64,000 nt of DNA from Gemmatimonadota bacterium (GTDB taxonomy: Bacteria; Gemmatimonadota; Gemmatimonadetes; Gemmatimonadales; Gemmatimonadaceae), in NCBI GenBank assembly GCA_023249375.1, contig JAHFCT010000011.1, positions 8,199 through 72,198 of the forward strand. Reading direction: 5' to 3'. The translations under genes were made by a program, and so were the position numbers. The notes beneath the pieces were generated by a model. It was not told where the DNA came from. It did not search any database and saw only the letters and a list, made by a program, of their open reading frames with translations. Shown here one piece after another: positions 1-64,000 of the stretch (position 1 is its first letter; the number at the start of each line of letters is the position of its first letter).

Positions 1-41
1 GTGACGGTACGTGGCAGATCGCAGATGGTAGATGGATAGCA

Positions 42-69
42 GAAGGCCCGCCATTTATGGCGGGCCTTC
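42..69 (-). terminator. Hairpin downstream of rpmA
   Basis: A perfect 12-bp inverted repeat (42-53 pairing with 58-69, loop TTTA) lies about 40 bases past the rpmA stop codon. It has no long T tract on either side. It probably ends the rplU-rpmA transcript or protects its 3' end. The pairing is seen directly; the function is inferred from position. Confidence 0.65.
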
Positions 70-82
70 GAGTTCGTGCACC

Positions 83-118
83 GCGAGTTACGCCGCGAGT
101 TACGCCGCGAGTTACGCC
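83..118. repeat. Three tandem 12-bp units spanning the rpmA stop codon
   Basis: The 12-base unit GCGAGTTACGCC occurs three times head to tail (83-94, 95-106, 107-118). The unit length is a multiple of three and each copy contains TAA in the rpmA reading frame. The rpmA stop codon is therefore followed by two further in-frame stops. This looks like slippage duplication of the stop region. Confidence 0.9.
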
Positions 119-387
119 GCGGGAGTCGCCGCGGGCGCCGGATAGACCGACACCTTTTGGCGCGTCTTGCTCTTGTGCTCGAACTTCACCACGCCTTCGA
201 TAAGGGCATAAATGGTGTAGTCCGTGCCGAGGCCGACGTTGTTGCCCGGGTGCCACTTGGTGCCGCACTGGCGCAGGATGATGTTCCCCGGCACCACGTG
301 CTCGCCACCGTACTTCTTGATACCGCGCATCTTCGGATTCGAATCGCGGCCGTTGCGGGAGGAACCTACACCTTTCTTATGAGCCAT
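112..387 (-). CDS. rpmA: 50S ribosomal protein L27
   Basis: Bacterial large-subunit protein L27, whose N-terminal tail reaches the peptidyl transferase centre. The 91-residue product starts [19 protein letters not shown], the family hallmark, and continues with the usual GNIILRQ and KWHPGNNVG segments. The C-terminus carries a short Ala/Pro-rich extension before the stop. A purine-rich ribosome binding site (GAGAGGAT) precedes the ATG. It lies 21 bases after rplU and shares its promoter; the L21-L27 pairing is near universal. The stop codon lies inside a tandem 12-bp duplication. Confidence 0.98.
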
Positions 388-408
388 AATATCCTCTCGA
401 GAAGCGGC

Positions 409-726
409 TCACCCGAGGGTGATGTCGCGAACCTTGATTTCGGTGAAGCCCTGCCGGTGTCCCTGCTTCTTCGCGTAGTTCTTGCGCCGGCGGAACTTGA
501 AGACGACGATCTTGTCGCCGCGACCCTGCTTGGTGATCTCGGCGGTCACTTTGGCTCCGGTCAGCGTGGGCACGCCCGCGCGAACCGACGTGCCGTCGGA
601 CCCGAGAAGTACTTCGTTGAACTCGACCTGCGTGCCCACATCGCCAGTTAGCGAGGGAATGCGCAGCGACTTGCCCGGCTCGGCGCGGTACTGCTTGCCG
701 CCGGTGCGGATGATGGCGTAAGACAT
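409..726 (-). CDS. rplU: 50S ribosomal protein L21
   Basis: Ribosomal protein L21, which binds 23S rRNA. The 105-residue product begins MSYAIIRTGGKQYRAEPG, matching the family start, and ends with the conserved KKQGHRQGFTEIKV region. Length is normal. It is first in the rplU-rpmA unit, with a strong promoter 41-69 bases upstream of its ATG. The common bacterial order rng-rplU-rpmA is kept, except that a cytochrome gene sits between rng and rplU. Confidence 0.98.
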   Translation of the reverse strand: MSYAIIRTGGKQYRAEPGKSLRIPSLTGDVGTQVEFNEVLLGSDGTSVRAGVPTLTGAKVTAEITKQGRGDKIVVFKFRRRKNYAKKQGHRQGFTEIKVRDITLG

Positions 727-766
727 GGAAAGGCTCGGAAAAACTTGAGATGCGAACGAGCCTAAA

Positions 767-795
767 ATGATATCCGGCTAGGGCTTGGGAGTCAA
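767..795 (-). promoter_or_regulatory. Sigma70-type promoter of rplU-rpmA
   Basis: Read on the minus strand, TTGACT (795-790) is followed after exactly 17 bases by TATCAT (772-767), close to the housekeeping consensus. Transcription would start near 760, giving a leader of about 34 bases before the rplU ATG. It lies between the cytochrome gene stop and rplU, so the ribosomal pair can be expressed apart from rng. Confidence 0.8.
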
Positions 796-805
796 GGGGA
801 GGCCC

Positions 806-1624
806 CTATTTTGCCCTGCCCTGCCTCAATATGAAGCTGGTCACGTTCGCTACCTTCTGGTCGGACATCGCGCTGCGGCGACCGCCCGTAGACATGTGCC
901 CCCGGAGAAAGCCCGCAAACGTCGACCAGCTCGCAAGTTCCGACGCCGACGTAAAGCTGCGCCTCCCCCAGACGGGCCCGCCCTTGGTGCTCCCCTGGCC
1001 ATTTGCGCCGTGGCACGACGCGCACTCCGTGCGCCACACCGCCGCCCCTTCGGTCGAGTTGCCGGCCTTCACCGTCAGCGTGTCGTCGCCCTGCCCCTCG
1101 ACGTGTGAGCCGAGCGGCACGCCGCGCGACAGGAAAGCGATGTATGACACTAGCGCTTCCATCTGCGGGTGGTCCGGGGCGAGCGCGGGCGCGCGCAGGT
1201 TGCGGCGCAGGCAGATATTCACGCGTTCGTGCACGGTCATCACGCCGCCGTGCGTATCGACGCGCGGGTAGCGCGCGTACGTTCCCACCCACGGCAGGGC
1301 GCCGCGTTTCGTGCCCGCGTCGAGGTGGCAGCTCGCGCACCGCAGCGCCCCCGCCTCCAAGTGCATTGAGTCGCGCGTGGCAATCGCGATCGCGCGCCCA
1401 CGGCGAATGGCGGCGCCCATGGCATCGCTGGGTATGAGTGAATCGGCCGGCACGACGAAGAACGCCGTGTCACTCTCGGGCCGCGGCGTGGGCGTCGCCG
1501 CAACAAGCGTGACCATTCCGCCAAAGACGCGGCGAGGCGGGTCCGCGCGTTCAGCTCGGCACGCCGCGACGAGGACGAGCGTGGCAGCGAGCACCGGCCG
1601 GCGGAAGACGGCGGCGGACGGCAT
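806..1624 (-). CDS. TsdA-like diheme cytochrome c lipoprotein
   Basis: Predicted exported diheme c-type cytochrome of 272 residues. The N-terminus has a hydrophobic stretch ending in VAAC (Cys22), a plausible lipobox. Heme sites are CASCH at 96-100 and a second CASCH in the C-terminal half. The segment after heme 1 (LDAGT, then a Cys at 138 in VHERVNICLRR, then PQMEALVSYIAFLSRGVP) resembles thiosulfate dehydrogenase TsdA, whose first heme is ligated by a Cys in this region. Thiosulfate oxidation or tetrathionate reduction is therefore possible but unproven. The gene starts 11 bases after the rng stop, so the two are probably co-transcribed, an unusual position for a cytochrome. Confidence 0.85.
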   Translation of the reverse strand: MPSAAVFRRPVLAATLVLVAACRAERADPPRRVFGGMVTLVAATPTPRPESDTAFFVVPADSLIPSDAMGAAIRRGRAIAIATRDSMHLEAGALRCASCHLDAGTKRGALPWVGTYARYPRVDTHGGVMTVHERVNICLRRNLRAPALAPDHPQMEALVSYIAFLSRGVPLGSHVEGQGDDTLTVKAGNSTEGAAVWRTECASCHGANGQGSTKGGPVWGRRSFTSASELASWSTFAGFLRGHMSTGGRRSAMSDQKVANVTSFILRQGRAK

Positions 1625-1635
1625 GCGAGTCGCCC

Positions 1636-3255
1636 TCAGGCCACCGCGTACTGCTGCGTCACGTCGCGTCCCGCGCCCTTGACCACGAGCTTGAACTCAT
1701 CCGGCCGCAGCAGCGGATCATCGCGCATCTCCACACCGAAGCCGACGCCCTTTTCGAGTTTCTTCATCAGGTCCTGCTCCTGCTCCAACACATACGTCGC
1801 GGTATCGGGGTGCAGGCGCACCAACAGGTGGTCGCGACGCCCCTCGGCGGCCATGCGCCGCACCGAGCGCTCCATGCGGCGCACAATGGTCTCCGCCGTG
1901 AACACGCGCCCCGTGCCGTGGCACACCTGACACGGCTCCGTCATCGACTGCAGGTGGCTTTGGCGAACGCGCTGGCGCGTCATCTCGATGAGCCCGAGAT
2001 CGCTCACCGAAAAGGCCTTGGTTCGCGCACGATCGCGGCCAAGGTGCGTGCGCAGTTCCTGCAGCACCTTGTCGCGGTTCTGCTTGGTGTCCATGTCGAT
2101 GAAGTCGGCGACGATGATGCCGCCGACGTCGCGCAGGCGCATTTGCCGCGCGACTTCGCGCGCCGCCTCGATGTTGGTTCGGAGAATCGTCTTCTCCGGG
2201 TCCTTCTTGCCCGTGTAGCGTCCAGAGTTCACGTCGATGCTGACGAGCGCCTCGGTGGGCTCGACAATGAGATAGCCACCCGACGGCAGGTCGCAGCGCC
2301 GCTTGAACAGATCGCGGATCTCCTGCTCGACGCCGGCATGGTCGAACAGCCCTTTCTTGTCCTCGTAGAGATGCACGCGCTCGACGAGTTCGGGGGCAAT
2401 TCCGCCGAGGTACTCGAGGATCTCGTTGTGCAACTGTTTGGAGTCGACGGTGAGACTGTCGACCTTCGTCGAGAACAGGTCGCGGATGATGCCGCGCGTC
2501 AACGACGTCTCGCGGTGCAACAGCTTGGGCGGCTTGCCGACGAACTTGGTCTTCTTGTTGATCCGGCTCCACTGGTTGATGAGCGTGTCCAGTTCCCGCT
2601 TGAACGTCTCCAGCGTCACGTCCTCGCCGACGGTGCGCACGATAACGCCACCCGAGTTCTTGGGCATGACGCTCTCGACCTGACCGCGCAGCCGTTGCCG
2701 CTCGGCGCGATCGCCAATCTTGCGCGACACGCCGACGCGCGACGCGAACGGCATATAGACCAGGAACCGCCCCGCCATCGAGACCTGCGCGGTGACGCGG
2801 GAGCCCTTGGTAGAAATGGGTTCCTTGGAGACCTGGACGATGATCTCCTGCCCTTTCTTCAGCACATCCTGAATTTGCGGCGGTTCCTTGCGGCGCCGGC
2901 GACCACCACGCGGCTTGGACGGCGTAACTGGCGCCTCGGCCGCGACGGCCTCGGGGCTATCGGGCTGCTCGACGTCGGCCGGCTCGTCGCCGGGCTCGGC
3001 GTCGTCGGCATCATCGTCGTCGCCCTCGTCATAGACGAGGTCGGAGTTGTGGAGGAACGCGCTCTTATCGGTGCCAATGTCGATGAATGCCGCCTGCAGA
3101 CCAGGCAGCACCGCTTCAACCTTGCCCCAATAGATGTCGCCGACCATGCGCCGAGCTTCCGGGCGGTCGACCTGCAGCTCAACGAGCTGGTCGTCCTCGA
3201 GGATGGCAACGCGCACTTCCCGCTGCGTCGCCGAGATGAGGATTTCTCTTTTCAT
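1636..3255 (-). CDS. rng: Ribonuclease G/E family endoribonuclease
   Basis: Endoribonuclease of the RNase G/E family, acting in 5' end maturation of 16S rRNA and in mRNA decay. The 539-residue protein starts MKREILISATQREVRVAILE, the usual RNase G start, so a longer upstream reading frame is rejected. An S1-like domain is split by an acidic then basic low-complexity insert (about residues 75-128). The catalytic half carries SIDVNSGRYTG and VADFIDM for the metal-binding aspartates, and CQVCHGTGRV supplies the zinc-link cysteines. It lies upstream of a cytochrome gene, rplU and rpmA. Confidence 0.95.
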   Translation of the reverse strand: MKREILISATQREVRVAILEDDQLVELQVDRPEARRMVGDIYWGKVEAVLPGLQAAFIDIGTDKSAFLHNSDLVYDEGDDDDADDAEPGDEPADVEQPDSPEAVAAEAPVTPSKPRGGRRRRKEPPQIQDVLKKGQEIIVQVSKEPISTKGSRVTAQVSMAGRFLVYMPFASRVGVSRKIGDRAERQRLRGQVESVMPKNSGGVIVRTVGEDVTLETFKRELDTLINQWSRINKKTKFVGKPPKLLHRETSLTRGIIRDLFSTKVDSLTVDSKQLHNEILEYLGGIAPELVERVHLYEDKKGLFDHAGVEQEIRDLFKRRCDLPSGGYLIVEPTEALVSIDVNSGRYTGKKDPEKTILRTNIEAAREVARQMRLRDVGGIIVADFIDMDTKQNRDKVLQELRTHLGRDRARTKAFSVSDLGLIEMTRQRVRQSHLQSMTEPCQVCHGTGRVFTAETIVRRMERSVRRMAAEGRRDHLLVRLHPDTATYVLEQEQDLMKKLEKGVGFGVEMRDDPLLRPDEFKLVVKGAGRDVTQQYAVA

Positions 3256-3686
3256 GAATGAACACACCGCGACCAGGCAAGGGCGACCGCACTCGCGCCG
3301 AGCGTCGGCGTTGCAAAAGGGTGGCGTGGCCCAGGGCGACGGGCATCCCACGGATGCCGTCTCCCCGACTCACAACAGTCGGTTGTGTCTCCCCCAAGCG
3401 CGCGATCGTCCATGCGACGGCCGCCAGGAACGCGTGTCCGTTCACGGTCGCTGCCAGCTGCAGCGCCAGAAGGGCACGGTCCGGGACAGTACGGCCTCGC
3501 CTGCGATCGGGCTCGAGCATGCTCCGCCAAACGCGAGAGGGAGTGGAATCTCCGGGGCGTGCGGTCGCCAGCCCACAGAGGGTACTACAGCGGGGACGAC
3601 CCGCTACTGGATTGGTAATCCGCGGGTGGCACTCAGGCAACCCTTTCCCCGCACCACACCGTGCGCAGCGTCTTGCACCACGGACG
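3256..3686. other. 431-base gap between rng and acyl-CoA dehydrogenase
   Basis: No convincing gene. A minus-strand open frame running from here into rng out of frame gives an Arg-rich product with no recognisable motif. A short hairpin (3589-3594 with 3600-3605) could weakly end the acyl-CoA dehydrogenase transcript. The rng promoter should lie here but I find no pair of hexamers I would defend. Confidence 0.5.
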
Positions 3687-4904
3687 TTACGCTCCCACTT
3701 CGCGCAGCATCTGTCGCGAGATGAGGACGCGCTGGATCTCGCTGGTTCCTTCGCCGATCTCGCACACTTTGGCGTCGCGCATCATGCGCTCGACGGGGTA
3801 GTCCTTGGTGTAGCCGTAGCCGCCGTGGATTTGCACGGCCTTGGTGGTGGCGCGCATCGCCAGTTCGGAGCAAAACAGCTTGGCCATTGCCGCTTCCTTT
3901 CTGAACGGCTTGCCGTGCTGCGCGAGCCAGGCCGCGTGGTACACCAGATGCTTGCCGGCCTCGATTTCCGTCGCCATGTCGGCGAGTTGGAACGAGACAC
4001 CCTGAAAATGCGCGATGGCCTGTCCGAACTGTTTGCGTTCGGTGCTGTACTTGAGCGCCTGTTCGCACGCCCCTTCGGCGAGTCCGAGCGACAGCGCGGC
4101 GACGCCCACACGACCGGCGTCGAGCGTCTGCATGAAGTTGATGAAGCCCCGCCCCTCTTCGCCTAGCCGATTTTCCACCGGCACCTCGACGTCTTCGAAG
4201 ATCAGCTCGCGGGTGTCCGAGGCGCGCCAGCCGAGCTTGTCCTCCTTCTTGCCGGAGCGGAATCCCTTCATCACCGGCAGCGAAGCGTCGTGCCCGATGC
4301 CCACGCGGCGCGCGGCATCGAGGTCGCACGTTTCCTTGGTCAGAATGAATGAGGTGATGCCCTTGGTGCCCATCGTCGGCTCGGTAACCGCCGTGACCAG
4401 AAAAATCTCGCCCACTCCGGCGTGCGTGATGAAGCGCTTGGTGCCGTTCAGCACGTAATGATCCTTCTTGCGCACCGCTGACGTGCGGGTGCCGCCGGCA
4501 TCGCTGCCCGCGCCGGGCTCCGTCAGTCCAAACCCGCCCAGCACCGCACCGGACGCGAGGCGAGGGACGTAGCGCTCTTTCTGTGCGTCCGTGCCAAAAT
4601 GCACGATGGGCGACGTGCCGAGCGTGGTGTGCGCCGAGATGGTGATGGCGTGCGAGGCGCAGACCTTGGCCATTTCGTGGATGGCGATCATGTACGCGAC
4701 CAGATCGAAGCCCGCCCCACCCAGTTCCTCGGCCCACGGGATGCCGAGCAGGCCGAGTTCGCCCATTCGCTTGACGGTCTCCCACGGAAACTCCTGGGAT
4801 TCGTCGAACCGCGCCGCGATGGGCGCGACCTCTGCGCGGGCAAAGGCCTGGACCATCTCGCGCAGCGCGAGGTGCTGTTCGCTGAAGTAAAGGCTGTCGT
4901 CCAT
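3687..4904 (-). CDS. Acyl-CoA dehydrogenase
   Basis: FAD-dependent acyl-CoA dehydrogenase of 405 residues, the family's usual length, catalysing alpha,beta-dehydrogenation of an acyl-CoA and passing electrons to ETF. All three domains are visible: the N-terminal helical part, the beta domain with FGLTEPGAGSDAGGT, and the C-terminal helical domain ending in YGYTKDYPVERMMRDAK and CEIGEGTSEIQR. The last motif holds the Glu used as catalytic base in short/medium-chain enzymes. ATG at 4904 is preferred over an in-frame GTG six bases earlier. It is transcribed divergently from a histidine kinase. Substrate cannot be read from sequence; branched-chain or short-chain acyl-CoA would fit the catabolic genes further on. 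Confidence 0.95.
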   Translation of the reverse strand: MDDSLYFSEQHLALREMVQAFARAEVAPIAARFDESQEFPWETVKRMGELGLLGIPWAEELGGAGFDLVAYMIAIHEMAKVCASHAITISAHTTLGTSPIVHFGTDAQKERYVPRLASGAVLGGFGLTEPGAGSDAGGTRTSAVRKKDHYVLNGTKRFITHAGVGEIFLVTAVTEPTMGTKGITSFILTKETCDLDAARRVGIGHDASLPVMKGFRSGKKEDKLGWRASDTRELIFEDVEVPVENRLGEEGRGFINFMQTLDAGRVGVAALSLGLAEGACEQALKYSTERKQFGQAIAHFQGVSFQLADMATEIEAGKHLVYHAAWLAQHGKPFRKEAAMAKLFCSELAMRATTKAVQIHGGYGYTKDYPVERMMRDAKVCEIGEGTSEIQRVLISRQMLREVGA

Positions 4905-5084
4905 GGGCACCCGGCCCGCACGCGGGCAAATGGAAAGTCGGTGTCACCTGCCGCCCGGCGCTGCCGCGGCGCGCTGTGGAAGATAGCGCGGCGATCCGCG
5001 CCGCCGCAGTCCATCTCCGCACGCGGCGCGTATCCTGGATCGCCGGGCTGGCGATGCGCGTGTGGAATGCCGATACTCTGCCGC

Positions 5085-6899
5085 ATGAGTTCCGAAGTTG
5101 TCTTTGTGTTGACGAGCGTGGTGTTGCAGTGCGGGGTGGCACTGTTGGTGGCCGTGGTGCTCTCGGCGCTGTGGCGGGTGCGCCCGTCGCCCTACCTGGG
5201 CCTGGCAACGGCGAGCTGGTGGTTCCTCGTCGCGTTCCTCGGCGCGTCGGGCCTCGCGTTCCGGTTTGCGATGCTGCAGACGCCGTCGCTGGCGTGGAAT
5301 GTTGCGACGTTTAGCGCAGAAGCCAGCGCGGTGATGCACGCGGTCTTCCTTGTGGCGGCGGTGCGCGCGCTCGTGTTGCGGTCAAGGCCGACGACGCGCG
5401 CGGTGTGGATCAGCGCGGCGATCGCGACCGGCTACGGCGCGCTGAGTCTCTGGCTGCCGCAGCCTGGGCCAGCGGGGGCCGCGTTACGACAACTGCTGCG
5501 CAGCGCCTTGCCGTCGCTGCTGGTCGCAGGCGCGTACGTTGCGGTGATGCCACTGCTGTGGCGACGGCGTCGCCCCGGGGACCATGGGACGGCGCTTCTG
5601 CTCTCGGCGCTCGGGGCGAATGCGCTGCTGTTGGGTGTGCACGCATTCGTTTCACTCGCGTCGTCCCTTGGCATTGCCACGGTGCCCACGGCGGCGCCGT
5701 GGTATCCCGCGTCGGTCCTTACCCAGGCGCTGTTCGGCTTGGGCTGGACAGGGCTGCTGCTCGAGGCGGAACAGCGCACCCGGGAGCAAGCGGCCGCGCG
5801 CGCCGCCCATGCCGATCGCCTGCTGCGGCTGGCGCTTGACGCGTCCGTGGATCTCATTGGCGTGGTCGACCGCGACGAGCGGCTGGTGTTGTGCAACACG
5901 CGCATGGCGGCGACGATTGAAGAAGTGACGGGCCAACCGGTGACGCCACTGATGCCGTATCCGCGTCCGGGACGCACCGGCGCCGAGCGCGCGCGGTTTA
6001 TCTCCACCATTCAGCGGGCGCTGCGCGGCGAACCCGTGCACGAGCGCGCCGAACTGTTCAGCACGACGGGACGGCGCATGCTGCTCGACCGCAACATCGT
6101 CCCCATTCGCGAAGGGGACGACGTCACCGGCGCGTTCGTCGTGGCGCGCGATGTGACGGACGACGAGGCGCTGCGACTCGAGGCCGAGCGCGCGATGCGC
6201 ATCGAGGCGATGGCGCGGATGGCGGGCGGGCTCGCCCACGATTTCAACAATATTCTCACCGTGGTCCAGACAAACCTGCAGCTGCTGGCGGAGACGGGCG
6301 AGCACGACGCCGAGTCGATGGACATCATGATGGAAACCGCGGGAGCGCTCGATCGCGCGAACCAGCTCACCCGCCGCTTGCTCGGCGTGGCGCGCGAACG
6401 GCCGGCCGCGGTGTCGCGGGTGGATGTCGCCGCGCTCGTGCGTGACTTCAGCGCGTTCCTCCAGCACGCCATTGGGGAGGAAGTCGTGTTGTCAGTCGAC
6501 GCCGCTGGCGACACGGCGTGCGCCATGATCGACCACGGCCGTCTGGAGCAAGTGCTGCTGAACCTCGCGTTGAACGCCCGCGACGCCATGCCGCGCGGTG
6601 GCGCGTTGCGCATTGCGGTACGGCGCCAACACCTCGGAAGCGACGGCGACGACGTTGCGCACGCGGTGCCGGCCGGCGACTACGTGGCGCTCGAGGTTGC
6701 CGATGACGGCACCGGCATGGATGACGCGACGCTCGCCAAGGCTGGCGATCCGTTCTTCACGACGAAGCCGTCGGCCGTTGGCTCGGGACTGGGACTCGCT
6801 ACCTGTCGCGCGATCATCACCGAAGCGCACGGTTTTCTCGAGCTGCAGAGCAAGCGCGACGAGGGAACCACCGTCACACTCCTGTTGCCGTCTGCGTAA
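5085..6899 (+). CDS. Membrane-bound PAS histidine kinase
   Basis: Sensor histidine kinase of 604 residues with no attached receiver. The N-terminal 240 or so residues form about seven hydrophobic segments. A short PAS-like region follows (SVDLIGVVDRDERLVLCN), then HisKA with ARMAGGLAHDFNNILTVV (phospho-acceptor His385). The ATPase domain has VLLNLALNARDAMPRGG (N box), DDGTGMDDATLAKAGDPFFT and SGLGLATCR (G boxes). The H-box style HDFNN is typical of kinases that signal to separate response regulators. The open frame extends far upstream but that part is antisense to the dehydrogenase gene. GATACT at 5072-5077 is placed to start RNA at the ATG itself. No cognate regulator is adjacent. Confidence 0.93.
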   Translation: MSSEVVFVLTSVVLQCGVALLVAVVLSALWRVRPSPYLGLATASWWFLVAFLGASGLAFRFAMLQTPSLAWNVATFSAEASAVMHAVFLVAAVRALVLRSRPTTRAVWISAAIATGYGALSLWLPQPGPAGAALRQLLRSALPSLLVAGAYVAVMPLLWRRRRPGDHGTALLLSALGANALLLGVHAFVSLASSLGIATVPTAAPWYPASVLTQALFGLGWTGLLLEAEQRTREQAAARAAHADRLLRLALDASVDLIGVVDRDERLVLCNTRMAATIEEVTGQPVTPLMPYPRPGRTGAERARFISTIQRALRGEPVHERAELFSTTGRRMLLDRNIVPIREGDDVTGAFVVARDVTDDEALRLEAERAMRIEAMARMAGGLAHDFNNILTVVQTNLQLLAETGEHDAESMDIMMETAGALDRANQLTRRLLGVARERPAAVSRVDVAALVRDFSAFLQHAIGEEVVLSVDAAGDTACAMIDHGRLEQVLLNLALNARDAMPRGGALRIAVRRQHLGSDGDDVAHAVPAGDYVALEVADDGTGMDDATLAKAGDPFFTTKPSAVGSGLGLATCRAIITEAHGFLELQSKRDEGTTVTLLLPSA

Positions 6900-6950
6900 C
6901 ACCGGCGCGCGTGCAGGACGCGGCGTCAGGCGCGCCGCACGCAGACGGTG

Positions 6951-9431
6951 CTACACGGCGCGCGCGAAGTGCCCTCTGGTGTAGCGGTCGCCGAGGATTG
7001 TGCGCACCGCGTCCACGTTCGCCGTTCGTCCCGCGGCGAGTGCGTCCAGCAGCTGACGGTAGGCGTTCACAATCTCGGCCACGCGCTCACCGCGCACGTT
7101 GAAAACGGCGCGGAAGCCGCGAACGCCGGCTCGCCAGAGGCGCGGCACATAGGCGGAGCCGTCCACCGGCCGCGAGTGCAGCAGCCGGTTGCGGCAGGCA
7201 CTGTCGGTGGCCACGGGAAACTGATAACCGGTGGGATCGGTGAGTTCCACGTTCGGGTGCTTCTGCACGCAGAGATCGCGGCAGGTGGTCGGTTCGCGGT
7301 CGAACGCCGCCGAGAGCACACAGTGCTCGAGATTCATTCCTTCGGGGCGCCCGAACAGAAAGACGTCGAACCCGGCCCCCTCCCAGGGCGTGACGAGCTG
7401 CGAGATCTCGTCGGCGGTGAGTTCCACCGACGCGGTGATGCGCTGTGCGCCCATCGCGAAGATCTCGCGCGCGGTGTGCGCGTTGAAGCAGTTGACGGCA
7501 TAATCGGCCACGACGTCGCGTCCCTGCCCGCCGAGTTCGGCGACCAGACCGAGATGTCCGCTCAACAGCGGCAGACCGAGGTCGAGCCACGGCTGCAGCG
7601 AGCGGCGCTCCTCAGGGCGCACGACGCTTGGCGTGCGCAGCCGCAACGATACGCCGTGTGCCGCGAGCTCTTCGCGCAGCGCGGCGACGCGCGAGCGCGG
7701 CGGCGCCGGATGTCGCAGGAACGGATCGAGCACCACCTCAGTGGCGCCCGCGCCCGCCGCTGCGCGCGCATCGTCGAGATCGAACACCTCGGCGGTGAGG
7801 CGAATCTCGGCCGAGGGCGCTGCGTGCGGCGCAACAAGCTGCACGGCGTGTCCGATGCGTTCCGATCGTTCGGCGAGCACGGCGGCGTGCGCCCAGTCGC
7901 GGCGCTGCGACAGTTCCTCGGTGGCACGCTGCCGCAGGTGATTGAGCTCCGAGACCGGCAGGAAGAGCCCCGACGAAAGACCCGATACGTCGAGATCACC
8001 GAGCGCGAATGGCGTGTCACCGAGCCGGCCGAACTGCTCGCGCAGCTGCGTCGCATCGAGTGCGCGCTTGTTCGCCGGTGCCAGCGTGGCGTCGGAGAGC
8101 TGGGTCACCGTCTCGCCCTCCGCGGTCATGATCGCCTTGAGCGGACCGCCGGCGGCGCCAAAGACACGCACATCCATTCGCACGCGCCGCGGCCGTCCCT
8201 CGTTCGCGAGCGGGGCGAACGAGGCGCGCGCCGTCGCGAGCAGATTGACGTCGCCGGTGCGGAACACGCGCCAGCCGGCGGACACGCGCATTCTCGTGGC
8301 GATGACCTGCCGCCACTGACCGTTGCGCTGCTGCAGCGTACGCACCTCGTCGACCGAGAAGCCCACGGATTCCGCATGGCCGCCGTCGGGCGGCTCGAAG
8401 CCGAGCCCGTCGCCCACGGCGATGGGCGCGCGCACCTCCACCACGAGTTCGCCGTCGTCGCAGTGCACGACCACGCCGAGTTCGAGGCCGCGATTATCCG
8501 GCTGCGTGCGCGTGATGTAGTCGCGTCCCGCGCGGCCACCGTACATGCCGCCCGTGAAGCCGCGGCTGAAGATTTGCACGAGTGGTGCGGTCTCCTCAAA
8601 TGCAGGCGGCGCGAAGTTCCCGCGCTCCACGCGATCGAGCCACTCGCGATAACCCTTGGTGACGGTGGCCACGTATTCCGGCTTCTTCTTGCGCCCTTCC
8701 ACCTTGAGGCAGACGATGCCCGCCTCGGCGATCTCGGCGAGGTGATCGTACGCGCCGAGGTCCTTGGCCGAGATCAGATAGCCGCGATCGAGTTCCTGCC
8801 CCGAGTCGGCGTCGGTGAGGACGTAATCCTTGCGGCAGCTCTGCGCGCATGAGCCGCGGTTGGCGCTGCGCTCCGAGATCATGCCCGACATGAAGCACTG
8901 TCCGCTGTACGAGATGCACAGCGCGCCGTGCACGAAGCTCTCGAGGCCCAGGTCGGGCACTTCGGCGCGGATGGCGCGAATGTCATCGAGCGTGTTCTCG
9001 CGCGAGAGCACTACACGCTCGACGCCGAGTCGCTGCATCACGCGCGCGCCGCTGGCGTCGTGGACGGTCATCTGCGTGGAGCCGTGGATCTCGAACCCGG
9101 GATACACCGCCTGAATGAGGCGCACGAGCCCGACGTCCTGCACAATGGCGGCGTCGATGCCGCGATCGATGCACTCGCCGAGGTATACGAGGCATTCGTC
9201 GAGTTCGGCCGGCTTGACGAGCGTGTTGAGCGTCATGTAAACGCGCACCGCGTGGCCATGCGCAATCTCGCAGGCGGCGGCGAGGTCATCGAGCGTGAGC
9301 TGCGCGCCCTCGTCGCGCGCATTGAACTTGGACGCTCCCAGGTACACCGAGTTCGCGCCGTTGGCGACGGCGGCGCGGACGGCGTCAACGCTGCCGGCGG
9401 GGGCGAGGAGTTCGGGGGCCTTCGGGGACAT
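6951..9431 (-). CDS. Peptidase U32 family protein, RlhA-like
   Basis: Member of the U32 (collagenase-like) family, 826 residues. The N-terminal TIM-barrel part starts PELLAPAGSVDAVRAAVANG and contains the signature ESFVHGALCISYSGQCFMSG. Four cysteines (172, 179, 195, 199) match those proposed to hold an iron-sulfur cluster in this family. The long C-terminal half matches the two-part layout of E. coli RlhA (YdcP), which hydroxylates C2501 of 23S rRNA, although this protein is longer. Other U32 members act in ubiquinone or tRNA hydroxylation, so an RNA hydroxylase role is an inference. It is a single gene, convergent with the kinase at 5085 and divergent from the PAS sensor at 9573. Confidence 0.88.
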   Translation of the reverse strand: MSPKAPELLAPAGSVDAVRAAVANGANSVYLGASKFNARDEGAQLTLDDLAAACEIAHGHAVRVYMTLNTLVKPAELDECLVYLGECIDRGIDAAIVQDVGLVRLIQAVYPGFEIHGSTQMTVHDASGARVMQRLGVERVVLSRENTLDDIRAIRAEVPDLGLESFVHGALCISYSGQCFMSGMISERSANRGSCAQSCRKDYVLTDADSGQELDRGYLISAKDLGAYDHLAEIAEAGIVCLKVEGRKKKPEYVATVTKGYREWLDRVERGNFAPPAFEETAPLVQIFSRGFTGGMYGGRAGRDYITRTQPDNRGLELGVVVHCDDGELVVEVRAPIAVGDGLGFEPPDGGHAESVGFSVDEVRTLQQRNGQWRQVIATRMRVSAGWRVFRTGDVNLLATARASFAPLANEGRPRRVRMDVRVFGAAGGPLKAIMTAEGETVTQLSDATLAPANKRALDATQLREQFGRLGDTPFALGDLDVSGLSSGLFLPVSELNHLRQRATEELSQRRDWAHAAVLAERSERIGHAVQLVAPHAAPSAEIRLTAEVFDLDDARAAAGAGATEVVLDPFLRHPAPPRSRVAALREELAAHGVSLRLRTPSVVRPEERRSLQPWLDLGLPLLSGHLGLVAELGGQGRDVVADYAVNCFNAHTAREIFAMGAQRITASVELTADEISQLVTPWEGAGFDVFLFGRPEGMNLEHCVLSAAFDREPTTCRDLCVQKHPNVELTDPTGYQFPVATDSACRNRLLHSRPVDGSAYVPRLWRAGVRGFRAVFNVRGERVAEIVNAYRQLLDALAAGRTANVDAVRTILGDRYTRGHFARAV

Positions 9432-9572
9432 GATGAAAGGTAGCGCGCCGAGGTGCTGAAGGAGGAGCGTGGCGCGTTTCCTTGCCGCGCCCCCTTCCGC
9501 ACGCGACGTTTAGCGGCGCGAGATTCGCTCCGGCGAGTTCGCCACAGCCGCCCTCAAGCCTTTGCCCGACTC

Positions 9573-12500
9573 ATGTCGATTCGCTCGCTGCTGACACGAC
9601 GCTTCCTGATCTTCCTCGTCGGATGGAGTGCGGTCGTCGCGATGCTCGGAGAGGTCGTTGCCCGGCAGCGGGCGGAGACGGTGGCCCGAAGCGCTCGAGA
9701 TGAGAGCGCCGGACAGGCCGCGCTGATCGCGCGCACGCTCAGCCAATCGTTAGAGACAGCCCGCGGTATCGCACTCACGTTCCGCTCCGCCCCCGCAGTG
9801 GCGGCGCTGCTGGACGCTATTCCCTCTGCTCAGATCGAGCGGATGACCGATTCGACGGCGCGGCGCGTGTTGCTCAGCGTGCGCCCCGACGTCGCAGCAC
9901 TTTCGATGGTCATGGCGGAGAACGTGCGCGCGATCAGCGTGCTCGACGCGCTGTACCTACAGGACGCGCAGGGGCTGATCGTCGCCAGCGGCGATCATAA
10001 CATGGCGAGCAGCCGAATCGGCCGCCGCTTCGTCGGCCAGGCGTTCCTCCGGCGTCTGGCGAAGGAAGACGTGGTGCAGATCTACGCGCCCAGCTTGCTG
10101 ACGGGGCGCCCCGGATTCTTGTTCGGCGCGTCAATCCTCAAGGACACGCGCGTCATCGGTTCGGTGGTGGCTCGCGTCGAGGCGGACACGATCACGCGGA
10201 CATTGTCGGGCGTGCACCAGACGTTGGTGTTGGTGACGGACAGCGCAGGGCGCGTGCTCGCATCGTCCGATCCGCGGCAGGTGCTCCGGCGCATCGATCT
10301 CCCCGGCGCCGTCGACGACACGTCGGTGGCACGTCTCCCAACCGTCGCCGGATCCCTCGGCGCGCTGTACGCGGGCCCCGTCGGCCACTCGGACTTGCGC
10401 CGGGCCTGGGTCACCGTTCCCCTCGATGAGTTCGGACTTTCCCTGCACGTAGTGCGTCGTTTGACCGAGGCGCAGTCGCAGCTGAACGCCGCGCGCCTGA
10501 TCGCGCTGCTCGTGTGGGTGGCCGGCATCGTGCTGCTCATCGCGAATGCGCGCGGCGTGCAGCAGCTGGCAGACGTCGCGAACGCTCAGCGGTTGGCGGA
10601 AGCCGAGCAGCGCCGCGTGGCCGACATCCTCAACACGTCGTACGACGCGGTGATTACGCTGGACAGCCAGCAGCATGTGGTCGACTGGAACGTACGCGCC
10701 GAAGCGATCTTCGGGTACAAGGCGTCCGAGATGGTGGGCACCAATCCCATCGAGCGCATCGTCCCGCAGCGCTGGCGCGGCAAGCATGCGGCCGGATTCG
10801 AGAACGCGGTCAGGGTGAGCCGATCCGACAATCTGGGGACTCCGCGCGACCTCACGGCGCTGAATCGCTCGGGCTTGGAGTTCCCCGTCGAATTGACGGT
10901 GAGTACCGCGAGGGACGCGGACGGGGGACTGCTCTTCGTGGCCTTCTTCCGCGACGTCAGCACGCGCAGGCAAGAGGAGGAGGCTCGCGCGGCGGTGTCG
11001 GAACGCACCGAGCGCTATCGGACCGTCCTGCTCGAGTTTTCGCAGAGGACGAAGATCGAGTGGGACCAGACGCTGCGGCACCTCCTGCGCGAGGCCAAGC
11101 GCGCGGTAGGCGTCGGCCGTGCGTCGTTCTGGCGGCTCGACGCGCAAATCGAAACCATGACCTGCGAAGTCATGCTCGACGCAGACGCTGAGGACACGGC
11201 GAGCTCCGGCCTGCAGCTGTCACGGGCGGAGACTCCTCGCTACTTCCGCGTCCTGAGACTCGGACAGCCGATCGCGGCGGCCAATGCGGTGACGCACGAA
11301 GCCACGCGCGACTTCGCCGAGAGCTACCTGGTGCCGAATGGAGTTGGCTCGGTGCTGGATACGCCGGTCTGGTTCGAAGGACGGCAGATCGGCGTCTTCT
11401 CGCTCGAACATCGCGGCAAACCACGTGCATGGGAGCCGGATACGGTGGAGTTTGCTTCCACGATCGCGTCGCAGATCGGCTTGCTGCAGGAGTCGGTGCG
11501 ACGTGTCGCCAGCGAGCGTGCCCTCGACGAAGAACGCGAGCAAGCCAAGCGGGTGCTGAGTTCCACGCCCGTCGCACAGGTGGTGTGGGAGACGCAGGAG
11601 GGATTGGCGTCCGCCAACCCGGCGGCAGTGACTCTCTTCCGGTACCCAAGCGAAGGAGCCATGAAGGGCAAGTTCCCGTGGGATCTCTCGCCCCCCGAGC
11701 AGGCCGGCGGCGAGTCTAGTCGGGCGAAGGGGGCCGAGTACGTCGCTCGATGCATGGCGGAGGGAAGCGCTTCGTTTGAGTGGATCTTCAGCCGCGCCGA
11801 CGGCGACACTTTTCCGGCATCCGTGACGCTCGTGCGACTGACCGAATCGGGCTCGCAGCGGCTGTCAACCATCATCGACTTGTCCGCGCAGAAAGCAGCC
11901 GAAGCCGCGGTCGCTGCGTCGGCGCAGGCATTGCAGGAAGCCCGCGAGCAGCTCGGGCTGGCGCTCAGGTCAGCCAACATGGGGACATGGAAGTTCGTCG
12001 TTCCCGAGGGTCGACTCGAGGCTGATGAGAACACCAAGAGCCTGTATGGACTCCAAGACGTCGAGCTGGATGGGACGATGGCTCAGTGGTTCACCTTCAT
12101 TCACCCCGACGATCTTGCTCCGTTGGGCCAGGTCATGCAGGAAACGATGGCTCTGCAGCGGGCGGACTATCGCGCGACCTTCAGAGTCTGCCAGCCCGAC
12201 GGAAGCGTGCGGCACATCATGTCGGTGGGAAAGTTCTCGTATGCCGCCGATGGAACCGCGACGGTGGCCAATGGCGTGGTGTGGGATATCACGGACCTCA
12301 AGAACGCCGAGGAAGCGGTCCGCCACGTCAGCTTCCTCAGCGACCAGGCGCTCGATCTCACGAACGCCGGCTATTGGCATGTGCCGTTGGACGGCTCCGG
12401 ATGGTACAACTCCTCCGAACGCGCCTGCCGCGTGTTCGGCGACATCCCCCGCGACGGCTACCGGTATCGCATCATGGAAGACTGGTTCGCCAACGTTGAG

Positions 12501-12794
12501 GCGGGCGACAAGGCCGCGTCGGAGCGGACGATGGTGAATTTCACCGCGGCGGTCGAAGGGCGGATTCCCAAGTACGACTCGATCTACGCGTACAAACGCC
12601 CCATCGACGGCCGCATCGTCTGGATCCATGCCCTCGGACATGTGGTCTCGAATGCCAGTGGCACACCGACAGACATGTACGGGGTGACGGTGGACATCAC
12701 CGACACCAAGATGCTCGAAGATGAACTCCGCGCCGCTGCCGCCAGCGCCGGAGAAGTGCCCGCGGTTTCGACGGGGCGCCGTGTCGATGCCTGA
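9573..12794 (+). CDS. Membrane PAS/GAF sensor protein without kinase domain
   Basis: Sensor protein of 1073 residues. Order: transmembrane helix (about 8-28), extracytoplasmic Cache-like domain, second helix (LIALLVWVAGIVLLI, about 310), PAS (TSYDAVITLDSQQHVVDWNV), a GAF-like region, then three more PAS domains (NMGTWKFVVPEG and NAGYWHVPLDGSGW mark the last two). It stops just after the last PAS in a coiled linker (MLEDELRAAAASAG), exactly where a HisKA domain would begin. No H box, ATPase, GGDEF, EAL or receiver is present. The first 650 or so residues are plainly paralogous to the next gene, 51 bases downstream. ATG at 9573 starts at the signal-anchor helix; the upstream part of the frame is rejected. 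It may act as a regulatory partner of the neighbouring kinase (inference). Confidence 0.9.
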   Translation: MSIRSLLTRRFLIFLVGWSAVVAMLGEVVARQRAETVARSARDESAGQAALIARTLSQSLETARGIALTFRSAPAVAALLDAIPSAQIERMTDSTARRVLLSVRPDVAALSMVMAENVRAISVLDALYLQDAQGLIVASGDHNMASSRIGRRFVGQAFLRRLAKEDVVQIYAPSLLTGRPGFLFGASILKDTRVIGSVVARVEADTITRTLSGVHQTLVLVTDSAGRVLASSDPRQVLRRIDLPGAVDDTSVARLPTVAGSLGALYAGPVGHSDLRRAWVTVPLDEFGLSLHVVRRLTEAQSQLNAARLIALLVWVAGIVLLIANARGVQQLADVANAQRLAEAEQRRVADILNTSYDAVITLDSQQHVVDWNVRAEAIFGYKASEMVGTNPIERIVPQRWRGKHAAGFENAVRVSRSDNLGTPRDLTALNRSGLEFPVELTVSTARDADGGLLFVAFFRDVSTRRQEEEARAAVSERTERYRTVLLEFSQRTKIEWDQTLRHLLREAKRAVGVGRASFWRLDAQIETMTCEVMLDADAEDTASSGLQLSRAETPRYFRVLRLGQPIAAANAVTHEATRDFAESYLVPNGVGSVLDTPVWFEGRQIGVFSLEHRGKPRAWEPDTVEFASTIASQIGLLQESVRRVASERALDEEREQAKRVLSSTPVAQVVWETQEGLASANPAAVTLFRYPSEGAMKGKFPWDLSPPEQAGGESSRAKGAEYVARCMAEGSASFEWIFSRADGDTFPASVTLVRLTESGSQRLSTIIDLSAQKAAEAAVAASAQALQEAREQLGLALRSANMGTWKFVVPEGRLEADENTKSLYGLQDVELDGTMAQWFTFIHPDDLAPLGQVMQETMALQRADYRATFRVCQPDGSVRHIMSVGKFSYAADGTATVANGVVWDITDLKNAEEAVRHVSFLSDQALDLTNAGYWHVPLDGSGWYNSSERACRVFGDIPRDGYRYRIMEDWFANVEAGDKAASERTMVNFTAAVEGRIPKYDSIYAYKRPIDGRIVWIHALGHVVSNASGTPTDMYGVTVDITDTKMLEDELRAAAASAGEVPAVSTGRRVDA

Positions 12795-12845
12795 CCGTCG
12801 CTTCCTCCCTGATATCGTCCTCGCTTCCGTGCGAGCCATATACCA

Positions 12846-15800
12846 ATGAAGTCCCTGCTGACCCGTCGCGTCACGCTGCTGCTGCTGCTGGGCTGGACCT
12901 TTCTTATCGCCGGCGTCGGCGAGTGGATCGCACGCCAGCGAGCGTCCACAGTTGCCCAGACGCTCACGGAACAGTCCGCGGGCCAGGCGGCCCTCGTGGC
13001 GCGGACATTGAACTACTCGTTGCAAACCGTGCGCGGCGTCGCACTCACCTTCCGGGCGCATCCGAGCGCCTCCGAGCTGCTGGTCGCGCTCCCGGCTGGA
13101 TCGATCAAGGCGATGAGCGACTCGAGCGCGCGCCGCGCTGCACTCAGCGCGCGCCCCGACGTCGCGGCGCTCTCCACCATCTTCGCGGCGAATGTCCGCG
13201 CGGTGAACGGCCTTGATGCACTCTGGTTGCAGGACCGTGATGGCCTCATTCTCGCGAGCAGCGATCGCGAACAGGCGAGCAGCCGTATCGGTCGCTTGTC
13301 TTCGCACTCCCGGTTCAGTGAGCGGCTCAACCGGGAGGACGAGGTACAGTTCTATGCGCCTTCCCTGCTCACGAGCAGACCCGGGTTCCTCTTCGGCGCG
13401 TCCATCCTGCGGAATGCCCGTGTCATCGGCGCGGTGGTCGCCCGGTCCGAAACGGACTCGCTCACGCAACTGCTCGCCGGCAATCCCGAGACGAAGGTGC
13501 TCGTCACGGACAGCGCCGGGCGCGTGCTGGCCTCATCGGATCGGCGGCTGGTCCTCCGTCGGATCGAAGCGGACGGAGCGGTGGCGGACACCGCCGTTCT
13601 GCACCTGCAGACCGTCACCTCGCTGCTTGGGCCTCTGTACGCGAAGACGGGGCACGGACTGGAGTTGCTCCGCGCATGGGTCTCGCAGCCGATGGACGAA
13701 TTTGGGTTGACGCTGCACTTCGTGCGCCCGCTCCCCGAAGCGCGGTCGCAGCTGAATGACACGCGCCTGATCGCCCTGCTTGTCTGGCTCGCCGGCGTCG
13801 TGGCCCTGCTCGCCGACGCGCGCGGCAAACAACAGCTTGCCAGTGTGGCGAAGGCCGAGCGCCGGGCCGTCGCCGAGCAGCAGCGGGTCAGTGACCTGCT
13901 CAACACGTCGTACGACGCCGTCGTCACGCTCGATGCCGCGCACCGGGTGGTGGACTGGAACGTGCGCGCCGAGGTGGTGTTTGGTTACGCGGCTTCGGAG
14001 ATGGTTGGCACCGATCCCACGGAGCGCATCGTCCCGCCGCGCTGGCGCGCCGCGCACCGCTCCGGCTTCGACAGCGCAACGCAGATTGGACGCAGCGAGG
14101 TCTTCGGCAAACCGCGCGAGCTGACCGCGCTGAACCGGAAGGGCAATGAGTTCCCGGTCGAGTTGACGATGCGCCCGGCGAAGGGCGCCGACGGCGGGCA
14201 GACATTCGTCGCGTTCTTTCGCGACATCAGCACGCGCAAGCAGGAGGAGCAGATCCGCGCCGCCGTGGCGGAGCGCGTGGAACGGTATCGGTCGGTCGTC
14301 GCGGACTTCTCGGAGCAGGTCAAGGACGAGTGGGCGCCGGCGATCCGTCGCGTGCTGACGGAGAGCAAGCGCGCCATCGGTGTGGAACGCGCCTCGTTCT
14401 GGCGACTCGACGACGCGGCGGAACGCATGACGTGCGAATTACTCATCGCCGGCAGCGGTGAGGATCCTGAATGCGCCGGCATGCTGATGACGCGCGACCA
14501 GTCTCCTGCGTACTTCCGCGCCGTTCGGCGTCGACAGCAGATCGTCGCGCCACACGCGACGACGCACGAAGCCACGCGCGACCTGAGCGACGGCTACCTC
14601 GTACCGCTGCTCATCGAGTCACTGCTCGCCACGCCTGTCTGGTTTGAGGGACGCCACGTCGGCATCCTCTGCTTCGAACACGTGGGTCCGGCGCGCGCGT
14701 GGGAGGTTGAGACAACCGAATTCGCGTCGACGGTCGCCGGCCAGATCGCCCTGCTCATGGAGTCGGTGCGTCGCATCGAGAGCGAGAAGGCACTGAACGC
14801 CGAGCGCGAACGAATGGAGCGCGTGCTGCGTCGCTCCCCCATCGCGCAGACGATGTGGGATGGCGAGACGGGGCTCATTTTTGCCAATCCGGCAATGCTC
14901 ATGCTCTTCGGCTACCCCGACGAGGCGTCTTGCATTGGCAAGTTCGTGTGGAATTTCTCGCCGGCGTCGCAGCCCAATGGCCGGGTCAGCAGGGAGTTCG
15001 CTGAAGAGCTCGTCTCACGTCTGCCGGAACTTGGGCAGCTCTCCACCGAGTGGACGCACGAGCGGACGGATGGATCGACCTTCCCCGCCGCCATCACACT
15101 CGTCGACCTGCAGGAACCGGGACGCGTGCGCTTCATCGCGACGATCGTCGACCTGACGGAGCAGAAGGAGGCGCAGGCCGCCATCATCGCCGCCAAGGAA
15201 GCCGCCGAACAGGCCGAGGCCACCAAGTCGGCCTTCCTCGCGACGATGAGCCACGAAATCCGCACGCCGATGAACGGCGTGATGTCGATGGCCGAAATGC
15301 TCGATCAGACGGAACTGGACGAGGACCAACGCGGCATGCTCCACGTCGTGCGCTCGTCGGCCGATTCCCTGCTGACCATCATCAACGACATCCTCGACTT
15401 CTCGAAGATCGAGGCCGGCAAGATGACCATCGAGTCGGTGGAGCTCTCGCCGGCCGCCATCATCGAAGACGTCGTGCAGCTGCTCGCCGGCCGTGCGCAG
15501 GACAAGGAGATCGGTCTCTACGCCGAGGTCCAGTCGAATCTCCCCGCCACGTTGCTCGGCGACCCGACGCGACTGCGGCAAGTGGTCGTGAACCTGGCCG
15601 GCAATGCCCTCAAGTTCACGGAAGACGGCTACGTCCGCGTGCGCGCCGGCCTGACGCCTGCGTCGCATCTGCGCATCGAGATCAGCGATACCGGCATCGG
15701 CCTCACGGAAGAACAGCGGGCCCGGCTCTTCCAGCCGTTCATGCAGGCCGACACGAGCACGGCGCGCAAGTTTGGCGGCACCGGACTTGGCCTCTCGATC

Positions 15801-17243
15801 TGCCGCAAGCTGGTCGAGATGATGGGCGGCAAGATCGGCGTCGACTCGACGATCGGCCGGGGATCGACCTTCTGGTTCGAAGTGCCGCTGCCCGTCAGCG
15901 CGCCACCGACGTCACCGGACGTGCGCATCAACGACCTCGCGATCATGCTGGCCGGTTTTCCGGAGGAGCATGCGCGAATCCTCGACGCCTACGTACGCGC
16001 CGCCGGTTGCGCGCCGGCCATCGTCTGCTCGAAGGCTTCCGAGGCACTCGAGCGGTTAACGCGCGACGCCTCGCTCACGCCGGTAGTCGTGCTCCCCACC
16101 TATCCCGAAGACCACCCGGGCGGCGGCCTGCAGATTGCGCGGGCTTTACGTGAGATGCCGGGGCGCGAGCAAACGCCCGTCTGCCTGGTGGTGCCATCCA
16201 CGCTGATCTCCAGCGCGTCCGCCGCGGCGCAAACGGGCTTCATCGCCACCACGAGCGAGCCCGTGCGTCGCGATCGTTTCTGGCGCATGCTGGCGGTTGC
16301 CGTGGGGCGCGCCGAAGCCGAGCGCCGGGTCAGACGCGCCACGGGAGACGAGCACTTTGAGGCGCCGCCGATGGAACTGGCTGCCGCGAAAGGCGCGGTG
16401 ATCCTCGTGGCCGAGGACAATCGCACCAACCAGATCGTCATCGGCCGTCTGCTGCAACAGCTCGGACTGGCGTACGAGATCGCCGACAATGGCAAGCGCG
16501 CACTGGATCGGCTCGACGCGGATCGAACGCGTTTCGGACTGCTGCTCAGCGACTTCCACATGCCCGAGATGGACGGCTTCGAACTCACGGCGCACTGGCG
16601 CGACCGCGAGCGGCACGGCAAGGCCACGGGTCGCCTGCCGATCCTGGCGCTGACGGCCGACGCGCTCGCCGGCATGGCGGAGCGCTGCAAGGAAGCCGGC
16701 ATGGATGGCTATCTCACCAAGCCAATTGTACGCGACGCGCTGGTGGCCGAACTCGAGCACTGGCTGCCCGTGGCGTTCGATCTGCGTACGGCGGCAACGG
16801 CGCGGCCCCCGCGCCCAGTCAAGGACGGCGTCACGACGCCGGAGCAGTCGGTGGTGACCGCAAACACATCGACTCCCGCGTCCGCGAGCGCCGCAACGGC
16901 ACCACCGGCAATTGACATGGCCGCATTTGCGAAGCAACTCGGCATCGAGCCGGGGCCAGATGCGATCGAGCTGCTGGAAGCGCTGTGGGAGTCGGTCGCT
17001 GACCTCGGCACGCAGCTGCGATCGGCGCTCGACGCAAAGAACCGGACCGCACTCCGCGAAGTTGCGCACGGCGGCAAGGGCGCGGCCAAGTCCATCGGCG
17101 CGTTCGTGCTGGGCGATGTGTGCTCCGCACTCCAGGACGACGCCGAGGCGCGTCCGTGGGAGGAGCTGGCGACAGCGGTGGCCGGTGCCATCGCAGAGCA
17201 CGCGCGCGTCGGCGAGGCGGTGGCAGCCATGACAATGGGCTAG
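12846..17243 (+). CDS. Hybrid sensor histidine kinase with receiver and HPt domains
   Basis: Multidomain phosphorelay kinase of 1465 residues. Order: transmembrane helix, Cache-like periplasmic domain, second helix (about 300), PAS, GAF-like region, PAS, HisKA (FLATMSHEIRTPMNG, His803), ATPase domain (LAGNALKFTEDG, DTGIGLTEEQRARLFQPF, GGTGLGLSICRKLVEMMGG), a degenerate receiver lacking the acceptor Asp (about 1020-1140), a full receiver (LSDFHMPEMDGFE, Asp1236; GYLTKPI) and a C-terminal HPt (EVAHGGKGAAKSIG, His1408). All steps of a His-Asp-His relay are in one chain. It follows its kinase-less paralogue and precedes a CZB protein; the REC-EAL and HPt genes nearby are candidate partners. Confidence 0.95.
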   Translation: MKSLLTRRVTLLLLLGWTFLIAGVGEWIARQRASTVAQTLTEQSAGQAALVARTLNYSLQTVRGVALTFRAHPSASELLVALPAGSIKAMSDSSARRAALSARPDVAALSTIFAANVRAVNGLDALWLQDRDGLILASSDREQASSRIGRLSSHSRFSERLNREDEVQFYAPSLLTSRPGFLFGASILRNARVIGAVVARSETDSLTQLLAGNPETKVLVTDSAGRVLASSDRRLVLRRIEADGAVADTAVLHLQTVTSLLGPLYAKTGHGLELLRAWVSQPMDEFGLTLHFVRPLPEARSQLNDTRLIALLVWLAGVVALLADARGKQQLASVAKAERRAVAEQQRVSDLLNTSYDAVVTLDAAHRVVDWNVRAEVVFGYAASEMVGTDPTERIVPPRWRAAHRSGFDSATQIGRSEVFGKPRELTALNRKGNEFPVELTMRPAKGADGGQTFVAFFRDISTRKQEEQIRAAVAERVERYRSVVADFSEQVKDEWAPAIRRVLTESKRAIGVERASFWRLDDAAERMTCELLIAGSGEDPECAGMLMTRDQSPAYFRAVRRRQQIVAPHATTHEATRDLSDGYLVPLLIESLLATPVWFEGRHVGILCFEHVGPARAWEVETTEFASTVAGQIALLMESVRRIESEKALNAERERMERVLRRSPIAQTMWDGETGLIFANPAMLMLFGYPDEASCIGKFVWNFSPASQPNGRVSREFAEELVSRLPELGQLSTEWTHERTDGSTFPAAITLVDLQEPGRVRFIATIVDLTEQKEAQAAIIAAKEAAEQAEATKSAFLATMSHEIRTPMNGVMSMAEMLDQTELDEDQRGMLHVVRSSADSLLTIINDILDFSKIEAGKMTIESVELSPAAIIEDVVQLLAGRAQDKEIGLYAEVQSNLPATLLGDPTRLRQVVVNLAGNALKFTEDGYVRVRAGLTPASHLRIEISDTGIGLTEEQRARLFQPFMQADTSTARKFGGTGLGLSICRKLVEMMGGKIGVDSTIGRGSTFWFEVPLPVSAPPTSPDVRINDLAIMLAGFPEEHARILDAYVRAAGCAPAIVCSKASEALERLTRDASLTPVVVLPTYPEDHPGGGLQIARALREMPGREQTPVCLVVPSTLISSASAAAQTGFIATTSEPVRRDRFWRMLAVAVGRAEAERRVRRATGDEHFEAPPMELAAAKGAVILVAEDNRTNQIVIGRLLQQLGLAYEIADNGKRALDRLDADRTRFGLLLSDFHMPEMDGFELTAHWRDRERHGKATGRLPILALTADALAGMAERCKEAGMDGYLTKPIVRDALVAELEHWLPVAFDLRTAATARPPRPVKDGVTTPEQSVVTANTSTPASASAATAPPAIDMAAFAKQLGIEPGPDAIELLEALWESVADLGTQLRSALDAKNRTALREVAHGGKGAAKSIGAFVLGDVCSALQDDAEARPWEELATAVAGAIAEHARVGEAVAAMTMG

Positions 17244-17292
17244 ACGAGAAGACGGCGCTCGATCAGGGCAACACCCACGACACGGATTGAAC

Positions 17293-17670
17293 ATGGATTT
17301 CGACGCAGCGATACAGGCGCACGCCAACTGGGCGACGAAACTCGTCGCCTACTCCAATGGCCTGTCGCACGAGCGCATCGACCCGGGGAATGCCGCTCGT
17401 GACGATCAGTGCGCTCTTGGCCAGTGGCTGCACGGGGACGGCAAGCAGGTGATGGCGGGACGCTACGAGTACCTGGAACTGCTGCGCGCCCACGCCGATT
17501 TCCACCGTCAGGCCGGCTCGCTCCTGCGCCTAGCCGACTCCGGCGAGGGGGCCCGTGTGCGCGCACTGCTCGATGATACGCAGTCGCCGTTTCGGCTCTG
17601 CTCGAACAAGGTCGTGAGCCTGTTGCAGTCGATCAAGGCGTCCCTCACGAAACCGCCATCCGGGCGATAG
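17293..17670 (+). CDS. CZB domain protein (chemoreceptor zinc-binding)
   Basis: A 125-residue protein consisting of little more than a CZB domain, a zinc-binding module usually found at the C-terminus of chemoreceptors and diguanylate cyclases. The expected His-Cys-His-His pattern is present: His10 (IQAHANW), Cys40 (DDQCALGQWLHG), His67 and His71 (LLRAHADFHRQAG). Stand-alone CZB proteins can sense zinc or hypochlorous acid through the Cys. It sits 49 bases after the hybrid kinase, on the same strand, and probably belongs to that unit. ATG at 17293 is preferred to a TTG six bases earlier. Confidence 0.88.
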   Translation: MDFDAAIQAHANWATKLVAYSNGLSHERIDPGNAARDDQCALGQWLHGDGKQVMAGRYEYLELLRAHADFHRQAGSLLRLADSGEGARVRALLDDTQSPFRLCSNKVVSLLQSIKASLTKPPSGR

Positions 17671-17676
17671 CAACCT

Positions 17677-18879
17677 CTATCGGCCGCGCATCGCCCACTC
17701 GCCCATCCAATCGGCGACGTGCACCTCGGCGAGCGGTTTTGAGACCATGAAGCCCTGCACCATGTCCACGCCGAGGGACTTCACGACCTCCCACTCGGCG
17801 TCGGTCTCGACGCCAACGGCGACCGTCTTCATGTCGAACGCACGCGCGAGCCCGATCGCGGCTTGCGTAATCGCGCGATGCGCCAGGTCTCCCGCACAGC
17901 CGGCGATGTAGCGACGCGAGATCTTCATCTCGGAGAACGGCAGATCGACGAGATCGCGCAGGCCGGACGGCCCGGTGCCGAAGTTGTCGATGCACAAATG
18001 ACAGCGCTTGAGCCGCAATCTCGTCGTGACATCGAGCGCGCGCACGTAGTCATCGAAGATCTGGGACTCGTCAATCTCGACGCTGACCGCGGCCATCGGC
18101 ACGTCGTGCTCCTGGGCGAGGTCGGCAATCACATCGGGAAGCCGGGGTGAGCCAAGCGACTTGGCGTCCACGTTGAGCGCGACCGAGATCTTGAGCCCTT
18201 CCTTGTGGAATCGGCCCGCGGCCGCGATGCCGGACTGCAGGACAAAGCGCGTCAGCGCCCCCACGCGGTCGGCGCCCACGGCGGCGGCGACAATGGCGGA
18301 CGGCGGCACCTGCCCCAACGTCGGGTGCTTGCCTCGGAGCAGCGCCTCGACGCCCACCAGTTCCCCGTCGGCGACGCGCACCTTCGGTTGGTACTGAAGC
18401 GAGAGCATACCCGCCGCCAGCATCTCGTCGAACTGCTCACCGCTGACCACCGGCTCTGCCTCGACCGTGCGACGCATCGGCACCGTCTCGTCGAGACGCG
18501 CAAGGGCGGTCGAGATCTTCTGCGCGGTGGCTGGCTTCGAAATGGCCGCGAGCACGTGCAGCCCCGACGCACGCCCCATCGCGGCGACGCTGCGCAAGAT
18601 GCGCTCGTCCTCGCCCGACAGGAGAATGATCGCCGTGCGCCCCGCCAGCCCCGGCATGCCGCGCAGCAGCTCAATGCCGTCGCGGCCGGGCAGGTTCAGG
18701 TCGCAGAAGATCACATCGTACGCCGGCGCGTTGCGCAGCAGTTGCTCGGCGGCGTCCACCGAGTCGGCCTCTTCGATGTCCGTGATGCCGAGTCCGCCGA
18801 GCACAACCTTGAGCGTCCGGCGGATGACGGCGTGGTCGTCGATGACGAGCACGCGCAGCGAAGCAAAGGGCGAAGACAT
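17677..18879 (-). CDS. Response regulator with degenerate EAL domain
   Basis: A 400-residue protein with an N-terminal receiver (acceptor Asp60 in IFCDLNLPGRDG, Ser89, Lys115) and a C-terminal EAL domain. Several EAL catalytic residues are kept: Glu178 (VEALLR), Asn236, Glu268, Asp298, Lys319 and Gln375 (VDMVQGF). Two are changed: the metal-binding second Asp of the DDFGTG motif is Asn299, and the Glu of the AEGVET motif is Val355. c-di-GMP hydrolysis is therefore doubtful, and a binding or scaffold role is more likely. It is convergent with the CZB gene and divergent from the small membrane protein at 19076. It is related to the REC-EAL protein at 19633. Confidence 0.9.
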   Translation of the reverse strand: MSSPFASLRVLVIDDHAVIRRTLKVVLGGLGITDIEEADSVDAAEQLLRNAPAYDVIFCDLNLPGRDGIELLRGMPGLAGRTAIILLSGEDERILRSVAAMGRASGLHVLAAISKPATAQKISTALARLDETVPMRRTVEAEPVVSGEQFDEMLAAGMLSLQYQPKVRVADGELVGVEALLRGKHPTLGQVPPSAIVAAAVGADRVGALTRFVLQSGIAAAGRFHKEGLKISVALNVDAKSLGSPRLPDVIADLAQEHDVPMAAVSVEIDESQIFDDYVRALDVTTRLRLKRCHLCIDNFGTGPSGLRDLVDLPFSEMKISRRYIAGCAGDLAHRAITQAAIGLARAFDMKTVAVGVETDAEWEVVKSLGVDMVQGFMVSKPLAEVHVADWMGEWAMRGR

Positions 18880-19075
18880 ATCGGGCCTGGCGGTACGGTC
18901 GGGAGTGAACGGGAGTCCGCGCGCTGTCGCTGAAATATACGACGCGACGGCCGTGCTGCTTGACGCAGCAGCGGCGCACGCTCAGCATTGGCATCCTCGT
19001 GACTGGCACGCTGACGCACGATCCGGTGAAACCCGGCTCGCTGGCGTCGCGTAGGGAGCGCAACCGGAGGCTGCG

Positions 19076-19384
19076 ATGGGCATGATATCACTTTTTCTCT
19101 CGCTCGGGCTGCTGGGCGTTGGCGCGCTCATGGGGTACGGCACGGCACGTCGGTTCGTCCGCGACCGCCTGCGCTATGTGGACGCCGCGCACAAACCATC
19201 CATTCCGCTCATCGTCGGCGTGGCCGCGTTCCTGCTCGCGCTGCCTGTCCTGAACGTGATCTCGATTCTCCCGCTCGTGCATCTCGGCGGCGGCGCGGCG
19301 ATCGCGCTCGGACTGAGCGTCGGCATGGGCGTGAAGGCGGGGACACGCGACATCCGCGAGGGTCGCTACGAGTTGAAACCGTAG
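19076..19384 (+). CDS. Small hypothetical membrane protein
   Basis: An unrecognised 102-residue protein with about three hydrophobic segments: one at the N-terminus (SLFLSLGLLGVGALMGYG), one near residues 43-62 (LIVGVAAFLLALPVLNVIS) and a weaker glycine-rich third. A short basic loop (RRFVRDRLRY) separates the first two. A GGAGG ribosome binding site lies five bases before the ATG. A strong terminator follows, so it looks like a single-gene unit between two signalling genes. Function unknown. Confidence 0.75.
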   Translation: MGMISLFLSLGLLGVGALMGYGTARRFVRDRLRYVDAAHKPSIPLIVGVAAFLLALPVLNVISILPLVHLGGGAAIALGLSVGMGVKAGTRDIREGRYELKP

Positions 19385-19461
19385 GCCGGGGGCTCGCGGT
19401 TGGACGTGGGCCAACAGGATGGGCCAGCCGGACACGGACTGGCACCGCGCCGAGTGGCGCT

Positions 19462-19489
19462 AAAGCCCGGTGCACGCGCACCGGGCTTT
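19462..19489 (+). terminator. Rho-independent-type terminator
   Basis: A perfect 12-bp stem (19462-19473 with 19478-19489, loop ACGC). The right arm ends in TTT and is followed by CTTTAT. It closes the transcript of the small membrane protein and isolates it from the response regulator downstream. Confidence 0.8.
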
Positions 19490-19632
19490 CTTTATCCGCG
19501 TTCCGCGAGCGGCGCATGATCGAACCGCATCCGCGCGCAATCCGCGGTCTTCCCTGCGACTGGACAAACACGTCGCGCGTTGCTGAACTTATTCAGGCGA
19601 TGCACCGCCATCCCTGACCTTGAGTCCTTCTC

Positions 19633-20763
19633 ATGCATATTCTCGTCGCTGACGACCACGATTTTCAGCGCAGCCTCATGCTGCGCCTGCTGCACGACCT
19701 TGGCGAAACCGATATCAGCGAGGCGCGTGACGGCGCCGAGGCGCTTGCCGGGGCGCGCTTCAAGCGACCAGACGTCGTGATCAGCGATTTGAACATGCCG
19801 GGCATGGATGGGATGACCTTCATTCGGCATCTCGCGCAGGAGAAGCTCACCGACTCGCTGATCATCGCCTCGGGCCTTGCACCGGGCGTGCTGAAAGCGG
19901 TCGAAACCGTGGCAGTGGCGTCCGGGCTCCGGGTGCTCGGCGCGGTCTCGAAACCGCTCCGGAAGGATGCGCTCGCCAGTCTGCTGCACTTGCATGCCAA
20001 TCCCGGCGGCACGGGCGGCGCGACTTCCCTCGATGCGAGCGACGTGGATCGGGCCGTGGCCCTGGGCCAATTCAAAGCGTGGTTCAGCCCCATTCTCGAC
20101 GTCGGTGCGTTGCACGCCGTCGCCGTGGAAGTCATCCCGCGCTGGGAGTCACCCGAGCGCGGTGTGCTGATGGGTGACGCGGCGATGGCGCCCATCAACG
20201 AGCTCGACGCGGCGCCCGCTGTGGCGCGCGCCGTGATTCAGGGCGCCCTTTCCGGCGGCGGCCTGTGGCGGCAGCTCGGGTGGCGCGGCACGATCATCGT
20301 GCCGCTCACCGCCGGTTCGCTGCGCGACGAGACCCTGCTCGACTGGCTGAAGGAACGCGTCAGGATGAGCGGCATGGCTGGCGGACTCACCATCGCGCTC
20401 GACGCGGATGACTTCATCAAGGACCCGGCCCGCGCCGCGCTCGCGCTGGCACGCGCCATGATGAATGGCTTCCCAGTCTGCGTGCAGTTGCGATCGCCCG
20501 CGGACATCGAAGCGCTGGCCATGGTGACATCGTGCGCCATCGTGACGTGCCCGGCGGCGTGGACGAGCACTGAAGGCGGACTGATGCAACGGCTTCGCGA
20601 GTTCGCCGGCGCCAATCAGGCGACCATCGGAGTGACGCAAGTGGCGGACGCCGGCATCCTCGGCCAATTGCACGATGCCGGCATCCGCTACGCCCAGGGC
20701 CCAGCCGTGGGTCGGGCGGCCAGTGCGGCGGAGACCTACGACTCGCACCTGGCCATGAACTGA
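19633..20763 (+). CDS. Response regulator with strongly degenerate EAL-like domain
   Basis: A 376-residue protein. The receiver is intact at the key places (acidic DD at 7-8, acceptor Asp52 in ISDLNMPGMDG, Lys107 in AVSKPL). The C-terminal part aligns by pattern with an EAL domain, but the motif itself reads EVIPRW, the catalytic Asp pair is absent, and only the late YAQGPAVG (from the QGY region) is easily recognised. It should not hydrolyse c-di-GMP. The receiver is a paralogue of the one at 17677: both have the unusual VASGLRVLGAVSKP or related stretch before the Lys. An HPt gene follows after nine bases, suggesting a phosphorelay partner. Confidence 0.85.
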   Translation: MHILVADDHDFQRSLMLRLLHDLGETDISEARDGAEALAGARFKRPDVVISDLNMPGMDGMTFIRHLAQEKLTDSLIIASGLAPGVLKAVETVAVASGLRVLGAVSKPLRKDALASLLHLHANPGGTGGATSLDASDVDRAVALGQFKAWFSPILDVGALHAVAVEVIPRWESPERGVLMGDAAMAPINELDAAPAVARAVIQGALSGGGLWRQLGWRGTIIVPLTAGSLRDETLLDWLKERVRMSGMAGGLTIALDADDFIKDPARAALALARAMMNGFPVCVQLRSPADIEALAMVTSCAIVTCPAAWTSTEGGLMQRLREFAGANQATIGVTQVADAGILGQLHDAGIRYAQGPAVGRAASAAETYDSHLAMN

Positions 20764-20772
20764 GGCCTCGGC

Positions 20773-21090
20773 ATGGATCCCGCTTACCTGCTCGACATGA
20801 CCGGCGGCGACCGCGTGCTCGTCCGCGAAATCATGGGCGACTTTCTGAGGTCCGACGCCGAAGACCGGCGCATGCTTGAGATGGCGCTGGGCGCCGGCAA
20901 CGCACGCGACGTGCACACCTATGCGCATCGCATCAAGGGCGCCGCGCGCGCGATCGGCGCCGACGACTACGCGGAGCTCGCCCAGCGGATCGAAAGTGGC
21001 GCGTCAGGCGGTTCCGACCTTCGCCCGGACTTCGAGTCGCTGCAGGCGGCCGCGAGTGCGTTGTCCGCCTGGACCGCGACCTTCGAGTAA
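20773..21090 (+). CDS. HPt (histidine phosphotransfer) protein
   Basis: A 105-residue stand-alone histidine phosphotransfer protein. The helical domain carries YAHRIKGAARAIGA, with His52 as phospho-acceptor and the glycine one helix turn later that is needed for docking. It follows the REC-EAL gene by nine bases and is convergent with the membrane mini-protein at 21096. It could pass phosphate between the hybrid kinase at 12846 and the two REC-EAL proteins (inference). Confidence 0.92.
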   Translation: MDPAYLLDMTGGDRVLVREIMGDFLRSDAEDRRMLEMALGAGNARDVHTYAHRIKGAARAIGADDYAELAQRIESGASGGSDLRPDFESLQAAASALSAWTATFE

Positions 21091-21095
21091 CGGCG

Positions 21096-21266
21096 CTAAC
21101 CGTCCGTCGGCGGCGTCTTCGGTTTGTAGAAGCGCAGGAACCACGCGACTGCCACGCAGGCGACGCCCGCCCAGCGGAACGACTCCGAGTTGAAGCGCAT
21201 GCCGGCGCCGAAGAAGACGATGCCGGCAACGGCGAGCGACATCTTGATGGACGTGAGTGGCGTCAC
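21096..21266 (-). CDS. 56-residue membrane protein, coupled to upstream reductase
   Basis: A short gene found by reading past the stop of the reductase at 21263. It begins with GTG at 21266, inside a GTGA overlap with the reductase stop, the same arrangement used throughout this region. The product has two hydrophobic stretches (SLAVAGIVFFGAGMRF and WAGVACVAVAWFLRFY) and a polar tail ending KPKTPPTDG. A second in-frame ATG lies at 21242. No family is recognised. It ends five bases from the convergent HPt gene. The coupling and two clean membrane segments argue that it is real. Confidence 0.7.
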   Translation of the reverse strand: MTPLTSIKMSLAVAGIVFFGAGMRFNSESFRWAGVACVAVAWFLRFYKPKTPPTDG

Positions 21267-22324
21267 CGATCGGTCCTCACGCAGCCAGGAATCTTCAAGA
21301 TGAAGTCGGCGCCGAACGCGCGTGACGGCGTCTGAAAGCCGGGCACGGCGCCGCCGCCGGCGATCGTTTGCGCCGCGAGCACCGCGGTCTTCGCCGTGAG
21401 CGTATAGCCATCGGGGGTTTGCAGCAGTGAGACCGCGACATTGCCGGTGTCATCTCGAACCTCGCCCCACAAGCGGGCCACGGCTCGCGCGCGTGCATCG
21501 GCGCTCGGCCCAGCGGGACGATTCTTGATCGCGGCGACGAGCCGGCGCCGCATCCAGGATGTGCGCAAAATGGGCGCGAGATAACGCGACACTCGGAGAA
21601 ACCGCACGGTGGAGGGAGGCATCGCGGTGAACACTTCGATGTTGGGAATGCCCGTGCTGTAAAAGGCGGTGGACACGTCGCCCCACGGTATCGTCGCCGT
21701 CAGCCGCGTCTTGTCGCCGAAGTCGATGACCCGCGTGCGCCACGCGGGAGGCACCGTAACAATGCGTCCGCCACGCCGTACCGCACCCGGCCCGCCCGCG
21801 TTCTCGGCCATCGTTGTCGCGGTGCCGCGCGACAGGCCGGTGCCGCCGTGAAACGCGAGCGAGAGCGACGTCGCGGTCGGCAGCCGACGCTTGAGATGCG
21901 CGGCGAGGCAGTCGCTCGGCACCACATCGAAGCCGGCTCCCGGCATCAACATCACGCCGGCGGCTCGCGCTTCCGCGTCGCGCGCGGCGAGTGCCTCGAA
22001 GACGGCAATCTCGCCCGTGATGTCGAGGTAATGCACGTGATTGCGCAGGCACGCATCGGCCATGGCGCGCGACGTACGTGCGAAGGGCCCGGCGCAGTGA
22101 ATCACCACCGCGGCGCCCGCCAGCACCGCATCGAGCGCGCGGGCATCGTCGAGCGACGCCGCACGCCACTCGAGGCCACGGGGCGCCGCGAGGGCGCGCA
22201 CGCTGTCCGCGTTTCGGCCGGCCAGCACCGGACGCACGCCCGCCGCCAGGCACTCGTCAAGCACCAATTCGCCGGTATACCCGGTGACGCCGTAGAGGAC
22301 GATGCTGCGTGACGTGCCGCTCAA
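21263..22324 (-). CDS. Saccharopine dehydrogenase-like NAD(P)-binding reductase
   Basis: A 353-residue protein of the saccharopine dehydrogenase / trans-acting enoyl reductase group. The Rossmann fold opens with IVLYGVTGYTGELV, and VIHCAGPF and HYLDITGE are typical of this group, as is GFDVVPSDCLAAHL. Members act on lipid or polyketide intermediates or are of unknown substrate. It begins with TTG within a TTGA overlap with the enoyl-CoA hydratase stop. Its position in the operon suggests an oxidoreductase step in the same acyl-CoA pathway (inference). Confidence 0.85.
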   Translation of the reverse strand: MSGTSRSIVLYGVTGYTGELVLDECLAAGVRPVLAGRNADSVRALAAPRGLEWRAASLDDARALDAVLAGAAVVIHCAGPFARTSRAMADACLRNHVHYLDITGEIAVFEALAARDAEARAAGVMLMPGAGFDVVPSDCLAAHLKRRLPTATSLSLAFHGGTGLSRGTATTMAENAGGPGAVRRGGRIVTVPPAWRTRVIDFGDKTRLTATIPWGDVSTAFYSTGIPNIEVFTAMPPSTVRFLRVSRYLAPILRTSWMRRRLVAAIKNRPAGPSADARARAVARLWGEVRDDTGNVAVSLLQTPDGYTLTAKTAVLAAQTIAGGGAVPGFQTPSRAFGADFILKIPGCVRTDR

Positions 22325-23067
22325 GAGAGCCCGTGCGACTCCGATGTGGCGCGCACCTCGGCGTTGGTCTTGACGCCTTCGTCAATGCTGTCGCGGAAAC
22401 CCATCCCATCGAGCGCGTAGAAGAGGCGCTTGGTGTACGCCATGCCCAGCGACGAATGCGAGGCGAGGCCAAGCACAATGCGCTCAACTTCGCCGGTGAA
22501 TGCGGCGGTCGACAGCACGCGGCTCACCAGCCCGATACGTTCCGCTTCGGCCGCCGTGACCATCCGTCCGCTCGCCACGAGATCAAACGCGTGCTTCTCG
22601 CCCACGCTGCGGCGCAGCATGGTCATCACGATCGCCGGCACCGATCCGAGGCGGACCTCGGGATAGCCGAAGACCGCGTCGTCGCGAGCGAGCACCACAT
22701 CGCACGCGGTGGCCAGCCCCGCCCCGCCGGCGAGCGCGCGTCCCTGCACCGCGGCGACCACGGGCTTGGACATCTGGCGAATGCCAAGGAAGAGACGGCC
22801 GAGCGTCATCGCATCTTCGCTTTCGCCGCCTTCGGTGGCGTCGAGCATCGCGGTAAGGTCCGACACCTCGGCGCCGGCGCAAAAATGCTCGCCCTCGGCC
22901 GCGATCAGCACCGCACGCACGTCGTTGTCGGCGTTGAACTCCTCGAGCGCGTGACGCAACTCGATGACCGTTCGCTGATCAAGCGCATTCTGCAGGTCGG
23001 GGCGCGCCAGTGTCGCGCGTCCGATGCCACCGAAAATGCCGATCTTCAGGCGCGGTCCCTCGCTCAT
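22321..23067 (-). CDS. Enoyl-CoA hydratase, LiuC/AtuE-like
   Basis: Crotonase-family protein of 248 residues. Oxyanion-hole segments (HFCAGAEVSDL; ALAGGAGLATACD) are present. The first catalytic Glu of classic enoyl-CoA hydratase (CEL in GGGCEL) is replaced by Gly, while the second is kept in YPEVRLGSVPA. That combination is what I recall for LiuC and AtuE hydratases acting on 3-methylglutaconyl-CoA or isohexenylglutaconyl-CoA. With the carboxyltransferase and AtuA genes beside it, a leucine or acyclic-terpene type pathway is a reasonable proposal. Overlaps its neighbours at both ends by 4 bases. Confidence 0.9.
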   Translation of the reverse strand: MSEGPRLKIGIFGGIGRATLARPDLQNALDQRTVIELRHALEEFNADNDVRAVLIAAEGEHFCAGAEVSDLTAMLDATEGGESEDAMTLGRLFLGIRQMSKPVVAAVQGRALAGGAGLATACDVVLARDDAVFGYPEVRLGSVPAIVMTMLRRSVGEKHAFDLVASGRMVTAAEAERIGLVSRVLSTAAFTGEVERIVLGLASHSSLGMAYTKRLFYALDGMGFRDSIDEGVKTNAEVRATSESHGLS

Positions 23068-23417
23068 GTGGCCGCCGGCAGTCCGAGGGCGCGTGCTTCG
23101 GCGTCGGGCACGTCCAGTTCCATGCGCAGCAGCGCGGTGGAGAAGACTTTGCCCTGAGCGTCCGTCTTGAGCGAGAGCGTGCCGCCGCCGTCGAGCGCGC
23201 CGTGCAGCAGGAAGTTAAGCGCCTTGAGGTTTGGCAGCTCGAAGCGATCGACGCCGCCTTCGATGATGCCCTCGAAGTGCTGCGCCACGCGATCGCGCGT
23301 GAGATGCTGCGAAAGCAGCGGGTACCACTCGGGGCGCAGCGCGATCACGCCGACATTGGCCGTGTCACCTTTGTCGCCGGAGCGGGCGTGGGCGATGTCC
23401 GTGAGGCGTACGCGCAT
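23064..23417 (-). CDS. AtuA C-terminal-domain protein
   Basis: A 117-residue protein starting [19 protein letters not shown]. The ARSGDKGDTANVGVIA motif is the hallmark of the domain normally fused at the C-terminus of AtuA (acyclic terpene utilisation protein A). Here it is a separate gene whose ATG overlaps the stop of the AtuA N-terminal gene in TGATG. The two products presumably form one complex. A longer upstream frame is rejected because it overlaps the preceding gene. The biochemical role of AtuA is not established. Confidence 0.88.
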   Translation of the reverse strand: MRVRLTDIAHARSGDKGDTANVGVIALRPEWYPLLSQHLTRDRVAQHFEGIIEGGVDRFELPNLKALNFLLHGALDGGGTLSLKTDAQGKVFSTALLRMELDVPDAEARALGLPAAT

Positions 23418-24778
23418 CAGCGCACCTCCACCTGGGTCTGCACGACGGACTTGTCGACCAGCGCCGGCCAATAAGCCACGATCTCTTCCACCTTTGGACG
23501 CCCGCCGGCGAAGCCCGTAACGCTGGGCGGGCCATTGAGCACAAGCGGGACGATTTCGCGGGTGAAGCGCTCCACCTTCTTCTTGTCTGCGTCGCGCACG
23601 CCAATGCGGTACTGCACCTCTGGCGCAGCGCGTCCCGCGTCGCCCGCAAGGCGCCCATGCGTGGCCGATGCACCGACGAACTCGCTGAGCACCTTCTCAA
23701 ACTTCAGCCCGAGCCGATCAAGGCGTTCACGCAGCACGCGATCGGCCACCTGAGCTTTCTCGAGCGCGTCGGGCCACGCGTAAACGAGCGAACCGACCGC
23801 CTTGTAGCCCGACTTGTAGGCGATGGACACCTTCAGCTTGTCGGTGGCCGGCGCGCCCGTGATGCCGAACACGCGCACGCGATCCGCTCCCGCGTCCTCG
23901 AGCTGAATGGACGTGAAATCGGCCACGACGTCAGGCGTGATGTAGGCGTGCGGATCGCCCATTTCGTACACGAGCTGCTCCGTCACGGTCGGCACACTCA
24001 CGCGTCCGCCCGTCCCTGCGTGCTTGGTCACCACAAACGTTCCGTCGGCGGAACCTTCGACGATCGGGTAGCCAACGTCGGCCAGCGCGGGAATATTGCG
24101 CCAGTCGTGCAGGCAGTTGCCGCCCGAACTTTGCGCGCCGCACTCGATGATATGCCCGGCGATGATGCCCGCGGCGAGCTTGTCCCACTCGGCGGCGCCC
24201 CAGCCGAACTCGTGACGCAACGGCGCCATGGTCAGCGCGGTGTCAGTGCTGCGCCCGGTGATGACGACGTTGGCGCCTTGGGCGAGCGCCTCGACGATCG
24301 GCGTCGAGCCGATATACGCATTGGCCGCGATGACGCGGTCGCGCACGACGGACAGCGGCTCGCCGGTGTCCATGTTGCGCAGCTCGTGGCCCATCGCGAG
24401 CAATTCATCGATGCGTGGCAGCAGGTTGTCGCCCGTGACGATGCCGATGCGCAGCGCCTCGGGGCGGCCTGCCTTGACCGCCATGGCCCGCACGGCGGCG
24501 GCGCACGCCTCGGGGTTCACGCCGCCCGCATTGGCGATCACCTTCACGCCGCGCTCGGCAACGGCGCTGAGTACGCTCTCCATGGCACCCACGAAGTCGC
24601 GGGCGTATCCCATGGTCGCGTCGCGTTCCTTCTGCTTCTGCAGAATGGACATCGTGACTTCGGCCAAGTAGTCGAGCATCAGATAGTCCACTGGCCCACC
24701 TTCGACTTGCCGACGCGGCGCCTCGGGCCAGTCGCCCCAGAAGCCCTGCCCGCCGGCCACGCGCACCACGCGGCTCAT
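23417..24778 (-). CDS. AtuA-like protein (DUF1446), N-terminal part
   Basis: A 453-residue member of the DUF1446/AtuA family, encoded in acyclic-terpene, leucine and related acyl-CoA catabolic clusters and of unknown chemistry. Characteristic stretches are [43 protein letters not shown] and [14 protein letters not shown]. The C-terminal AtuA domain is encoded separately just downstream. The gene overlaps the carboxyltransferase gene by 4 bases (ATGA), implying coordinated expression. Confidence 0.9.
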
Positions 24779-26391
24779 GCCTCACCTCCGATCCTGCTGG
24801 GCAACACGAAGGGACCGAGGTGCGGGCCGGGATTCTGCCAGGCGGCGCGCAACGCGATGCCGAGCACGGTGCGCGTGTCCTCGGGATAGACCATCGTGTC
24901 GATGTAGCCGCGGGCCGCCGCGTACTGCGCGTCCAGTTGATGCTCGTAGTCGGCTCGCATGGCCTCGACCGCCCCCAGCAAATCGTCCGATGGCTCGAAT
25001 CCCGCCTTCTTGGCCTCTCCGAGCGACGGACCGTGCACGGCTTGCACTGCCGATTCGCCTTCCATCACGGCCATCCGTCCGGTAGGCCATGAGAAAATGA
25101 AGTCGGGGTCGAAGCCCTGTCCCGCCATGGCGTAGTATCCGGCGCCCGACGCGTGATTGAGCGTGAGCACGATCTTGGGAACGCTGGTGGTGGCCATCGC
25201 TTCCACGAAATGGGCGCCGGCGCGAATGATGCCCGAATGCTCGGCGTCCTTGCCCACCATGAAGCCGGAAACATCCTGCACAAAGAGCAGCGGAATGCCG
25301 TGCCGGTCGCAGCGCTGGATGAAGTACGCCACTTTCTCGGCGCTTTCCGTATAGATGATGCCCCCGAAGCGCGCGCCCTCGCCGTGCGGGCCCTTGATGA
25401 GCGCGCGCAGGTTTGCAATCACACCGACCGGCGTGCCTTCAATACTCGCGTCGCCGCAAATCATCTCGCGCGCGAGGTTGGGCTGAAACTCGTCGAGGGC
25501 GCCGTCGTCGAGAATGGTGCGCAGCACCGCGTGCATATCGTACGGCATGCGATGGTCGTTCGGCAGCAGGTCGTACAGCGTTGATGGGTCGGCTCCCGGC
25601 GCCGCGTTGGGATCGAACGGCGCGATGCGCTCGGGCGGTGCCAGCCGCTCGACGAGTTCGCGGATCTTGAGCAGGCATGCCTCGTCATCATCGACGGCGT
25701 AGTGGGCCACGCCCGAGATCTCGGTGTGCGTGGTCGCGCCACCGAGGGTTTCGCTGTCGATTACGGCGCCGGTGGCGCCGCGAACCAGGTTAGGGCCGCC
25801 GAGTCCCATGAACGACGTTCCCTTCACCATCAGGATGACATCGCTGAGCGCCGGCAGGTACGCGCCACCCGCGATGCACGGCCCCATCACCGCTGCGATC
25901 TGCGGGATGTGCAGGAAGCGGCGCATGATGGAGTTGTAATAGAAGATGCGCGCCGCGCCGTACTGCCCCGGAAAGACGCCGCCCTGGTACGGCAGGTTCA
26001 CGCCAGCCGAATCCACCAGATAGATGATTGGCAGATGGCAGCGCATCGCGCACTCCTGCGCGCGCAGGATCTTGCCGATGGTCTCGGGCCACCACGATCC
26101 CGCCTTGACGGTCGCGTCATTGGCGACCACCACGCAGGGGCGGCATCCTATATGAATGAGTCCGGTGACGACGCCGGCGGCGGGAGCATCACCATTGTAC
26201 TTGTCGTGCGCGACCAGGAGGCCGAGTTCAACAAACGGCGTGTCGGCGTCCTTGAGCCGGGCAACGCGTTCGCGCGCAGTGAGTTTTCCCTGTTTGTGCT
26301 GTCGTTCGATCTTGTCGGGGCCGCCGCCGAACCGCAGGCGATGTTCGAGCTCCTGCGCCGCGGCGCTCAGCTCCGCCAGTCGGGTGTTCAC
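24775..26391 (-). CDS. Biotin-dependent acyl-CoA carboxylase, carboxyltransferase (beta) subunit
   Basis: Carboxyltransferase of 538 residues, the normal size for methylcrotonyl-, geranyl- or propionyl-CoA carboxylase beta subunits. N- and C-terminal crotonase-like halves are visible: [31 protein letters not shown] and [15 protein letters not shown] in the first; [31 protein letters not shown] and [17 protein letters not shown] in the second. The ANDATVK and DSAGV style is nearest the methylcrotonyl/geranyl-CoA group. No biotin carboxylase / biotin carrier alpha subunit is encoded in this window, so it must lie elsewhere. It overlaps icmB and atuA by 4 bases each. Confidence 0.95.
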
Positions 26392-26801
26392 GCGTCCTGC
26401 GCCTGCCGTTCAGCGTACCAGTCGCGGATGTACGCGATGAGATCGGTGGTTGGCGTGCCAGGACCGAACAGGCGGCCGACGCCCAGCGCGGCCAGCTTGT
26501 CCATGTCTTCCTTGGGAATGATCCCGCCGCCCGTGATCAGGATGTCGTCGCGCCCTTGTTCGGCCAGCAGTTCGCGCACGCGGGGGAAGAGCGTCATGTG
26601 CGCGCCGGAGAGGATGGAGAGGCCGACCACGTCGACGTCTTCCTGTACGGCGGCACTCGCGATCATCTCCGGCGTCTGATGCAGGCCGGTGTAGATGACC
26701 TCCATGCCGGCGTCGCGAAGGGCGGCGGCCACAACTTTGGCGCCCCGGTCATGGCCGTCGAGCCCGGGCTTGGCAACGAGCACTCGGATGGGTCTTTCCA
26801 T
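26388..26801 (-). CDS. icmB: Isobutyryl-CoA mutase small (B12-binding) subunit
   Basis: Adenosylcobalamin-binding subunit of an acyl-CoA mutase, 137 residues, the size of Streptomyces IcmB. The cobalamin signature DxHxxG is seen as [11 protein letters not shown] (Asp15, His17, Gly20), followed by GLSILSGAH and the glycine-rich ITGGGII. The start at [13 protein letters not shown] is chosen because the longer frame adds only an unmatched Arg/Cys-rich extension. It is first in the overlapping catabolic operon. Its catalytic partner is the large subunit at 37030, over 10 kb away. A methylmalonyl-CoA mutase role cannot be excluded from this subunit alone. Confidence 0.88.
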
Positions 26802-26839
26802 AGACGGTGAAATAAACCGCGGCGACGTGCGGCGGCAAT

Positions 26840-26903
26840 AGAAGCCGCGGCAAACCGCGCGTGGCGGCATGAGAAGACGCTGCGAACCGCGCGTGGCGCC
26901 TGG
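26840..26903. repeat. Two tandem 32-bp imperfect repeats
   Basis: Units 26840-26871 and 26872-26903 agree at 26 of 32 positions and share the core AACCGCGCGTGGCG. They lie in the divergent gap between icmB and the first cytochrome of the electron-transfer cluster. They could be an operator or just a local duplication. Confidence 0.75.
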
Positions 26904-26962
26904 ACGGCGCGCTGTTCATCTTTCTCGCGCCGGATCGCCCCCCGCTCCCGTGAGACTCCGTC

Positions 26963-27280
26963 ATGCGCTACGTCGTCGCTGCCGCCGTGTTTGTCCTTGC
27001 CAATCACGCGCCGCTGCAGGCCCAAGGCGCCGACGGCAAGGCGCTCTTTGAGTCCAACTGCAAGAAGTGCCACGGCACTGGTCAGCCGGTGCCGGCGATC
27101 AAGAAGTTGTTCCCCGAGATTCCGGTGTGGGACGCGGCGTTCTTCGCCGCGCGCACCGAAACGGATATCGTCGCAACCATTACAAACGGTAAGGGGAAGA
27201 ACATGAAGGCATGGCGGGAAGTGCTGAAGGCCGACGAAATCGAGGCCATCGCCAAATACATCCGGACGTTGCCGAAGTAG
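26963..27280 (+). CDS. Monoheme cytochrome c
   Basis: Small exported cytochrome c of 105 residues. A signal peptide (MRYVVAAAVFVLANHAPLQA) is followed by GADGKALFESNCKKCHG with one CxxCH heme site. A likely distal Met ligand is in GKNMKAW, and a C-terminal helix (ADEIEAIAKYIRTLP) completes a class I fold. It is a paralogue of the cytochrome at 27609, same length and same GADGK...NCKKCH frame. It opens the multiheme cluster and is likely a soluble periplasmic electron shuttle. Confidence 0.93.
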   Translation: MRYVVAAAVFVLANHAPLQAQGADGKALFESNCKKCHGTGQPVPAIKKLFPEIPVWDAAFFAARTETDIVATITNGKGKNMKAWREVLKADEIEAIAKYIRTLPK

Positions 27281-27321
27281 CGGCGACAACACCGCTGAGG
27301 AGCAAAGGGCGTGGCGCCGCA

Positions 27322-27346
27322 GAGGCGTCACGCCTCATTTGTTTGT
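27322..27346 (+). terminator. Possible weak terminator after first cytochrome
   Basis: GAGGCG-TCA-CGCCTC (27322-27336) forms a 6-bp hairpin followed by ATTTGTTTGT. It would separate the first cytochrome transcript from the rest of the cluster. The stem is short, so confidence is limited. Confidence 0.4.
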
Positions 27347-27447
27347 CCGCCCGTTGACGGCAACGCCAAGCGTCCGTCTGGCACATCGGACAATCCCTCG
27401 TTGAATGTAGGGAAAACTCCGTATACACATCGCGGATAATGCCCCAC

Positions 27448-27474
27448 TTACAACAGCCGTACAACTCCTATACT
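27448..27474 (+). promoter_or_regulatory. Candidate promoter for the decaheme conduit genes
   Basis: The gap 27281-27608 has a stretch (about 27390-27560) visibly richer in A and T than its surroundings. Within it TATACT (27469-27474) is a good -10 element, with TTACAA 15 bases upstream, shorter than the ideal spacing. The start would be near 27481, leaving a long leader of about 130 bases before the cytochrome at 27609. Apart from this and the hairpin at 27322 I see nothing else in the gap. Confidence 0.35.
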
Positions 27475-27608
27475 CCAACCACGGTAACTGCGTAGGGGAA
27501 ATACCGAATGCGAATTGGTATGTCTACGTACGCAGTGACCCGTTTCCCGACCGAACTTCAGTACTGACCCCGGCAATCGCCGACGTCTACAACACAAGGA
27601 GCAACGCG

Positions 27609-27926
27609 ATGCGTTCGATCTTCCTGCTTGGTGTCCTGGCCGCCGCTCTGACCACCAGCGCCGCCGCGCAGGGCGCCGATGGGAAGGCGATCTACGACGC
27701 GAATTGCAAGAAGTGCCATCACGACGACGGCAAGCCCGTGGCCGGCATCAAGAAGATGAATCCGAAGATCGAGGAGTTCAGCGCGGCGTTCTTCGCCAAG
27801 CACGCTGATGCCGAGATGCTGAAGGCGGTGAAGGAAGGCAAGGACAAGATGAAGCCGTTCGGTGAGAAGCTGAAGGCTGATGAAATCGATGCGGTGCTGA
27901 AGTACATCAAGGCGACGTTCAAGTAG
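27609..27926 (+). CDS. Monoheme cytochrome c (paralogue)
   Basis: Exported monoheme cytochrome c of 105 residues with signal peptide MRSIFLLGVLAAALTTSAAA, heme site CKKCH after GADGKAIYDAN, a Met in KDKMKPFG as likely distal ligand, and a lysine-rich C-terminal helix (ADEIDAVLKYIKATF). It is more lysine-rich than the paralogue at 26963, so the pair may differ in partner. An AAGGAG ribosome binding site precedes the ATG. It directly precedes the decaheme cytochrome and is likely its periplasmic donor or acceptor. Confidence 0.93.
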   Translation: MRSIFLLGVLAAALTTSAAAQGADGKAIYDANCKKCHHDDGKPVAGIKKMNPKIEEFSAAFFAKHADAEMLKAVKEGKDKMKPFGEKLKADEIDAVLKYIKATFK

Positions 27927-28020
27927 CCGCCTGCGCCCCCTAGGTCGTCCCCCAGTCCCACCCGGTAATCCCTACCCTACCCAGATGTACCGCCCGCACT
28001 CGGGCACCGGAGGAATAGCA

Positions 28021-28941
28021 ATGAACGGAAAGCGATACCTGCGTTGGCTGGGCGCCATCGTCACTGCGGTGATGCTGGCCTGCCTGCCGACCGTGGCGAG
28101 CGCGCAAAAGCCGGCCGCCGGATACGGCGGCGATCAGCTCTGCGCCGATTGCCACAAGGACCTCTTCGCGCCGTACGCCAAGACTGCGATGGGTCAGGCG
28201 ATGGCGCATCCGCGCGCCGGTCATGAGGCCAAGGGCTGCGAGTCCTGCCACGGACCGGCCAAGGCTCATGCCGAGTCGGGCGGCGAGACGAAGGCCGGCA
28301 TGACGCTGTACGGCCACAAGAAGAACTCGTCGCCGGTGAAGGCGCAGAACGCGAACTGCCTGCAGTGCCACGAGAAGACCTCCCGCACCATGTGGGCGGG
28401 AAGCATTCACGAGGCGCGCAACGTCGCGTGCGTCGACTGCCACGCCGTGATGCACGACAACACGGAGAAGGGCAACCTGAAGAAGGCGACGGTGCTCGCC
28501 ACCTGCGGCGGCTGCCACAAGGACAAGGCGGCGGCCATGAGCAAGTACTCGCACATGCCGCTGACCGAAGGGAAGATGGAGTGCACGAGCTGCCACAGCC
28601 CGCACGGCTCCGCCAACGAAAAGCTGCTCGTCGCGGCCGGCACGAATGAAACGTGCTTCAGCTGCCACGCCGAGAAGCGCGGTCCGTACATGTGGGAGCA
28701 CCTGCCGGTGACCGAGAACTGCTCGAACTGCCACGACGCCCATGGCAGCAACAAGCAGCGCATGCTGAAGTACCAGCTGCCGCGTCTCTGCCAGAACTGC
28801 CACTTCACGCCGCACGGTGCCCCGTCGGGCCGTCCGTCTGACCAGGCCAACGTCCGCTTCAACTACAACAAGGGCTGCTCGAACTGCCACTCCGCGATCC
28901 ACGGTTCGAACCATCCTGGCGGCATCTACTTCACCCGCTGA
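28021..28941 (+). CDS. Decaheme cytochrome c, MtrA/DmsE/PioA type
   Basis: Periplasmic decaheme cytochrome of 306 residues. After a signal peptide (about 1-28) there are ten CxxCH sites: CADCH, CESCH, CLQCH, CVDCH, CGGCH, CTSCH, CFSCH, CSNCH, CQNCH, CSNCH. Heme number and length match MtrA/DmsE, which fills an outer-membrane barrel and carries electrons across it. The start at MNGKRYLRWLG is supported by a GGAGGA site. The matching barrel gene follows after 26 bases. Substrate side and direction of electron flow cannot be read from this gene. Confidence 0.95.
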   Translation: MNGKRYLRWLGAIVTAVMLACLPTVASAQKPAAGYGGDQLCADCHKDLFAPYAKTAMGQAMAHPRAGHEAKGCESCHGPAKAHAESGGETKAGMTLYGHKKNSSPVKAQNANCLQCHEKTSRTMWAGSIHEARNVACVDCHAVMHDNTEKGNLKKATVLATCGGCHKDKAAAMSKYSHMPLTEGKMECTSCHSPHGSANEKLLVAAGTNETCFSCHAEKRGPYMWEHLPVTENCSNCHDAHGSNKQRMLKYQLPRLCQNCHFTPHGAPSGRPSDQANVRFNYNKGCSNCHSAIHGSNHPGGIYFTR

Positions 28942-28967
28942 CGCCACCGACAGAGGAATTCAAAACC

Positions 28968-31319
28968 ATGCGTCTCTATAGCATCACGACCGCGTGTGTC
29001 CTCGCCGGTGCGCTGGCTATGGCCCTTCCGGCCACCAGCCACGCGCAGGCGAAGAAGACCAGCGGCACCTTTACGGCCGCCGCCGAGATCGGCGCGCGCG
29101 CCTTCACGACCGAACCTGCCGACGTCGACAAGGGCAAGTTCGAGGAATACCGTTCCCTGCCCGCCGGCGCCATTCTCGAGCGCTTCTCGGTCGGCTACAC
29201 GCCGGCCGACGAAACCGGCACGTACCAGCTGACGGGCCGCCACATCGGCCAGCTCGACCAGAGCCTGTGGCTGCAGGCGTCGCGTCCCAACCTGTACGAT
29301 TTCAGCCTGCGCTGGGACAAGACGCCGCACATCTACTCCTCGACGGGGCGTTCGCCCGGCAACGAGGGCGTCGCCGCCCTCGGGTTCAACACGCTGCCGA
29401 GCACCCGTCCGGACTCCACGGCGTGGAAGAACGCGCCGCTCATCGGCAACATCCGCACGATCTGGGATCCCATCAGCGCCAAGCTCGCGCTGTACCCGTC
29501 GGAAGCGCTCGACACCAAGATCGAGTGGCTGCACATCGGCAAGAAGGGCGGCATCCCGAAGTCGATCACGTTCAGCGCCACCAGCGGCCCGACGCGTGAA
29601 TACGTGTCGCCGATCGACGAGTCGATCAACAACTTCAAGGTCGCGCAGTCGTATGCGTCGGGTACCCGCGCGGCGACCAGCTTCCTGGGCGAGTGGATCA
29701 AGAGCTTCCAGGGGACGGTGTCGTACGAGTACTCGAAGTACACCAACAACCTGTCGTCGGTGTACGTCGACAATCCGCAGATCAGCACGGCGTCGATCAG
29801 CGGCACGGTTTTCGGAGCGAGCACGGCGCGCGTCGCGCTGGCGCCGAGCAACTCGGCGCAGACGATGTCGCTGATGGGGTCGGTGCTGCTGCCGTTCCGC
29901 ACGCGGGTCACGGGCTCCGTGAACGCGTCGATGCAGGACCAGAACGAAGCGTTCATCGCGCCGTACAACAACACGGCGCTCGCCGCCGACGTGAACGCCA
30001 GCAAGACGACGCTCCCGCGCTCGAGCCTCGACGGCAAGGTGAAGCTCACGACGGTCAACATCACGGCGTCGAGCCATCCGATCGACAAGCTGTCGCTGGG
30101 CGCCAAGTATCGGAACCACAGCTACAGCAACCAGACGGAAGAACTCACGCTGGCCGCCATCTCCGTGGCCGACCGCGCGATCAGCGCCGCGACTGGCGGA
30201 TACAGCACGGAAGCGGATCCGTTCACCAAGGTGAACACGGACCTGACCGCGGCCTACCAGGTCGTGCCCAACGGTTCGATCGGCGTCGGCTACGCGGTGG
30301 AGGACTTCACCCGCGAACCCTCGGCGTACCGCATTGACGGCACGCGCGAGAAGGCGCCGCGCGTGAGCGTGGACTACAGTGGCATCAGCTGGCTCTCGCT
30401 CCATGCCGGCTACCTGACCAGCCAGCGCAAGTTCTACGGGCAGTACCGCGAAGCAGCCACGGAAGTGACGGACATGCGCAGCTACATGTTCGCCAACCGC
30501 GACCGCAAGCGCACGAACCTGATGGCGACGGTCACGCCGTTCGACCAGATCAGCGTCGGCCTGTCGTACCAGAACAACGACGACAAGTATCGTGACCTGC
30601 GCTTTGGCATCACGAGCGACAAGCTCACGAGCACGGGTGTGGACATCGACTACACGCCGATGAGCCGCCTGTCGATGGGACTGGGCTACACCGATGAGAA
30701 GGGCGACAACATCGCGCGGTATCGCTATCGCACCGGCGCCGTCGGCTCGGCGACGTACGATAATCCGGGGTTCTACTGGACGACGAGCTATCTCGACCGG
30801 AACAAGGGCCTGTCGGCCAACGTGAAGGCGACGCTGATCCCCGACAAGCTCGAGATGACGGTGTACTACGCGAACACCGACGCCAAGAGCCACGTGCTCA
30901 ACGTCAACGACGTCAACCCGCCCACGGGCGGCACCGCGGCGAACCAGCTGGCGGCGACGGTCGAGAACTGGCCGGAAGTCTCGCAGAAGCTGACGCCGCT
31001 CAACTTCGCGTTCCAGTACAAGGTCAGCGCCGACTGGGCGTTCACCCTGCGCTATAACGCGGAAGAGTACACGAACCACAACTTCCAGGCCGAGGCACCG
31101 AAGTTCACCACGACCACCGTCCTCGGCGGAACGCCGGTGGCGACGACGTGGGTGTCGCCGGACCTGCCGGGCAACGTGGGCGCGACCACTGGCTCGAACA
31201 CCGGCCAGTACCACTTCCTCGGCGCCAACTACCACAGCTACAAGGCGAACTGGCTGACCTTCACGGTCTCCTGGCATCCGTCTTCGCTGCCGCCCGCCGC
31301 CGGACGCGCAGCCTACTAG
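28968..31319 (+). CDS. MtrB/PioB-family outer-membrane beta-barrel protein
   Basis: Outer-membrane porin-like sheath for the decaheme cytochrome, 783 residues. Signal peptide MRLYSITTACVLAGALAMALPAT region ends at about residue 26. The rest is rich in alternating polar/aromatic strands typical of a large barrel (GLSYQNNDDKYRDLRFG, MGLGYTDEKGDNIARYR, FQYKVSADWAFTLRYNAEE). The N-terminal CxxC of Shewanella MtrB is absent, as in several PioB-type members. The C-terminus ends in a hydrophobic strand region (WLTFTVSWHPSSLPP). No cell-surface decaheme lipoprotein (MtrC/OmcA) is encoded nearby. Confidence 0.88.
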   Translation: MRLYSITTACVLAGALAMALPATSHAQAKKTSGTFTAAAEIGARAFTTEPADVDKGKFEEYRSLPAGAILERFSVGYTPADETGTYQLTGRHIGQLDQSLWLQASRPNLYDFSLRWDKTPHIYSSTGRSPGNEGVAALGFNTLPSTRPDSTAWKNAPLIGNIRTIWDPISAKLALYPSEALDTKIEWLHIGKKGGIPKSITFSATSGPTREYVSPIDESINNFKVAQSYASGTRAATSFLGEWIKSFQGTVSYEYSKYTNNLSSVYVDNPQISTASISGTVFGASTARVALAPSNSAQTMSLMGSVLLPFRTRVTGSVNASMQDQNEAFIAPYNNTALAADVNASKTTLPRSSLDGKVKLTTVNITASSHPIDKLSLGAKYRNHSYSNQTEELTLAAISVADRAISAATGGYSTEADPFTKVNTDLTAAYQVVPNGSIGVGYAVEDFTREPSAYRIDGTREKAPRVSVDYSGISWLSLHAGYLTSQRKFYGQYREAATEVTDMRSYMFANRDRKRTNLMATVTPFDQISVGLSYQNNDDKYRDLRFGITSDKLTSTGVDIDYTPMSRLSMGLGYTDEKGDNIARYRYRTGAVGSATYDNPGFYWTTSYLDRNKGLSANVKATLIPDKLEMTVYYANTDAKSHVLNVNDVNPPTGGTAANQLAATVENWPEVSQKLTPLNFAFQYKVSADWAFTLRYNAEEYTNHNFQAEAPKFTTTTVLGGTPVATTWVSPDLPGNVGATTGSNTGQYHFLGANYHSYKANWLTFTVSWHPSSLPPAAGRAAY

Positions 31320-31331
31320 TCTGACCGATTG

Positions 31332-31369
31332 CACGGCGGCGATGGGAACTCCTTCCATCGCCGTCCGTG
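31332..31369 (+). other. Intercistronic hairpin after the barrel gene
   Basis: A 14-bp stem with one bulged T: 31332-31345 pairs with 31355-31369. It lies 12 bases after the MtrB-like stop and has no T tract. It probably stabilises or attenuates the mRNA between the outer-membrane pair and the inner-membrane trio. Confidence 0.6.
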
Positions 31370-31444
31370 TAAACGGGCTGTTCTTCCGTGGGTGCTCCAT
31401 CCGGATGCCCACATCGCCAACCCTCGAGTAAGGGTCAGCATATC

Positions 31445-32005
31445 ATGCGGCATGCAGGGCACTTCCTGCGGCTCGTCGCACTCGTCGCCGTCGCGGTGGT
31501 GGGGTTCCTCTTCGTCCGCTCACAGGTGGTGCCGAAGGACTTCGGCGTCACCGGCCACTTTCGCCTCTCGGCGATCGCCGACGAAGGCAAGCGTGAGGCT
31601 CGGCACATTGGCAGCGATGCCTGCGCCGAATGCCACGACGACATTGGCAAATCGTGGAAGACGGGCAAGCACCACACGCCGCAGTGCGAGAACTGCCACG
31701 GCCCCGGCCTGATGCACACCAAGGTGGTGGCCGAGGAATCGACGACTGCCTACCCCGACAAGATCCTGAAGCTCAAGAACGCGATCAAGCGTCCCACCGG
31801 CATTCAGGAATGCAAGTGGTGCCACCTGCGCACGTTCGAGCGGCCCAGCACGCTGAAGTCGATCGCGAACGTCGAGGCGCACGTCAGCGAGCACAAGGGC
31901 ACGTTCACGAAAGACACCAAGTGCATTGACTGCCACAATCCTCATACGACGCTGGTGACCTTCGATGCGAAGGGCCTCCCCGTCAAACCCAAGATCGCCC
32001 CGTGA
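31445..32005 (+). CDS. Membrane-anchored tetraheme cytochrome c
   Basis: A 186-residue cytochrome with an N-terminal hydrophobic anchor (HFLRLVALVAVAVVGFLFV) and four heme sites: CAECH, CENCH, CKWCH and CIDCH. The anchor has no obvious cleavage site, so it probably stays in the inner membrane facing the periplasm. ATG at 31445 is chosen over a GTG further upstream that would add an unmatched extension. Its stop overlaps the GTG of the ferredoxin gene (GTGA). It is the natural link between the ferredoxin/NrfD module and the decaheme cytochrome. A role like the cytochrome of Geobacter Cbc-type quinone oxidoreductases is proposed by analogy. Confidence 0.92.
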   Translation: MRHAGHFLRLVALVAVAVVGFLFVRSQVVPKDFGVTGHFRLSAIADEGKREARHIGSDACAECHDDIGKSWKTGKHHTPQCENCHGPGLMHTKVVAEESTTAYPDKILKLKNAIKRPTGIQECKWCHLRTFERPSTLKSIANVEAHVSEHKGTFTKDTKCIDCHNPHTTLVTFDAKGLPVKPKIAP

Positions 32006-32823
32006 TCAGCCCCCATACTCCGGACGACGTCTCCCGCCGGGCCTTCCTGGAGACAGTCGCCAAGACCGGCGGCCAGAGCTTCCTGTTTGGCAGCCTCTTC
32101 GTCAACACCGCGATGCTGCGCCTGCCGCAGGATGTCGCGAGCCCGAAGGCGAAGTCCGAAACCGAGGTCGGCAAGGGTGTCGTCTACGGTTTCGTCGTGG
32201 ACACGACCAAGTGCATCGGCTGCGGCTCATGCGTGCGCGCCTGTCGCGCCGAGAACGGCGTGCCCGATGGCTACAACCGCACGTGGGTAGAGCAATACAC
32301 GTTCTATCCCGACGGTGAGGTCGTAGTCAACTCGCCGAATGGCGGCGAAAACGGTTTTGCCGAGCCGCCGACGCGCAACATGCCGGCGGAACTGGAGAAG
32401 GTGCAGCCGGTGCGCGGGTTCTTCGTGCCCAAGCTCTGCAATCACTGCATCGACACGCCGTGCATTCAGGTCTGCCCGGTGGGCGCGTCATTCAAGACGC
32501 CCGAGGGCGTGGTGCTGGTGGATCACGAGCGGTGCGTGGGCTGCGCCTACTGCGTGCAGGCCTGCCCGTTCGGTTCGCGGTACTTGAACCCCGAGACCAA
32601 CACCGCCGACAAGTGCACGTGGTGCCACCACCGCATCACCAAGGGGCTGCTGCCGGCCTGCGTGGTGTCGTGTCCCGCCGAGGCGCGCATTTTCGGCAAT
32701 GTGAGTGACCCCGAGAGCAAGATCAGCCGGATTCTCGCGACCAACCGCGTGCAGGTGCTCAAGTCGTACCTCGGCACGCGGCCGCGCACCCGGTACATCG
32801 GGCTCGACTCCGAGGTGATCTAG
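32002..32823 (+). CDS. Four-cluster 4Fe-4S ferredoxin subunit, HybA/NrfC/PsrB-like
   Basis: Iron-sulfur electron-transfer subunit of 273 residues. The N-terminus has a twin-arginine-like signal (SRRAFLETVAKTGG) suggesting export with folded clusters. Cysteine groups for four [4Fe-4S] clusters are visible: CIGCGSCVRAC, CNHCIDTPCIQVCP, CVGCAYCVQACPFG and CTWCHHRITKG with CVVSCP. It begins with GTG in a GTGA overlap with the tetraheme gene, and the NrfD gene follows after three bases. In this family the subunit passes electrons between the NrfD quinone site and a partner, here probably the tetraheme cytochrome since no molybdopterin subunit is present. Confidence 0.94.
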   Translation: MISPHTPDDVSRRAFLETVAKTGGQSFLFGSLFVNTAMLRLPQDVASPKAKSETEVGKGVVYGFVVDTTKCIGCGSCVRACRAENGVPDGYNRTWVEQYTFYPDGEVVVNSPNGGENGFAEPPTRNMPAELEKVQPVRGFFVPKLCNHCIDTPCIQVCPVGASFKTPEGVVLVDHERCVGCAYCVQACPFGSRYLNPETNTADKCTWCHHRITKGLLPACVVSCPAEARIFGNVSDPESKISRILATNRVQVLKSYLGTRPRTRYIGLDSEVI

Positions 32824-32826
32824 TCC

Positions 32827-34068
32827 ATGCATCATTTCATCACCGAAGGGTACGTCCTGCCCAACCAGCAGCACATCTACTGGACCGTGATGATCGTGCT
32901 GTACCCGTACATCACGGGCATTGTCGCGGGCGCGTTCATCATCTCGTCGCTGCATCACGTGTTCGACAAGGATGAACTGAAGCCGGTGAGCCGGTTCGCG
33001 ATGGTGATGGCGTTCGCCTTCCTGCTCTTTGCCACACTGCCGCTGCTGAACCATCTCGGGCATCCGGAGCGGGCGCTGAACATCATGTTCACGCCCAACC
33101 TGACGTCGGCGATGGCCGGGTTCGGATTCATCTACTCGACGTACCTGTTCATCCTCGCGGTGGAGATCTGGCTGGTCTACCGCGTGGACATCGTGCATTT
33201 GTACAACGAGACGAGGTTCCCCGCCCTCAAGCCGGTGTATTGGCTGCTCGCGCTGGGCGTGCTGGACATTTCCGAAGAAGCCAAGGTGGTCGATCACAAG
33301 GTGATGGTCTTCCTCGCGTCGATCGGCATTCCCGCCGCGTGCGGCCTGCACGGCTACGTGGGCTTCATTTTCGGCGCGATCAAGGCCAATCCGTGGTGGG
33401 CGAGCCCGCTGATGCCGGTGATCTTCCTGCTGAGCGCCATCGTGTCGGGCGTGGCGATGGTGATGATCTGCTACATCATCATCCAGTGGTTCAACGGACG
33501 CGAGGTGGACGGCGCGTGCGTGAGCGCGCTCATCGAGACGGCGTGGTACTTCCTGATCATCGACGTCGCGCTCGAGTTGCTGGAACTGATCAACCACGCG
33601 TACATGGCCAACGAGGACTGGACGATCCTCAAGACACTGGTCACGACCAAGCTGTTCGTGAGCATGTTCATCATCCAGATCCTGCTCGGCTCGGTGGTGC
33701 CGTTTCTTGCCATGGGGGCGGTGGTCGTGTTCAAGCAGCGCATTCCGGCGGCGGTGCGCAACGTGATCGGCGTCGTCTGCGGCCTGCTGCTCCTGGCGCA
33801 AGTGGCCGCAATGCGGTGGAACGTCGTGATGGGCGGGCAGATGTTCTCCAAGAGCCTGCGCGGCTTCCTGAACTTCGAGGTCGACCTCGGCGGGCGCGAA
33901 GGGCTCTTCGCGGGACTCTTCATCCTCTGCCTGCCCTTCGTCGTGATCTTCGTGTTCTCGCGGCTGCTGCCGCTGTGGGGAGCGGTGGACACGTTCCCGA
34001 AGGCGTGGATGAAGGAGAAGCCGCCGGTCCGCCAGCCACTGAAGGGATTCTCAAAGTTTTCGTCGTAG
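32827..34068 (+). CDS. NrfD/PsrC-like quinone-interacting membrane subunit
   Basis: Integral membrane protein of 413 residues with about ten hydrophobic helices. Early features are HIYWTVMIVLYPYITGIVAG and LLNHLGHPERALN, the latter typical of NrfD/PsrC proteins. These subunits exchange electrons with the quinone pool at the periplasmic side and pass them to the ferredoxin partner. It is the last gene of the tetraheme-ferredoxin-NrfD group. Together they can connect menaquinol to the decaheme/barrel conduit. Proton translocation, as in alternative complex III relatives, cannot be judged from the sequence here. Confidence 0.93.
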   Translation: MHHFITEGYVLPNQQHIYWTVMIVLYPYITGIVAGAFIISSLHHVFDKDELKPVSRFAMVMAFAFLLFATLPLLNHLGHPERALNIMFTPNLTSAMAGFGFIYSTYLFILAVEIWLVYRVDIVHLYNETRFPALKPVYWLLALGVLDISEEAKVVDHKVMVFLASIGIPAACGLHGYVGFIFGAIKANPWWASPLMPVIFLLSAIVSGVAMVMICYIIIQWFNGREVDGACVSALIETAWYFLIIDVALELLELINHAYMANEDWTILKTLVTTKLFVSMFIIQILLGSVVPFLAMGAVVVFKQRIPAAVRNVIGVVCGLLLLAQVAAMRWNVVMGGQMFSKSLRGFLNFEVDLGGREGLFAGLFILCLPFVVIFVFSRLLPLWGAVDTFPKAWMKEKPPVRQPLKGFSKFSS

Positions 34069-34102
34069 CGCACGTCGTGACTAATTACCGGGAGACGCAG
34101 GC

Positions 34103-34867
34103 ATGAACAGCCAATATCTGTCCTATATCATCTACGCCGCGGTCGTCATCTTCCTCGTGAAGTTTGGCGTGCGCATCGTCAAGCAGTACGAGCGGGGCGT
34201 GGTCCTTCGCTTCGGCCGCCTGATTGCGGTGCGGAACCCCGGCTTCAACGTCATCATCCCGCTGGTCGACAAGATGTACAAGGTCGACACCCGCGTGGTG
34301 ACGCTCACGGTGGAGCCGCAGGAACTGATTACCCGCGACAATGTCACCATCAAGGTGGACGCGGTGGTGTACTTCATGGTCGTCGATCCGGCCAAGGCGA
34401 TTCTTCAGGTCGTCGAGTACGGCAAGGCGACATCGCAGATTGCGCTGACGACCCTGCGGAGCGTGCTCGGCCAGTCGGAACTCGATGAACTGCTGGCGCA
34501 GCGCGACAAGATCAACCAGAAGCTGGCGCACATCATCGACGAACACACCGAGCCGTGGGGCGTGAAGGTGTCGATCGTCGAGGTGAAGGATGTCCTGCTG
34601 CCCGACTCGATGCAGCGCACGATGGCCGCGGCGGCCGAAGCGGAGCGCGAGAAGCGCGCGAAGATCATCCGCGCCGACGGCGAGTTCATGGCGGCGGAGA
34701 CGCTGGCAAAGGCCGCGGCGATCATCCGCAGCGAGCCGCCCGCGCTGCAGCTGCGGTACCTGCAGTCGCTGGTCGAGATGACGAGCAACGGCAACAGCAC
34801 GCTGATTCCGGTGACGATGGACCTGCTGGGCGGGCTGAAGTCGGCGTTCGGCGGGGACGCGAAGTAG
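34103..34867 (+). CDS. SPFH/band 7 (slipin) membrane protein
   Basis: A 254-residue stomatin-like protein. One N-terminal membrane anchor (SYIIYAAVVIFLVKFGVRIV) is followed by the SPFH domain (YERGVVLRFGRLIAVRNPGF, VTIKVDAVVYFMVVDP) and an alanine/glutamate-rich coiled coil (AAAAEAEREKRAKIIRADGE). Length is normal. A GGGAG site precedes the ATG, 35 bases after nrfD, so it may be read with the electron-transfer genes. Slipins organise membrane protein assemblies or act with NfeD proteases; no nfeD is adjacent. Confidence 0.93.
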   Translation: MNSQYLSYIIYAAVVIFLVKFGVRIVKQYERGVVLRFGRLIAVRNPGFNVIIPLVDKMYKVDTRVVTLTVEPQELITRDNVTIKVDAVVYFMVVDPAKAILQVVEYGKATSQIALTTLRSVLGQSELDELLAQRDKINQKLAHIIDEHTEPWGVKVSIVEVKDVLLPDSMQRTMAAAAEAEREKRAKIIRADGEFMAAETLAKAAAIIRSEPPALQLRYLQSLVEMTSNGNSTLIPVTMDLLGGLKSAFGGDAK

Positions 34868-34868
34868 A

Positions 34869-34903
34869 GCGCCGCGGGCGCGCCTGCGGCGCGCCCGCGG
34901 CGC
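34869..34903 (+). terminator. Strong GC hairpin at the end of the slipin transcript
   Basis: A perfect 16-bp stem (34869-34884 with 34888-34903, loop TGC) starts one base after the slipin stop codon. There is no T tract, so it could end transcription or shield the mRNA end. Confidence 0.65.
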
Positions 34904-34910
34904 GATTGAG

Positions 34911-35030
34911 GACAGGGATCACGGATTTCGATTGAGGATTCCGATTGAGGAAGTGGATGGCGATCATCGTGGACCATCGCTCATCCGGCTCCGGAATCGA
35001 TATCTTTCATCGCCATCCGTGATCCCTGTC
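34911..35030. repeat. Long-range inverted repeat with internal direct repeats
   Basis: Arms 34911-34926 and 35015-35030 are perfect 16-bp inverted copies (GACAGGGATCACGGAT and its complement) enclosing 88 bases. Inside, GGATGGCGAT (34955-34964) can alternatively pair with 35009-35018, competing with the outer right arm. GATTGAGGA occurs three times (34904, 34930, 34943). It may be a small RNA-like or regulatory element before the copper chaperone gene, or a dispersed repeat. Confidence 0.7.
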
Positions 35031-35048
35031 CGCCATCGCGAGCCACCC

Positions 35049-35483
35049 ATGCGCTCCCTCGTACTCTCCGTGGCATTCGCTGCGCTCGCTGCCTGCTCGC
35101 GGCCGGGGCCGCCCAAGGCCGTTCCGCCGCTCGAGGTTCGCGACGCGTGGGCGCGCTCGGCCGACTCGGGAACGGTCACCGTGGTGTACTTCACCTTCGT
35201 CAACCACGAAGCCGCTCCCGTCACGTTGACCAGCGCGTCGTCGCCGCTAGCCTATTCGGTCTCGCTGCACGAGACGATGGAGATGAGCGGGATGGTGCAC
35301 ATGATGCCGATCGACACGGTGCGCGTGGCCCCGGCTGACTCACTGGTGCTCGCCGAGGGCGGCAAGCATCTCATGGTCAACCATCTGTGGAAGAAGCTCG
35401 CGGGCGGTGACTCACTGCCGGTCACGCTGAACTTCGCCGGCGGACGCAGCCTGAACCTCAAGGCGGCGGTGCGGGCGCCGTAA
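35049..35483 (+). CDS. Copper chaperone PCu(A)C lipoprotein
   Basis: Periplasmic copper chaperone of 144 residues that delivers Cu(I) to cytochrome oxidase CuA/CuB sites. A lipobox (AALAAC, Cys16) follows the signal. The PCuAC pattern is present: DAWAR near the start, HETMEMSGMVHMM with clustered Met/His, and a late GGKHLMVNHL. ATG at 35049 gives a proper signal peptide; the upstream extension is repeat sequence. The gene stands alone beyond the inverted repeat and suggests an aerobic oxidase elsewhere in the genome. Confidence 0.9.
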   Translation: MRSLVLSVAFAALAACSRPGPPKAVPPLEVRDAWARSADSGTVTVVYFTFVNHEAAPVTLTSASSPLAYSVSLHETMEMSGMVHMMPIDTVRVAPADSLVLAEGGKHLMVNHLWKKLAGGDSLPVTLNFAGGRSLNLKAAVRAP

Positions 35484-35578
35484 CGCGAGAGGCGCGCGCC
35501 GTAGCGCCAGACGCGCGTGCTGTGGCTTCAGACGCGCCCGCCGCACCGGCCGCGCCTTCGCGGCGACGGCAAGATCGT

Positions 35579-36205
35579 CTACTTCCGTTTCGCCTGATAT
35601 TTCCAGTGTTGCGACTTGCCTTCCCGCACCTGCGCGACGGTCGTGGCCAGACGGCGCTCGCGCGTCGCCTCCTGCTTGGCGTCGAGTATCCAGTCGAGGT
35701 ACTCGCGGCGATGGCTGGGCGAGAGTGCTTTCCACTGTTCCGCTAGCACCGCGTCGGCCCTGAGCGCCGCCGCGAGCATCGGCGGGGTCTTGGGAAGCGG
35801 CTTGGGAGCCTTCTTCGCCGCCGTCGAGCGCTTGGCCGCCGGTGCCTTGAGGCGAGCGTCCGCCATCAGCACGGCCTTCTTGACGTACCCGGTGAACACG
35901 CGATCCGACGGAAGGTCGCTCACTGCCGTGAGCCGCCCGAAGCTGCCCATCACCTCGCGATTCACCTGCTCCTTGCCCATGACGTTGGCGCTGCTGAAGA
36001 AGCCGAACGCCGCGTGCTGCTTGAATGCGGACATGTTGGCGAGCAGCTTGCCTTTGTAGCAGAAGAAGGGCATGCCCCACTTGATGTCTTCGTCGATCTC
36101 CCGGGATGCCGCGTGCATGGCGGCGCGGAGTTTCACGAGGATCGGCTTGGCGAACGGCGCGGACTTGGCGATGTACGCGTCCACGCGCTTGTCCTTGGTG
36201 CCCAT
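35579..36205 (-). CDS. YdeI/OmpD-associated family protein with DUF1801 domain
   Basis: A 208-residue protein with an N-terminal DUF1801-like domain (IDEDIKWGMPFFCYKGKLLANM, FGFFSSANVMGKE) and a C-terminal YdeI-like helical tail (LSPSHRREYLDWILDAKQEATRERR). A lysine/alanine-rich linker joins them. YdeI-type proteins are linked to stress and antimicrobial-peptide resistance in other bacteria, but no mechanism is known. It is last in the minus-strand run, nine bases after the methyltransferase. Confidence 0.85.
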   Translation of the reverse strand: MGTKDKRVDAYIAKSAPFAKPILVKLRAAMHAASREIDEDIKWGMPFFCYKGKLLANMSAFKQHAAFGFFSSANVMGKEQVNREVMGSFGRLTAVSDLPSDRVFTGYVKKAVLMADARLKAPAAKRSTAAKKAPKPLPKTPPMLAAALRADAVLAEQWKALSPSHRREYLDWILDAKQEATRERRLATTVAQVREGKSQHWKYQAKRK

Positions 36206-36214
36206 GGGAGACTC

Positions 36215-37029
36215 CTACTGTGTGCGGGGGACCGGCGATTCCTTGCGCGCGACGAGCAGCATCTCGCTGCTGCGCCGCCCCACCGGTTTCTCGCTGAAGC
36301 TGTCGAACGCCTGCTCCACGACCAGCCCGGCGTCGCGCATCAGCTCCGCGAGTTGTGACGGCGTGTACAACCGGATGCGATGCGTGCGATCCTCATGCAC
36401 GCCGTCGCCGCGCCAGCACGATTCCACGGTCAGAAAGCCCGTGAGCGGGTCGAAGTGCCGCTCCTGCGCGACGAGCGTGCCGTCGGCCGTGGTCCACCAG
36501 TCGCGCGAGACGAACTTGGCCATCACGCCATCGCGGTCGCCGCCGTGCCAGAGCAGCACGCCGCCGGGCCTGAGCACGCGCGCAAACTCGCGCAGCACAC
36601 GGGCGTCGTCGGCCGGATCGGCAAAGAACCCAAAGCTCGTGAACAGATTCACGACAGCGTCAAAGCGCCCGGCCCACGCCGCGGGAAGCGTGCGCATGTC
36701 GGCGCGCCGATACCGTAGCGTGCGCGACGTGCCGCGCTCCTTTGCCTTGGCGATCAACGGCGCCGAGTAATCCACGCCATCGACATCAAGCCCCGACTCC
36801 GCAAGCAAGTGCGCGTGCCGCCCCTGCCCGCACGGACAGTCGAGCACGCGCGCGCCCGACGGTAGTCCGAGCAGCTCGATGAGGCGCGCAACCTGCACGC
36901 GGTCTCCGGCGAGATCGAACATCGGCTCGTACTCGCGCAGGTAGCCGGCGTCGAAGTAGCCCTTCCACCAGTCGGCGGCGGCGCTGCCCGCCGGCTTCCC
37001 CGCCTTTCTCCCCGGCTTTCTCGTCGCGT

Positions 37030-37033
<4 letters not shown>
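36215..37033 (-). CDS. Class I SAM-dependent methyltransferase
   Basis: A 272-residue methyltransferase. The Rossmann core shows [20 protein letters not shown] (SAM motif I), [12 protein letters not shown] (motif II), [14 protein letters not shown] and [17 protein letters not shown]. The substrate is not apparent. It starts with TTG inside a TTGA overlap with the icmA stop. The N-terminus is Lys/Arg-rich. Co-expression with a mutase could be convenience rather than pathway linkage. Confidence 0.9.
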
Positions 37034-38717
<1,684 letters not shown>

Positions 38718-38721
<4 letters not shown>

Positions 38722-39812
38722 GCGGATTCTCCGGTCATCAGGGGGCCGCTCCGTCGGAGCAGCGCATCGGCAACGGCATACGGCGTGGTGCGGCCAGCGG
38801 CGAGGTCGTCGACCTGTGCGTCGATCCACGCGTTCGTCGCGTCGTCTGTCCAGAGCCGGCGCGCCAGCCGCTGAAAGACGACGTCCTTCACCCGTTCGCG
38901 CAACCGCGCCCGGCGCCGCACGTCGAGTTCGCCACTCCGCTCAAGATACGTGTGGTGCGCGTCGAGCGCGGCGAGCAGTTCGGGCAGCCCCTCACCCGTG
39001 ACGCCGATGGCCCGCAGCACCGGCTGACTCCAGGCGGTGATGCCATCGGGGGCAGGATGCTCCTCAACTTCACGCGCGCCCGCCAGCCGTCGCAGGTCGA
39101 CGCCGTGATGGGCGGGCACGTTCTTCATCGCGTGGCCGCTGCGCAGTCCGAGCATCAGCTCGACATCATTGCGCAATCGGTCGGCGCCGGGGCGATCGGC
39201 CTTATTCACGACGAAGACGTCGGCGACTTCCATCAGGCCGGCTTTCATCGTCTGGATCGAGTCGCCGGCCTCGGGGACGAGCACGAGCAGCGAGGTGTCG
39301 GCAGTGCGCGCAATGTCGAGCTCGCTCTGCCCGACGCCGACTGTTTCGATCAGAATGCGGTCGAAGCCAAACGCATCAAACACGTCGCAGACTTCGCGCG
39401 TGGTGCCGGCGAGCCCGCCGAGGGAGCCGCGGGTGGCCATCGAGCGAATGAACACGCCGGGGTCGAGCGCCACGGCCTCCATGCGCACGCGGTCGCCGAG
39501 CAGCGCGCCGCCCGAGAACGGTGACGTTGGATCGACGGCGACGACGCCGACCGTGAGTCCCTGTTCACGCAGCATCGCCGCGAGCCGCGTGGTGATGGTG
39601 CTCTTCCCGGCGCCCGGCGGGCCGGTCAAACCGATGCGGCGTGCCCGCCCAACGCGCGAGTGCATCGCCGCGAGCAGCAGGTCGGCGCCGGCGCGGCCAT
39701 CCTCGACCATCGAGACCGCGCGCGCCAGCGCGGCCTTGCGGCCAGCGGCGAAGTCCTCCAGCAGCTTGTGAAGCGCGCGCGGCGCGCGGTCGGGAAGCGT
39801 CAGTGGGCTCAC
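38718..39812 (-). CDS. MeaB/ArgK-type G-protein chaperone of B12 mutase
   Basis: GTPase of the MeaB/MMAA group that loads and protects adenosylcobalamin mutases; 364 residues from a GTG at 39812. Walker A is GPPGAGKST (64-72), followed by [48 protein letters not shown] and [14 protein letters not shown]. The C-terminal dimerisation arm is present. The start lies in a GTGA overlap with the upstream CBS-domain gene, so the long upstream frame is rejected. It is immediately upstream of icmA and is presumably its dedicated chaperone (MeaI-like). Confidence 0.95.
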
Positions 39813-40768
39813 GCGTCCCCCCGGCCGGCCGCGTCGTCGTGTTCGTCGTGTATGTCGCCCACCAATTCCTCCACGAGATCCTCCAGCGTCACGAGGCCGA
39901 CCGTGCGGCCCGCGGCATCGTGCACCATCGCCAGGTGACGGCGCTCGCGCAGCATGGTGCGCAGCAGATCGATGCACGGCAAGTCGGGCGAGGCCGCGGT
40001 GACGCGCCGGATGCGCGCGACGGGCGTCGCAGGGTGCTCGAGCACGTCAAACGAGTGAATCATGCCGACCACGTGATCGAGGTCGCCTTCGATCACCGGA
40101 ATGCGCGAGCGGGCCGTGTTGGCCACGAGGCGCGAGATCTGCCCGGCGTTCAACGCACGATCCACCGCCACGATGCGATCGCGCGGCGTCATCACGTCGC
40201 GCACGCGCGTGACGCCAAATTCGACCACGCCGCTGATGATCGCACTTTCATCGGCTTCGCCGACGCCCTCCAGCTCTCCTTCGCGCAGCAGATCCTCGAG
40301 CGCTTCGCGCGGATCCTCCGGCGGCGCCGGCGCGGGATGCGCGGCCGCGCGCGCGCACCACTCGGCGAGCACGAGCACCGGCGCCACCACCACGCTCAGC
40401 ACGTGCAGCGCGGGCAGCAGCACGGGCACCAGCTCCATTCCCCAGCGGCGCGCGATGGCCCTCGGCACCGATTGGCCGACGACAAGCAGCAGCACGGCCG
40501 CGACCAGCAGCGTGCGGGCGAGTTCTGCCGTCGAGCCTGCCTGCGTTGCCGCGACGACGCCGATGCCAAACGTCAGCGCCGCGATGCCGGTGCCCGCGGC
40601 TGCCAGCAGCCGCGACGGGCGCGCGATGAACACCTCCGCGGTGGCCGATCCGGCCAGCTTGCGCTCCACCCAATGCCGCAGCCAGATGCGGCTGACGGTG
40701 CGCACCGCGGTCGCCGCGGCCGTCAGCCAGGCCACGACGAGAACGAGCGCAAACACGAGCGAGGTCAC
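39809..40768 (-). CDS. CBS-domain protein with short DUF21-like membrane part
   Basis: A 319-residue membrane protein of the CorC/CNNM transporter-like group. Hydrophobic N-terminal segments (SLVFALVLVVAWLTAAATAV, LLVAAVLLLVVGQSVP) resemble a reduced DUF21 domain. A CBS pair follows (RVRDVMTPRDRIVAVDR, GLVTLEDLVEELVGDIHDEHD). It ends soon after the second CBS and lacks the C-terminal CorC_HlyC domain present in its neighbour. It overlaps both neighbours by GTGA. A role in Mg2+/Co2+ handling or membrane adaptation is inferred from family only. Confidence 0.88.
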   Translation of the reverse strand: MTSLVFALVLVVAWLTAAATAVRTVSRIWLRHWVERKLAGSATAEVFIARPSRLLAAAGTGIAALTFGIGVVAATQAGSTAELARTLLVAAVLLLVVGQSVPRAIARRWGMELVPVLLPALHVLSVVVAPVLVLAEWCARAAAHPAPAPPEDPREALEDLLREGELEGVGEADESAIISGVVEFGVTRVRDVMTPRDRIVAVDRALNAGQISRLVANTARSRIPVIEGDLDHVVGMIHSFDVLEHPATPVARIRRVTAASPDLPCIDLLRTMLRERRHLAMVHDAAGRTVGLVTLEDLVEELVGDIHDEHDDAAGRGDA

Positions 40769-41997
40769 GGGGCACGCTCGCGCGGCGCCGTGTCCAGGCG
40801 CTCGAAGTAGACGCGCTCGATGCGCCGTCCACGCATCCGCTCGACGACGACGCGGAAGCCTTCGAACTCCAGGTCCTCGCCCGGTTCCGGCACGCCATCG
40901 AACAGCTCATACGTGAGCCCGCCGACCGTCGATACGTCGGCACGGCGAAAATCGTGATGCGTCAGCGTCGAGAGCGTGTCGAGCGACACATGCGCCGGCA
41001 GCCAGAACTTGCCGTTCCCCTCGCGCTCGATCTGGTCGTCGTCCTCGGTGTCGTTCTCGTCGCGGATGTCGCCGACAATCACCTCGAGCACATCCTCGAG
41101 CGTCACCAGCCCCGCGATGCCGCCGAATTCGTCCACGACGAGCGCTATGTGCCGGTGGTTCAGCCGGAAGTCGCGGAGCTGCGCATCCACCGTGTTCGTC
41201 ATCGGAATGAACCACGCGGGGCGCAGCAGCGTCAGCCAGCCGCCGGCCGGCTCTTCGTCGTCGAGCACGGCGTGCAGCAGATCCTTGGCGTAGAGCACGC
41301 CCTCGACTTCGTCGAGGTCCTCGCCGTAGACCACGAGCCGCGAATGGCGCGCGCTGCGGACCTTGGCCACCACGTCGGCCCACCGCGCCGCACGCTCGAT
41401 GCCGACGATGTCCACGCGCGGCACCATGATTTCGCGCACCTGCGTATCGCCGAGCGCAAAGACGCCGGTGAGCAAATGCTGCCCTTCATCGCCCGCCTCG
41501 CCGTCGGCGACTTCCGCAGCGACCACTTCGCGGAATCGCTCCACGTCGGCCTCGCGCGAGTCCTCGTCCGGGCGGCGCGGCATCAGGTGCATCAGCACGT
41601 CGTCGCACCAGGCGCCGAACGCCACCACCGGCTTGAGCGCCACCGACGCAACGCGCGCGACGGGCGACAGCCGCCGCAGCGCACGCACCGCCAGCACGTC
41701 ACCCAGCGCGCGTGCGCCGCTCTCGGAGATGACAATCACGAGCGCGGCGACCGTCAGCGCGAAGAACACACTGACGGCGGGTCCGAGCGCGATGGCCAGC
41801 GCCGCGCCGCCGACGAGCTGCGCGAGAATGCGGCCGAAGGCGAGCGCGCGGTGGGTGGTTTCGCGCGTGGCGAGCAGCGCGCCGACCACGCCGTCGGATG
41901 GCGCCTCGTCCTGATCGATGGTCAGAAGCGCGCCGTCGGCCGCCGCGCAAAGCGCCGCGCCGAGGATGCAGAGTCCGGCGAGCGCCGCGGCGATCAC
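40765..41997 (-). CDS. CNNM/CorC-family membrane protein with CBS pair
   Basis: A 410-residue hemolysin/CorC-family protein. DUF21 transmembrane region at the N-terminus (VIAAALAGLCILGAALCAAA onwards), CBS pair (VREIMVPRVDIVGIER; IALVVDEFGGIAGLVTLEDV, VGDIRDEND), and a C-terminal CorC_HlyC domain (GGLTYELFDGVPEPGEDLEFEG). GTG at 41997 overlaps the ybeY stop, so the upstream frame, which runs through ybeY, is rejected. The order phoH-ybeY-corC is common in bacteria. It is paired with a shorter paralogue downstream. Confidence 0.92.
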   Translation of the reverse strand: MIAAALAGLCILGAALCAAADGALLTIDQDEAPSDGVVGALLATRETTHRALAFGRILAQLVGGAALAIALGPAVSVFFALTVAALVIVISESGARALGDVLAVRALRRLSPVARVASVALKPVVAFGAWCDDVLMHLMPRRPDEDSREADVERFREVVAAEVADGEAGDEGQHLLTGVFALGDTQVREIMVPRVDIVGIERAARWADVVAKVRSARHSRLVVYGEDLDEVEGVLYAKDLLHAVLDDEEPAGGWLTLLRPAWFIPMTNTVDAQLRDFRLNHRHIALVVDEFGGIAGLVTLEDVLEVIVGDIRDENDTEDDDQIEREGNGKFWLPAHVSLDTLSTLTHHDFRRADVSTVGGLTYELFDGVPEPGEDLEFEGFRVVVERMRGRRIERVYFERLDTAPRERAP

Positions 41998-42473
41998 GCC
42001 CGTTGCGCCTGCCGGCGCATCACACCGGCGAGCAAGCGCTCCTGGCGCCGCCACATCGGGGATCCGACGCGCGTCGCATCGTCGGGATGATCCCAGCCGA
42101 GTACGTGCAGCGTACCGTGCACCACGAGACGCAGCAGTTCCGCGCGCACGCCGCACCCGGCCGCCTCCGCATTGGCGCGTGCGACATCGGGACAGATGTA
42201 GATGTCCCCGACCACGCCCGCGCCAGGCATCGGCGAGAAGCCGAACGAGATCACGTCCGTGGCCCCGGCGTGCGATAGATGCCGCTGATTGAGCCGCGCC
42301 ATCGCCGACGCCGACAACAGCGTGACGGACACCATGGCCTGCTTCACGCCCTCGGCGCGCAGCACCTGGCGCGCCGCGGCGGCAATGCGCGCCGCCGCGA
42401 CCGGTGCGCGCACGCCTTCGCTGGCTACGCCGACACGCAGCGCGTCGGCGGCGGCGCGGCGTGGCATGGTCAC
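41994..42473 (-). CDS. ybeY: Endoribonuclease YbeY
   Basis: Single-strand endoribonuclease and 16S rRNA maturation factor, 159 residues. The zinc-binding motif is HGTLHVLGWDHPDD, matching HGxLHLxGxDH. ATDVISFGF is the usual substrate-pocket region. GTG at 42473 overlaps the phoH stop; an in-frame ATG six bases later is an alternative. It sits in the classic phoH-ybeY order. Confidence 0.97.
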   Translation of the reverse strand: MTMPRRAAADALRVGVASEGVRAPVAAARIAAAARQVLRAEGVKQAMVSVTLLSASAMARLNQRHLSHAGATDVISFGFSPMPGAGVVGDIYICPDVARANAEAAGCGVRAELLRLVVHGTLHVLGWDHPDDATRVGSPMWRRQERLLAGVMRRQAQRA

Positions 42474-43456
42474 GTCGGCTGCTCCGACTCGGCGGCGTAC
42501 GCCTTCACGATCTCGCGCACGAGACGGTGACGGATGACGTCCGCGTCCGTGAAGTAATGGAAGCCGATGCCCTCGATCCCGGGCAGTATGCGCTCCACTT
42601 GCGTGAGGCCGCTGTCGGCGCGGTTGGGCAGATCGATCTGCGTCTTGTCGCCGGTAATCACGGCGCGCGAGTTCACGCCGAGCCGCGTGAGGAACATCTT
42701 CATCTGCAGGCTGGTGGCGTTCTGCGCTTCATCGAGAATGACGAACGCATCGCCCAGCGTGCGGCCGCGCATGTAGGCGAGCGGCGCGATCTCGATGACC
42801 CGCGTCTCCAGCGCGCGCTGCATGCGCTCGGGCGGCATCATGTCCTCCAGCGCGTCGTAGAGCGGCCGCAGATACGGATCGACCTTCGCCTGCATGTCAC
42901 CAGGCAGGAAGCCGAGCGATTCGCCCGCTTCCACGGCCGGCCGCGCCAGCACGATGCGGCGCACGCGCTTTCGCGCGAGCATATCGACCGCGGCCGCGAC
43001 CGCCAGGTACGTCTTGCCGGTGCCGGCCGGGCCGATGCCGACCACGATGTCGTTCTCGTACAGCGCTCGAAGATACTGCGCCTGCCCCACCGTCTTGGGC
43101 TGGATGATCTTGCGCACGCCGGGCAGCACGAGACGTTCGGGCGTGCTGCCGTCCGGGCTTGCCGGCCCTTCCATCGAGAAGCGAAGCACGTCGTCCGCCT
43201 CGAAGGCCGTGCGCTGCCGCGCGGCATCGATCATCCGCTGCCCCACGCTGGCCGCCTTGTCCACGGCCTCCGCGGGACCGCTGATGGTCATCGCGTCGCC
43301 GCGCAGCGTCACGCGCACGGGATAGATGCGCTGCAGTTCCGCGAGGTTCGCGTCGCCGACGCCCGCCAGCAGCAGCAGGTCAGCCCCCTCCGTGGAGAGT
43401 CGCCGCGGAAGCGGTTCAACGCCGTCGCTGGCGGCGCCGCGCGAGGCCATCTCCAT
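42470..43456 (-). CDS. phoH: PhoH family ATPase
   Basis: Cytoplasmic PhoH-like ATPase of 328 residues, often linked to RNA metabolism. A KH-like N-terminal part is followed by Walker A GPAGTGKTYLAV, Walker B VILDEAQNATSLQMKM and GDKTQIDLP. ATG at 43456 follows a GGAGGGG ribosome binding site and overlaps the aspS stop in TGATG. A GTG three bases earlier is possible. Coupled with ybeY. Confidence 0.96.
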   Translation of the reverse strand: MEMASRGAASDGVEPLPRRLSTEGADLLLLAGVGDANLAELQRIYPVRVTLRGDAMTISGPAEAVDKAASVGQRMIDAARQRTAFEADDVLRFSMEGPASPDGSTPERLVLPGVRKIIQPKTVGQAQYLRALYENDIVVGIGPAGTGKTYLAVAAAVDMLARKRVRRIVLARPAVEAGESLGFLPGDMQAKVDPYLRPLYDALEDMMPPERMQRALETRVIEIAPLAYMRGRTLGDAFVILDEAQNATSLQMKMFLTRLGVNSRAVITGDKTQIDLPNRADSGLTQVERILPGIEGIGFHYFTDADVIRHRLVREIVKAYAAESEQPT

Positions 43457-45249
43457 CACGCCCCCTCCGCGGTCGACCGGAGGTGCAGATCACGCAGGTC
43501 TTCGGGCGGCACGCTGCTCGGCGCATTCTCAAAGAGCGCGCGCGCCGCGGTCGTCTTGGGGAACGCAATCACGTCGCGCAGCGACGCGCCGTTGGAGAGC
43601 AGCATCGAAATGCGGTCGAAGCCAAACGCAATGCCGCCGTGCGGCGGCGCGCCGGCGCGAAGCCCCTCCAGCAGGAAGCCGAACCGCCGCTCCTGCTCGG
43701 CGACGTCACCAATGCCGAGCAGCGTGAACATCTGCGATTGCACGCGCGGATCCGACGTACGAATCGAGCCGCCGCCGAGTTCGAGGCCGTTGAGCACGCA
43801 GTCATAGGCGAGCGCGCGCCAGCGCTCCGGCGCATCCGGATACGCGGCCATGTCGTCGGCGTTGGCGGCCGTGAACGGATGGTGTACCGCGGCGAGGGCG
43901 CCAGTGACCGGGTCCTTGTCGAACATTGGGAAGTCGGTGACCCAGAGGAACCGGCGCGCGTGCTCGTCGACGATGCCAAGGCGGCGCGCGCACTCCTGGC
44001 GGATGCGGTCGAGCGCGGGGTTGCTGATGCGGTCGCTGGCGGCGACAATCAGCGCAAGGTCGCCATCGTTGAGCGCGAGCGCCTCCTCGGCGGCCGGCGT
44101 CAGGAACTTCGCCACCGGGCCGTCGATCTTGCCGTCGGTCTTCTTGGCGCGGAGCAGTCCGCCCGCGCCGGCGCTCTTGGCGAGCGCTTCGAGTTCGTCG
44201 ACCTGCTTGCGGCTCCACGCGGCGCCGCCGGCAATGCGAATGCCGCGCACGCGGCCGCCCGCTTCGATGGCCGACTTGGTGACGACAAAGTCGAGCGGCG
44301 CGAAGGCGGCGGTGAAGTCGTGAATCTCGAGACCATAGCGCAAGTCCGGGCGGTCGCACCCGTAGCGCTCCATGCAATCGGCGTACGACATCCGTTCAAA
44401 CGGCGGCGTCACGTCGTGGCCCGCTTCGCGCCAAATGGCGGCAATCATCCCTTCGGAGAGCGCCATGATGTCATCGCGTCCGATGAACGATGCCTCGATG
44501 TCAATCTGCGTGAACTCCGGCTGGCGGTCCTGGCGCAGGTCTTCGTCGCGGAAACAGCGTGCGATCTGGAAGTAGCGGTCGAAGCCGGCGCACATGAAGA
44601 GCTGCTTGTAGATCTGCGGCGACTGTGGCAGCGCGTAGAACTCGCCGGGATGCACGCGGCTCGGCACCAGGTAATCGCGCGCCCCTTCGGGCGTGGGCTT
44701 GGTGAGGATCGGCGTCTCAAGCTCGAGAAAGCCGCGCTCGCTCAGGTAACTGCGCGTCACCTGCAGCAGCCGGTGGCGCAGGATCAGGCTGGCTTGCAGT
44801 TCGGGGCGGCGCAGGTCGAGATAGCGGTGGCGCAGTCGCAGGTCTTCCGCGGGGAGTTTGTCGTTCTTGCCGCGCGCCACGGGAATGGCGGGCGTGACGG
44901 CCGGCCCGACGACGCGAATCGACGTCGCGCGCACCTCGATGTCGCCCGTCGCCAAGTCGGTGTTGCGCATGTCGCCGGGGCGCAGCTCGACGACGCCCTC
45001 GACGAGCACCACGGACTCAACACCGACGGCGGCCGCGCCGGCAATGGCCGCCGCGCTCGCCCAATCGGGATTGAAGCTCACCTGCACCAGCCCGGCGCGG
45101 TCGCGCAGGTCGATGAAGACGAGCCCGCCCAGATTGCGCGAGCGGTGCACCCAGCCGCCCAGCGTCACGGGGGAGCCCGCATGCGAAGCCCGGAGTGCGC
45201 CGCACTGATGCGTGCGCTGCGACGTGGCAAATACGTTCCCTTCGATCAA
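43456..45249 (-). CDS. aspS: Aspartyl-tRNA synthetase
   Basis: Class II aminoacyl-tRNA synthetase, 597 residues, the usual bacterial size. The OB-fold anticodon domain (VTLGGWVHRSRNLGGLVFID) is followed by motif 1 and 2 (FLELETPILTKPTPEGARDY, FRDEDLRQDRQPEFTQID), a GAD insertion domain, and motif 3 (GIAFGFDRISMLLSNG). The start is assigned to TTG at 45249 within a TTGA overlap with the vanZ-like stop. No ATG is placed sensibly: the longer frame runs antisense-free but through vanZ. Whether it also charges tRNA-Asn cannot be told here. Confidence 0.96.
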   Translation of the reverse strand: MIEGNVFATSQRTHQCGALRASHAGSPVTLGGWVHRSRNLGGLVFIDLRDRAGLVQVSFNPDWASAAAIAGAAAVGVESVVLVEGVVELRPGDMRNTDLATGDIEVRATSIRVVGPAVTPAIPVARGKNDKLPAEDLRLRHRYLDLRRPELQASLILRHRLLQVTRSYLSERGFLELETPILTKPTPEGARDYLVPSRVHPGEFYALPQSPQIYKQLFMCAGFDRYFQIARCFRDEDLRQDRQPEFTQIDIEASFIGRDDIMALSEGMIAAIWREAGHDVTPPFERMSYADCMERYGCDRPDLRYGLEIHDFTAAFAPLDFVVTKSAIEAGGRVRGIRIAGGAAWSRKQVDELEALAKSAGAGGLLRAKKTDGKIDGPVAKFLTPAAEEALALNDGDLALIVAASDRISNPALDRIRQECARRLGIVDEHARRFLWVTDFPMFDKDPVTGALAAVHHPFTAANADDMAAYPDAPERWRALAYDCVLNGLELGGGSIRTSDPRVQSQMFTLLGIGDVAEQERRFGFLLEGLRAGAPPHGGIAFGFDRISMLLSNGASLRDVIAFPKTTAARALFENAPSSVPPEDLRDLHLRSTAEGA

Positions 45250-45608
45250 CGGTGCTGCTCCCGGCGCTTCTGCGCCCACGCGACGAACACGGCGAGCCCA
45301 ACGAGGGCCCCGGTGCTGTCCGCCAGAAAGTCGCCCAGCTCCATCGAGCGGCTGGGAATGAAATGTTGCTGATATTCGGTCAATGCTCCAAACGCGATGG
45401 CTCCCACCAGCGCCGGCCACCACGGCCTCGACGCCTCGCGAAGCGCGCGCGCCGCCAGTGCGGCCTGCACAGCGAACAGCGTGGCATGCACCAGCTTGTC
45501 GAGCCCGACGAACGCGAACGCTTGCGGCACCTCAGGCGGATGCGGCCAGAGCACGAGCGCTTCAATCAGTACCGCCCATCCCATCACCCAGCCCCACGAC
45601 GCCCGCAT
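45246..45608 (-). CDS. VanZ-like membrane protein
   Basis: A 120-residue protein with four hydrophobic helices. The FVGLDKLVHATLFAVQAALA and ALTEYQQHFIPSRSMELGDF motifs are typical of VanZ-like proteins (LDK..H...F; E..Q...P.R..D..D). It starts at ATG 45608, one base overlapping the ptsN-like stop in TGATG. VanZ itself confers low-level teicoplanin resistance; most homologues have no known function. Its stop overlaps the aspS start. Confidence 0.88.
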   Translation of the reverse strand: MRASWGWVMGWAVLIEALVLWPHPPEVPQAFAFVGLDKLVHATLFAVQAALAARALREASRPWWPALVGAIAFGALTEYQQHFIPSRSMELGDFLADSTGALVGLAVFVAWAQKRREQHR

Positions 45609-46063
45609 CAAGGCGTCTCCGATCGGGCAAGCACGGCGGCAAACGCCGCGGCATCCGCGGCACCGAACAACGCATCGCGCAGCGGATGATTGCGCATGAT
45701 GCGCGCGAGCCGCCCGAGCGCCTTGAGATGCACGCCGGCCTCCGCTTCGGTGGTCACGACGAGCACGCACAGACGCACCGGGACGCCGTCGGGCGCGAGA
45801 TAATCCTCGACGCCCTCGGCGATGCCAGCGGCCATGTGAATGCCGTCGATGACATTGGTGCGGCCGTGCGGCACGGCCAGCCCGTCACCGATGGCCGTGC
45901 TCGACACGGCCTCGCGCGCGAGCACCCCCTGAAACACCGTCTCCAGCGTCGCCGGATCGGCGTCGGGGAGCGCGAGTTCCACGAGTTCGCGAAACAGGGC
46001 GTGCCGTGAATGGCTTCCCAACGGAACGCGAATTCGTTCCAAAGGAAGCAGTGCGGTGAGCAA
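45608..46063 (-). CDS. PTS EIIA (PtsN-like) domain protein
   Basis: A 151-residue EIIA protein of the fructose/nitrogen PTS class. The phosphorylated His66 is in GLAVPHGRTN, and LERIRVPL and LARIMRNHPLRDALF match PtsN. The start is set at TTG 46063, which gives the family-typical N-terminus and has GGAG six bases upstream; a GTG at 46111 would add 16 residues. No EIIB/EIIC permease is near, so a regulatory role is likely. It heads the vanZ-aspS-phoH run. Confidence 0.88.
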   Translation of the reverse strand: MLTALLPLERIRVPLGSHSRHALFRELVELALPDADPATLETVFQGVLAREAVSSTAIGDGLAVPHGRTNVIDGIHMAAGIAEGVEDYLAPDGVPVRLCVLVVTTEAEAGVHLKALGRLARIMRNHPLRDALFGAADAAAFAAVLARSETP

Positions 46064-46132
46064 CCGGATCTCCGCAGGGGGAAACGGCGTAAATCTAACG
46101 GAGAACGACACTTGGTGGTAGCGACGAACGGC

Positions 46133-46161
46133 TTGACCCTGCCCCGCGGCTCGGGTATCCT
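46133..46161 (+). promoter_or_regulatory. Leaderless promoter of the barrel-like protein
   Basis: TTGACC (46133-46138), a 17-base spacer, and TATCCT (46156-46161). Transcription seven bases past the -10 would begin at 46168, which is the A of the start codon. No ribosome binding site is present, fitting a leaderless mRNA. Confidence 0.7.
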
Positions 46162-46167
46162 GCGCTG

Positions 46168-47064
46168 ATGCGGCATCTCTCGCTACTACTGATTGCGGCG
46201 GCGCTTCCGACCAGCGCCCTGAAGGCCCAGCTGGTACCAGGGCGAGATCTGCTGTCCTTCCCGCTTGGGCTGACGGCGGAAGCCCCGGCGTTTGGCACGG
46301 CCTCGGGGTTCGGCCTGTGGAATCCGGCGAGTATCGCGGTTCCGGAGGGCAGTCGTATACGCCTCGCCGTCGGCACGATGAGCGCCCCGGTGGACGTGGC
46401 GGTCTCGGCGCAGCTCGGCACCGTCGCCCTGCGCTGGCGTGATGGCACGACCGTTGGCGTCGGCATTGCCAGCGCCTCGGTCGCGGACTTGTTGCGCACC
46501 GATTCCGACCCGCAGTCGATCGGCGACGAGATTCCGTACATCACGACACTCGTCTCGCTCATCGCCGCGCGACCGATGGGTCCGGTGACGCTCGGCGCCG
46601 CGATGCGCGTTCGCAGCGGACGCCTCGACAACGAGTCGAGCCACGCCGTGTCGGTGGACGTCGGCGCGATCTCGCGCGGATTTGGATCGCGCGACGTGCG
46701 GCTGGCGCTTTCGACCTTTCTCGCGAGCCCATTCTCGCGCGCCCACGAGCGCGCCGAACTGCTCGCCGCCGTCGACGCGCGGCTCGCCGGCACCGACACG
46801 CTGCGCACGAGCCGACTCGGCGCGAGCCTCTCGATGGCCGACGGACTCCATCGTGAGGCATACGGCTTCGCCACCGCGCGTTGGGGACGCCTCGAAGGGC
46901 GCGTTGGCGCGGCGAGCACCTTTGCGTACGGCCACACGAACTGGCGCGAACGACTCGGCATCGCGTTCCATCACCGCGGCTACGTGATTGGCGTCGCCCG
47001 CGAGGAGAGCACGAGCAGCCTGTCGGCGACGTATCAGTTCACCCTCGGGTCCGTCCTCAAATGA
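46168..47064 (+). CDS. Predicted outer-membrane barrel-like protein
   Basis: An unrecognised 298-residue exported protein. The signal peptide (MRHLSLLLIAAALPTSALKA) is followed by many short amphipathic strands and ends YQFTLGSVLK with a terminal aromatic strand, as in outer-membrane barrels. The LWNPASIAVPEGSRIRL segment recalls PorV/PorQ-like barrels, whose mature part starts with an NPA motif. It is read from a leaderless promoter and overlaps rlmN by ATGA, an odd partner for a cell-envelope protein. Confidence 0.7.
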   Translation: MRHLSLLLIAAALPTSALKAQLVPGRDLLSFPLGLTAEAPAFGTASGFGLWNPASIAVPEGSRIRLAVGTMSAPVDVAVSAQLGTVALRWRDGTTVGVGIASASVADLLRTDSDPQSIGDEIPYITTLVSLIAARPMGPVTLGAAMRVRSGRLDNESSHAVSVDVGAISRGFGSRDVRLALSTFLASPFSRAHERAELLAAVDARLAGTDTLRTSRLGASLSMADGLHREAYGFATARWGRLEGRVGAASTFAYGHTNWRERLGIAFHHRGYVIGVAREESTSSLSATYQFTLGSVLK

Positions 47065-48152
47065 CCGAGACCGCGCCGCGCGTCAACCTGCTCGACCTTG
47101 CCCCCGCCGATGCCGAACGCGTGCTGCGCGAGTTCGCCGAGTCGCGCGGCGTTGGCGCGTATCGCGGCAGTCAGGTGGCGCGGCACGTGTGGTCGCCGCC
47201 GGCTGCCGATTTCCAGTCGATGAGCGATCTGCCGCTCGCGTTCCGAGCCGAACTCGATGCCGCATTCGTGATGCCGCGACTCGAACTCGCCGCTGAGCAA
47301 CGGTCCATCGATGGCACGCGCAAGTTCCTGTTCCGCCTGCACGACGGACAGACCATCGAAACCGTGTCGATTCCCGACGGCAACCGGGTGACGCTGTGCA
47401 TCTCGTCGCAGGCGGGGTGCGCGCTGCAGTGTTCGTTCTGCGCCACGGGGCTGATGGGGTTCTACCGCAACCTTCTGCCCTCCGAAATTGCCGGCCAGGT
47501 GCGCGAACTGGCACTGCTCCCCGAGCCGGTGACCCCGACGAACATCGTCTTCATGGGGATGGGCGAGCCGCTCATGAACTGGAAGGCGGTGCAGGTCGTG
47601 CTGACCATTCTCAACGATGCCAAGGGATGTGGCATCGGCGCGCGGCACATTACCGTCTCCACCGTCGGGATTCTCCCGGGCATCGAGGCGCTCGCGCAGC
47701 GGCCGGAGCAGTTCCGCCTGGCAATCTCCGTGCACGCACCGAGTGACGAACTGCGGCGGCGGCTGATGCCGGTGAACATCAAGTACCCGCTCGAAGAGGT
47801 CATTGATGCGGCGGCGGCGTTCAGCCGGCGCGTCACCTTCGAGTATGTGATGCTCGGCGGCGTCAACGACCAGTCGGCGCACGCCGCGGAGCTGGCGCGG
47901 CTCGCCAAGCACTGCGGCGCGTTCGTCAACCTGATCCCGCTGCATCCCGGCGGCGCGGGTTCGTACACGCCGACATCCGCCGAGGGGATCAAGCGCTTCG
48001 CCGGCATGATCGCGCGGCACGGCGTGGAAGTGGCGATTCGCAAGAGCCGCGGCACCGACATCGCCGCGGCCTGCGGCCAGCTACGGGTAGAGCGACTGAA
48101 GCGGCGCCCGCCAGGAGCGCCCAACCAGAATAGTCAGGTCGAGATAGCGTAG
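47061..48152 (+). CDS. rlmN: 23S rRNA (A2503-C2)/tRNA (A37-C2) methyltransferase
   Basis: Radical-SAM methyltransferase of 363 residues. The cluster motif is CALQCSFCATG (Cys120, Cys124, Cys127). The GMGEPLMNW and STVGILPGI segments are conserved, and Cys338 in AAACGQL is the catalytic Cys near the C-terminus. The start at MTETAPRVNLLDLAP overlaps the previous gene by ATGA. About 25 residues follow the CGQL motif, an unmatched tail which runs antisense to the end of the gene at 48081. Confidence 0.96.
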   Translation: MTETAPRVNLLDLAPADAERVLREFAESRGVGAYRGSQVARHVWSPPAADFQSMSDLPLAFRAELDAAFVMPRLELAAEQRSIDGTRKFLFRLHDGQTIETVSIPDGNRVTLCISSQAGCALQCSFCATGLMGFYRNLLPSEIAGQVRELALLPEPVTPTNIVFMGMGEPLMNWKAVQVVLTILNDAKGCGIGARHITVSTVGILPGIEALAQRPEQFRLAISVHAPSDELRRRLMPVNIKYPLEEVIDAAAAFSRRVTFEYVMLGGVNDQSAHAAELARLAKHCGAFVNLIPLHPGGAGSYTPTSAEGIKRFAGMIARHGVEVAIRKSRGTDIAAACGQLRVERLKRRPPGAPNQNSQVEIA

Positions 48153-48578
48153 CGAGTCGGGGCGCGCTTCCACGCGCGCACCTCCAATGGACGCCGCCGC
48201 CAACCGCGCCCAGTCGGGATGCCCCGAACGATCGAGCACCAGCGAGCTGTCGCGGCGCTCCTTCTCCGGTGCGGTCACGGTGCTCACCACGTCAAAGCCC
48301 TGGTCGCGCAGCCACGCCGTCGCGAGCCGGCCAAGACCGCGCGTGGCCGTCGCGTTCACCACCTCGACCTTGATGCGCACGGAATCCGGCACGACGCGCG
48401 CGGGACGCGTGGCTGGCCCCGTCGCGTCCACCGGTGCCGAGGTGCCGGGTGCACGCGTCGCTCGTACGCGATAGATGACGAAGAACGTCGCGCCCAGGAC
48501 GAGCGCCATCGCCACGCGCCGACGGCGCCGTCGCGTGGCGTCACTCGCGAGCCTCGGCGTTACCGAACCGAATTCCAC
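48081..48578 (-). CDS. LytR C-terminal-domain membrane protein
   Basis: A 165-residue protein with a basic N-terminus (RRRRRR), one membrane helix (VAMALVLGATFFVIYRV) and a periplasmic LytR_C domain (VRIKVEVVNATATRGLGRLA, SLVLDRSGHPDWARLAA, LTILVGRSW). Stand-alone LytR_C proteins are often encoded beside yqeK, as here. The start is a GTG overlapping the YqeK-like gene by 19 bases. Its last 72 bases overlap the end of rlmN on the opposite strand. Confidence 0.85.
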   Translation of the reverse strand: MEFGSVTPRLASDATRRRRRRVAMALVLGATFFVIYRVRATRAPGTSAPVDATGPATRPARVVPDSVRIKVEVVNATATRGLGRLATAWLRDQGFDVVSTVTAPEKERRDSSLVLDRSGHPDWARLAAASIGGARVEARPDSLRYLDLTILVGRSWRAPLQSLYP

Positions 48579-49096
48579 AGGTCGACCGTGCGTTCAAAGA
48601 CCCGGTTCCCTTCGCGCAGCGTCCACTCGAGGCGCATGCGCACGGCCTGACGAAAGACACCGTCGAAGTTGTGCGGCAGTTGCGCCGCCATGAACGCGCG
48701 GTCGGTCTGCATGAAGCGGCGGCCCGGCTCGAGAAAATCGGCCATGAAGAGCGCGCGCCCGGTGCGGTCCCACTCGGGATGCCCCACCGTGTGCCAGCGC
48801 ACCGCCTCGAGGACGCTCCGCCGCACCTCGCCCTCGCGTTCGAGCATGATGGCGGCCGCGGGCCCGTGCAGGATGCCGTCGGGAAGGTCGGGCGCCTCGA
48901 TGATGCCGCGGAGGATGTCCGGCGTGGCGTCGCGCAGCGCGTCGTGCCAGCGGCCCGCATCATGCCACGCCTGCGCCTCGGCGGCGTCGAGATGCATGCG
49001 CTCGGCCCAGTTGTCGAGCAGTGCGGTGACACGCGCGATGTGCGCGCGCCGCTTGTCGCCGACGACCGCCCAGTCGGGAAGCACCGGCTCGGTCAC
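48560..49096 (-). CDS. HD-domain phosphohydrolase, YqeK-like
   Basis: A 178-residue HD-domain protein. Metal ligands are seen in [22 protein letters not shown] (HD), [18 protein letters not shown] and [10 protein letters not shown], the YqeK pattern. YqeK hydrolyses diadenosine tetraphosphate in Gram-positive bacteria. Its usual neighbours nadD and rsfS are missing but LytR_C is present. GTG at 49096 overlaps the chemoreceptor stop by GTGA. Confidence 0.85.
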
Positions 49097-51174
49097 TGCA
49101 CGCTCGCGAGCTTGCGGGCGAGGTCGCCGAGGTTGGCGGCGACGCCGCGCAGGGCGTGGGTGGCGCCTTCGAGTTCGCGCAGGGCCGACGCCTGATCCGC
49201 CGCGGCGACGGCGACGTGCTCGGCGCTGGACCGGTTGCGCGCCGAGATGTCGGAGACGCGCGCGACGCGTTCGCGCAGGTGCCGGAACTCCGCTTCCTGC
49301 TCGCGCGAGGTGCGGGCGATGCGATGTGCGCGATCGGCGCCGGTCGCCGTGGCTTGCACGATGGCATCCAGCGCGCCGCGCGCCGCACTCGAGAGCTGCT
49401 CGACGTCGCGCACCATCTCGTGACCGGCGTCCATCTGGTCGGCGACGGCGCGCATGCGCGTTTCGAAACTGCGCAGCAGATCGCCCGCCTTGTCGGACGC
49501 CACGCGGCTTTCCTCCGCCAGCTTGCGCACTTCATCGGCGACGACGGCGAAACCGCGCCCATGCTCGCCGGCGCGCGCCGCTTCGATGGCGGCGTTCAGC
49601 GCCAGCAGGTTGGTCTGCTCGGCGAGTTCGCGGATGGTGTGAATGAACGCCGTGATCTCGCCGGTGGCCGCGCGCAGCGCATCAATCTGCCCGGAACTCT
49701 CCGCGACAAACGCCTGCGCCCGCTCGAGCCGCCCAATCGTCGTGCCAATGGTGTCGTGATGCTCGCGGGCGATGTCCGTGGCGCGCCGGCTCGCCTCCTC
49801 CGCCTCGCCGCCGTCGCGCACCACGTGCTCGGTGGCGGCGAACAGCGTGTCGGTGGCTTCGAGGCTGCGCGCCACCTGCTCGCCTTCCTCCGTCAGCGCG
49901 CGCGTGATGTCATTGCCGGTGCGCGCCACCTGCTCGCCGCGCGCGCGCAGCGTGCGCGCCGACTCGGTCAGCGTCTCGATCTCGTGCGAGAGGCGGTCCA
50001 GCATCTCGAGCATGGGGAGCCGCAGGTCGTGGATCTGCAGCGTCGTGGCCACCTGCGAGGCGAAGCGCTTGATGAGCATCGCCGCCTTGGGGCCGTACAT
50101 GTTCGACTTGTGGTGCTGCAGCTCGACGATGCCGACGTTGCGCTCGCCGAACCGGAGCGGCACCACCGCCGCCGTGCGCACACCAGGGACGAACCGCTCC
50201 ATGCGCGGGTCCTTTCGCGTGTCGCGCACGATCTGCGGCTCGCCGCTGGCCAGCGCGAGTGCACGCAGGCGGCGTCCATCCTCCGACTCACGCGGGCTCG
50301 GGTCGAGCAAGCCGTGACCGCCATGGTAGACGACAAACAGACCGTTGCTGTCCACGCGATAGATGCGAAGGTCGGTCCAGTCGACGAGCCGGTGCGCCAG
50401 CGATTCGATGCGGCGGAAACTCTCGCCGAGCGACACCGCCGACGACACCACCTGCTCCATCGCCAGGATGATGTTGAGTTCCTCGGCGGCGATCGATTCC
50501 TCGAGGATGCGGCGGATGAGCAGGCCGGCAAACGAGAGCACCACCATCACGAGCAACGTCCCGATCTCGCCCAGCGACTGGAAGGCCGCGAGCACCAGGC
50601 AGGCGCCCACCGTTCCCGCGCCGAAGGTGATGACTTCGTAGCGCAGGATGAGCGACCGCTCTTCGACCAGCAGTTTGTTGCGGATGAGCAGCGAGAAGTA
50701 GAGCAGCCCGCGACTGAAGGCGAAGTGCGCGAGGAAGAAGGCCGCCACCGCGGGCAGATTGTCGGTGACGAAGCCGGTGCGCAGGTGCGAGCCGGCCGTC
50801 ACCGCGACGCCGGCGTACACGCCGTACGACGCCACGAGCGCCAGGACTTCGCGCCCCGCGTTGATCCACGAAATCGAGATGCTCTTGCGCAGCGCCAGCC
50901 AGTCGCCAAAGAAGGTGCCGGCCGCGAGACCGAACGCCGCCGTGGACGGACCCGCCAGCAACGACCCGCCCACGGCCACCATCCCGAGCAGGTTGAGCGC
51001 CGAGTATTTTGTCAGCGGCAACTGATACGTGCGCAGCACGGCCGTCATCGCGATCATCGCCGTCAAGACGACGACGTGCAGGCTCCACGCCGGGTCGTAC
51101 CACGCCACGGCGACGAGGAGACCGGTGCCGAGCATCGGCACCAGGCGCTGCTGGATGCGCAGCACCGCGTTCAC
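49093..51174 (-). CDS. Methyl-accepting chemotaxis protein with 7-helix and GAF sensor
   Basis: Chemoreceptor-like protein of 693 residues. The N-terminal 230 residues hold about six to seven membrane helices with no periplasmic domain. A GAF domain follows (about 240-390; [18 protein letters not shown]), then a long coiled coil with the signalling tip [18 protein letters not shown] and [16 protein letters not shown]. No HAMP domain or CheB/CheR tether is visible. It starts with GTG inside the trpA stop (GTGA), so it is translationally tied to tryptophan synthase. No other che gene is in the window. Confidence 0.93.
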
Positions 51175-51944
51175 GCCGACTGCTCGTCGAGCGCGCGGCG
51201 CAGCCCGCCGGCGAGCGCGGCGGCCGCCGCCACGGATGTGTCGGCCGCGCGCACGATCGCACTGCCAACGACGATGCCGTCGGCATGCGCACCGACCGTG
51301 CGCGCATGCTCGGGCCGCGAAATGCCGAAGCCGACGCAGATGGGCAGCGTACAGACGCCGCGCAGCGTGGCGATGGTCTGCGGCAGATCCTCAGGGAGCG
51401 TGTCACTCACGCCGGTCACGCCGAGTCGCGAGATGAGATAGACGAATCCGCGGCCGTGGCGCGCGATCGCTTCCATGCGGCCGCGCGGCGTGGTGGGTGC
51501 GACGAGCCGCACAAAGTCCAGCGGCCCCTCGCCCAGCCACGCCTCGCGCGCCGGATCGCTGCCGAGTGGAAGGTCGGTCACGAGCACGCCGTGGACCCCG
51601 GCGTCAGCCGCGCGGCGCAGCACGCCGGGCCCAGCGGCGAGCAGCGGGTTGAGATAACTGAAGAGCACCACCGGAATGCCGAGCTGGGCGCGCGCCACGA
51701 GCTCGAGCGCGCCGTCGAGATGCACGCCGTGCGTCAGCGCCGTCTGCGAGCTGGCCTGAATGACGGGGCCGTCCGCCATCGGATCGGAGAATGGCACGCC
51801 GACTTCGAGCACGTCGGCGCCGGCGTCCTCGAGCGCCTGCCAGAGTTCCACGCTGCGCACCGGATCGGGATGGCCGGCGGTGGCGTAACAGACGAGGGCG
51901 CGTCGTCCCTTGGCCCGGAGCGCGTCAAAGCGAGCAGTCAGCAC
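51171..51944 (-). CDS. trpA: Tryptophan synthase alpha subunit
   Basis: TrpA, 257 residues, cleaves indole-3-glycerol phosphate and passes indole to TrpB. Catalytic Glu47 and Asp58 are in [19 protein letters not shown]; the [14 protein letters not shown] and [12 protein letters not shown] segments and [10 protein letters not shown] phosphate loop are present. It begins with GTG six bases after the HD-GYP stop and is separated from trpB by three other genes, whereas trpB-trpA adjacency is the norm. Confidence 0.97.
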
Positions 51945-51950
51945 GTCAGT

Positions 51951-53444
51951 TTAGACGAAGTAGTCGCCGACGCGAATGCCGTAACGGTCGGGATCGGCGG
52001 TCTTGATGATGGTCCGGCGAAAGTCGCCGGACTCGGCGCGTTCGGTCAGGTCGACCACGCTGCCAGGATATTGCACGTTGCCCAGATCGTCGCTGACGAT
52101 GCGCACCAGCGGACGCGACAGGCTCTCGGGATCGGGATTCGCCGCGTGCACGATGGCCAGCTCGAACGTGTCGAGCACGACGAACGTGCCCACGGGATAG
52201 ATGCCGAGCAGATTGATGAACGCCTTGACGATCGTCGGGTCCATGCCGCGCCGCGGATTGTCGCGCATCTCCTGCAGCACGGCCGACGGCGCCATCGGCG
52301 TCGTCTGGTACGACCGCCGCGACGTGGCCGCGTCAAAGCCGTCGGCCACCGCGACGATCTTGGAATAGAACATCAGATCCTTGGTGCGGAGGCTACGCGG
52401 ATAGCCCGTAAGGTCGCGCTTCATATGGTGCTGGAAGGCGACGAGCATCGAGCGATACGGGAACTCCTGCTGGTCGCGCACCGAGAAGAGCGCGAGCACG
52501 CCGTGCCACGGATGCGCGGCGATGGCGCGCCACTCCTCGTCCGTGAGCACGTCGGCCTTGTTGATGATATCGGCCGGCACGCGCGCCTTGCCGATGTCGT
52601 GGAACAGCGCGGCCATCCCCAAGTCGTAGAGTTGCAGTCGCGTGAGCGCGAGGCGGCGCCCCAGCGCAATCGAGAAGATGCACACGTTCACGGAATGCGT
52701 GAACGTGTAGTCGTCGTAGTCGCGGATAGTGGTCAGCCCCACGAGCGACGTTTCGTCGGCGAGAATCTGGTCGACGATGCCCTGCACCACGCGCTTGATC
52801 TTCTTGATGTTCGCGCTCTGCCCCATGCGCACCGAGTTGATGACTTCCTTCGTCGCCGACACGGAGCGCGCATACGTGCGCTTGGCCTTCTCCTTCGACT
52901 CCACCTGCTGGCCGCCCTGGTCCTCGTCCGACTCCACGAGCGGCGCGAGCTCGAACGCGGTGATGCCGGTATCCTGCAGCCGTGTGAGCAGCGCCGCGTA
53001 TCGCTGCACGGCGTCGGCGCCTTGGGGGTTCTGCAGGAAACCGAGCATCACCGTCCAGTCGCGGGTGGCCGGCGCGCGAAGGGCGCGCAGCGTGCCGATG
53101 CCGTTCTGACGGAACTGCGAGAGCAGCGCGCTGAAGCTCGAGTAGTTGTCGAGGTCCAGGCGCAGCCGCGTGCTGTTCACGAAGATGAACTCGCCCGCGA
53201 CGCGGAACTCGCACTCCTTTTCGCGGGTCAGCAGGTCGTTCGTGATCTGCGAGAGATCCTGCAGCGACTGCTGCACCACGGCGTTCTCGAACGGATACAT
53301 GCGCAGGTTCCGCATGGTGCCGTAGAACGCGAGAATGAACGAGCGGCTGGCGACGCGGACGTACGCTTCACCCGTCACCTCGCTCAAGGCCTGCATCGAA
53401 ATGGACGAGCGCAGCGCGATGGACGCGCGCGGGGTCGTGGTCAC
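51951..53444 (-). CDS. HD-GYP domain protein (probable c-di-GMP phosphodiesterase)
   Basis: A 497-residue protein with an HD-GYP domain (about 230-420): FTHSVNVCIFSIALG, LFHDIGKARVPADIINK, HPWHGVLAL, FQHHMKRDLTGYP (GYP motif) and KIVAVADGFDAATS. These motifs keep the metal ligands, so hydrolysis of c-di-GMP is likely. The N-terminal 200 residues (FILAFYGTMRNLRMYPFENAV) are of unknown type. GTG at 53444 overlaps the HEAT-protein stop. It lies between trpB and trpA, apparently in one operon. Confidence 0.9.
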   Translation of the reverse strand: MTTTPRASIALRSSISMQALSEVTGEAYVRVASRSFILAFYGTMRNLRMYPFENAVVQQSLQDLSQITNDLLTREKECEFRVAGEFIFVNSTRLRLDLDNYSSFSALLSQFRQNGIGTLRALRAPATRDWTVMLGFLQNPQGADAVQRYAALLTRLQDTGITAFELAPLVESDEDQGGQQVESKEKAKRTYARSVSATKEVINSVRMGQSANIKKIKRVVQGIVDQILADETSLVGLTTIRDYDDYTFTHSVNVCIFSIALGRRLALTRLQLYDLGMAALFHDIGKARVPADIINKADVLTDEEWRAIAAHPWHGVLALFSVRDQQEFPYRSMLVAFQHHMKRDLTGYPRSLRTKDLMFYSKIVAVADGFDAATSRRSYQTTPMAPSAVLQEMRDNPRRGMDPTIVKAFINLLGIYPVGTFVVLDTFELAIVHAANPDPESLSRPLVRIVSDDLGNVQYPGSVVDLTERAESGDFRRTIIKTADPDRYGIRVGDYFV

Positions 53445-55213
53445 TGGCCGCCTCCCCGCATCGCGCGGCTGACCGCGTTGCGCACCACGACATCCTTGTC
53501 GCCGTCGGCGCGCTGCAGCGACTCGCGGGCCGACGCGCTGCCGACGCGCCCAAGCGCCACCGCGGCGCAGGCGCGCAGCTCCGGATCTTCCTTGCGCGCG
53601 AAAATCCCGCCCTTGCTGTTCAGCAGGCTGTCGAGGAAGCTGACCCCGGCGTCACCGCAGAGCGAGCCATAGAGTTCGAAAAACGCCAGGCGCTCCGTGC
53701 GATCGGCCTCGCGCAGTTCCTTGCCCTTCACCGCGGCTTCCACCTTGGCGAGGGCCGGACGATACTGCCGGGCCATGAGCGTGCGCGCCGCGAGCACGCG
53801 GATGTCGCGCTCGCCGTCCACCAGCGCGCGCTCCATCGCCTGCAGCGCACCGGGCGATCCGATGTCACCCAGCGATGCGAGCACGGCCATGCGCAGATCA
53901 CGGTCGCCGTGCTCCAGCACGCGCGCCATCGCCGGCACGCCGGCCGCCGTGCGCATCGCGCCGCACCGCCGAATGGCCTCCAGCGCCACCTCGTGCGACG
54001 GATCGGCAATGAGCTTCACCAGTTCGGCAGTGGCCGTCTCGGCGATGCGCGTCGCGGCCGCCTCGAGCAACGGGCGCAGCCCCACGTTCTGGGCGCGCGG
54101 CAGCCAGGCGAAGATGGTCGCCAGCGATGACGGATGCAGCTGCGCGAACAGCGCGTTGATGTCGGCCGACGACGGCAGCACCGGCGCAACATCCATCGCC
54201 TCGAGCAGCTGCGACAGCGCCGCGGGCTCACTGAGACGCGCCGCCATCGAGCCCAGCCGCTGCCTGGTTTCCGGCTGCACTTCGCGCGCGCGCTCGAGCG
54301 TCAGCGTCGCTTCGCTCAGCAGGTACGCGACATTGGCGAACTGGCCGGCGGACAACAGGTGCAGCATCAGCGCCTCGATGTCCGCCAGGACCTCGGCGCG
54401 CACGAGCGGATCAATCTGAAATTCGAAGATGTCGAGCAGCGAGTCCAGCACGCCGCGGCGCAGGTCGCTGGCATACTCGCGCAGCGTCTCCTGGCGCAGG
54501 TACTCCACTTCCTTGTCGTCAAGGAAGTACAGCGTCGCGTCGAAGTCATCCATGCGGACGATGCCCGACGGCTTCTGCGACTCGGCAGCACCGCCGGAAT
54601 CCTTCGCGGTTTTCTCGGCGTCTTCCTTGGCCTCGAGCACCGCCTCCTTGGGATCATCGGCGGCGACACCGCCCGCCCGCGGCCACTTGCCCGGTTCCGG
54701 CGACGTCTCGAGCGAGCCGCCTTCGTCGTTGACGTCGACGTAGCGGTACTGCAAAGTCGTGAACTCATTCTCCCAGAGGAGCGTGAGCAGATCGTCCTCG
54801 TTGGCGAGTGCGTGACGCACCTTGGGGATCATGTCGAGAAACTCCACCAACTCCTGTCCCTCGAATCCCTTCTGGAGCGTTAGTTCGCGCAGGCCGTCCT
54901 TGAACAGCATCCACGGCAGTGAATCGGACGCCTTGGTCGGCTCCTCGAGCACTTTTTGGCCGAACCACTCCAGCGCGGTGTCGGTGACCATGAGCCGCAC
55001 GGCGTCGGTCTCTTCCCACAGCGGCGCAAAAATCGCGCGCATCTGCTCGAGCGAGCGGGCGTAGCTCGGGTTGTTGTGATTGTTCAGATACAGCAAATGC
55101 GCCCGAATGGTCTTATCGAGCTGACGCAGCATCTCCGCGACCAACTGCGGCGAAAACGGCGGCTCGAGACCCTCGGGTCCCTGGTCCGACACAGCAACCG
55201 GTGTCACGGTCAT
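53441..55213 (-). CDS. HEAT-repeat protein
   Basis: A 590-residue cytoplasmic protein of alpha-helical repeats. The clearest HEAT units are in the C-terminal half (VALEAIRRCGAMRTAAGVPA, LRMAVLASLGDIGSPGALQA, LRACAAVALGRVGSASARES). The N-terminal part shares the QLDKTIRAHLLYLNNHN and MLFKDGLRELTLQKGFEGQE type of sequence with no known function, and an acidic low-complexity linker sits near 170-215. It is coupled to the HD-GYP gene, suggesting the two proteins interact. The ATG overlaps the stop of a 14-codon mini-ORF. Confidence 0.85.
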   Translation of the reverse strand: MTVTPVAVSDQGPEGLEPPFSPQLVAEMLRQLDKTIRAHLLYLNNHNNPSYARSLEQMRAIFAPLWEETDAVRLMVTDTALEWFGQKVLEEPTKASDSLPWMLFKDGLRELTLQKGFEGQELVEFLDMIPKVRHALANEDDLLTLLWENEFTTLQYRYVDVNDEGGSLETSPEPGKWPRAGGVAADDPKEAVLEAKEDAEKTAKDSGGAAESQKPSGIVRMDDFDATLYFLDDKEVEYLRQETLREYASDLRRGVLDSLLDIFEFQIDPLVRAEVLADIEALMLHLLSAGQFANVAYLLSEATLTLERAREVQPETRQRLGSMAARLSEPAALSQLLEAMDVAPVLPSSADINALFAQLHPSSLATIFAWLPRAQNVGLRPLLEAAATRIAETATAELVKLIADPSHEVALEAIRRCGAMRTAAGVPAMARVLEHGDRDLRMAVLASLGDIGSPGALQAMERALVDGERDIRVLAARTLMARQYRPALAKVEAAVKGKELREADRTERLAFFELYGSLCGDAGVSFLDSLLNSKGGIFARKEDPELRACAAVALGRVGSASARESLQRADGDKDVVVRNAVSRAMRGGGQ

Positions 55214-55250
55214 CCGTGCAAGATACCGGTTTCTTCGAGCGGCGTCACGG

Positions 55251-55254
<4 letters not shown>
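55210..55254 (-). CDS. 14-codon mini-ORF linking trpB to the HEAT gene
   Basis: The frame [14 protein letters not shown] starts in an ATGA overlap with the trpB stop and ends in an ATGA overlap with the HEAT-protein start. Its first five codons duplicate those of the HEAT gene (both MTVTP), and GGATGACCGTGACGCCG matches GGATGACCGTGACACCG at 16 of 17 bases. It looks like a duplication of the HEAT start region that kept translational coupling. Whether a peptide of this length has any role is unknown. Confidence 0.6.
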
Positions 55255-56441
<1,187 letters not shown>

Positions 56442-56442
56442 C

Positions 56443-57093
56443 TCAGCGCCCTCCGCGCACGGCCGCTGCGGCAAATGCACGCATCAGCCCATGATCCTTG
56501 ATTCCCGTCGCCGATTCCACCCCTGAGGATACATCGACGACATCGGGACCGACCAGCCCAATCGCTTCCGCCAAATTTTCGGCGCGCAGGCCGCCGGCGA
56601 GCACCAGGCGTCGCGGCCGGCCGCCACGCGCGAGCGAGTCGGCGAGACGCGCCCAGTCGACCGCGACACCGGTTCCGCCCTGCGCACCATCCACCAATGC
56701 GTCGACGAGCACGGCATCGACGTCCTCGGCCGCCTCGCGCCAGACGCCCTCGGCAGCATCGGCACGCACCCGCAGCACCCGCCAGATCTCCCCGCCAAAC
56801 CATGACCGCAGTTCGCGAACCAACGCTACGTCCGACGCGCCGTGCAGCTGCACCACATCGAGCGTCACCTCTTCCGCGATGGCGGCAATCTCCGCGGCCG
56901 TCTGCGTGCCGAACACGCCGACGCGGCGCGGAGCGCCCGCGCCAACCGCGCCATCGAGCACCGCACGCGCTGCCGCCGGTTCCAACCGTCGCGGGCCGCC
57001 CGCGAAGATCACGCCGAGGTACGACGCGCCGAGCGCGGCGCCGGCGCGCGCGTCGTCAGCGCGCGTGAGTCCGCAGAACTTGACGTCAGCCAC
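56443..57093 (-). CDS. trpF: Phosphoribosylanthranilate isomerase
   Basis: TrpF, 216 residues, TIM-barrel isomerase of step 3 of tryptophan synthesis. [12 protein letters not shown] holds the catalytic Cys; [33 protein letters not shown] and [14 protein letters not shown] are conserved, with [14 protein letters not shown] as the phosphate-binding end. GTG at 57093 overlaps the trpC stop by eight bases; the long upstream frame runs through trpC and is rejected. Confidence 0.96.
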
Positions 57094-57910
57094 GCCCGCT
57101 CCGCGCGATGCCGGTGAGCGCGCGAACGGCATCGCTGGCCGACGCGGCCACCGACAGCGCCGAACCGACCAGTACCGCATCGGCGCCAAGCGCCGCCGCA
57201 CGGCGCACACCGTCGCTGTCGCGCACGCCGCTTTCGTACACCGCGATTCGCTCCGGCGGCACGAGGCGCAGAAGGCGTTCCGACACCGCGTCATCGATGA
57301 TCAGCGTCTCGAGGTTGCGGTTGTTCACGCCAATCACGCCGCCGGGCACGCCGAGCGCGCGCTCGAGTTCGGCTTCATCGCGCACCTCCAGCAGCACATC
57401 GAGCCCGAGCGATCGCGCGGCCGCGGCCAGCGCGAAGAACCGCGGCGCCGGATGTGCCCGGGCGATGAGCAGTACGGCGCTCGCGCCCACCACCCGGGCC
57501 TCGAGCAGCTGCACCTCGTCGACGATGAAGTCCTTGCGCAGCAGCGGGACGTCCACGCGCTGCCGTGCGTCCGCCATGTCGTCGAGCGACCCGCCAAACT
57601 CCGATGGCTCGGTCAGTATCGAGAGCGCGGCCGCGCCACCCCGCGCGTATTCAGCGGCCCGCGCGCCGGCGTCCAGTGTGGCATCAAGCACGCCCTTGCT
57701 CGGCGAGCGGCGCTTCAGTTCCGCGATGATCGCAACGTCGGCGCGCCTGAGCGCGTCCGCGAACGAAGCACACGGGGTCATCTCGGCGGCGCGCCGCTCG
57801 AGCGCGCGGCGTTCGTAACTCGCAACGGACGCGCGCTGAGCCGACCGCTCGGAAAGTCGGCCGAGCGGCCCTGCCGGCGGCGTCCACGAGCCCTGTTGCG
57901 CTTCGGTCAA
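57086..57910 (-). CDS. trpC: Indole-3-glycerol-phosphate synthase
   Basis: TrpC, 274 residues. Catalytic lysines and loops are seen in AELKRRSPSKGVLDATLDA, LSILTEPSEFGGSLDDM, VPLLRKDFIVDEVQ and IGVNNRNLETLIID. A slightly long N-terminus (TEAQQGSWTPPAGPLGRL) precedes the fold. The start is TTG at 57910. It is divergent from lexA with an 87-base gap and heads the trpC-F-B group. Confidence 0.96.
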   Translation of the reverse strand: MTEAQQGSWTPPAGPLGRLSERSAQRASVASYERRALERRAAEMTPCASFADALRRADVAIIAELKRRSPSKGVLDATLDAGARAAEYARGGAAALSILTEPSEFGGSLDDMADARQRVDVPLLRKDFIVDEVQLLEARVVGASAVLLIARAHPAPRFFALAAAARSLGLDVLLEVRDEAELERALGVPGGVIGVNNRNLETLIIDDAVSERLLRLVPPERIAVYESGVRDSDGVRRAAALGADAVLVGSALSVAASASDAVRALTGIARSGRG

Positions 57911-57911
57911 T

Positions 57912-57985
57912 GTTCGGCTACCGTTACTTCGGGGTTTATTCGCTCGTCACCCACACGCAGTCGTTCCAGACCGCAACCATATACT
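57912..57985 (+). promoter_or_regulatory. lexA/trpC divergent control region
   Basis: TATACT (57980-57985) is a good -10 for lexA, 12 bases before its ATG, giving a leader of about six bases and no ribosome binding site. GTTC-N7-GTTA at 57912-57926 is one base off the GTTC-N7-GTTC LexA box known from alphaproteobacteria and lies right before the trpC start. The LexA site is speculative. Confidence 0.35.
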
Positions 57986-57997
57986 CGGGCCACCGCC

Positions 57998-58609
57998 ATG
58001 CCGCTCACCAAGCGCCAGCGCCAGATCCTGGACTACCTGCAGGGCTACGAGGGTGATCACGGGTACGCCCCGAGCTTCGAGGAGATCGCGGCGCACTTCA
58101 ACTATAACTCGCTGGCGACGGTCCACGAACACCTCACGAATCTCGAGCGCAAGGGATACATCAAGCGCAGCTACAACGAGAGCCGCGCCATCGAGATTCT
58201 TCCGTCCGAGGCGTATCCGCAGTCGGTGGAGCTTCCCCTGCTCGGCGCGGTGGCGGCCGGCGTGGCCATTGAGCACTCGACCAGCGGCGAGACCGTGGCG
58301 GTGCCAAACGACTTTGTGCGCGGCGGCGGATCGCACTACGTGCTGCGCGTGCGCGGCAACTCGATGATCGATGACCACATCACCGACGGCGATCTCGTGG
58401 TGGTGAACCAGCGCCAGACCGCCGACAATGGCGAAATGGTGATCGCCATGCTCAACGGCTCGGCGGCGACGGTCAAGCGGTACTACAAGGAACGCGACGG
58501 ACGCGTGCGGCTGCAGCCGGCGAACGAAGCGCTGGCGCCCATGTACTTCGACCGGATGGACGACATCCGTATCGAGGGCGTGGTGGTGGGCGTGATGCGG
58601 CGGTTCTAG
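57998..58609 (+). CDS. lexA: SOS repressor LexA
   Basis: LexA, 203 residues, represses DNA-damage genes and cleaves itself when RecA is active. The winged-helix start is PLTKRQRQILDYLQGYEGDH with APSFEEIAAHF and ATVHEHLTNLERKGYI. The cleavage site is Ala87-Gly88 in LLGAVAAGVAIE; the catalytic Ser122 (GNSMIDDH) and Lys160 (AATVKRYY) are present. The longer open frame upstream is antisense to trp genes and rejected. It sits on the plus strand inside the trp cluster, two bases from the convergent trpD stop. Confidence 0.97.
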   Translation: MPLTKRQRQILDYLQGYEGDHGYAPSFEEIAAHFNYNSLATVHEHLTNLERKGYIKRSYNESRAIEILPSEAYPQSVELPLLGAVAAGVAIEHSTSGETVAVPNDFVRGGGSHYVLRVRGNSMIDDHITDGDLVVVNQRQTADNGEMVIAMLNGSAATVKRYYKERDGRVRLQPANEALAPMYFDRMDDIRIEGVVVGVMRRF

Positions 58610-58611
58610 GG

Positions 58612-59652
58612 CTAGTGCTCGGCGGCGCGGGTCGACGCGGCCCGAAGCTTCATCAGCGATTGCCTTCCGGCGCCGTCACGCAGCGCGTCGCGCGCCATCG
58701 CTAGCGCAGCGCCAAAATCGTTCGCCAGCCCTGACACGTAGATCGCGCCTGCGGCGTTGAGCGTCACCGCGGCCGCGGCGCCGGCCGTTCCCCGCCCGGC
58801 GAGCACGTCCTCGATGATCCGCGCGTTGTCGGCGGGTTCCGCCCCGGCGAGATCACTCGCGTGCACCAGCGGCACGCCAACGCGCTCCGGTTCGACCGTC
58901 CACGAACGCGCTTCGCCATCCACCAGTTCGAGCACCATGGTGCTGCCAAGCGGTGAGATCTCGTCCATGCCCGGCGCGCCGTGCACGATGAGACTGTGCG
59001 TTGTTTCGAGCGCCTGCAGCGCGCCGCCGATCAAGCCGAGCCGCTTGGGATCAGCCACGCCAATCACCTGACGTCCGGCGCGCGCCGGATTGGCGAGCGG
59101 GCCAACCAGGTTCATCACCGTGGCGATCGCGAGCTCGCGACGCACGGGACCAACGTGGCGCATCGCTGGATGCATGGTCGGCGCGAACATGAAGACGATG
59201 CCCGCTTCGTCGAGCACCTGACGCATGCGGTCCACCGGAATATCGATGCGCACGCCGAGTGCTTCGAGCACGTCGGCGCTGCCTGACTTGGAGGTAAAGG
59301 AGCGATTGCCGTGCTTGGCGACGCGCACCCCCGCACCGGCCGCGAGCAGCGCCGCGGCAGTGGAAATATTGAACGTCGTCAGTGTGCCGCCACCAGTGCC
59401 GCACGTGTCGACGAGCATCTCCGGCGCATCGGCGTGCAGTTCGGTCATCGCGTCGCGCAGCGCCGAGGCGACGCCGGCGAGTTCCTCGGGCGTCTCGCCC
59501 TTCACGCGAAGGCCCATCAGCAGCGCCGACACCTGCGCTGCGGTGCCATCGCCGCGCATGACCGTGCCGAACGCGTCGGCGGCTTCCTCGCGAGAGAGCG
59601 ACTCGCCAGCCGAGAGACGGCGAATGGCGGCGAGCAGCGGATTGCTACTCAC
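58612..59652 (-). CDS. trpD: Anthranilate phosphoribosyltransferase
   Basis: TrpD, 346 residues, transfers phosphoribose to anthranilate. VDTCGTGGGTLTTFNIST is the PRPP-binding glycine loop, followed by VAKHGNRSFTSKSGSADVLE and HPAMRHVGPVRRELAI. It starts with GTG and overlaps the upstream GAF-protein stop by eight bases. It is split from trpC by lexA on the other strand. trpE and trpG are not in the window. Confidence 0.97.
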   Translation of the reverse strand: MSSNPLLAAIRRLSAGESLSREEAADAFGTVMRGDGTAAQVSALLMGLRVKGETPEELAGVASALRDAMTELHADAPEMLVDTCGTGGGTLTTFNISTAAALLAAGAGVRVAKHGNRSFTSKSGSADVLEALGVRIDIPVDRMRQVLDEAGIVFMFAPTMHPAMRHVGPVRRELAIATVMNLVGPLANPARAGRQVIGVADPKRLGLIGGALQALETTHSLIVHGAPGMDEISPLGSTMVLELVDGEARSWTVEPERVGVPLVHASDLAGAEPADNARIIEDVLAGRGTAGAAAAVTLNAAGAIYVSGLANDFGAALAMARDALRDGAGRQSLMKLRAASTRAAEH

Positions 59653-61012
59653 GGATTCGTCCCAGCAACGCCTCGGGCAGCCGCGCCTCGACAGCGATCA
59701 GCGATATAACCAGGCCGAGCAGACGCACGCGCTCCACGTCCTCCTCGACGAACAGGCCGCGCTGGGCGCGATTCGTGAGGTTGACAACGCCCAGCAGTTC
59801 ACCGCGCAGGACGAGCGGGAACGAGATGAACGAGCCCGTGGTAAGGTACTCATCACGCAACAGCGGCTGCGCCTGCGCGTCGGAGGCATCGATGACAAGG
59901 AGCGGCTTGCGCGTCAGCGCGACTTGGCCGGCAACGCCCTGTCCCACGGTGATGCGCGATCCTTCGCGCACGTGCGGGGCGAGGCCTCGCGACGCCGCGA
60001 GGTAGAGCGTGTCCGGTTCGGGCGCCCTCAGAAAGAGCGAGCACCGCAGCGCCTGCATGTCGTCGCCAACGAGCGCCAGCAGTCCCTCGGCGAGCTGATG
60101 CGGATCGACCTGTTCGGCGGCCATGGCGAGCACGCGATCCATCAGGTAGATGGTGCGCGTGCGCTGGCGCAGTCCCTCGCTGCGGCGATGCAGCTCGATG
60201 TGCGCCTGCTCGAGCTGCCCGACGGCGGCCGTGACCTGTTGTTCGAGCGCGCGCAGGCGCGATGCGTTGCGCCGCGTTTCTTCGGCGGCGCGGGCCGCCT
60301 CGCGTTCCTGCTGGAGCGCTTCGCCGGCGTGGTTCGTCTGGGCGGCATCGCGTGCTTTTGTCAGCTGTCCTTCGAGCTGGGCGAGCCGCGCGACGTATTC
60401 GCCATGCACCCGCTGCGTGACGTCTTCGAGCGTGCGTGCCGCTTCGGCACGCGCTTCGCGTTCGGCAAAGCGGCCGTGCGCGAGGTCGAAGAGCGCCGTC
60501 AGCGGGGCAAACTGCTCCGTGAGTCGCGGGCCGAAGATCCGTTTGTGCTCGTAGAGCGCGAGGACGGCGGCCAGTTCGCCGTCAAATCGAATGCCGCGCA
60601 GCGCGAGATCGCCCGCTTCGCCGAGGGACGGCAGGTGGAGCATGCGGGCAAAGGTGTCGGATTCGTCGCCGACGTCAGTGAACGTGCTGCCGGCCTGCAC
60701 CTGCTGCACGAGGTGCGGCGTGAACTGCCGCAGCGCTACGTCGAGCGGCGCGCGGATCACGTGCCCCTGCTCCCATGTGTGCGACGCCACGAGACGGGAG
60801 TCGCGCGTGTTCACCGGGAGATATCCGACGACGGCCCCGCGATCGAGCTCCGCGAGCCCCTCGGCCAGCGCGACAAACGCCGCATCCAAATCATTGGAGG
60901 CGGCGAGGGCGTGAGAGAGCGAAACGAGTGTGGACTCGGGCATCCGGCGGCGGGACGTGATGAGAAGGCGGAACGCGGCGTCAGGCTGTCGCACGGCCGG
61001 CGCGGCCGTCAT
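59645..61012 (-). CDS. Two-GAF coiled-coil signalling protein
   Basis: A soluble protein of about 455 residues with a GAF-like N-terminal domain (about 35-180), a long charged coiled coil (about 185-290; ARTLEDVTQRVHGEYVARLA) and a clear C-terminal GAF domain (ITVGQGVAGQVALTRKPLLV, SFPLVLRGELLGVVNLTN). No kinase, cyclase or output domain is attached. ATG at 61012 is chosen; a TTG at 61045 and an ATG at 60943 are alternatives. It is divergent from truA and overlaps trpD, so it is co-expressed with an early tryptophan gene. Confidence 0.8.
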   Translation of the reverse strand: MTAAPAVRQPDAAFRLLITSRRRMPESTLVSLSHALAASNDLDAAFVALAEGLAELDRGAVVGYLPVNTRDSRLVASHTWEQGHVIRAPLDVALRQFTPHLVQQVQAGSTFTDVGDESDTFARMLHLPSLGEAGDLALRGIRFDGELAAVLALYEHKRIFGPRLTEQFAPLTALFDLAHGRFAEREARAEAARTLEDVTQRVHGEYVARLAQLEGQLTKARDAAQTNHAGEALQQEREAARAAEETRRNASRLRALEQQVTAAVGQLEQAHIELHRRSEGLRQRTRTIYLMDRVLAMAAEQVDPHQLAEGLLALVGDDMQALRCSLFLRAPEPDTLYLAASRGLAPHVREGSRITVGQGVAGQVALTRKPLLVIDASDAQAQPLLRDEYLTTGSFISFPLVLRGELLGVVNLTNRAQRGLFVEEDVERVRLLGLVISLIAVEARLPEALLGRIRE

Positions 61013-61068
61013 CGGGAACGTGAGGTCTACGTCGTGCGATGTCAATCGTTTGAGCGAAGCCGTTTTGC

Positions 61069-61097
61069 TTGATCGCGCGCGTTCCGGCGGCTATTTT
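61069..61097 (+). promoter_or_regulatory. Leaderless promoter of truA
   Basis: TTGATC (61069-61074), 17-base spacer, TATTTT (61092-61097). The start of RNA would fall at about 61104-61105, at the truA ATG. No ribosome binding site precedes the gene, again fitting a leaderless mRNA. Confidence 0.65.
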
Positions 61098-61104
61098 CTT
61101 CGCA

Positions 61105-61878
61105 ATGGCGGGTCGCGTGCTCCAGCTCGTATTGCACTATGATGGCACCGATTTTTCCGGGTGGCAGGTGCAGCCGGAAACGCGCACCGTGCAGGGCACC
61201 CTGGAATCCGTGCTGGAGCGCCTGTGCGGCGGGCCGGTGCGGGTGACGGGGGCGGGCCGAACGGACGCGGGGGTGCATGCCCGCGGCCAGGCGGCCAGCC
61301 TGGAAGTACCGGCGCACTGGACGAGCGACCGTTTGAAGCAGGTGCTCAATGCACAGCTTCCCGGCGACGTGTTTGTGGCGGCGGCGCACGAGATGCAACC
61401 GGAGTTTCACGCGCGGTTCAGCGCGACCAGCCGGCGGTACAGCTATTTGGTGGGGATCGACGAGGCAGCCCGCTCGCCCTTTCGGCGCCGGTGGGAGTGG
61501 CCCGTGCAGAAACCCATCGACAGCGACGCGCTGGCGTGGTGCGCGGCCGCGCTGCTCGGGGAGCATCAGTTCTTCGGGTTCGCGGTTCGTGGCACGGCGC
61601 CGGCGGAGGACAACCATCGCTGCGAGATTCGTCTCGCGCGCTGGCGCACGACGCCGGGCGGGCTGGTCTTCGATGTCGAAGCCAACCGCTTCTTGCACCA
61701 CATGGTGCGCTTCCTCGTCGGCACAATGATCGAGGTGGCAACGCACCAGCGCCCGCGTGAGGAATTTGCTGCGCTGCTCGAATCCGATGCCAACGACGAG
61801 GTGTCGCCGCCGGCCCCATCCTGCGGCCTCTGCCTCGAGCAGGTCACCTATCCCGCCGCCCTGTACCTCACCGCCTGA
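61105..61878 (+). CDS. truA: tRNA pseudouridine(38-40) synthase
   Basis: TruA, 257 residues. QLVLHYDGTDFSGWQVQPE is the usual N-terminal strand, the catalytic Asp54 is in GAGRTDAGVHARGQ, and FDVEANRFLHHMVRFLVGT is conserved near the C-terminus. ATG at 61105 matches the family start and the promoter; the 12-residue longer form is rejected. Its stop overlaps the next ATG in TGATG. Confidence 0.96.
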   Translation: MAGRVLQLVLHYDGTDFSGWQVQPETRTVQGTLESVLERLCGGPVRVTGAGRTDAGVHARGQAASLEVPAHWTSDRLKQVLNAQLPGDVFVAAAHEMQPEFHARFSATSRRYSYLVGIDEAARSPFRRRWEWPVQKPIDSDALAWCAAALLGEHQFFGFAVRGTAPAEDNHRCEIRLARWRTTPGGLVFDVEANRFLHHMVRFLVGTMIEVATHQRPREEFAALLESDANDEVSPPAPSCGLCLEQVTYPAALYLTA

Positions 61879-62543
61879 TGCGCATCTACCTCGCTTCCGT
61901 CGCCCTCGATGACGTTCGGTGGGCGTTCGCCGCCGGCCTGATTGACGGCGTCGTTGCCACGCCGGCCGTCATTGCCGCGCAACTGCCCAATGCCGACGCC
62001 CGTGAGCTCGTGCAGGAACTCTCGGCGGCGATCCCGCTGCCGGTCATTGCGTCGGTGCGCGCGGTCAACCGCGACGAGCTCTATAAGGGGGCGCGCGAAC
62101 TGTCCCGCCTCGCCGAACAGGTGATCGTCGCGGTGCCGCTGGTGGAGGATGCGCTCCCCGCGGTGAAGCGGCTCAGCGCCGACGGCGTTCGCGTGGCGGC
62201 GACGCTGGTGCACAACGCGGCGCAGGCCGTGCTCGCCGCCAAGGCGGGCGCGATGATGGTGACCATTGCGGTCGACGCCGCGGCACACGTCGGCGAGGAC
62301 CCGACGCTCGCGATTCGCGAGTCGCGCGAGATCTTCGACCGCTTTGGGATCGAGTGCGACATCATCGCCGCGGGGCCGTCCAGTTCACGCGCGCTCACCG
62401 ACGCCATGGTCGCGGGCGCCGACGGCGCTGTCGTGACCAGCGACGTATTGAAGGCCTTGCTGCAGCATCCGCTCACGGACCGCGGTTTCGACCGCTTCCT
62501 CGGCGAAATCAGCCGTCGCCCCAAGCCCCGTCGCCCCCGATGA
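61878..62543 (+). CDS. Transaldolase/FSA-fold protein lacking catalytic residues
   Basis: A 221-residue TIM-barrel protein of the fructose-6-phosphate aldolase/small transaldolase family by size and pattern (RIYLASVALDDVRWAFAAG, VPLVEDALPAVKRLSADGVR, TLVHNAAQAVLAAKAGA). The three residues needed for aldolase chemistry are replaced: Asp6 is Ala6, Asn28 is Thr28, and the Schiff-base Lys85 is Ala85 (QVIVAVPLV). It therefore should not be an active transaldolase. It is coupled between truA and an HtrA protease by start/stop overlaps. The function is unknown; a ligand-binding or different catalytic role is possible. Confidence 0.88.
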   Translation: MRIYLASVALDDVRWAFAAGLIDGVVATPAVIAAQLPNADARELVQELSAAIPLPVIASVRAVNRDELYKGARELSRLAEQVIVAVPLVEDALPAVKRLSADGVRVAATLVHNAAQAVLAAKAGAMMVTIAVDAAAHVGEDPTLAIRESREIFDRFGIECDIIAAGPSSSRALTDAMVAGADGAVVTSDVLKALLQHPLTDRGFDRFLGEISRRPKPRRPR

Positions 62544-63943
62544 GCATGCACCGCCTCACGCCGCTGTGCTTCGCCCTCCTGCTTGCCTGCGAGGGGGCCT
62601 CGCCGACGCGCACCGCCGCGCAGGGTGTGGCGGCACGGCGCGACGCCAACGTGCAGATCGCGCAGTCGCGGCGATCGGCCATCACCGACGCGGTGGCGCG
62701 CGTGGCGCCCGCGGTCGTGACCGTGCAGACCGAAACGGTCTTCCGCACGCCGGTGGATCCGTTCGCGTTCTTCTTTGGCAACAACAGTCAGGGCGGCACC
62801 CAGACGCGCTCGGGCATCGGCTCGGGATTCATTACGCAGCCGAGCGGCGTGATTGTCACCAACGCGCACGTGGTGGCGGGCGCGTCGAACGTGAGCGTCG
62901 CGCTGCGCGATGGCACGACGTATCCAGCGAAAGTGCTCGGCATCGACGAGATGAACGATCTCGCGGTGCTCAAGATCGACGCCAGGAATCTTCCCACGGC
63001 TCCGCTGGGCGGATCGCGCGACTTGTTGATCGGCGAGTGGGCCATTGCCATCGGCAACCCCTACGGATTCCTGCTGGGCAACTCGGAGCCCTCGGTAACC
63101 GCGGGCGTGATCAGCGCCACGGGGCGCAACCTCGTCGGTCAGAGCGAGGGCCAGGGCGTCTACGTCGACATGATCCAGACCGACGCGTCCATCAACCCGG
63201 GCAACTCGGGCGGCCCGCTCGTCAACGCGGCGGGTGAAGTGATTGGCGTGAACAGCTCCATCTACACACCCACGGGCGGCTCCATCGGCCTCGGCTTCGC
63301 CATTCCGATCGACCGCGCCAAGCGCGTCACCGAAGACCTGCTGGCGCACGGCACCGTGCGGCGTCCATGGATTGGCGTGAAGCTCGCGCTGCCCGAGCAG
63401 AACAATCGCGACGCGCTGCGCGGCGGCGCGGTGATTCGCACGGTGGCGCCAGGCTCTCCGGCGGCGCAGGCAGGCATGGAAGCCGGCGACGTCATTCTGC
63501 AGTCGCGTTCGCGCGTGGTGCGCAACGCCTACGACTGGGAAGCCGAGTTGCTCGACATGCGCGTAGGCGAGGAGGCCGAGGTGCGCATCAGGCACAGCGG
63601 CCGCGAGCGCTCCGTCACGGTACGCGTCGCCGATCTGCCCGAGGTGGCCGCCCAAAAGGTCGCCGTGCTCAAGGAGATCGAGCTGGTGACGCTGACACCC
63701 GCCATTCGCACCGAGCGCGGCATTCGCGCCGCGCAGGGCGCGGTAGTCTACAAGGTGTCGACGCGGGTCACGGAAGAACTGGGCGTCCAGAACGGCGACG
63801 TGATCGTGCAGGTCAACCGCACCGCCGTCGGCGATGCGCAGCAGGCGGCGCGCCTGCTCGAATCGCTCTCCGGGCGCGGTCCCATTCGCATGATCATCGA
63901 ACGTGGCGGGTTCCTCTATCCGATTGATTTCCAGATTCGATGA
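62540..63943 (+). CDS. HtrA/DegP-type serine protease lipoprotein
   Basis: Envelope protease of 467 residues. A signal with lipobox-like FALLLAC (Cys17) is followed by a trypsin-like domain with His110 (VIVTNAHVVAG), Asp140 (EMNDLAVLKID) and Ser223 (INPGNSGGPLVN). Two PDZ-like domains follow (PWIGVKLALPEQ...GMEAGDVILQSRS; ELGVQNGDVIVQVNR). The start MSMHRLTPLC overlaps the previous stop by ATGA. Likely periplasmic quality control. Confidence 0.93.
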   Translation: MSMHRLTPLCFALLLACEGASPTRTAAQGVAARRDANVQIAQSRRSAITDAVARVAPAVVTVQTETVFRTPVDPFAFFFGNNSQGGTQTRSGIGSGFITQPSGVIVTNAHVVAGASNVSVALRDGTTYPAKVLGIDEMNDLAVLKIDARNLPTAPLGGSRDLLIGEWAIAIGNPYGFLLGNSEPSVTAGVISATGRNLVGQSEGQGVYVDMIQTDASINPGNSGGPLVNAAGEVIGVNSSIYTPTGGSIGLGFAIPIDRAKRVTEDLLAHGTVRRPWIGVKLALPEQNNRDALRGGAVIRTVAPGSPAAQAGMEAGDVILQSRSRVVRNAYDWEAELLDMRVGEEAEVRIRHSGRERSVTVRVADLPEVAAQKVAVLKEIELVTLTPAIRTERGIRAAQGAVVYKVSTRVTEELGVQNGDVIVQVNRTAVGDAQQAARLLESLSGRGPIRMIIERGGFLYPIDFQIR

Positions 63944-64000
63944 CTGACACGGCGACCTGGAGTTCTCCGCTGGCCGAGCGTTACGCCTCGGCGGCGATGC
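63940..64000 (+). CDS. purB: Adenylosuccinate lyase, N-terminal fragment
   Basis: Only the first 20 codons are in the window: MTDTATWSSPLAERYASAAM. The SPLAERYASAAM pattern is typical of the start of adenylosuccinate lyase. The ATG overlaps the HtrA-type stop (ATGA). The call rests on this short stretch. Confidence 0.6.
   Translation, partial: MTDTATWSSPLAERYASAAM

Follow-up and report, generated by a model that had tools for sequence, protein, structure and literature searches.

A tetraheme cytochrome/ferredoxin/NrfD module beside mtrAB in a Gemmatimonadota genome: a candidate quinone partner for an outer-membrane electron conduit

Mtr-type conduits are outer-membrane protein wires used to breathe minerals; most known examples come from Proteobacteria and have CymA-like partners. 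To our knowledge, Gemmatimonadota have hardly been studied for extracellular electron transfer. The earlier Gemmatimonadetes record of MtrCAB is a single one, from Gemmatimonas sp. SG8_38_2 (PMC8805035). Here we ask which quinone partner serves the MtrAB pair encoded in a gene row of an uncultured Gemmatimonadota bacterium, known as a MAG, and whether this row is a complete conduit from quinone pool to cell surface, as the first-pass annotation of this DNA proposed. The row lies within a stretch of 64,000 nucleotides, referred to below as the window.

The gene row and its boundaries

The ORF check of the window bore out seven consecutive genes, all intact (7/7) and all on the plus strand (Table 1), and profiles and motif counts agreed with the parts originally listed: two monoheme cytochromes (cyt1, cyt2), a decaheme cytochrome, a barrel, a tetraheme cytochrome (c4), a four-cluster ferredoxin and an NrfD protein, the last three being referred to as the trio. 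CXXCH motifs number one each in cyt1 and cyt2, ten in MtrA, none in MtrB and four in c4. Across the window's called ORFs (about 19,700 residues), 17 of the 20 CXXCH fall within genes of the row, and shuffled MtrA sequences (n=2000) contained at most two: clustering of heme motifs by chance was hence rejected. A chimeric assembly was also rejected, since the row recurs with the same flanks in independent MAGs. The SPFH and PCu(A)C genes extend the row past the NrfD gene and are conserved together with it, with the true start of the PCu(A)C gene probably being an internal ATG; genes for the breakdown of acyl-CoA and methylmalonyl-CoA lie around the locus.

cyt1 and cyt2 share about 50% identity, and relatives keep a monoheme cytochrome gene immediately upstream of c4 or mtrA. 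As a terminator-like hairpin and a promoter-like site (27447-27474; consensus match only) lie between cyt1 and cyt2, cyt1 probably forms a transcription unit of its own. The cyt2 protein is likely a periplasmic shuttle.

Table 1. Features of the locus (positions in the window).
Feature	Positions	Strand	Evidence
cyt1, monoheme cytochrome c, 105 aa, signal peptide, CKKCH	26963..27280	+	PF13442 E 4.6e-14; one CXXCH
Terminator-like hairpin, cyt1-cyt2 gap	27307..27335	+	12-pair stem, T-rich tail; consensus match only
cyt2, monoheme cytochrome c, 105 aa	27609..27926	+	PF13442 E 8.4e-13
MtrA/DmsE-type decaheme cytochrome, 318 aa, ten CXXCH	27985..28941	+	TIGR03508, 6r2q_A match
MtrB/PioB-type outer-membrane barrel, 783 aa	28968..31319	+	PF11854, 6r2q_B match
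c4, tetraheme cytochrome, N-terminal anchor	31388..32005	+	four CXXCH, one N-terminal TM segment
NrfC-like ferredoxin, 16 Cys for four [4Fe-4S] clusters	32002..32823	+	PF13247; Tat-like N-terminus SRRAFLE
NrfD-like integral membrane quinone oxidoreductase subunit, 413 aa, ~9 TM predicted	32827..34068	+	PF03916
SPFH/Band-7 protein gene	34103..34867	+	PF01145 E 1.7e-39; kept downstream across genus
PCu(A)C periplasmic copper chaperone gene	34932..35483	+	PF04314 E 1e-27; conserved alongside trio

The MtrAB pair and the trio

The two halves of the locus, MtrAB conduit and NrfD module, are each of known type. The MtrAB assignment held: MtrA passes the curated cut-off of TIGR03508 (DmsE decaheme; 245.7 bits against 192.2) and has a sequence match to chain A of 6r2q, the solved Mtr complex (E 1.1e-53), with ten CXXCH present in 15/15 MtrA homologues compared. 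Its signal peptide makes ATG 28021 the more likely start. MtrB passes PF11854 (MtrB_PioB; 241.8 bits, cut-off 23) and matches 6r2q chain B by sequence (E 1.3e-6), and 6r2q_B was also the best Foldseek match (E 8.2e-24) of its predicted model, the confidence of which is moderate (mean pLDDT 68.5). Since its score against the NCBI subfamily TIGR03509 lies under the cut-off (188.1 against 240.05 bits), MtrB is, judged by sequence, a divergent member of the MtrB/PioB family.

That a surface MtrC/OmcA cytochrome is lacking holds for the locus and the window, and the genome shows no TIGR03507 match over the cut-off, but contig C33 encodes a 13-heme cytochrome of 723 aa and a frame of 889 aa with many heme-domain matches. 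The genome further contains two other mtrAB pairs and, on C33, a NapC/NirT-type cytochrome of 533 aa, which together make another inner partner for MtrAB possible.

As a module, the c4-ferredoxin-NrfD trio stands on its own and occurs across many phyla. Because orthologues of c4 open with MxHAxH, its start is most likely ATG 31445 (186 aa) and not GTG 31388; its stop shares four bases with the GTG start of the ferredoxin gene. Additional histidines at positions 91, 146 and 167 are conserved and that at 76 is near-invariant, which suggests bis-His ligation of all four c4 hemes; the predicted model (mean pLDDT 80) is free of hemes. Homology of c4 to CymA/NrfH was rejected, with no PF03264 match and no confident match in the fold search. 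NetB, from Aeromonas, is NrfB-like; compared with NrfB-type pentaheme cytochromes, c4 has four hemes and no match to TIGR03146.

The ferredoxin scores 88.5 bits against PF13247 (Fer4_11; cut-off 26.2) and 169.5 bits against the NrfC equivalog model, under its cut-off of 377.6. All 16 cysteines (16/16) and Y183 are near-invariant across 13 orthologues; the NrfC tyrosine is essential in QrcC (PMC13059093). A single CTWCH was rejected as a heme site, as it lies inside the cluster Cys ligands and is absent from 7/13 orthologues. NrfD reaches 132.7 bits against PF03916 (cut-off 25.8) and 52.8 bits against the NrfD equivalog model, under the cut-off of 347.6. Its residues H76, S94 and R330 are invariant in ten orthologues, and H76 and S94 line up with the His and Ser of ActC 8k9e; in the NrfD family, the quinone site is marked by a TM2 His/Asp/Glu and a Ser (PMC8805035). 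Going by these alignments, ferredoxin and NrfD retain residues linked to quinone chemistry.

Synteny and exchange of the inner partner

The search for this gene order in other genomes recovered the row in an independent MAG (G007, JANYJW010000059), with a single monoheme cytochrome in place of the pair, and an extended form of it in two genomes of another genus (G138 and G125): here Rieske, cytochrome b-c, cytochrome c, MtrA, MtrB, c4, ferredoxin and NrfD follow in order, and mtrAB-c4-ferredoxin-NrfD adjoin the same flanking gene as the locus in the window. However, in five of the six congeners with a complete locus the trio occupies the same site without mtrAB, with monoheme cytochromes and flanking genes all kept; one other congener has both. 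Among 79 trio loci in genomes of many phyla, mtrAB is found alongside in only two, both in Gemmatimonadaceae. Of the complete conduit first proposed, the parts and the quinone residues H76/S94 are present, but trio and MtrAB are separable, and the five congeners that keep the trio without mtrAB indicate a role of the trio that is independent of this MtrAB. A recent gain of mtrAB by the window strain is not favoured: as G138 and G125, from another genus, share both arrangement and flanking gene, loss of mtrAB in the congeners is the simpler account.

Outside the genus, 11/11 mtrAB pairs of the family with a visible upstream side come after a Rieske/cytochrome b operon, and in the MtrAB tree the window's pair is nested within bc-linked lineages. 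A close cytochrome b of the Rieske-operon type was found in 0/11 genus genomes, and the window genome gave no match to this type at E 1e-5; the trio therefore probably replaced the Rieske/cytochrome b complex as the quinone partner of MtrAB. Tentatively, and with more doubt than confidence, this could be extended to one Gemmatimonadaceae slot that combines MtrAB with an exchangeable inner partner (Rieske/cytochrome b, the NrfD trio, or both), in which the window would represent the state after loss of bc, with the trio in charge, and bc-type and NrfD modules would drive MtrAB via the same small cytochrome. Such a slot, with differing quinone modules beside MtrAB in close genomes, is a useful natural experiment because in relatives one and the same chromosomal site carries different inner halves: it lets one ask which inner complexes power an outer-membrane wire and how the partner alters energy yield, and it bears on how widespread extracellular electron transfer is among Gemmatimonadota.

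Electron path, alternatives and known systems

With moderate confidence, we read the locus as an MtrAB outer-membrane conduit plus a stand-alone quinone:cytochrome c oxidoreductase, the trio, in place of a Rieske/cytochrome b complex. Quinol (or quinone) would react in NrfD at a periplasm-facing site, with electrons passing through the four FeS clusters of the ferredoxin to the four c4 hemes and on to MtrA, with or without the monoheme cytochrome(s) in between, and from MtrA across the MtrB barrel to the cell surface. What is observed are the genes with their families and conserved cofactor ligands, the synteny and the exchange of modules; this path, the docking of its partners, its direction and its external substrate are what we infer. 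The reading of the locus is supported in that every part has a family or structure match, with ligands and quinone residues conserved. NrfD-type modules supply Mtr pathways in Aeromonas and are able to substitute for CymA in Shewanella (PMC8805035, PMC11434368, PMC9012536); by analogy with NetBCD and SirCD, net outward flow appears likelier, in a chain that would be reversible.

Rather unlikely in our view, yet the best of the alternatives, is that trio and monoheme cytochromes form a general quinol:cytochrome c oxidoreductase, a bc substitute feeding a copper oxidase, with MtrAB as a side branch tapping the cytochrome c pool. The five congeners without this mtrAB keep the trio together with monoheme cytochromes and the PCuAC chaperone, in G145 and in several phyla the trio has Rieske/cytochrome b as a neighbour but no mtrAB, and heme-copper oxidase subunit I is encoded by three full genes in the genome; however, an ACIII-like complex is already present (contig C120), congeners without mtrAB at the slot still hold other mtrAB pairs, and members of the trio family lie next to clusters of multiheme cytochromes in Ignavibacteria, Myxococcales and others.

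We consider inward flow improbable: here MtrAB would oxidise extracellular Fe(II) or another donor in a Pio/Mto-like manner, with electrons passing via cytochrome c and NrfD to quinone, driven by the membrane potential. The flanking acyl-CoA and methylmalonyl-CoA genes suggest a heterotroph and Mtr sequence does not reveal direction (PMC8805035), although the absence of MtrC, as in PioAB and MtoAB (PMC8805035), the monoheme cytochrome adjoining mtrAB and the ability of QrcABCD, an NrfD module, to pass electrons from a cytochrome of the periplasm to quinone (PMC13059093) are all consistent with it.

The absence of a molybdopterin enzyme, as first annotated, holds for the window, with no catalytic subunit among the called ORFs of the locus, but the genome has six molybdopterin-domain matches on other contigs, none near the trio. 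The four that were tested comprise one formate dehydrogenase alpha, which passes the cut-off, and three DmsA/Fdh-like proteins below every specific cut-off; the remaining two matches sit in ACIII-like and Nuo-like surroundings. These six matches notwithstanding, it is highly improbable that MtrAB and NrfD act, in the manner of DmsEFAB, for a molybdoenzyme that is located outside the cell or in the periplasm and encoded at another site: 0/6 matches lie on contig C26, and no molybdoenzyme was recognised near any trio-mtrAB locus.

Returning to the reading of the trio as quinone partner of MtrAB, the novelty first suggested for an NrfD-type module with Mtr was rejected, because mtrCAB-pdsA-netBCD of Aeromonas hydrophila (AHA_2760-2766) precedes it (Conley 2018, as cited in PMC9012536, PMC13393422, PMC8805035). 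In both systems, one gene cluster encodes MtrAB, a small cytochrome of the periplasm and a multi-subunit quinol oxidase of the Nrf type; the window, from another phylum, lacks MtrC, has a monoheme where Aeromonas has a diheme shuttle, and its relatives use a bc complex instead. The anchored tetraheme without NrfB-type match also sets it apart from NetBCD, by description. Shewanella oneidensis SirCD is likewise a ferredoxin/NrfD-type quinol dehydrogenase and can replace CymA upstream of several pathways, including ferric citrate (PMC11434368, citing Cordova 2011); it is encoded apart from mtrAB and a dedicated anchored tetraheme is not described. Cbc4 (CbcSTU) of Geobacter sulfurreducens, tied to metal-oxide respiration, also combines a c-type cytochrome, an FeS protein and a membrane quinone subunit without catalytic subunit (PMC11434368), but is not described with mtrAB, a comparison made by description. 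Melioribacter roseus and MBNT15 have NrfCD-multiheme complexes in which a multiheme c replaces the CISM molybdopterin subunit and for which a role in supplying Fe(III) reduction has been proposed (PMC3534657, PMC9386147); the cytochrome differs and MtrAB is not described. PioAB and MtoAB share the MtrAB core without MtrC, but their known or proposed inner partners are PioC and CymA/MtoC, not an NrfD trio. The Shewanella Mtr complex 6r2q is homologous in MtrA and MtrB by sequence, and in MtrB also by fold, but includes the MtrC that the window lacks. A search of open-licence papers for MtrA/MtrB with NrfD or in Gemmatimonadota gave no description of the present arrangement, which is distinctive in three respects: MtrC is absent, the cytochrome of the trio is an anchored tetraheme, and the partner of MtrAB is exchanged.

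Constituents of the gene row and of the surrounding genome

The first-pass annotation had described seven consecutive plus-strand genes, and this proved correct: ORF calling on the window returned seven intact ORFs, and the family assignments are secure for every part. Profile searches identified cyt1 and cyt2 as class I monoheme cytochromes, followed by a DmsE/MtrA-type decaheme cytochrome matching chain A of the solved Shewanella Mtr complex (6r2q; E 1.1e-53 in sequence comparison) and an MtrB/PioB-type barrel. The sequence match of MtrB to chain B is weak (E 1.3e-6); its predicted fold, of moderate confidence (mean pLDDT 68.5), has this chain as its best PDB match (E 8.2e-24). The remaining trio comprises c4, a tetraheme cytochrome with a single N-terminal membrane segment, an NrfC-like four-cluster ferredoxin and, after it, an NrfD subunit. 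SPFH and PCuAC genes come after the row and share its conservation. A hairpin and promoter-like site past cyt1 weakly suggest that the operon proper begins at cyt2.

The source MAG, 3.8 Mb in size and 96% complete, carries the window on a single 83 kb contig; its closest named relatives are Gemmatimonas/Gemmatimonadetes MAGs. This genome holds two more mtrAB pairs (contigs C64 and C73), three more NrfD loci (one ACIII-like, on C120) and three full genes for heme-copper oxidase subunit I. As for the reported lack of MtrC/OmcA, profile searches of the whole genome returned none above cut-off; multiheme cytochromes on contig C33 may supply a surface partner. The NapC/NirT-type protein of the same contig may be an ImcH-like quinol oxidase; given these candidates, genes outside the window may provide both a partner at the surface and another one at the inner membrane.

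Features of the window and its genome, and gene arrangements in compared genomes (G numbers; bc, Rieske plus cytochrome b operon)
Feature	Location	Remark
Seven-gene row	window 26963-34068 (+)	cyt1, cyt2, mtrA, mtrB, c4, ferredoxin, NrfD
SoxA/TsdA-type diheme cytochrome c	window 809-1624 (-)	adjoins RNase E/G and apparent genes for ribosomal proteins L27/L21
Two tandem large sensor proteins (1113 aa, 1465 aa) plus CZB-domain protein	window 9453-17667	Cache/PAS/GAF; hybrid histidine kinase with receiver and Hpt
Second, distant tetraheme-ferredoxin-NrfD trio	C63 (L043:9336-12204)	NrfD 24% identical; without mtrAB
Ferredoxin-NrfD, then 13-CXXCH cytochrome	C99 (L045:1615-4935)	weak HmcA-type match
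13-heme cytochrome, 723 aa	C33 (L279:2668-7242)	shares 71% identity with a G046 cytochrome adjoining mtrAB
4-heme protein	C33 (L279:2668-7242)	
889 aa multiheme frame	C33 (L279:2668-7242)	repeated heme-domain matches
533 aa six-heme protein	C33	NapC/NirT-type N-terminus; divergent from the C33 cytochromes
State a: mtrAB + trio, no bc	window, G007	
State b: trio + one or two monoheme cytochromes, no mtrAB	G001, G002, G004, G005, G009	
State c: Rieske + cytochrome b-c fusion + cytochrome c + mtrAB + trio	G138, G125; probably G407	G407 contig starts in mtrA
State d: bc + cytochrome c + mtrAB, no trio	G053	matching flanks
State d	G124, G430, G199, G216, G419, G386, G011, G014; G063	other or unseen flanks; G063 from another family
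State e: bc + trio, no mtrAB between	G145; G046	G046 with opposite orientations

The trio and a plausible electron path

The NrfD clade of the trio is widespread: with each species represented by a single genome, the scan gave 526 relatives. The best 79 of these 526 loci stem from Deltaproteobacteria, Myxococcales, Anaeromyxobacter, Methanoperedens, Ignavibacteria/Melioribacter, Planctomycetes, Acidobacteria, Thermincola and others, and in most of them a cytochrome with 4, 8 or 9 hemes and a ferredoxin precede NrfD. Since mtrAB adjoins the trio in only two of these 79 (L104, from the independent MAG G007, and L107, from G138), the trio is, judged by gene neighbourhood, a self-standing quinone:cytochrome c module. 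Its conserved features agree with the predicted function: NrfD retains H76, S94 and R330 (for the roles of quinone-site residues see Calisto and Pereira 2021, PMC8076601), and the ferredoxin has 16 near-invariant cysteines and, between cluster cysteines, Y183, equivalent to the essential Y113 of QrcC (PMC13059093), with R330 and Y183 both assigned by motif. In the alignment, extra conserved histidines of c4 suggest four bis-His hemes. N-terminal H6 and R9 of c4, ahead of the membrane helix, are invariant in 35/35 c4 proteins from bacteria and archaea. In three Myxococcales loci (L148, L150, L152) the trio and a cytochrome gene are divergently arranged; this cytochrome has 1156-1322 aa and 34 CXXCH motifs, and after it come a 467-468 aa protein that matches no Pfam family and a 13-heme cytochrome, possibly an unnamed porin-cytochrome cluster.

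On the favoured reading of the window, quinol would be oxidised (or quinone reduced) on the periplasmic side of NrfD, with electrons passing via the four FeS clusters to the four c4 hemes and on to MtrA, either directly or by way of cyt2, and through MtrB to the cell surface; the direction of flow is not readable from sequence. The survival of the trio without mtrAB in five congeners speaks against dedicated coupling; a serious alternative is a trio working mainly for cytochrome c and oxidases. The conduit proposed initially is plausible as a path through trio and MtrAB, but not exclusive.

Exchange of modules beside MtrAB

Left of the cluster lies a divergent block with carboxyltransferase and B12-binding mutase genes, and to its right mutase large subunit, MeaB-like and CBS-type genes (all named by sequence inspection). 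Other genomes show the same flanks around this locus, so that orthologous sites can be compared. Among 179 family genomes, MtrB orthologues (at least 31% identity) occur in 17 and trio orthologues (at least 68% NrfD identity) in 13, with both at one locus in five; the locus of G003 is interrupted by a contig end. The window's combination of mtrAB and trio recurs, without bc, in G007; five congeners carry the trio without mtrAB.

Outside the genus, a bc operon (Rieske and cytochrome b identified by NCBIfam matches) precedes every mtrAB of the window's lineage whose upstream side is visible; inside it, this applies to 0/2 mtrAB loci, and no close homologue of the bc-linked cytochrome b was found in 11 genus genomes. 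In the MtrAB tree, the window pair belongs to a well supported clade nested among bc-linked lineages. The simplest history is that an ancestral bc and mtrAB site gained the trio, with bc later lost in the genus and mtrAB in most congeners; gene transfer may instead have played a part, the window's closest MtrAB being that of G124, from another genus.

An operon of Rieske, cytochrome b-c fusion, monoheme cytochrome, mtrA and mtrB (L037:6383-12216, also L038, L039, L232, L240 and others) is frequent in Gemmatimonadaceae, some copies adjoining apparent ccm cytochrome maturation genes (named by sequence inspection). In these genomes a bc complex and an Mtr conduit are linked genetically.

Relation to known systems

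The pathway type is already known. Its closest functional precedent is in Aeromonas, where mtrCAB (AHA_2764-2766), pdsA (2763) and netBCD (2762-2760) are neighbours (PMC13393422, PMC8805035, PMC9012536), whilst Shewanella SirCD, able to replace CymA (PMC11434368), is a precedent for an NrfD-type module feeding such a path. Modules of this kind have likewise been reported from Melioribacter and MBNT15, where a multiheme cytochrome takes the position of the molybdoenzyme in a CISM complex (PMC3534657, PMC9386147). Within the reach of these checks, two features are new: in Gemmatimonadota an anchored-tetraheme quinone module adjoins an MtrAB that lacks MtrC, and one MtrAB lineage alternates between a bc complex and an NrfD trio as its neighbour.
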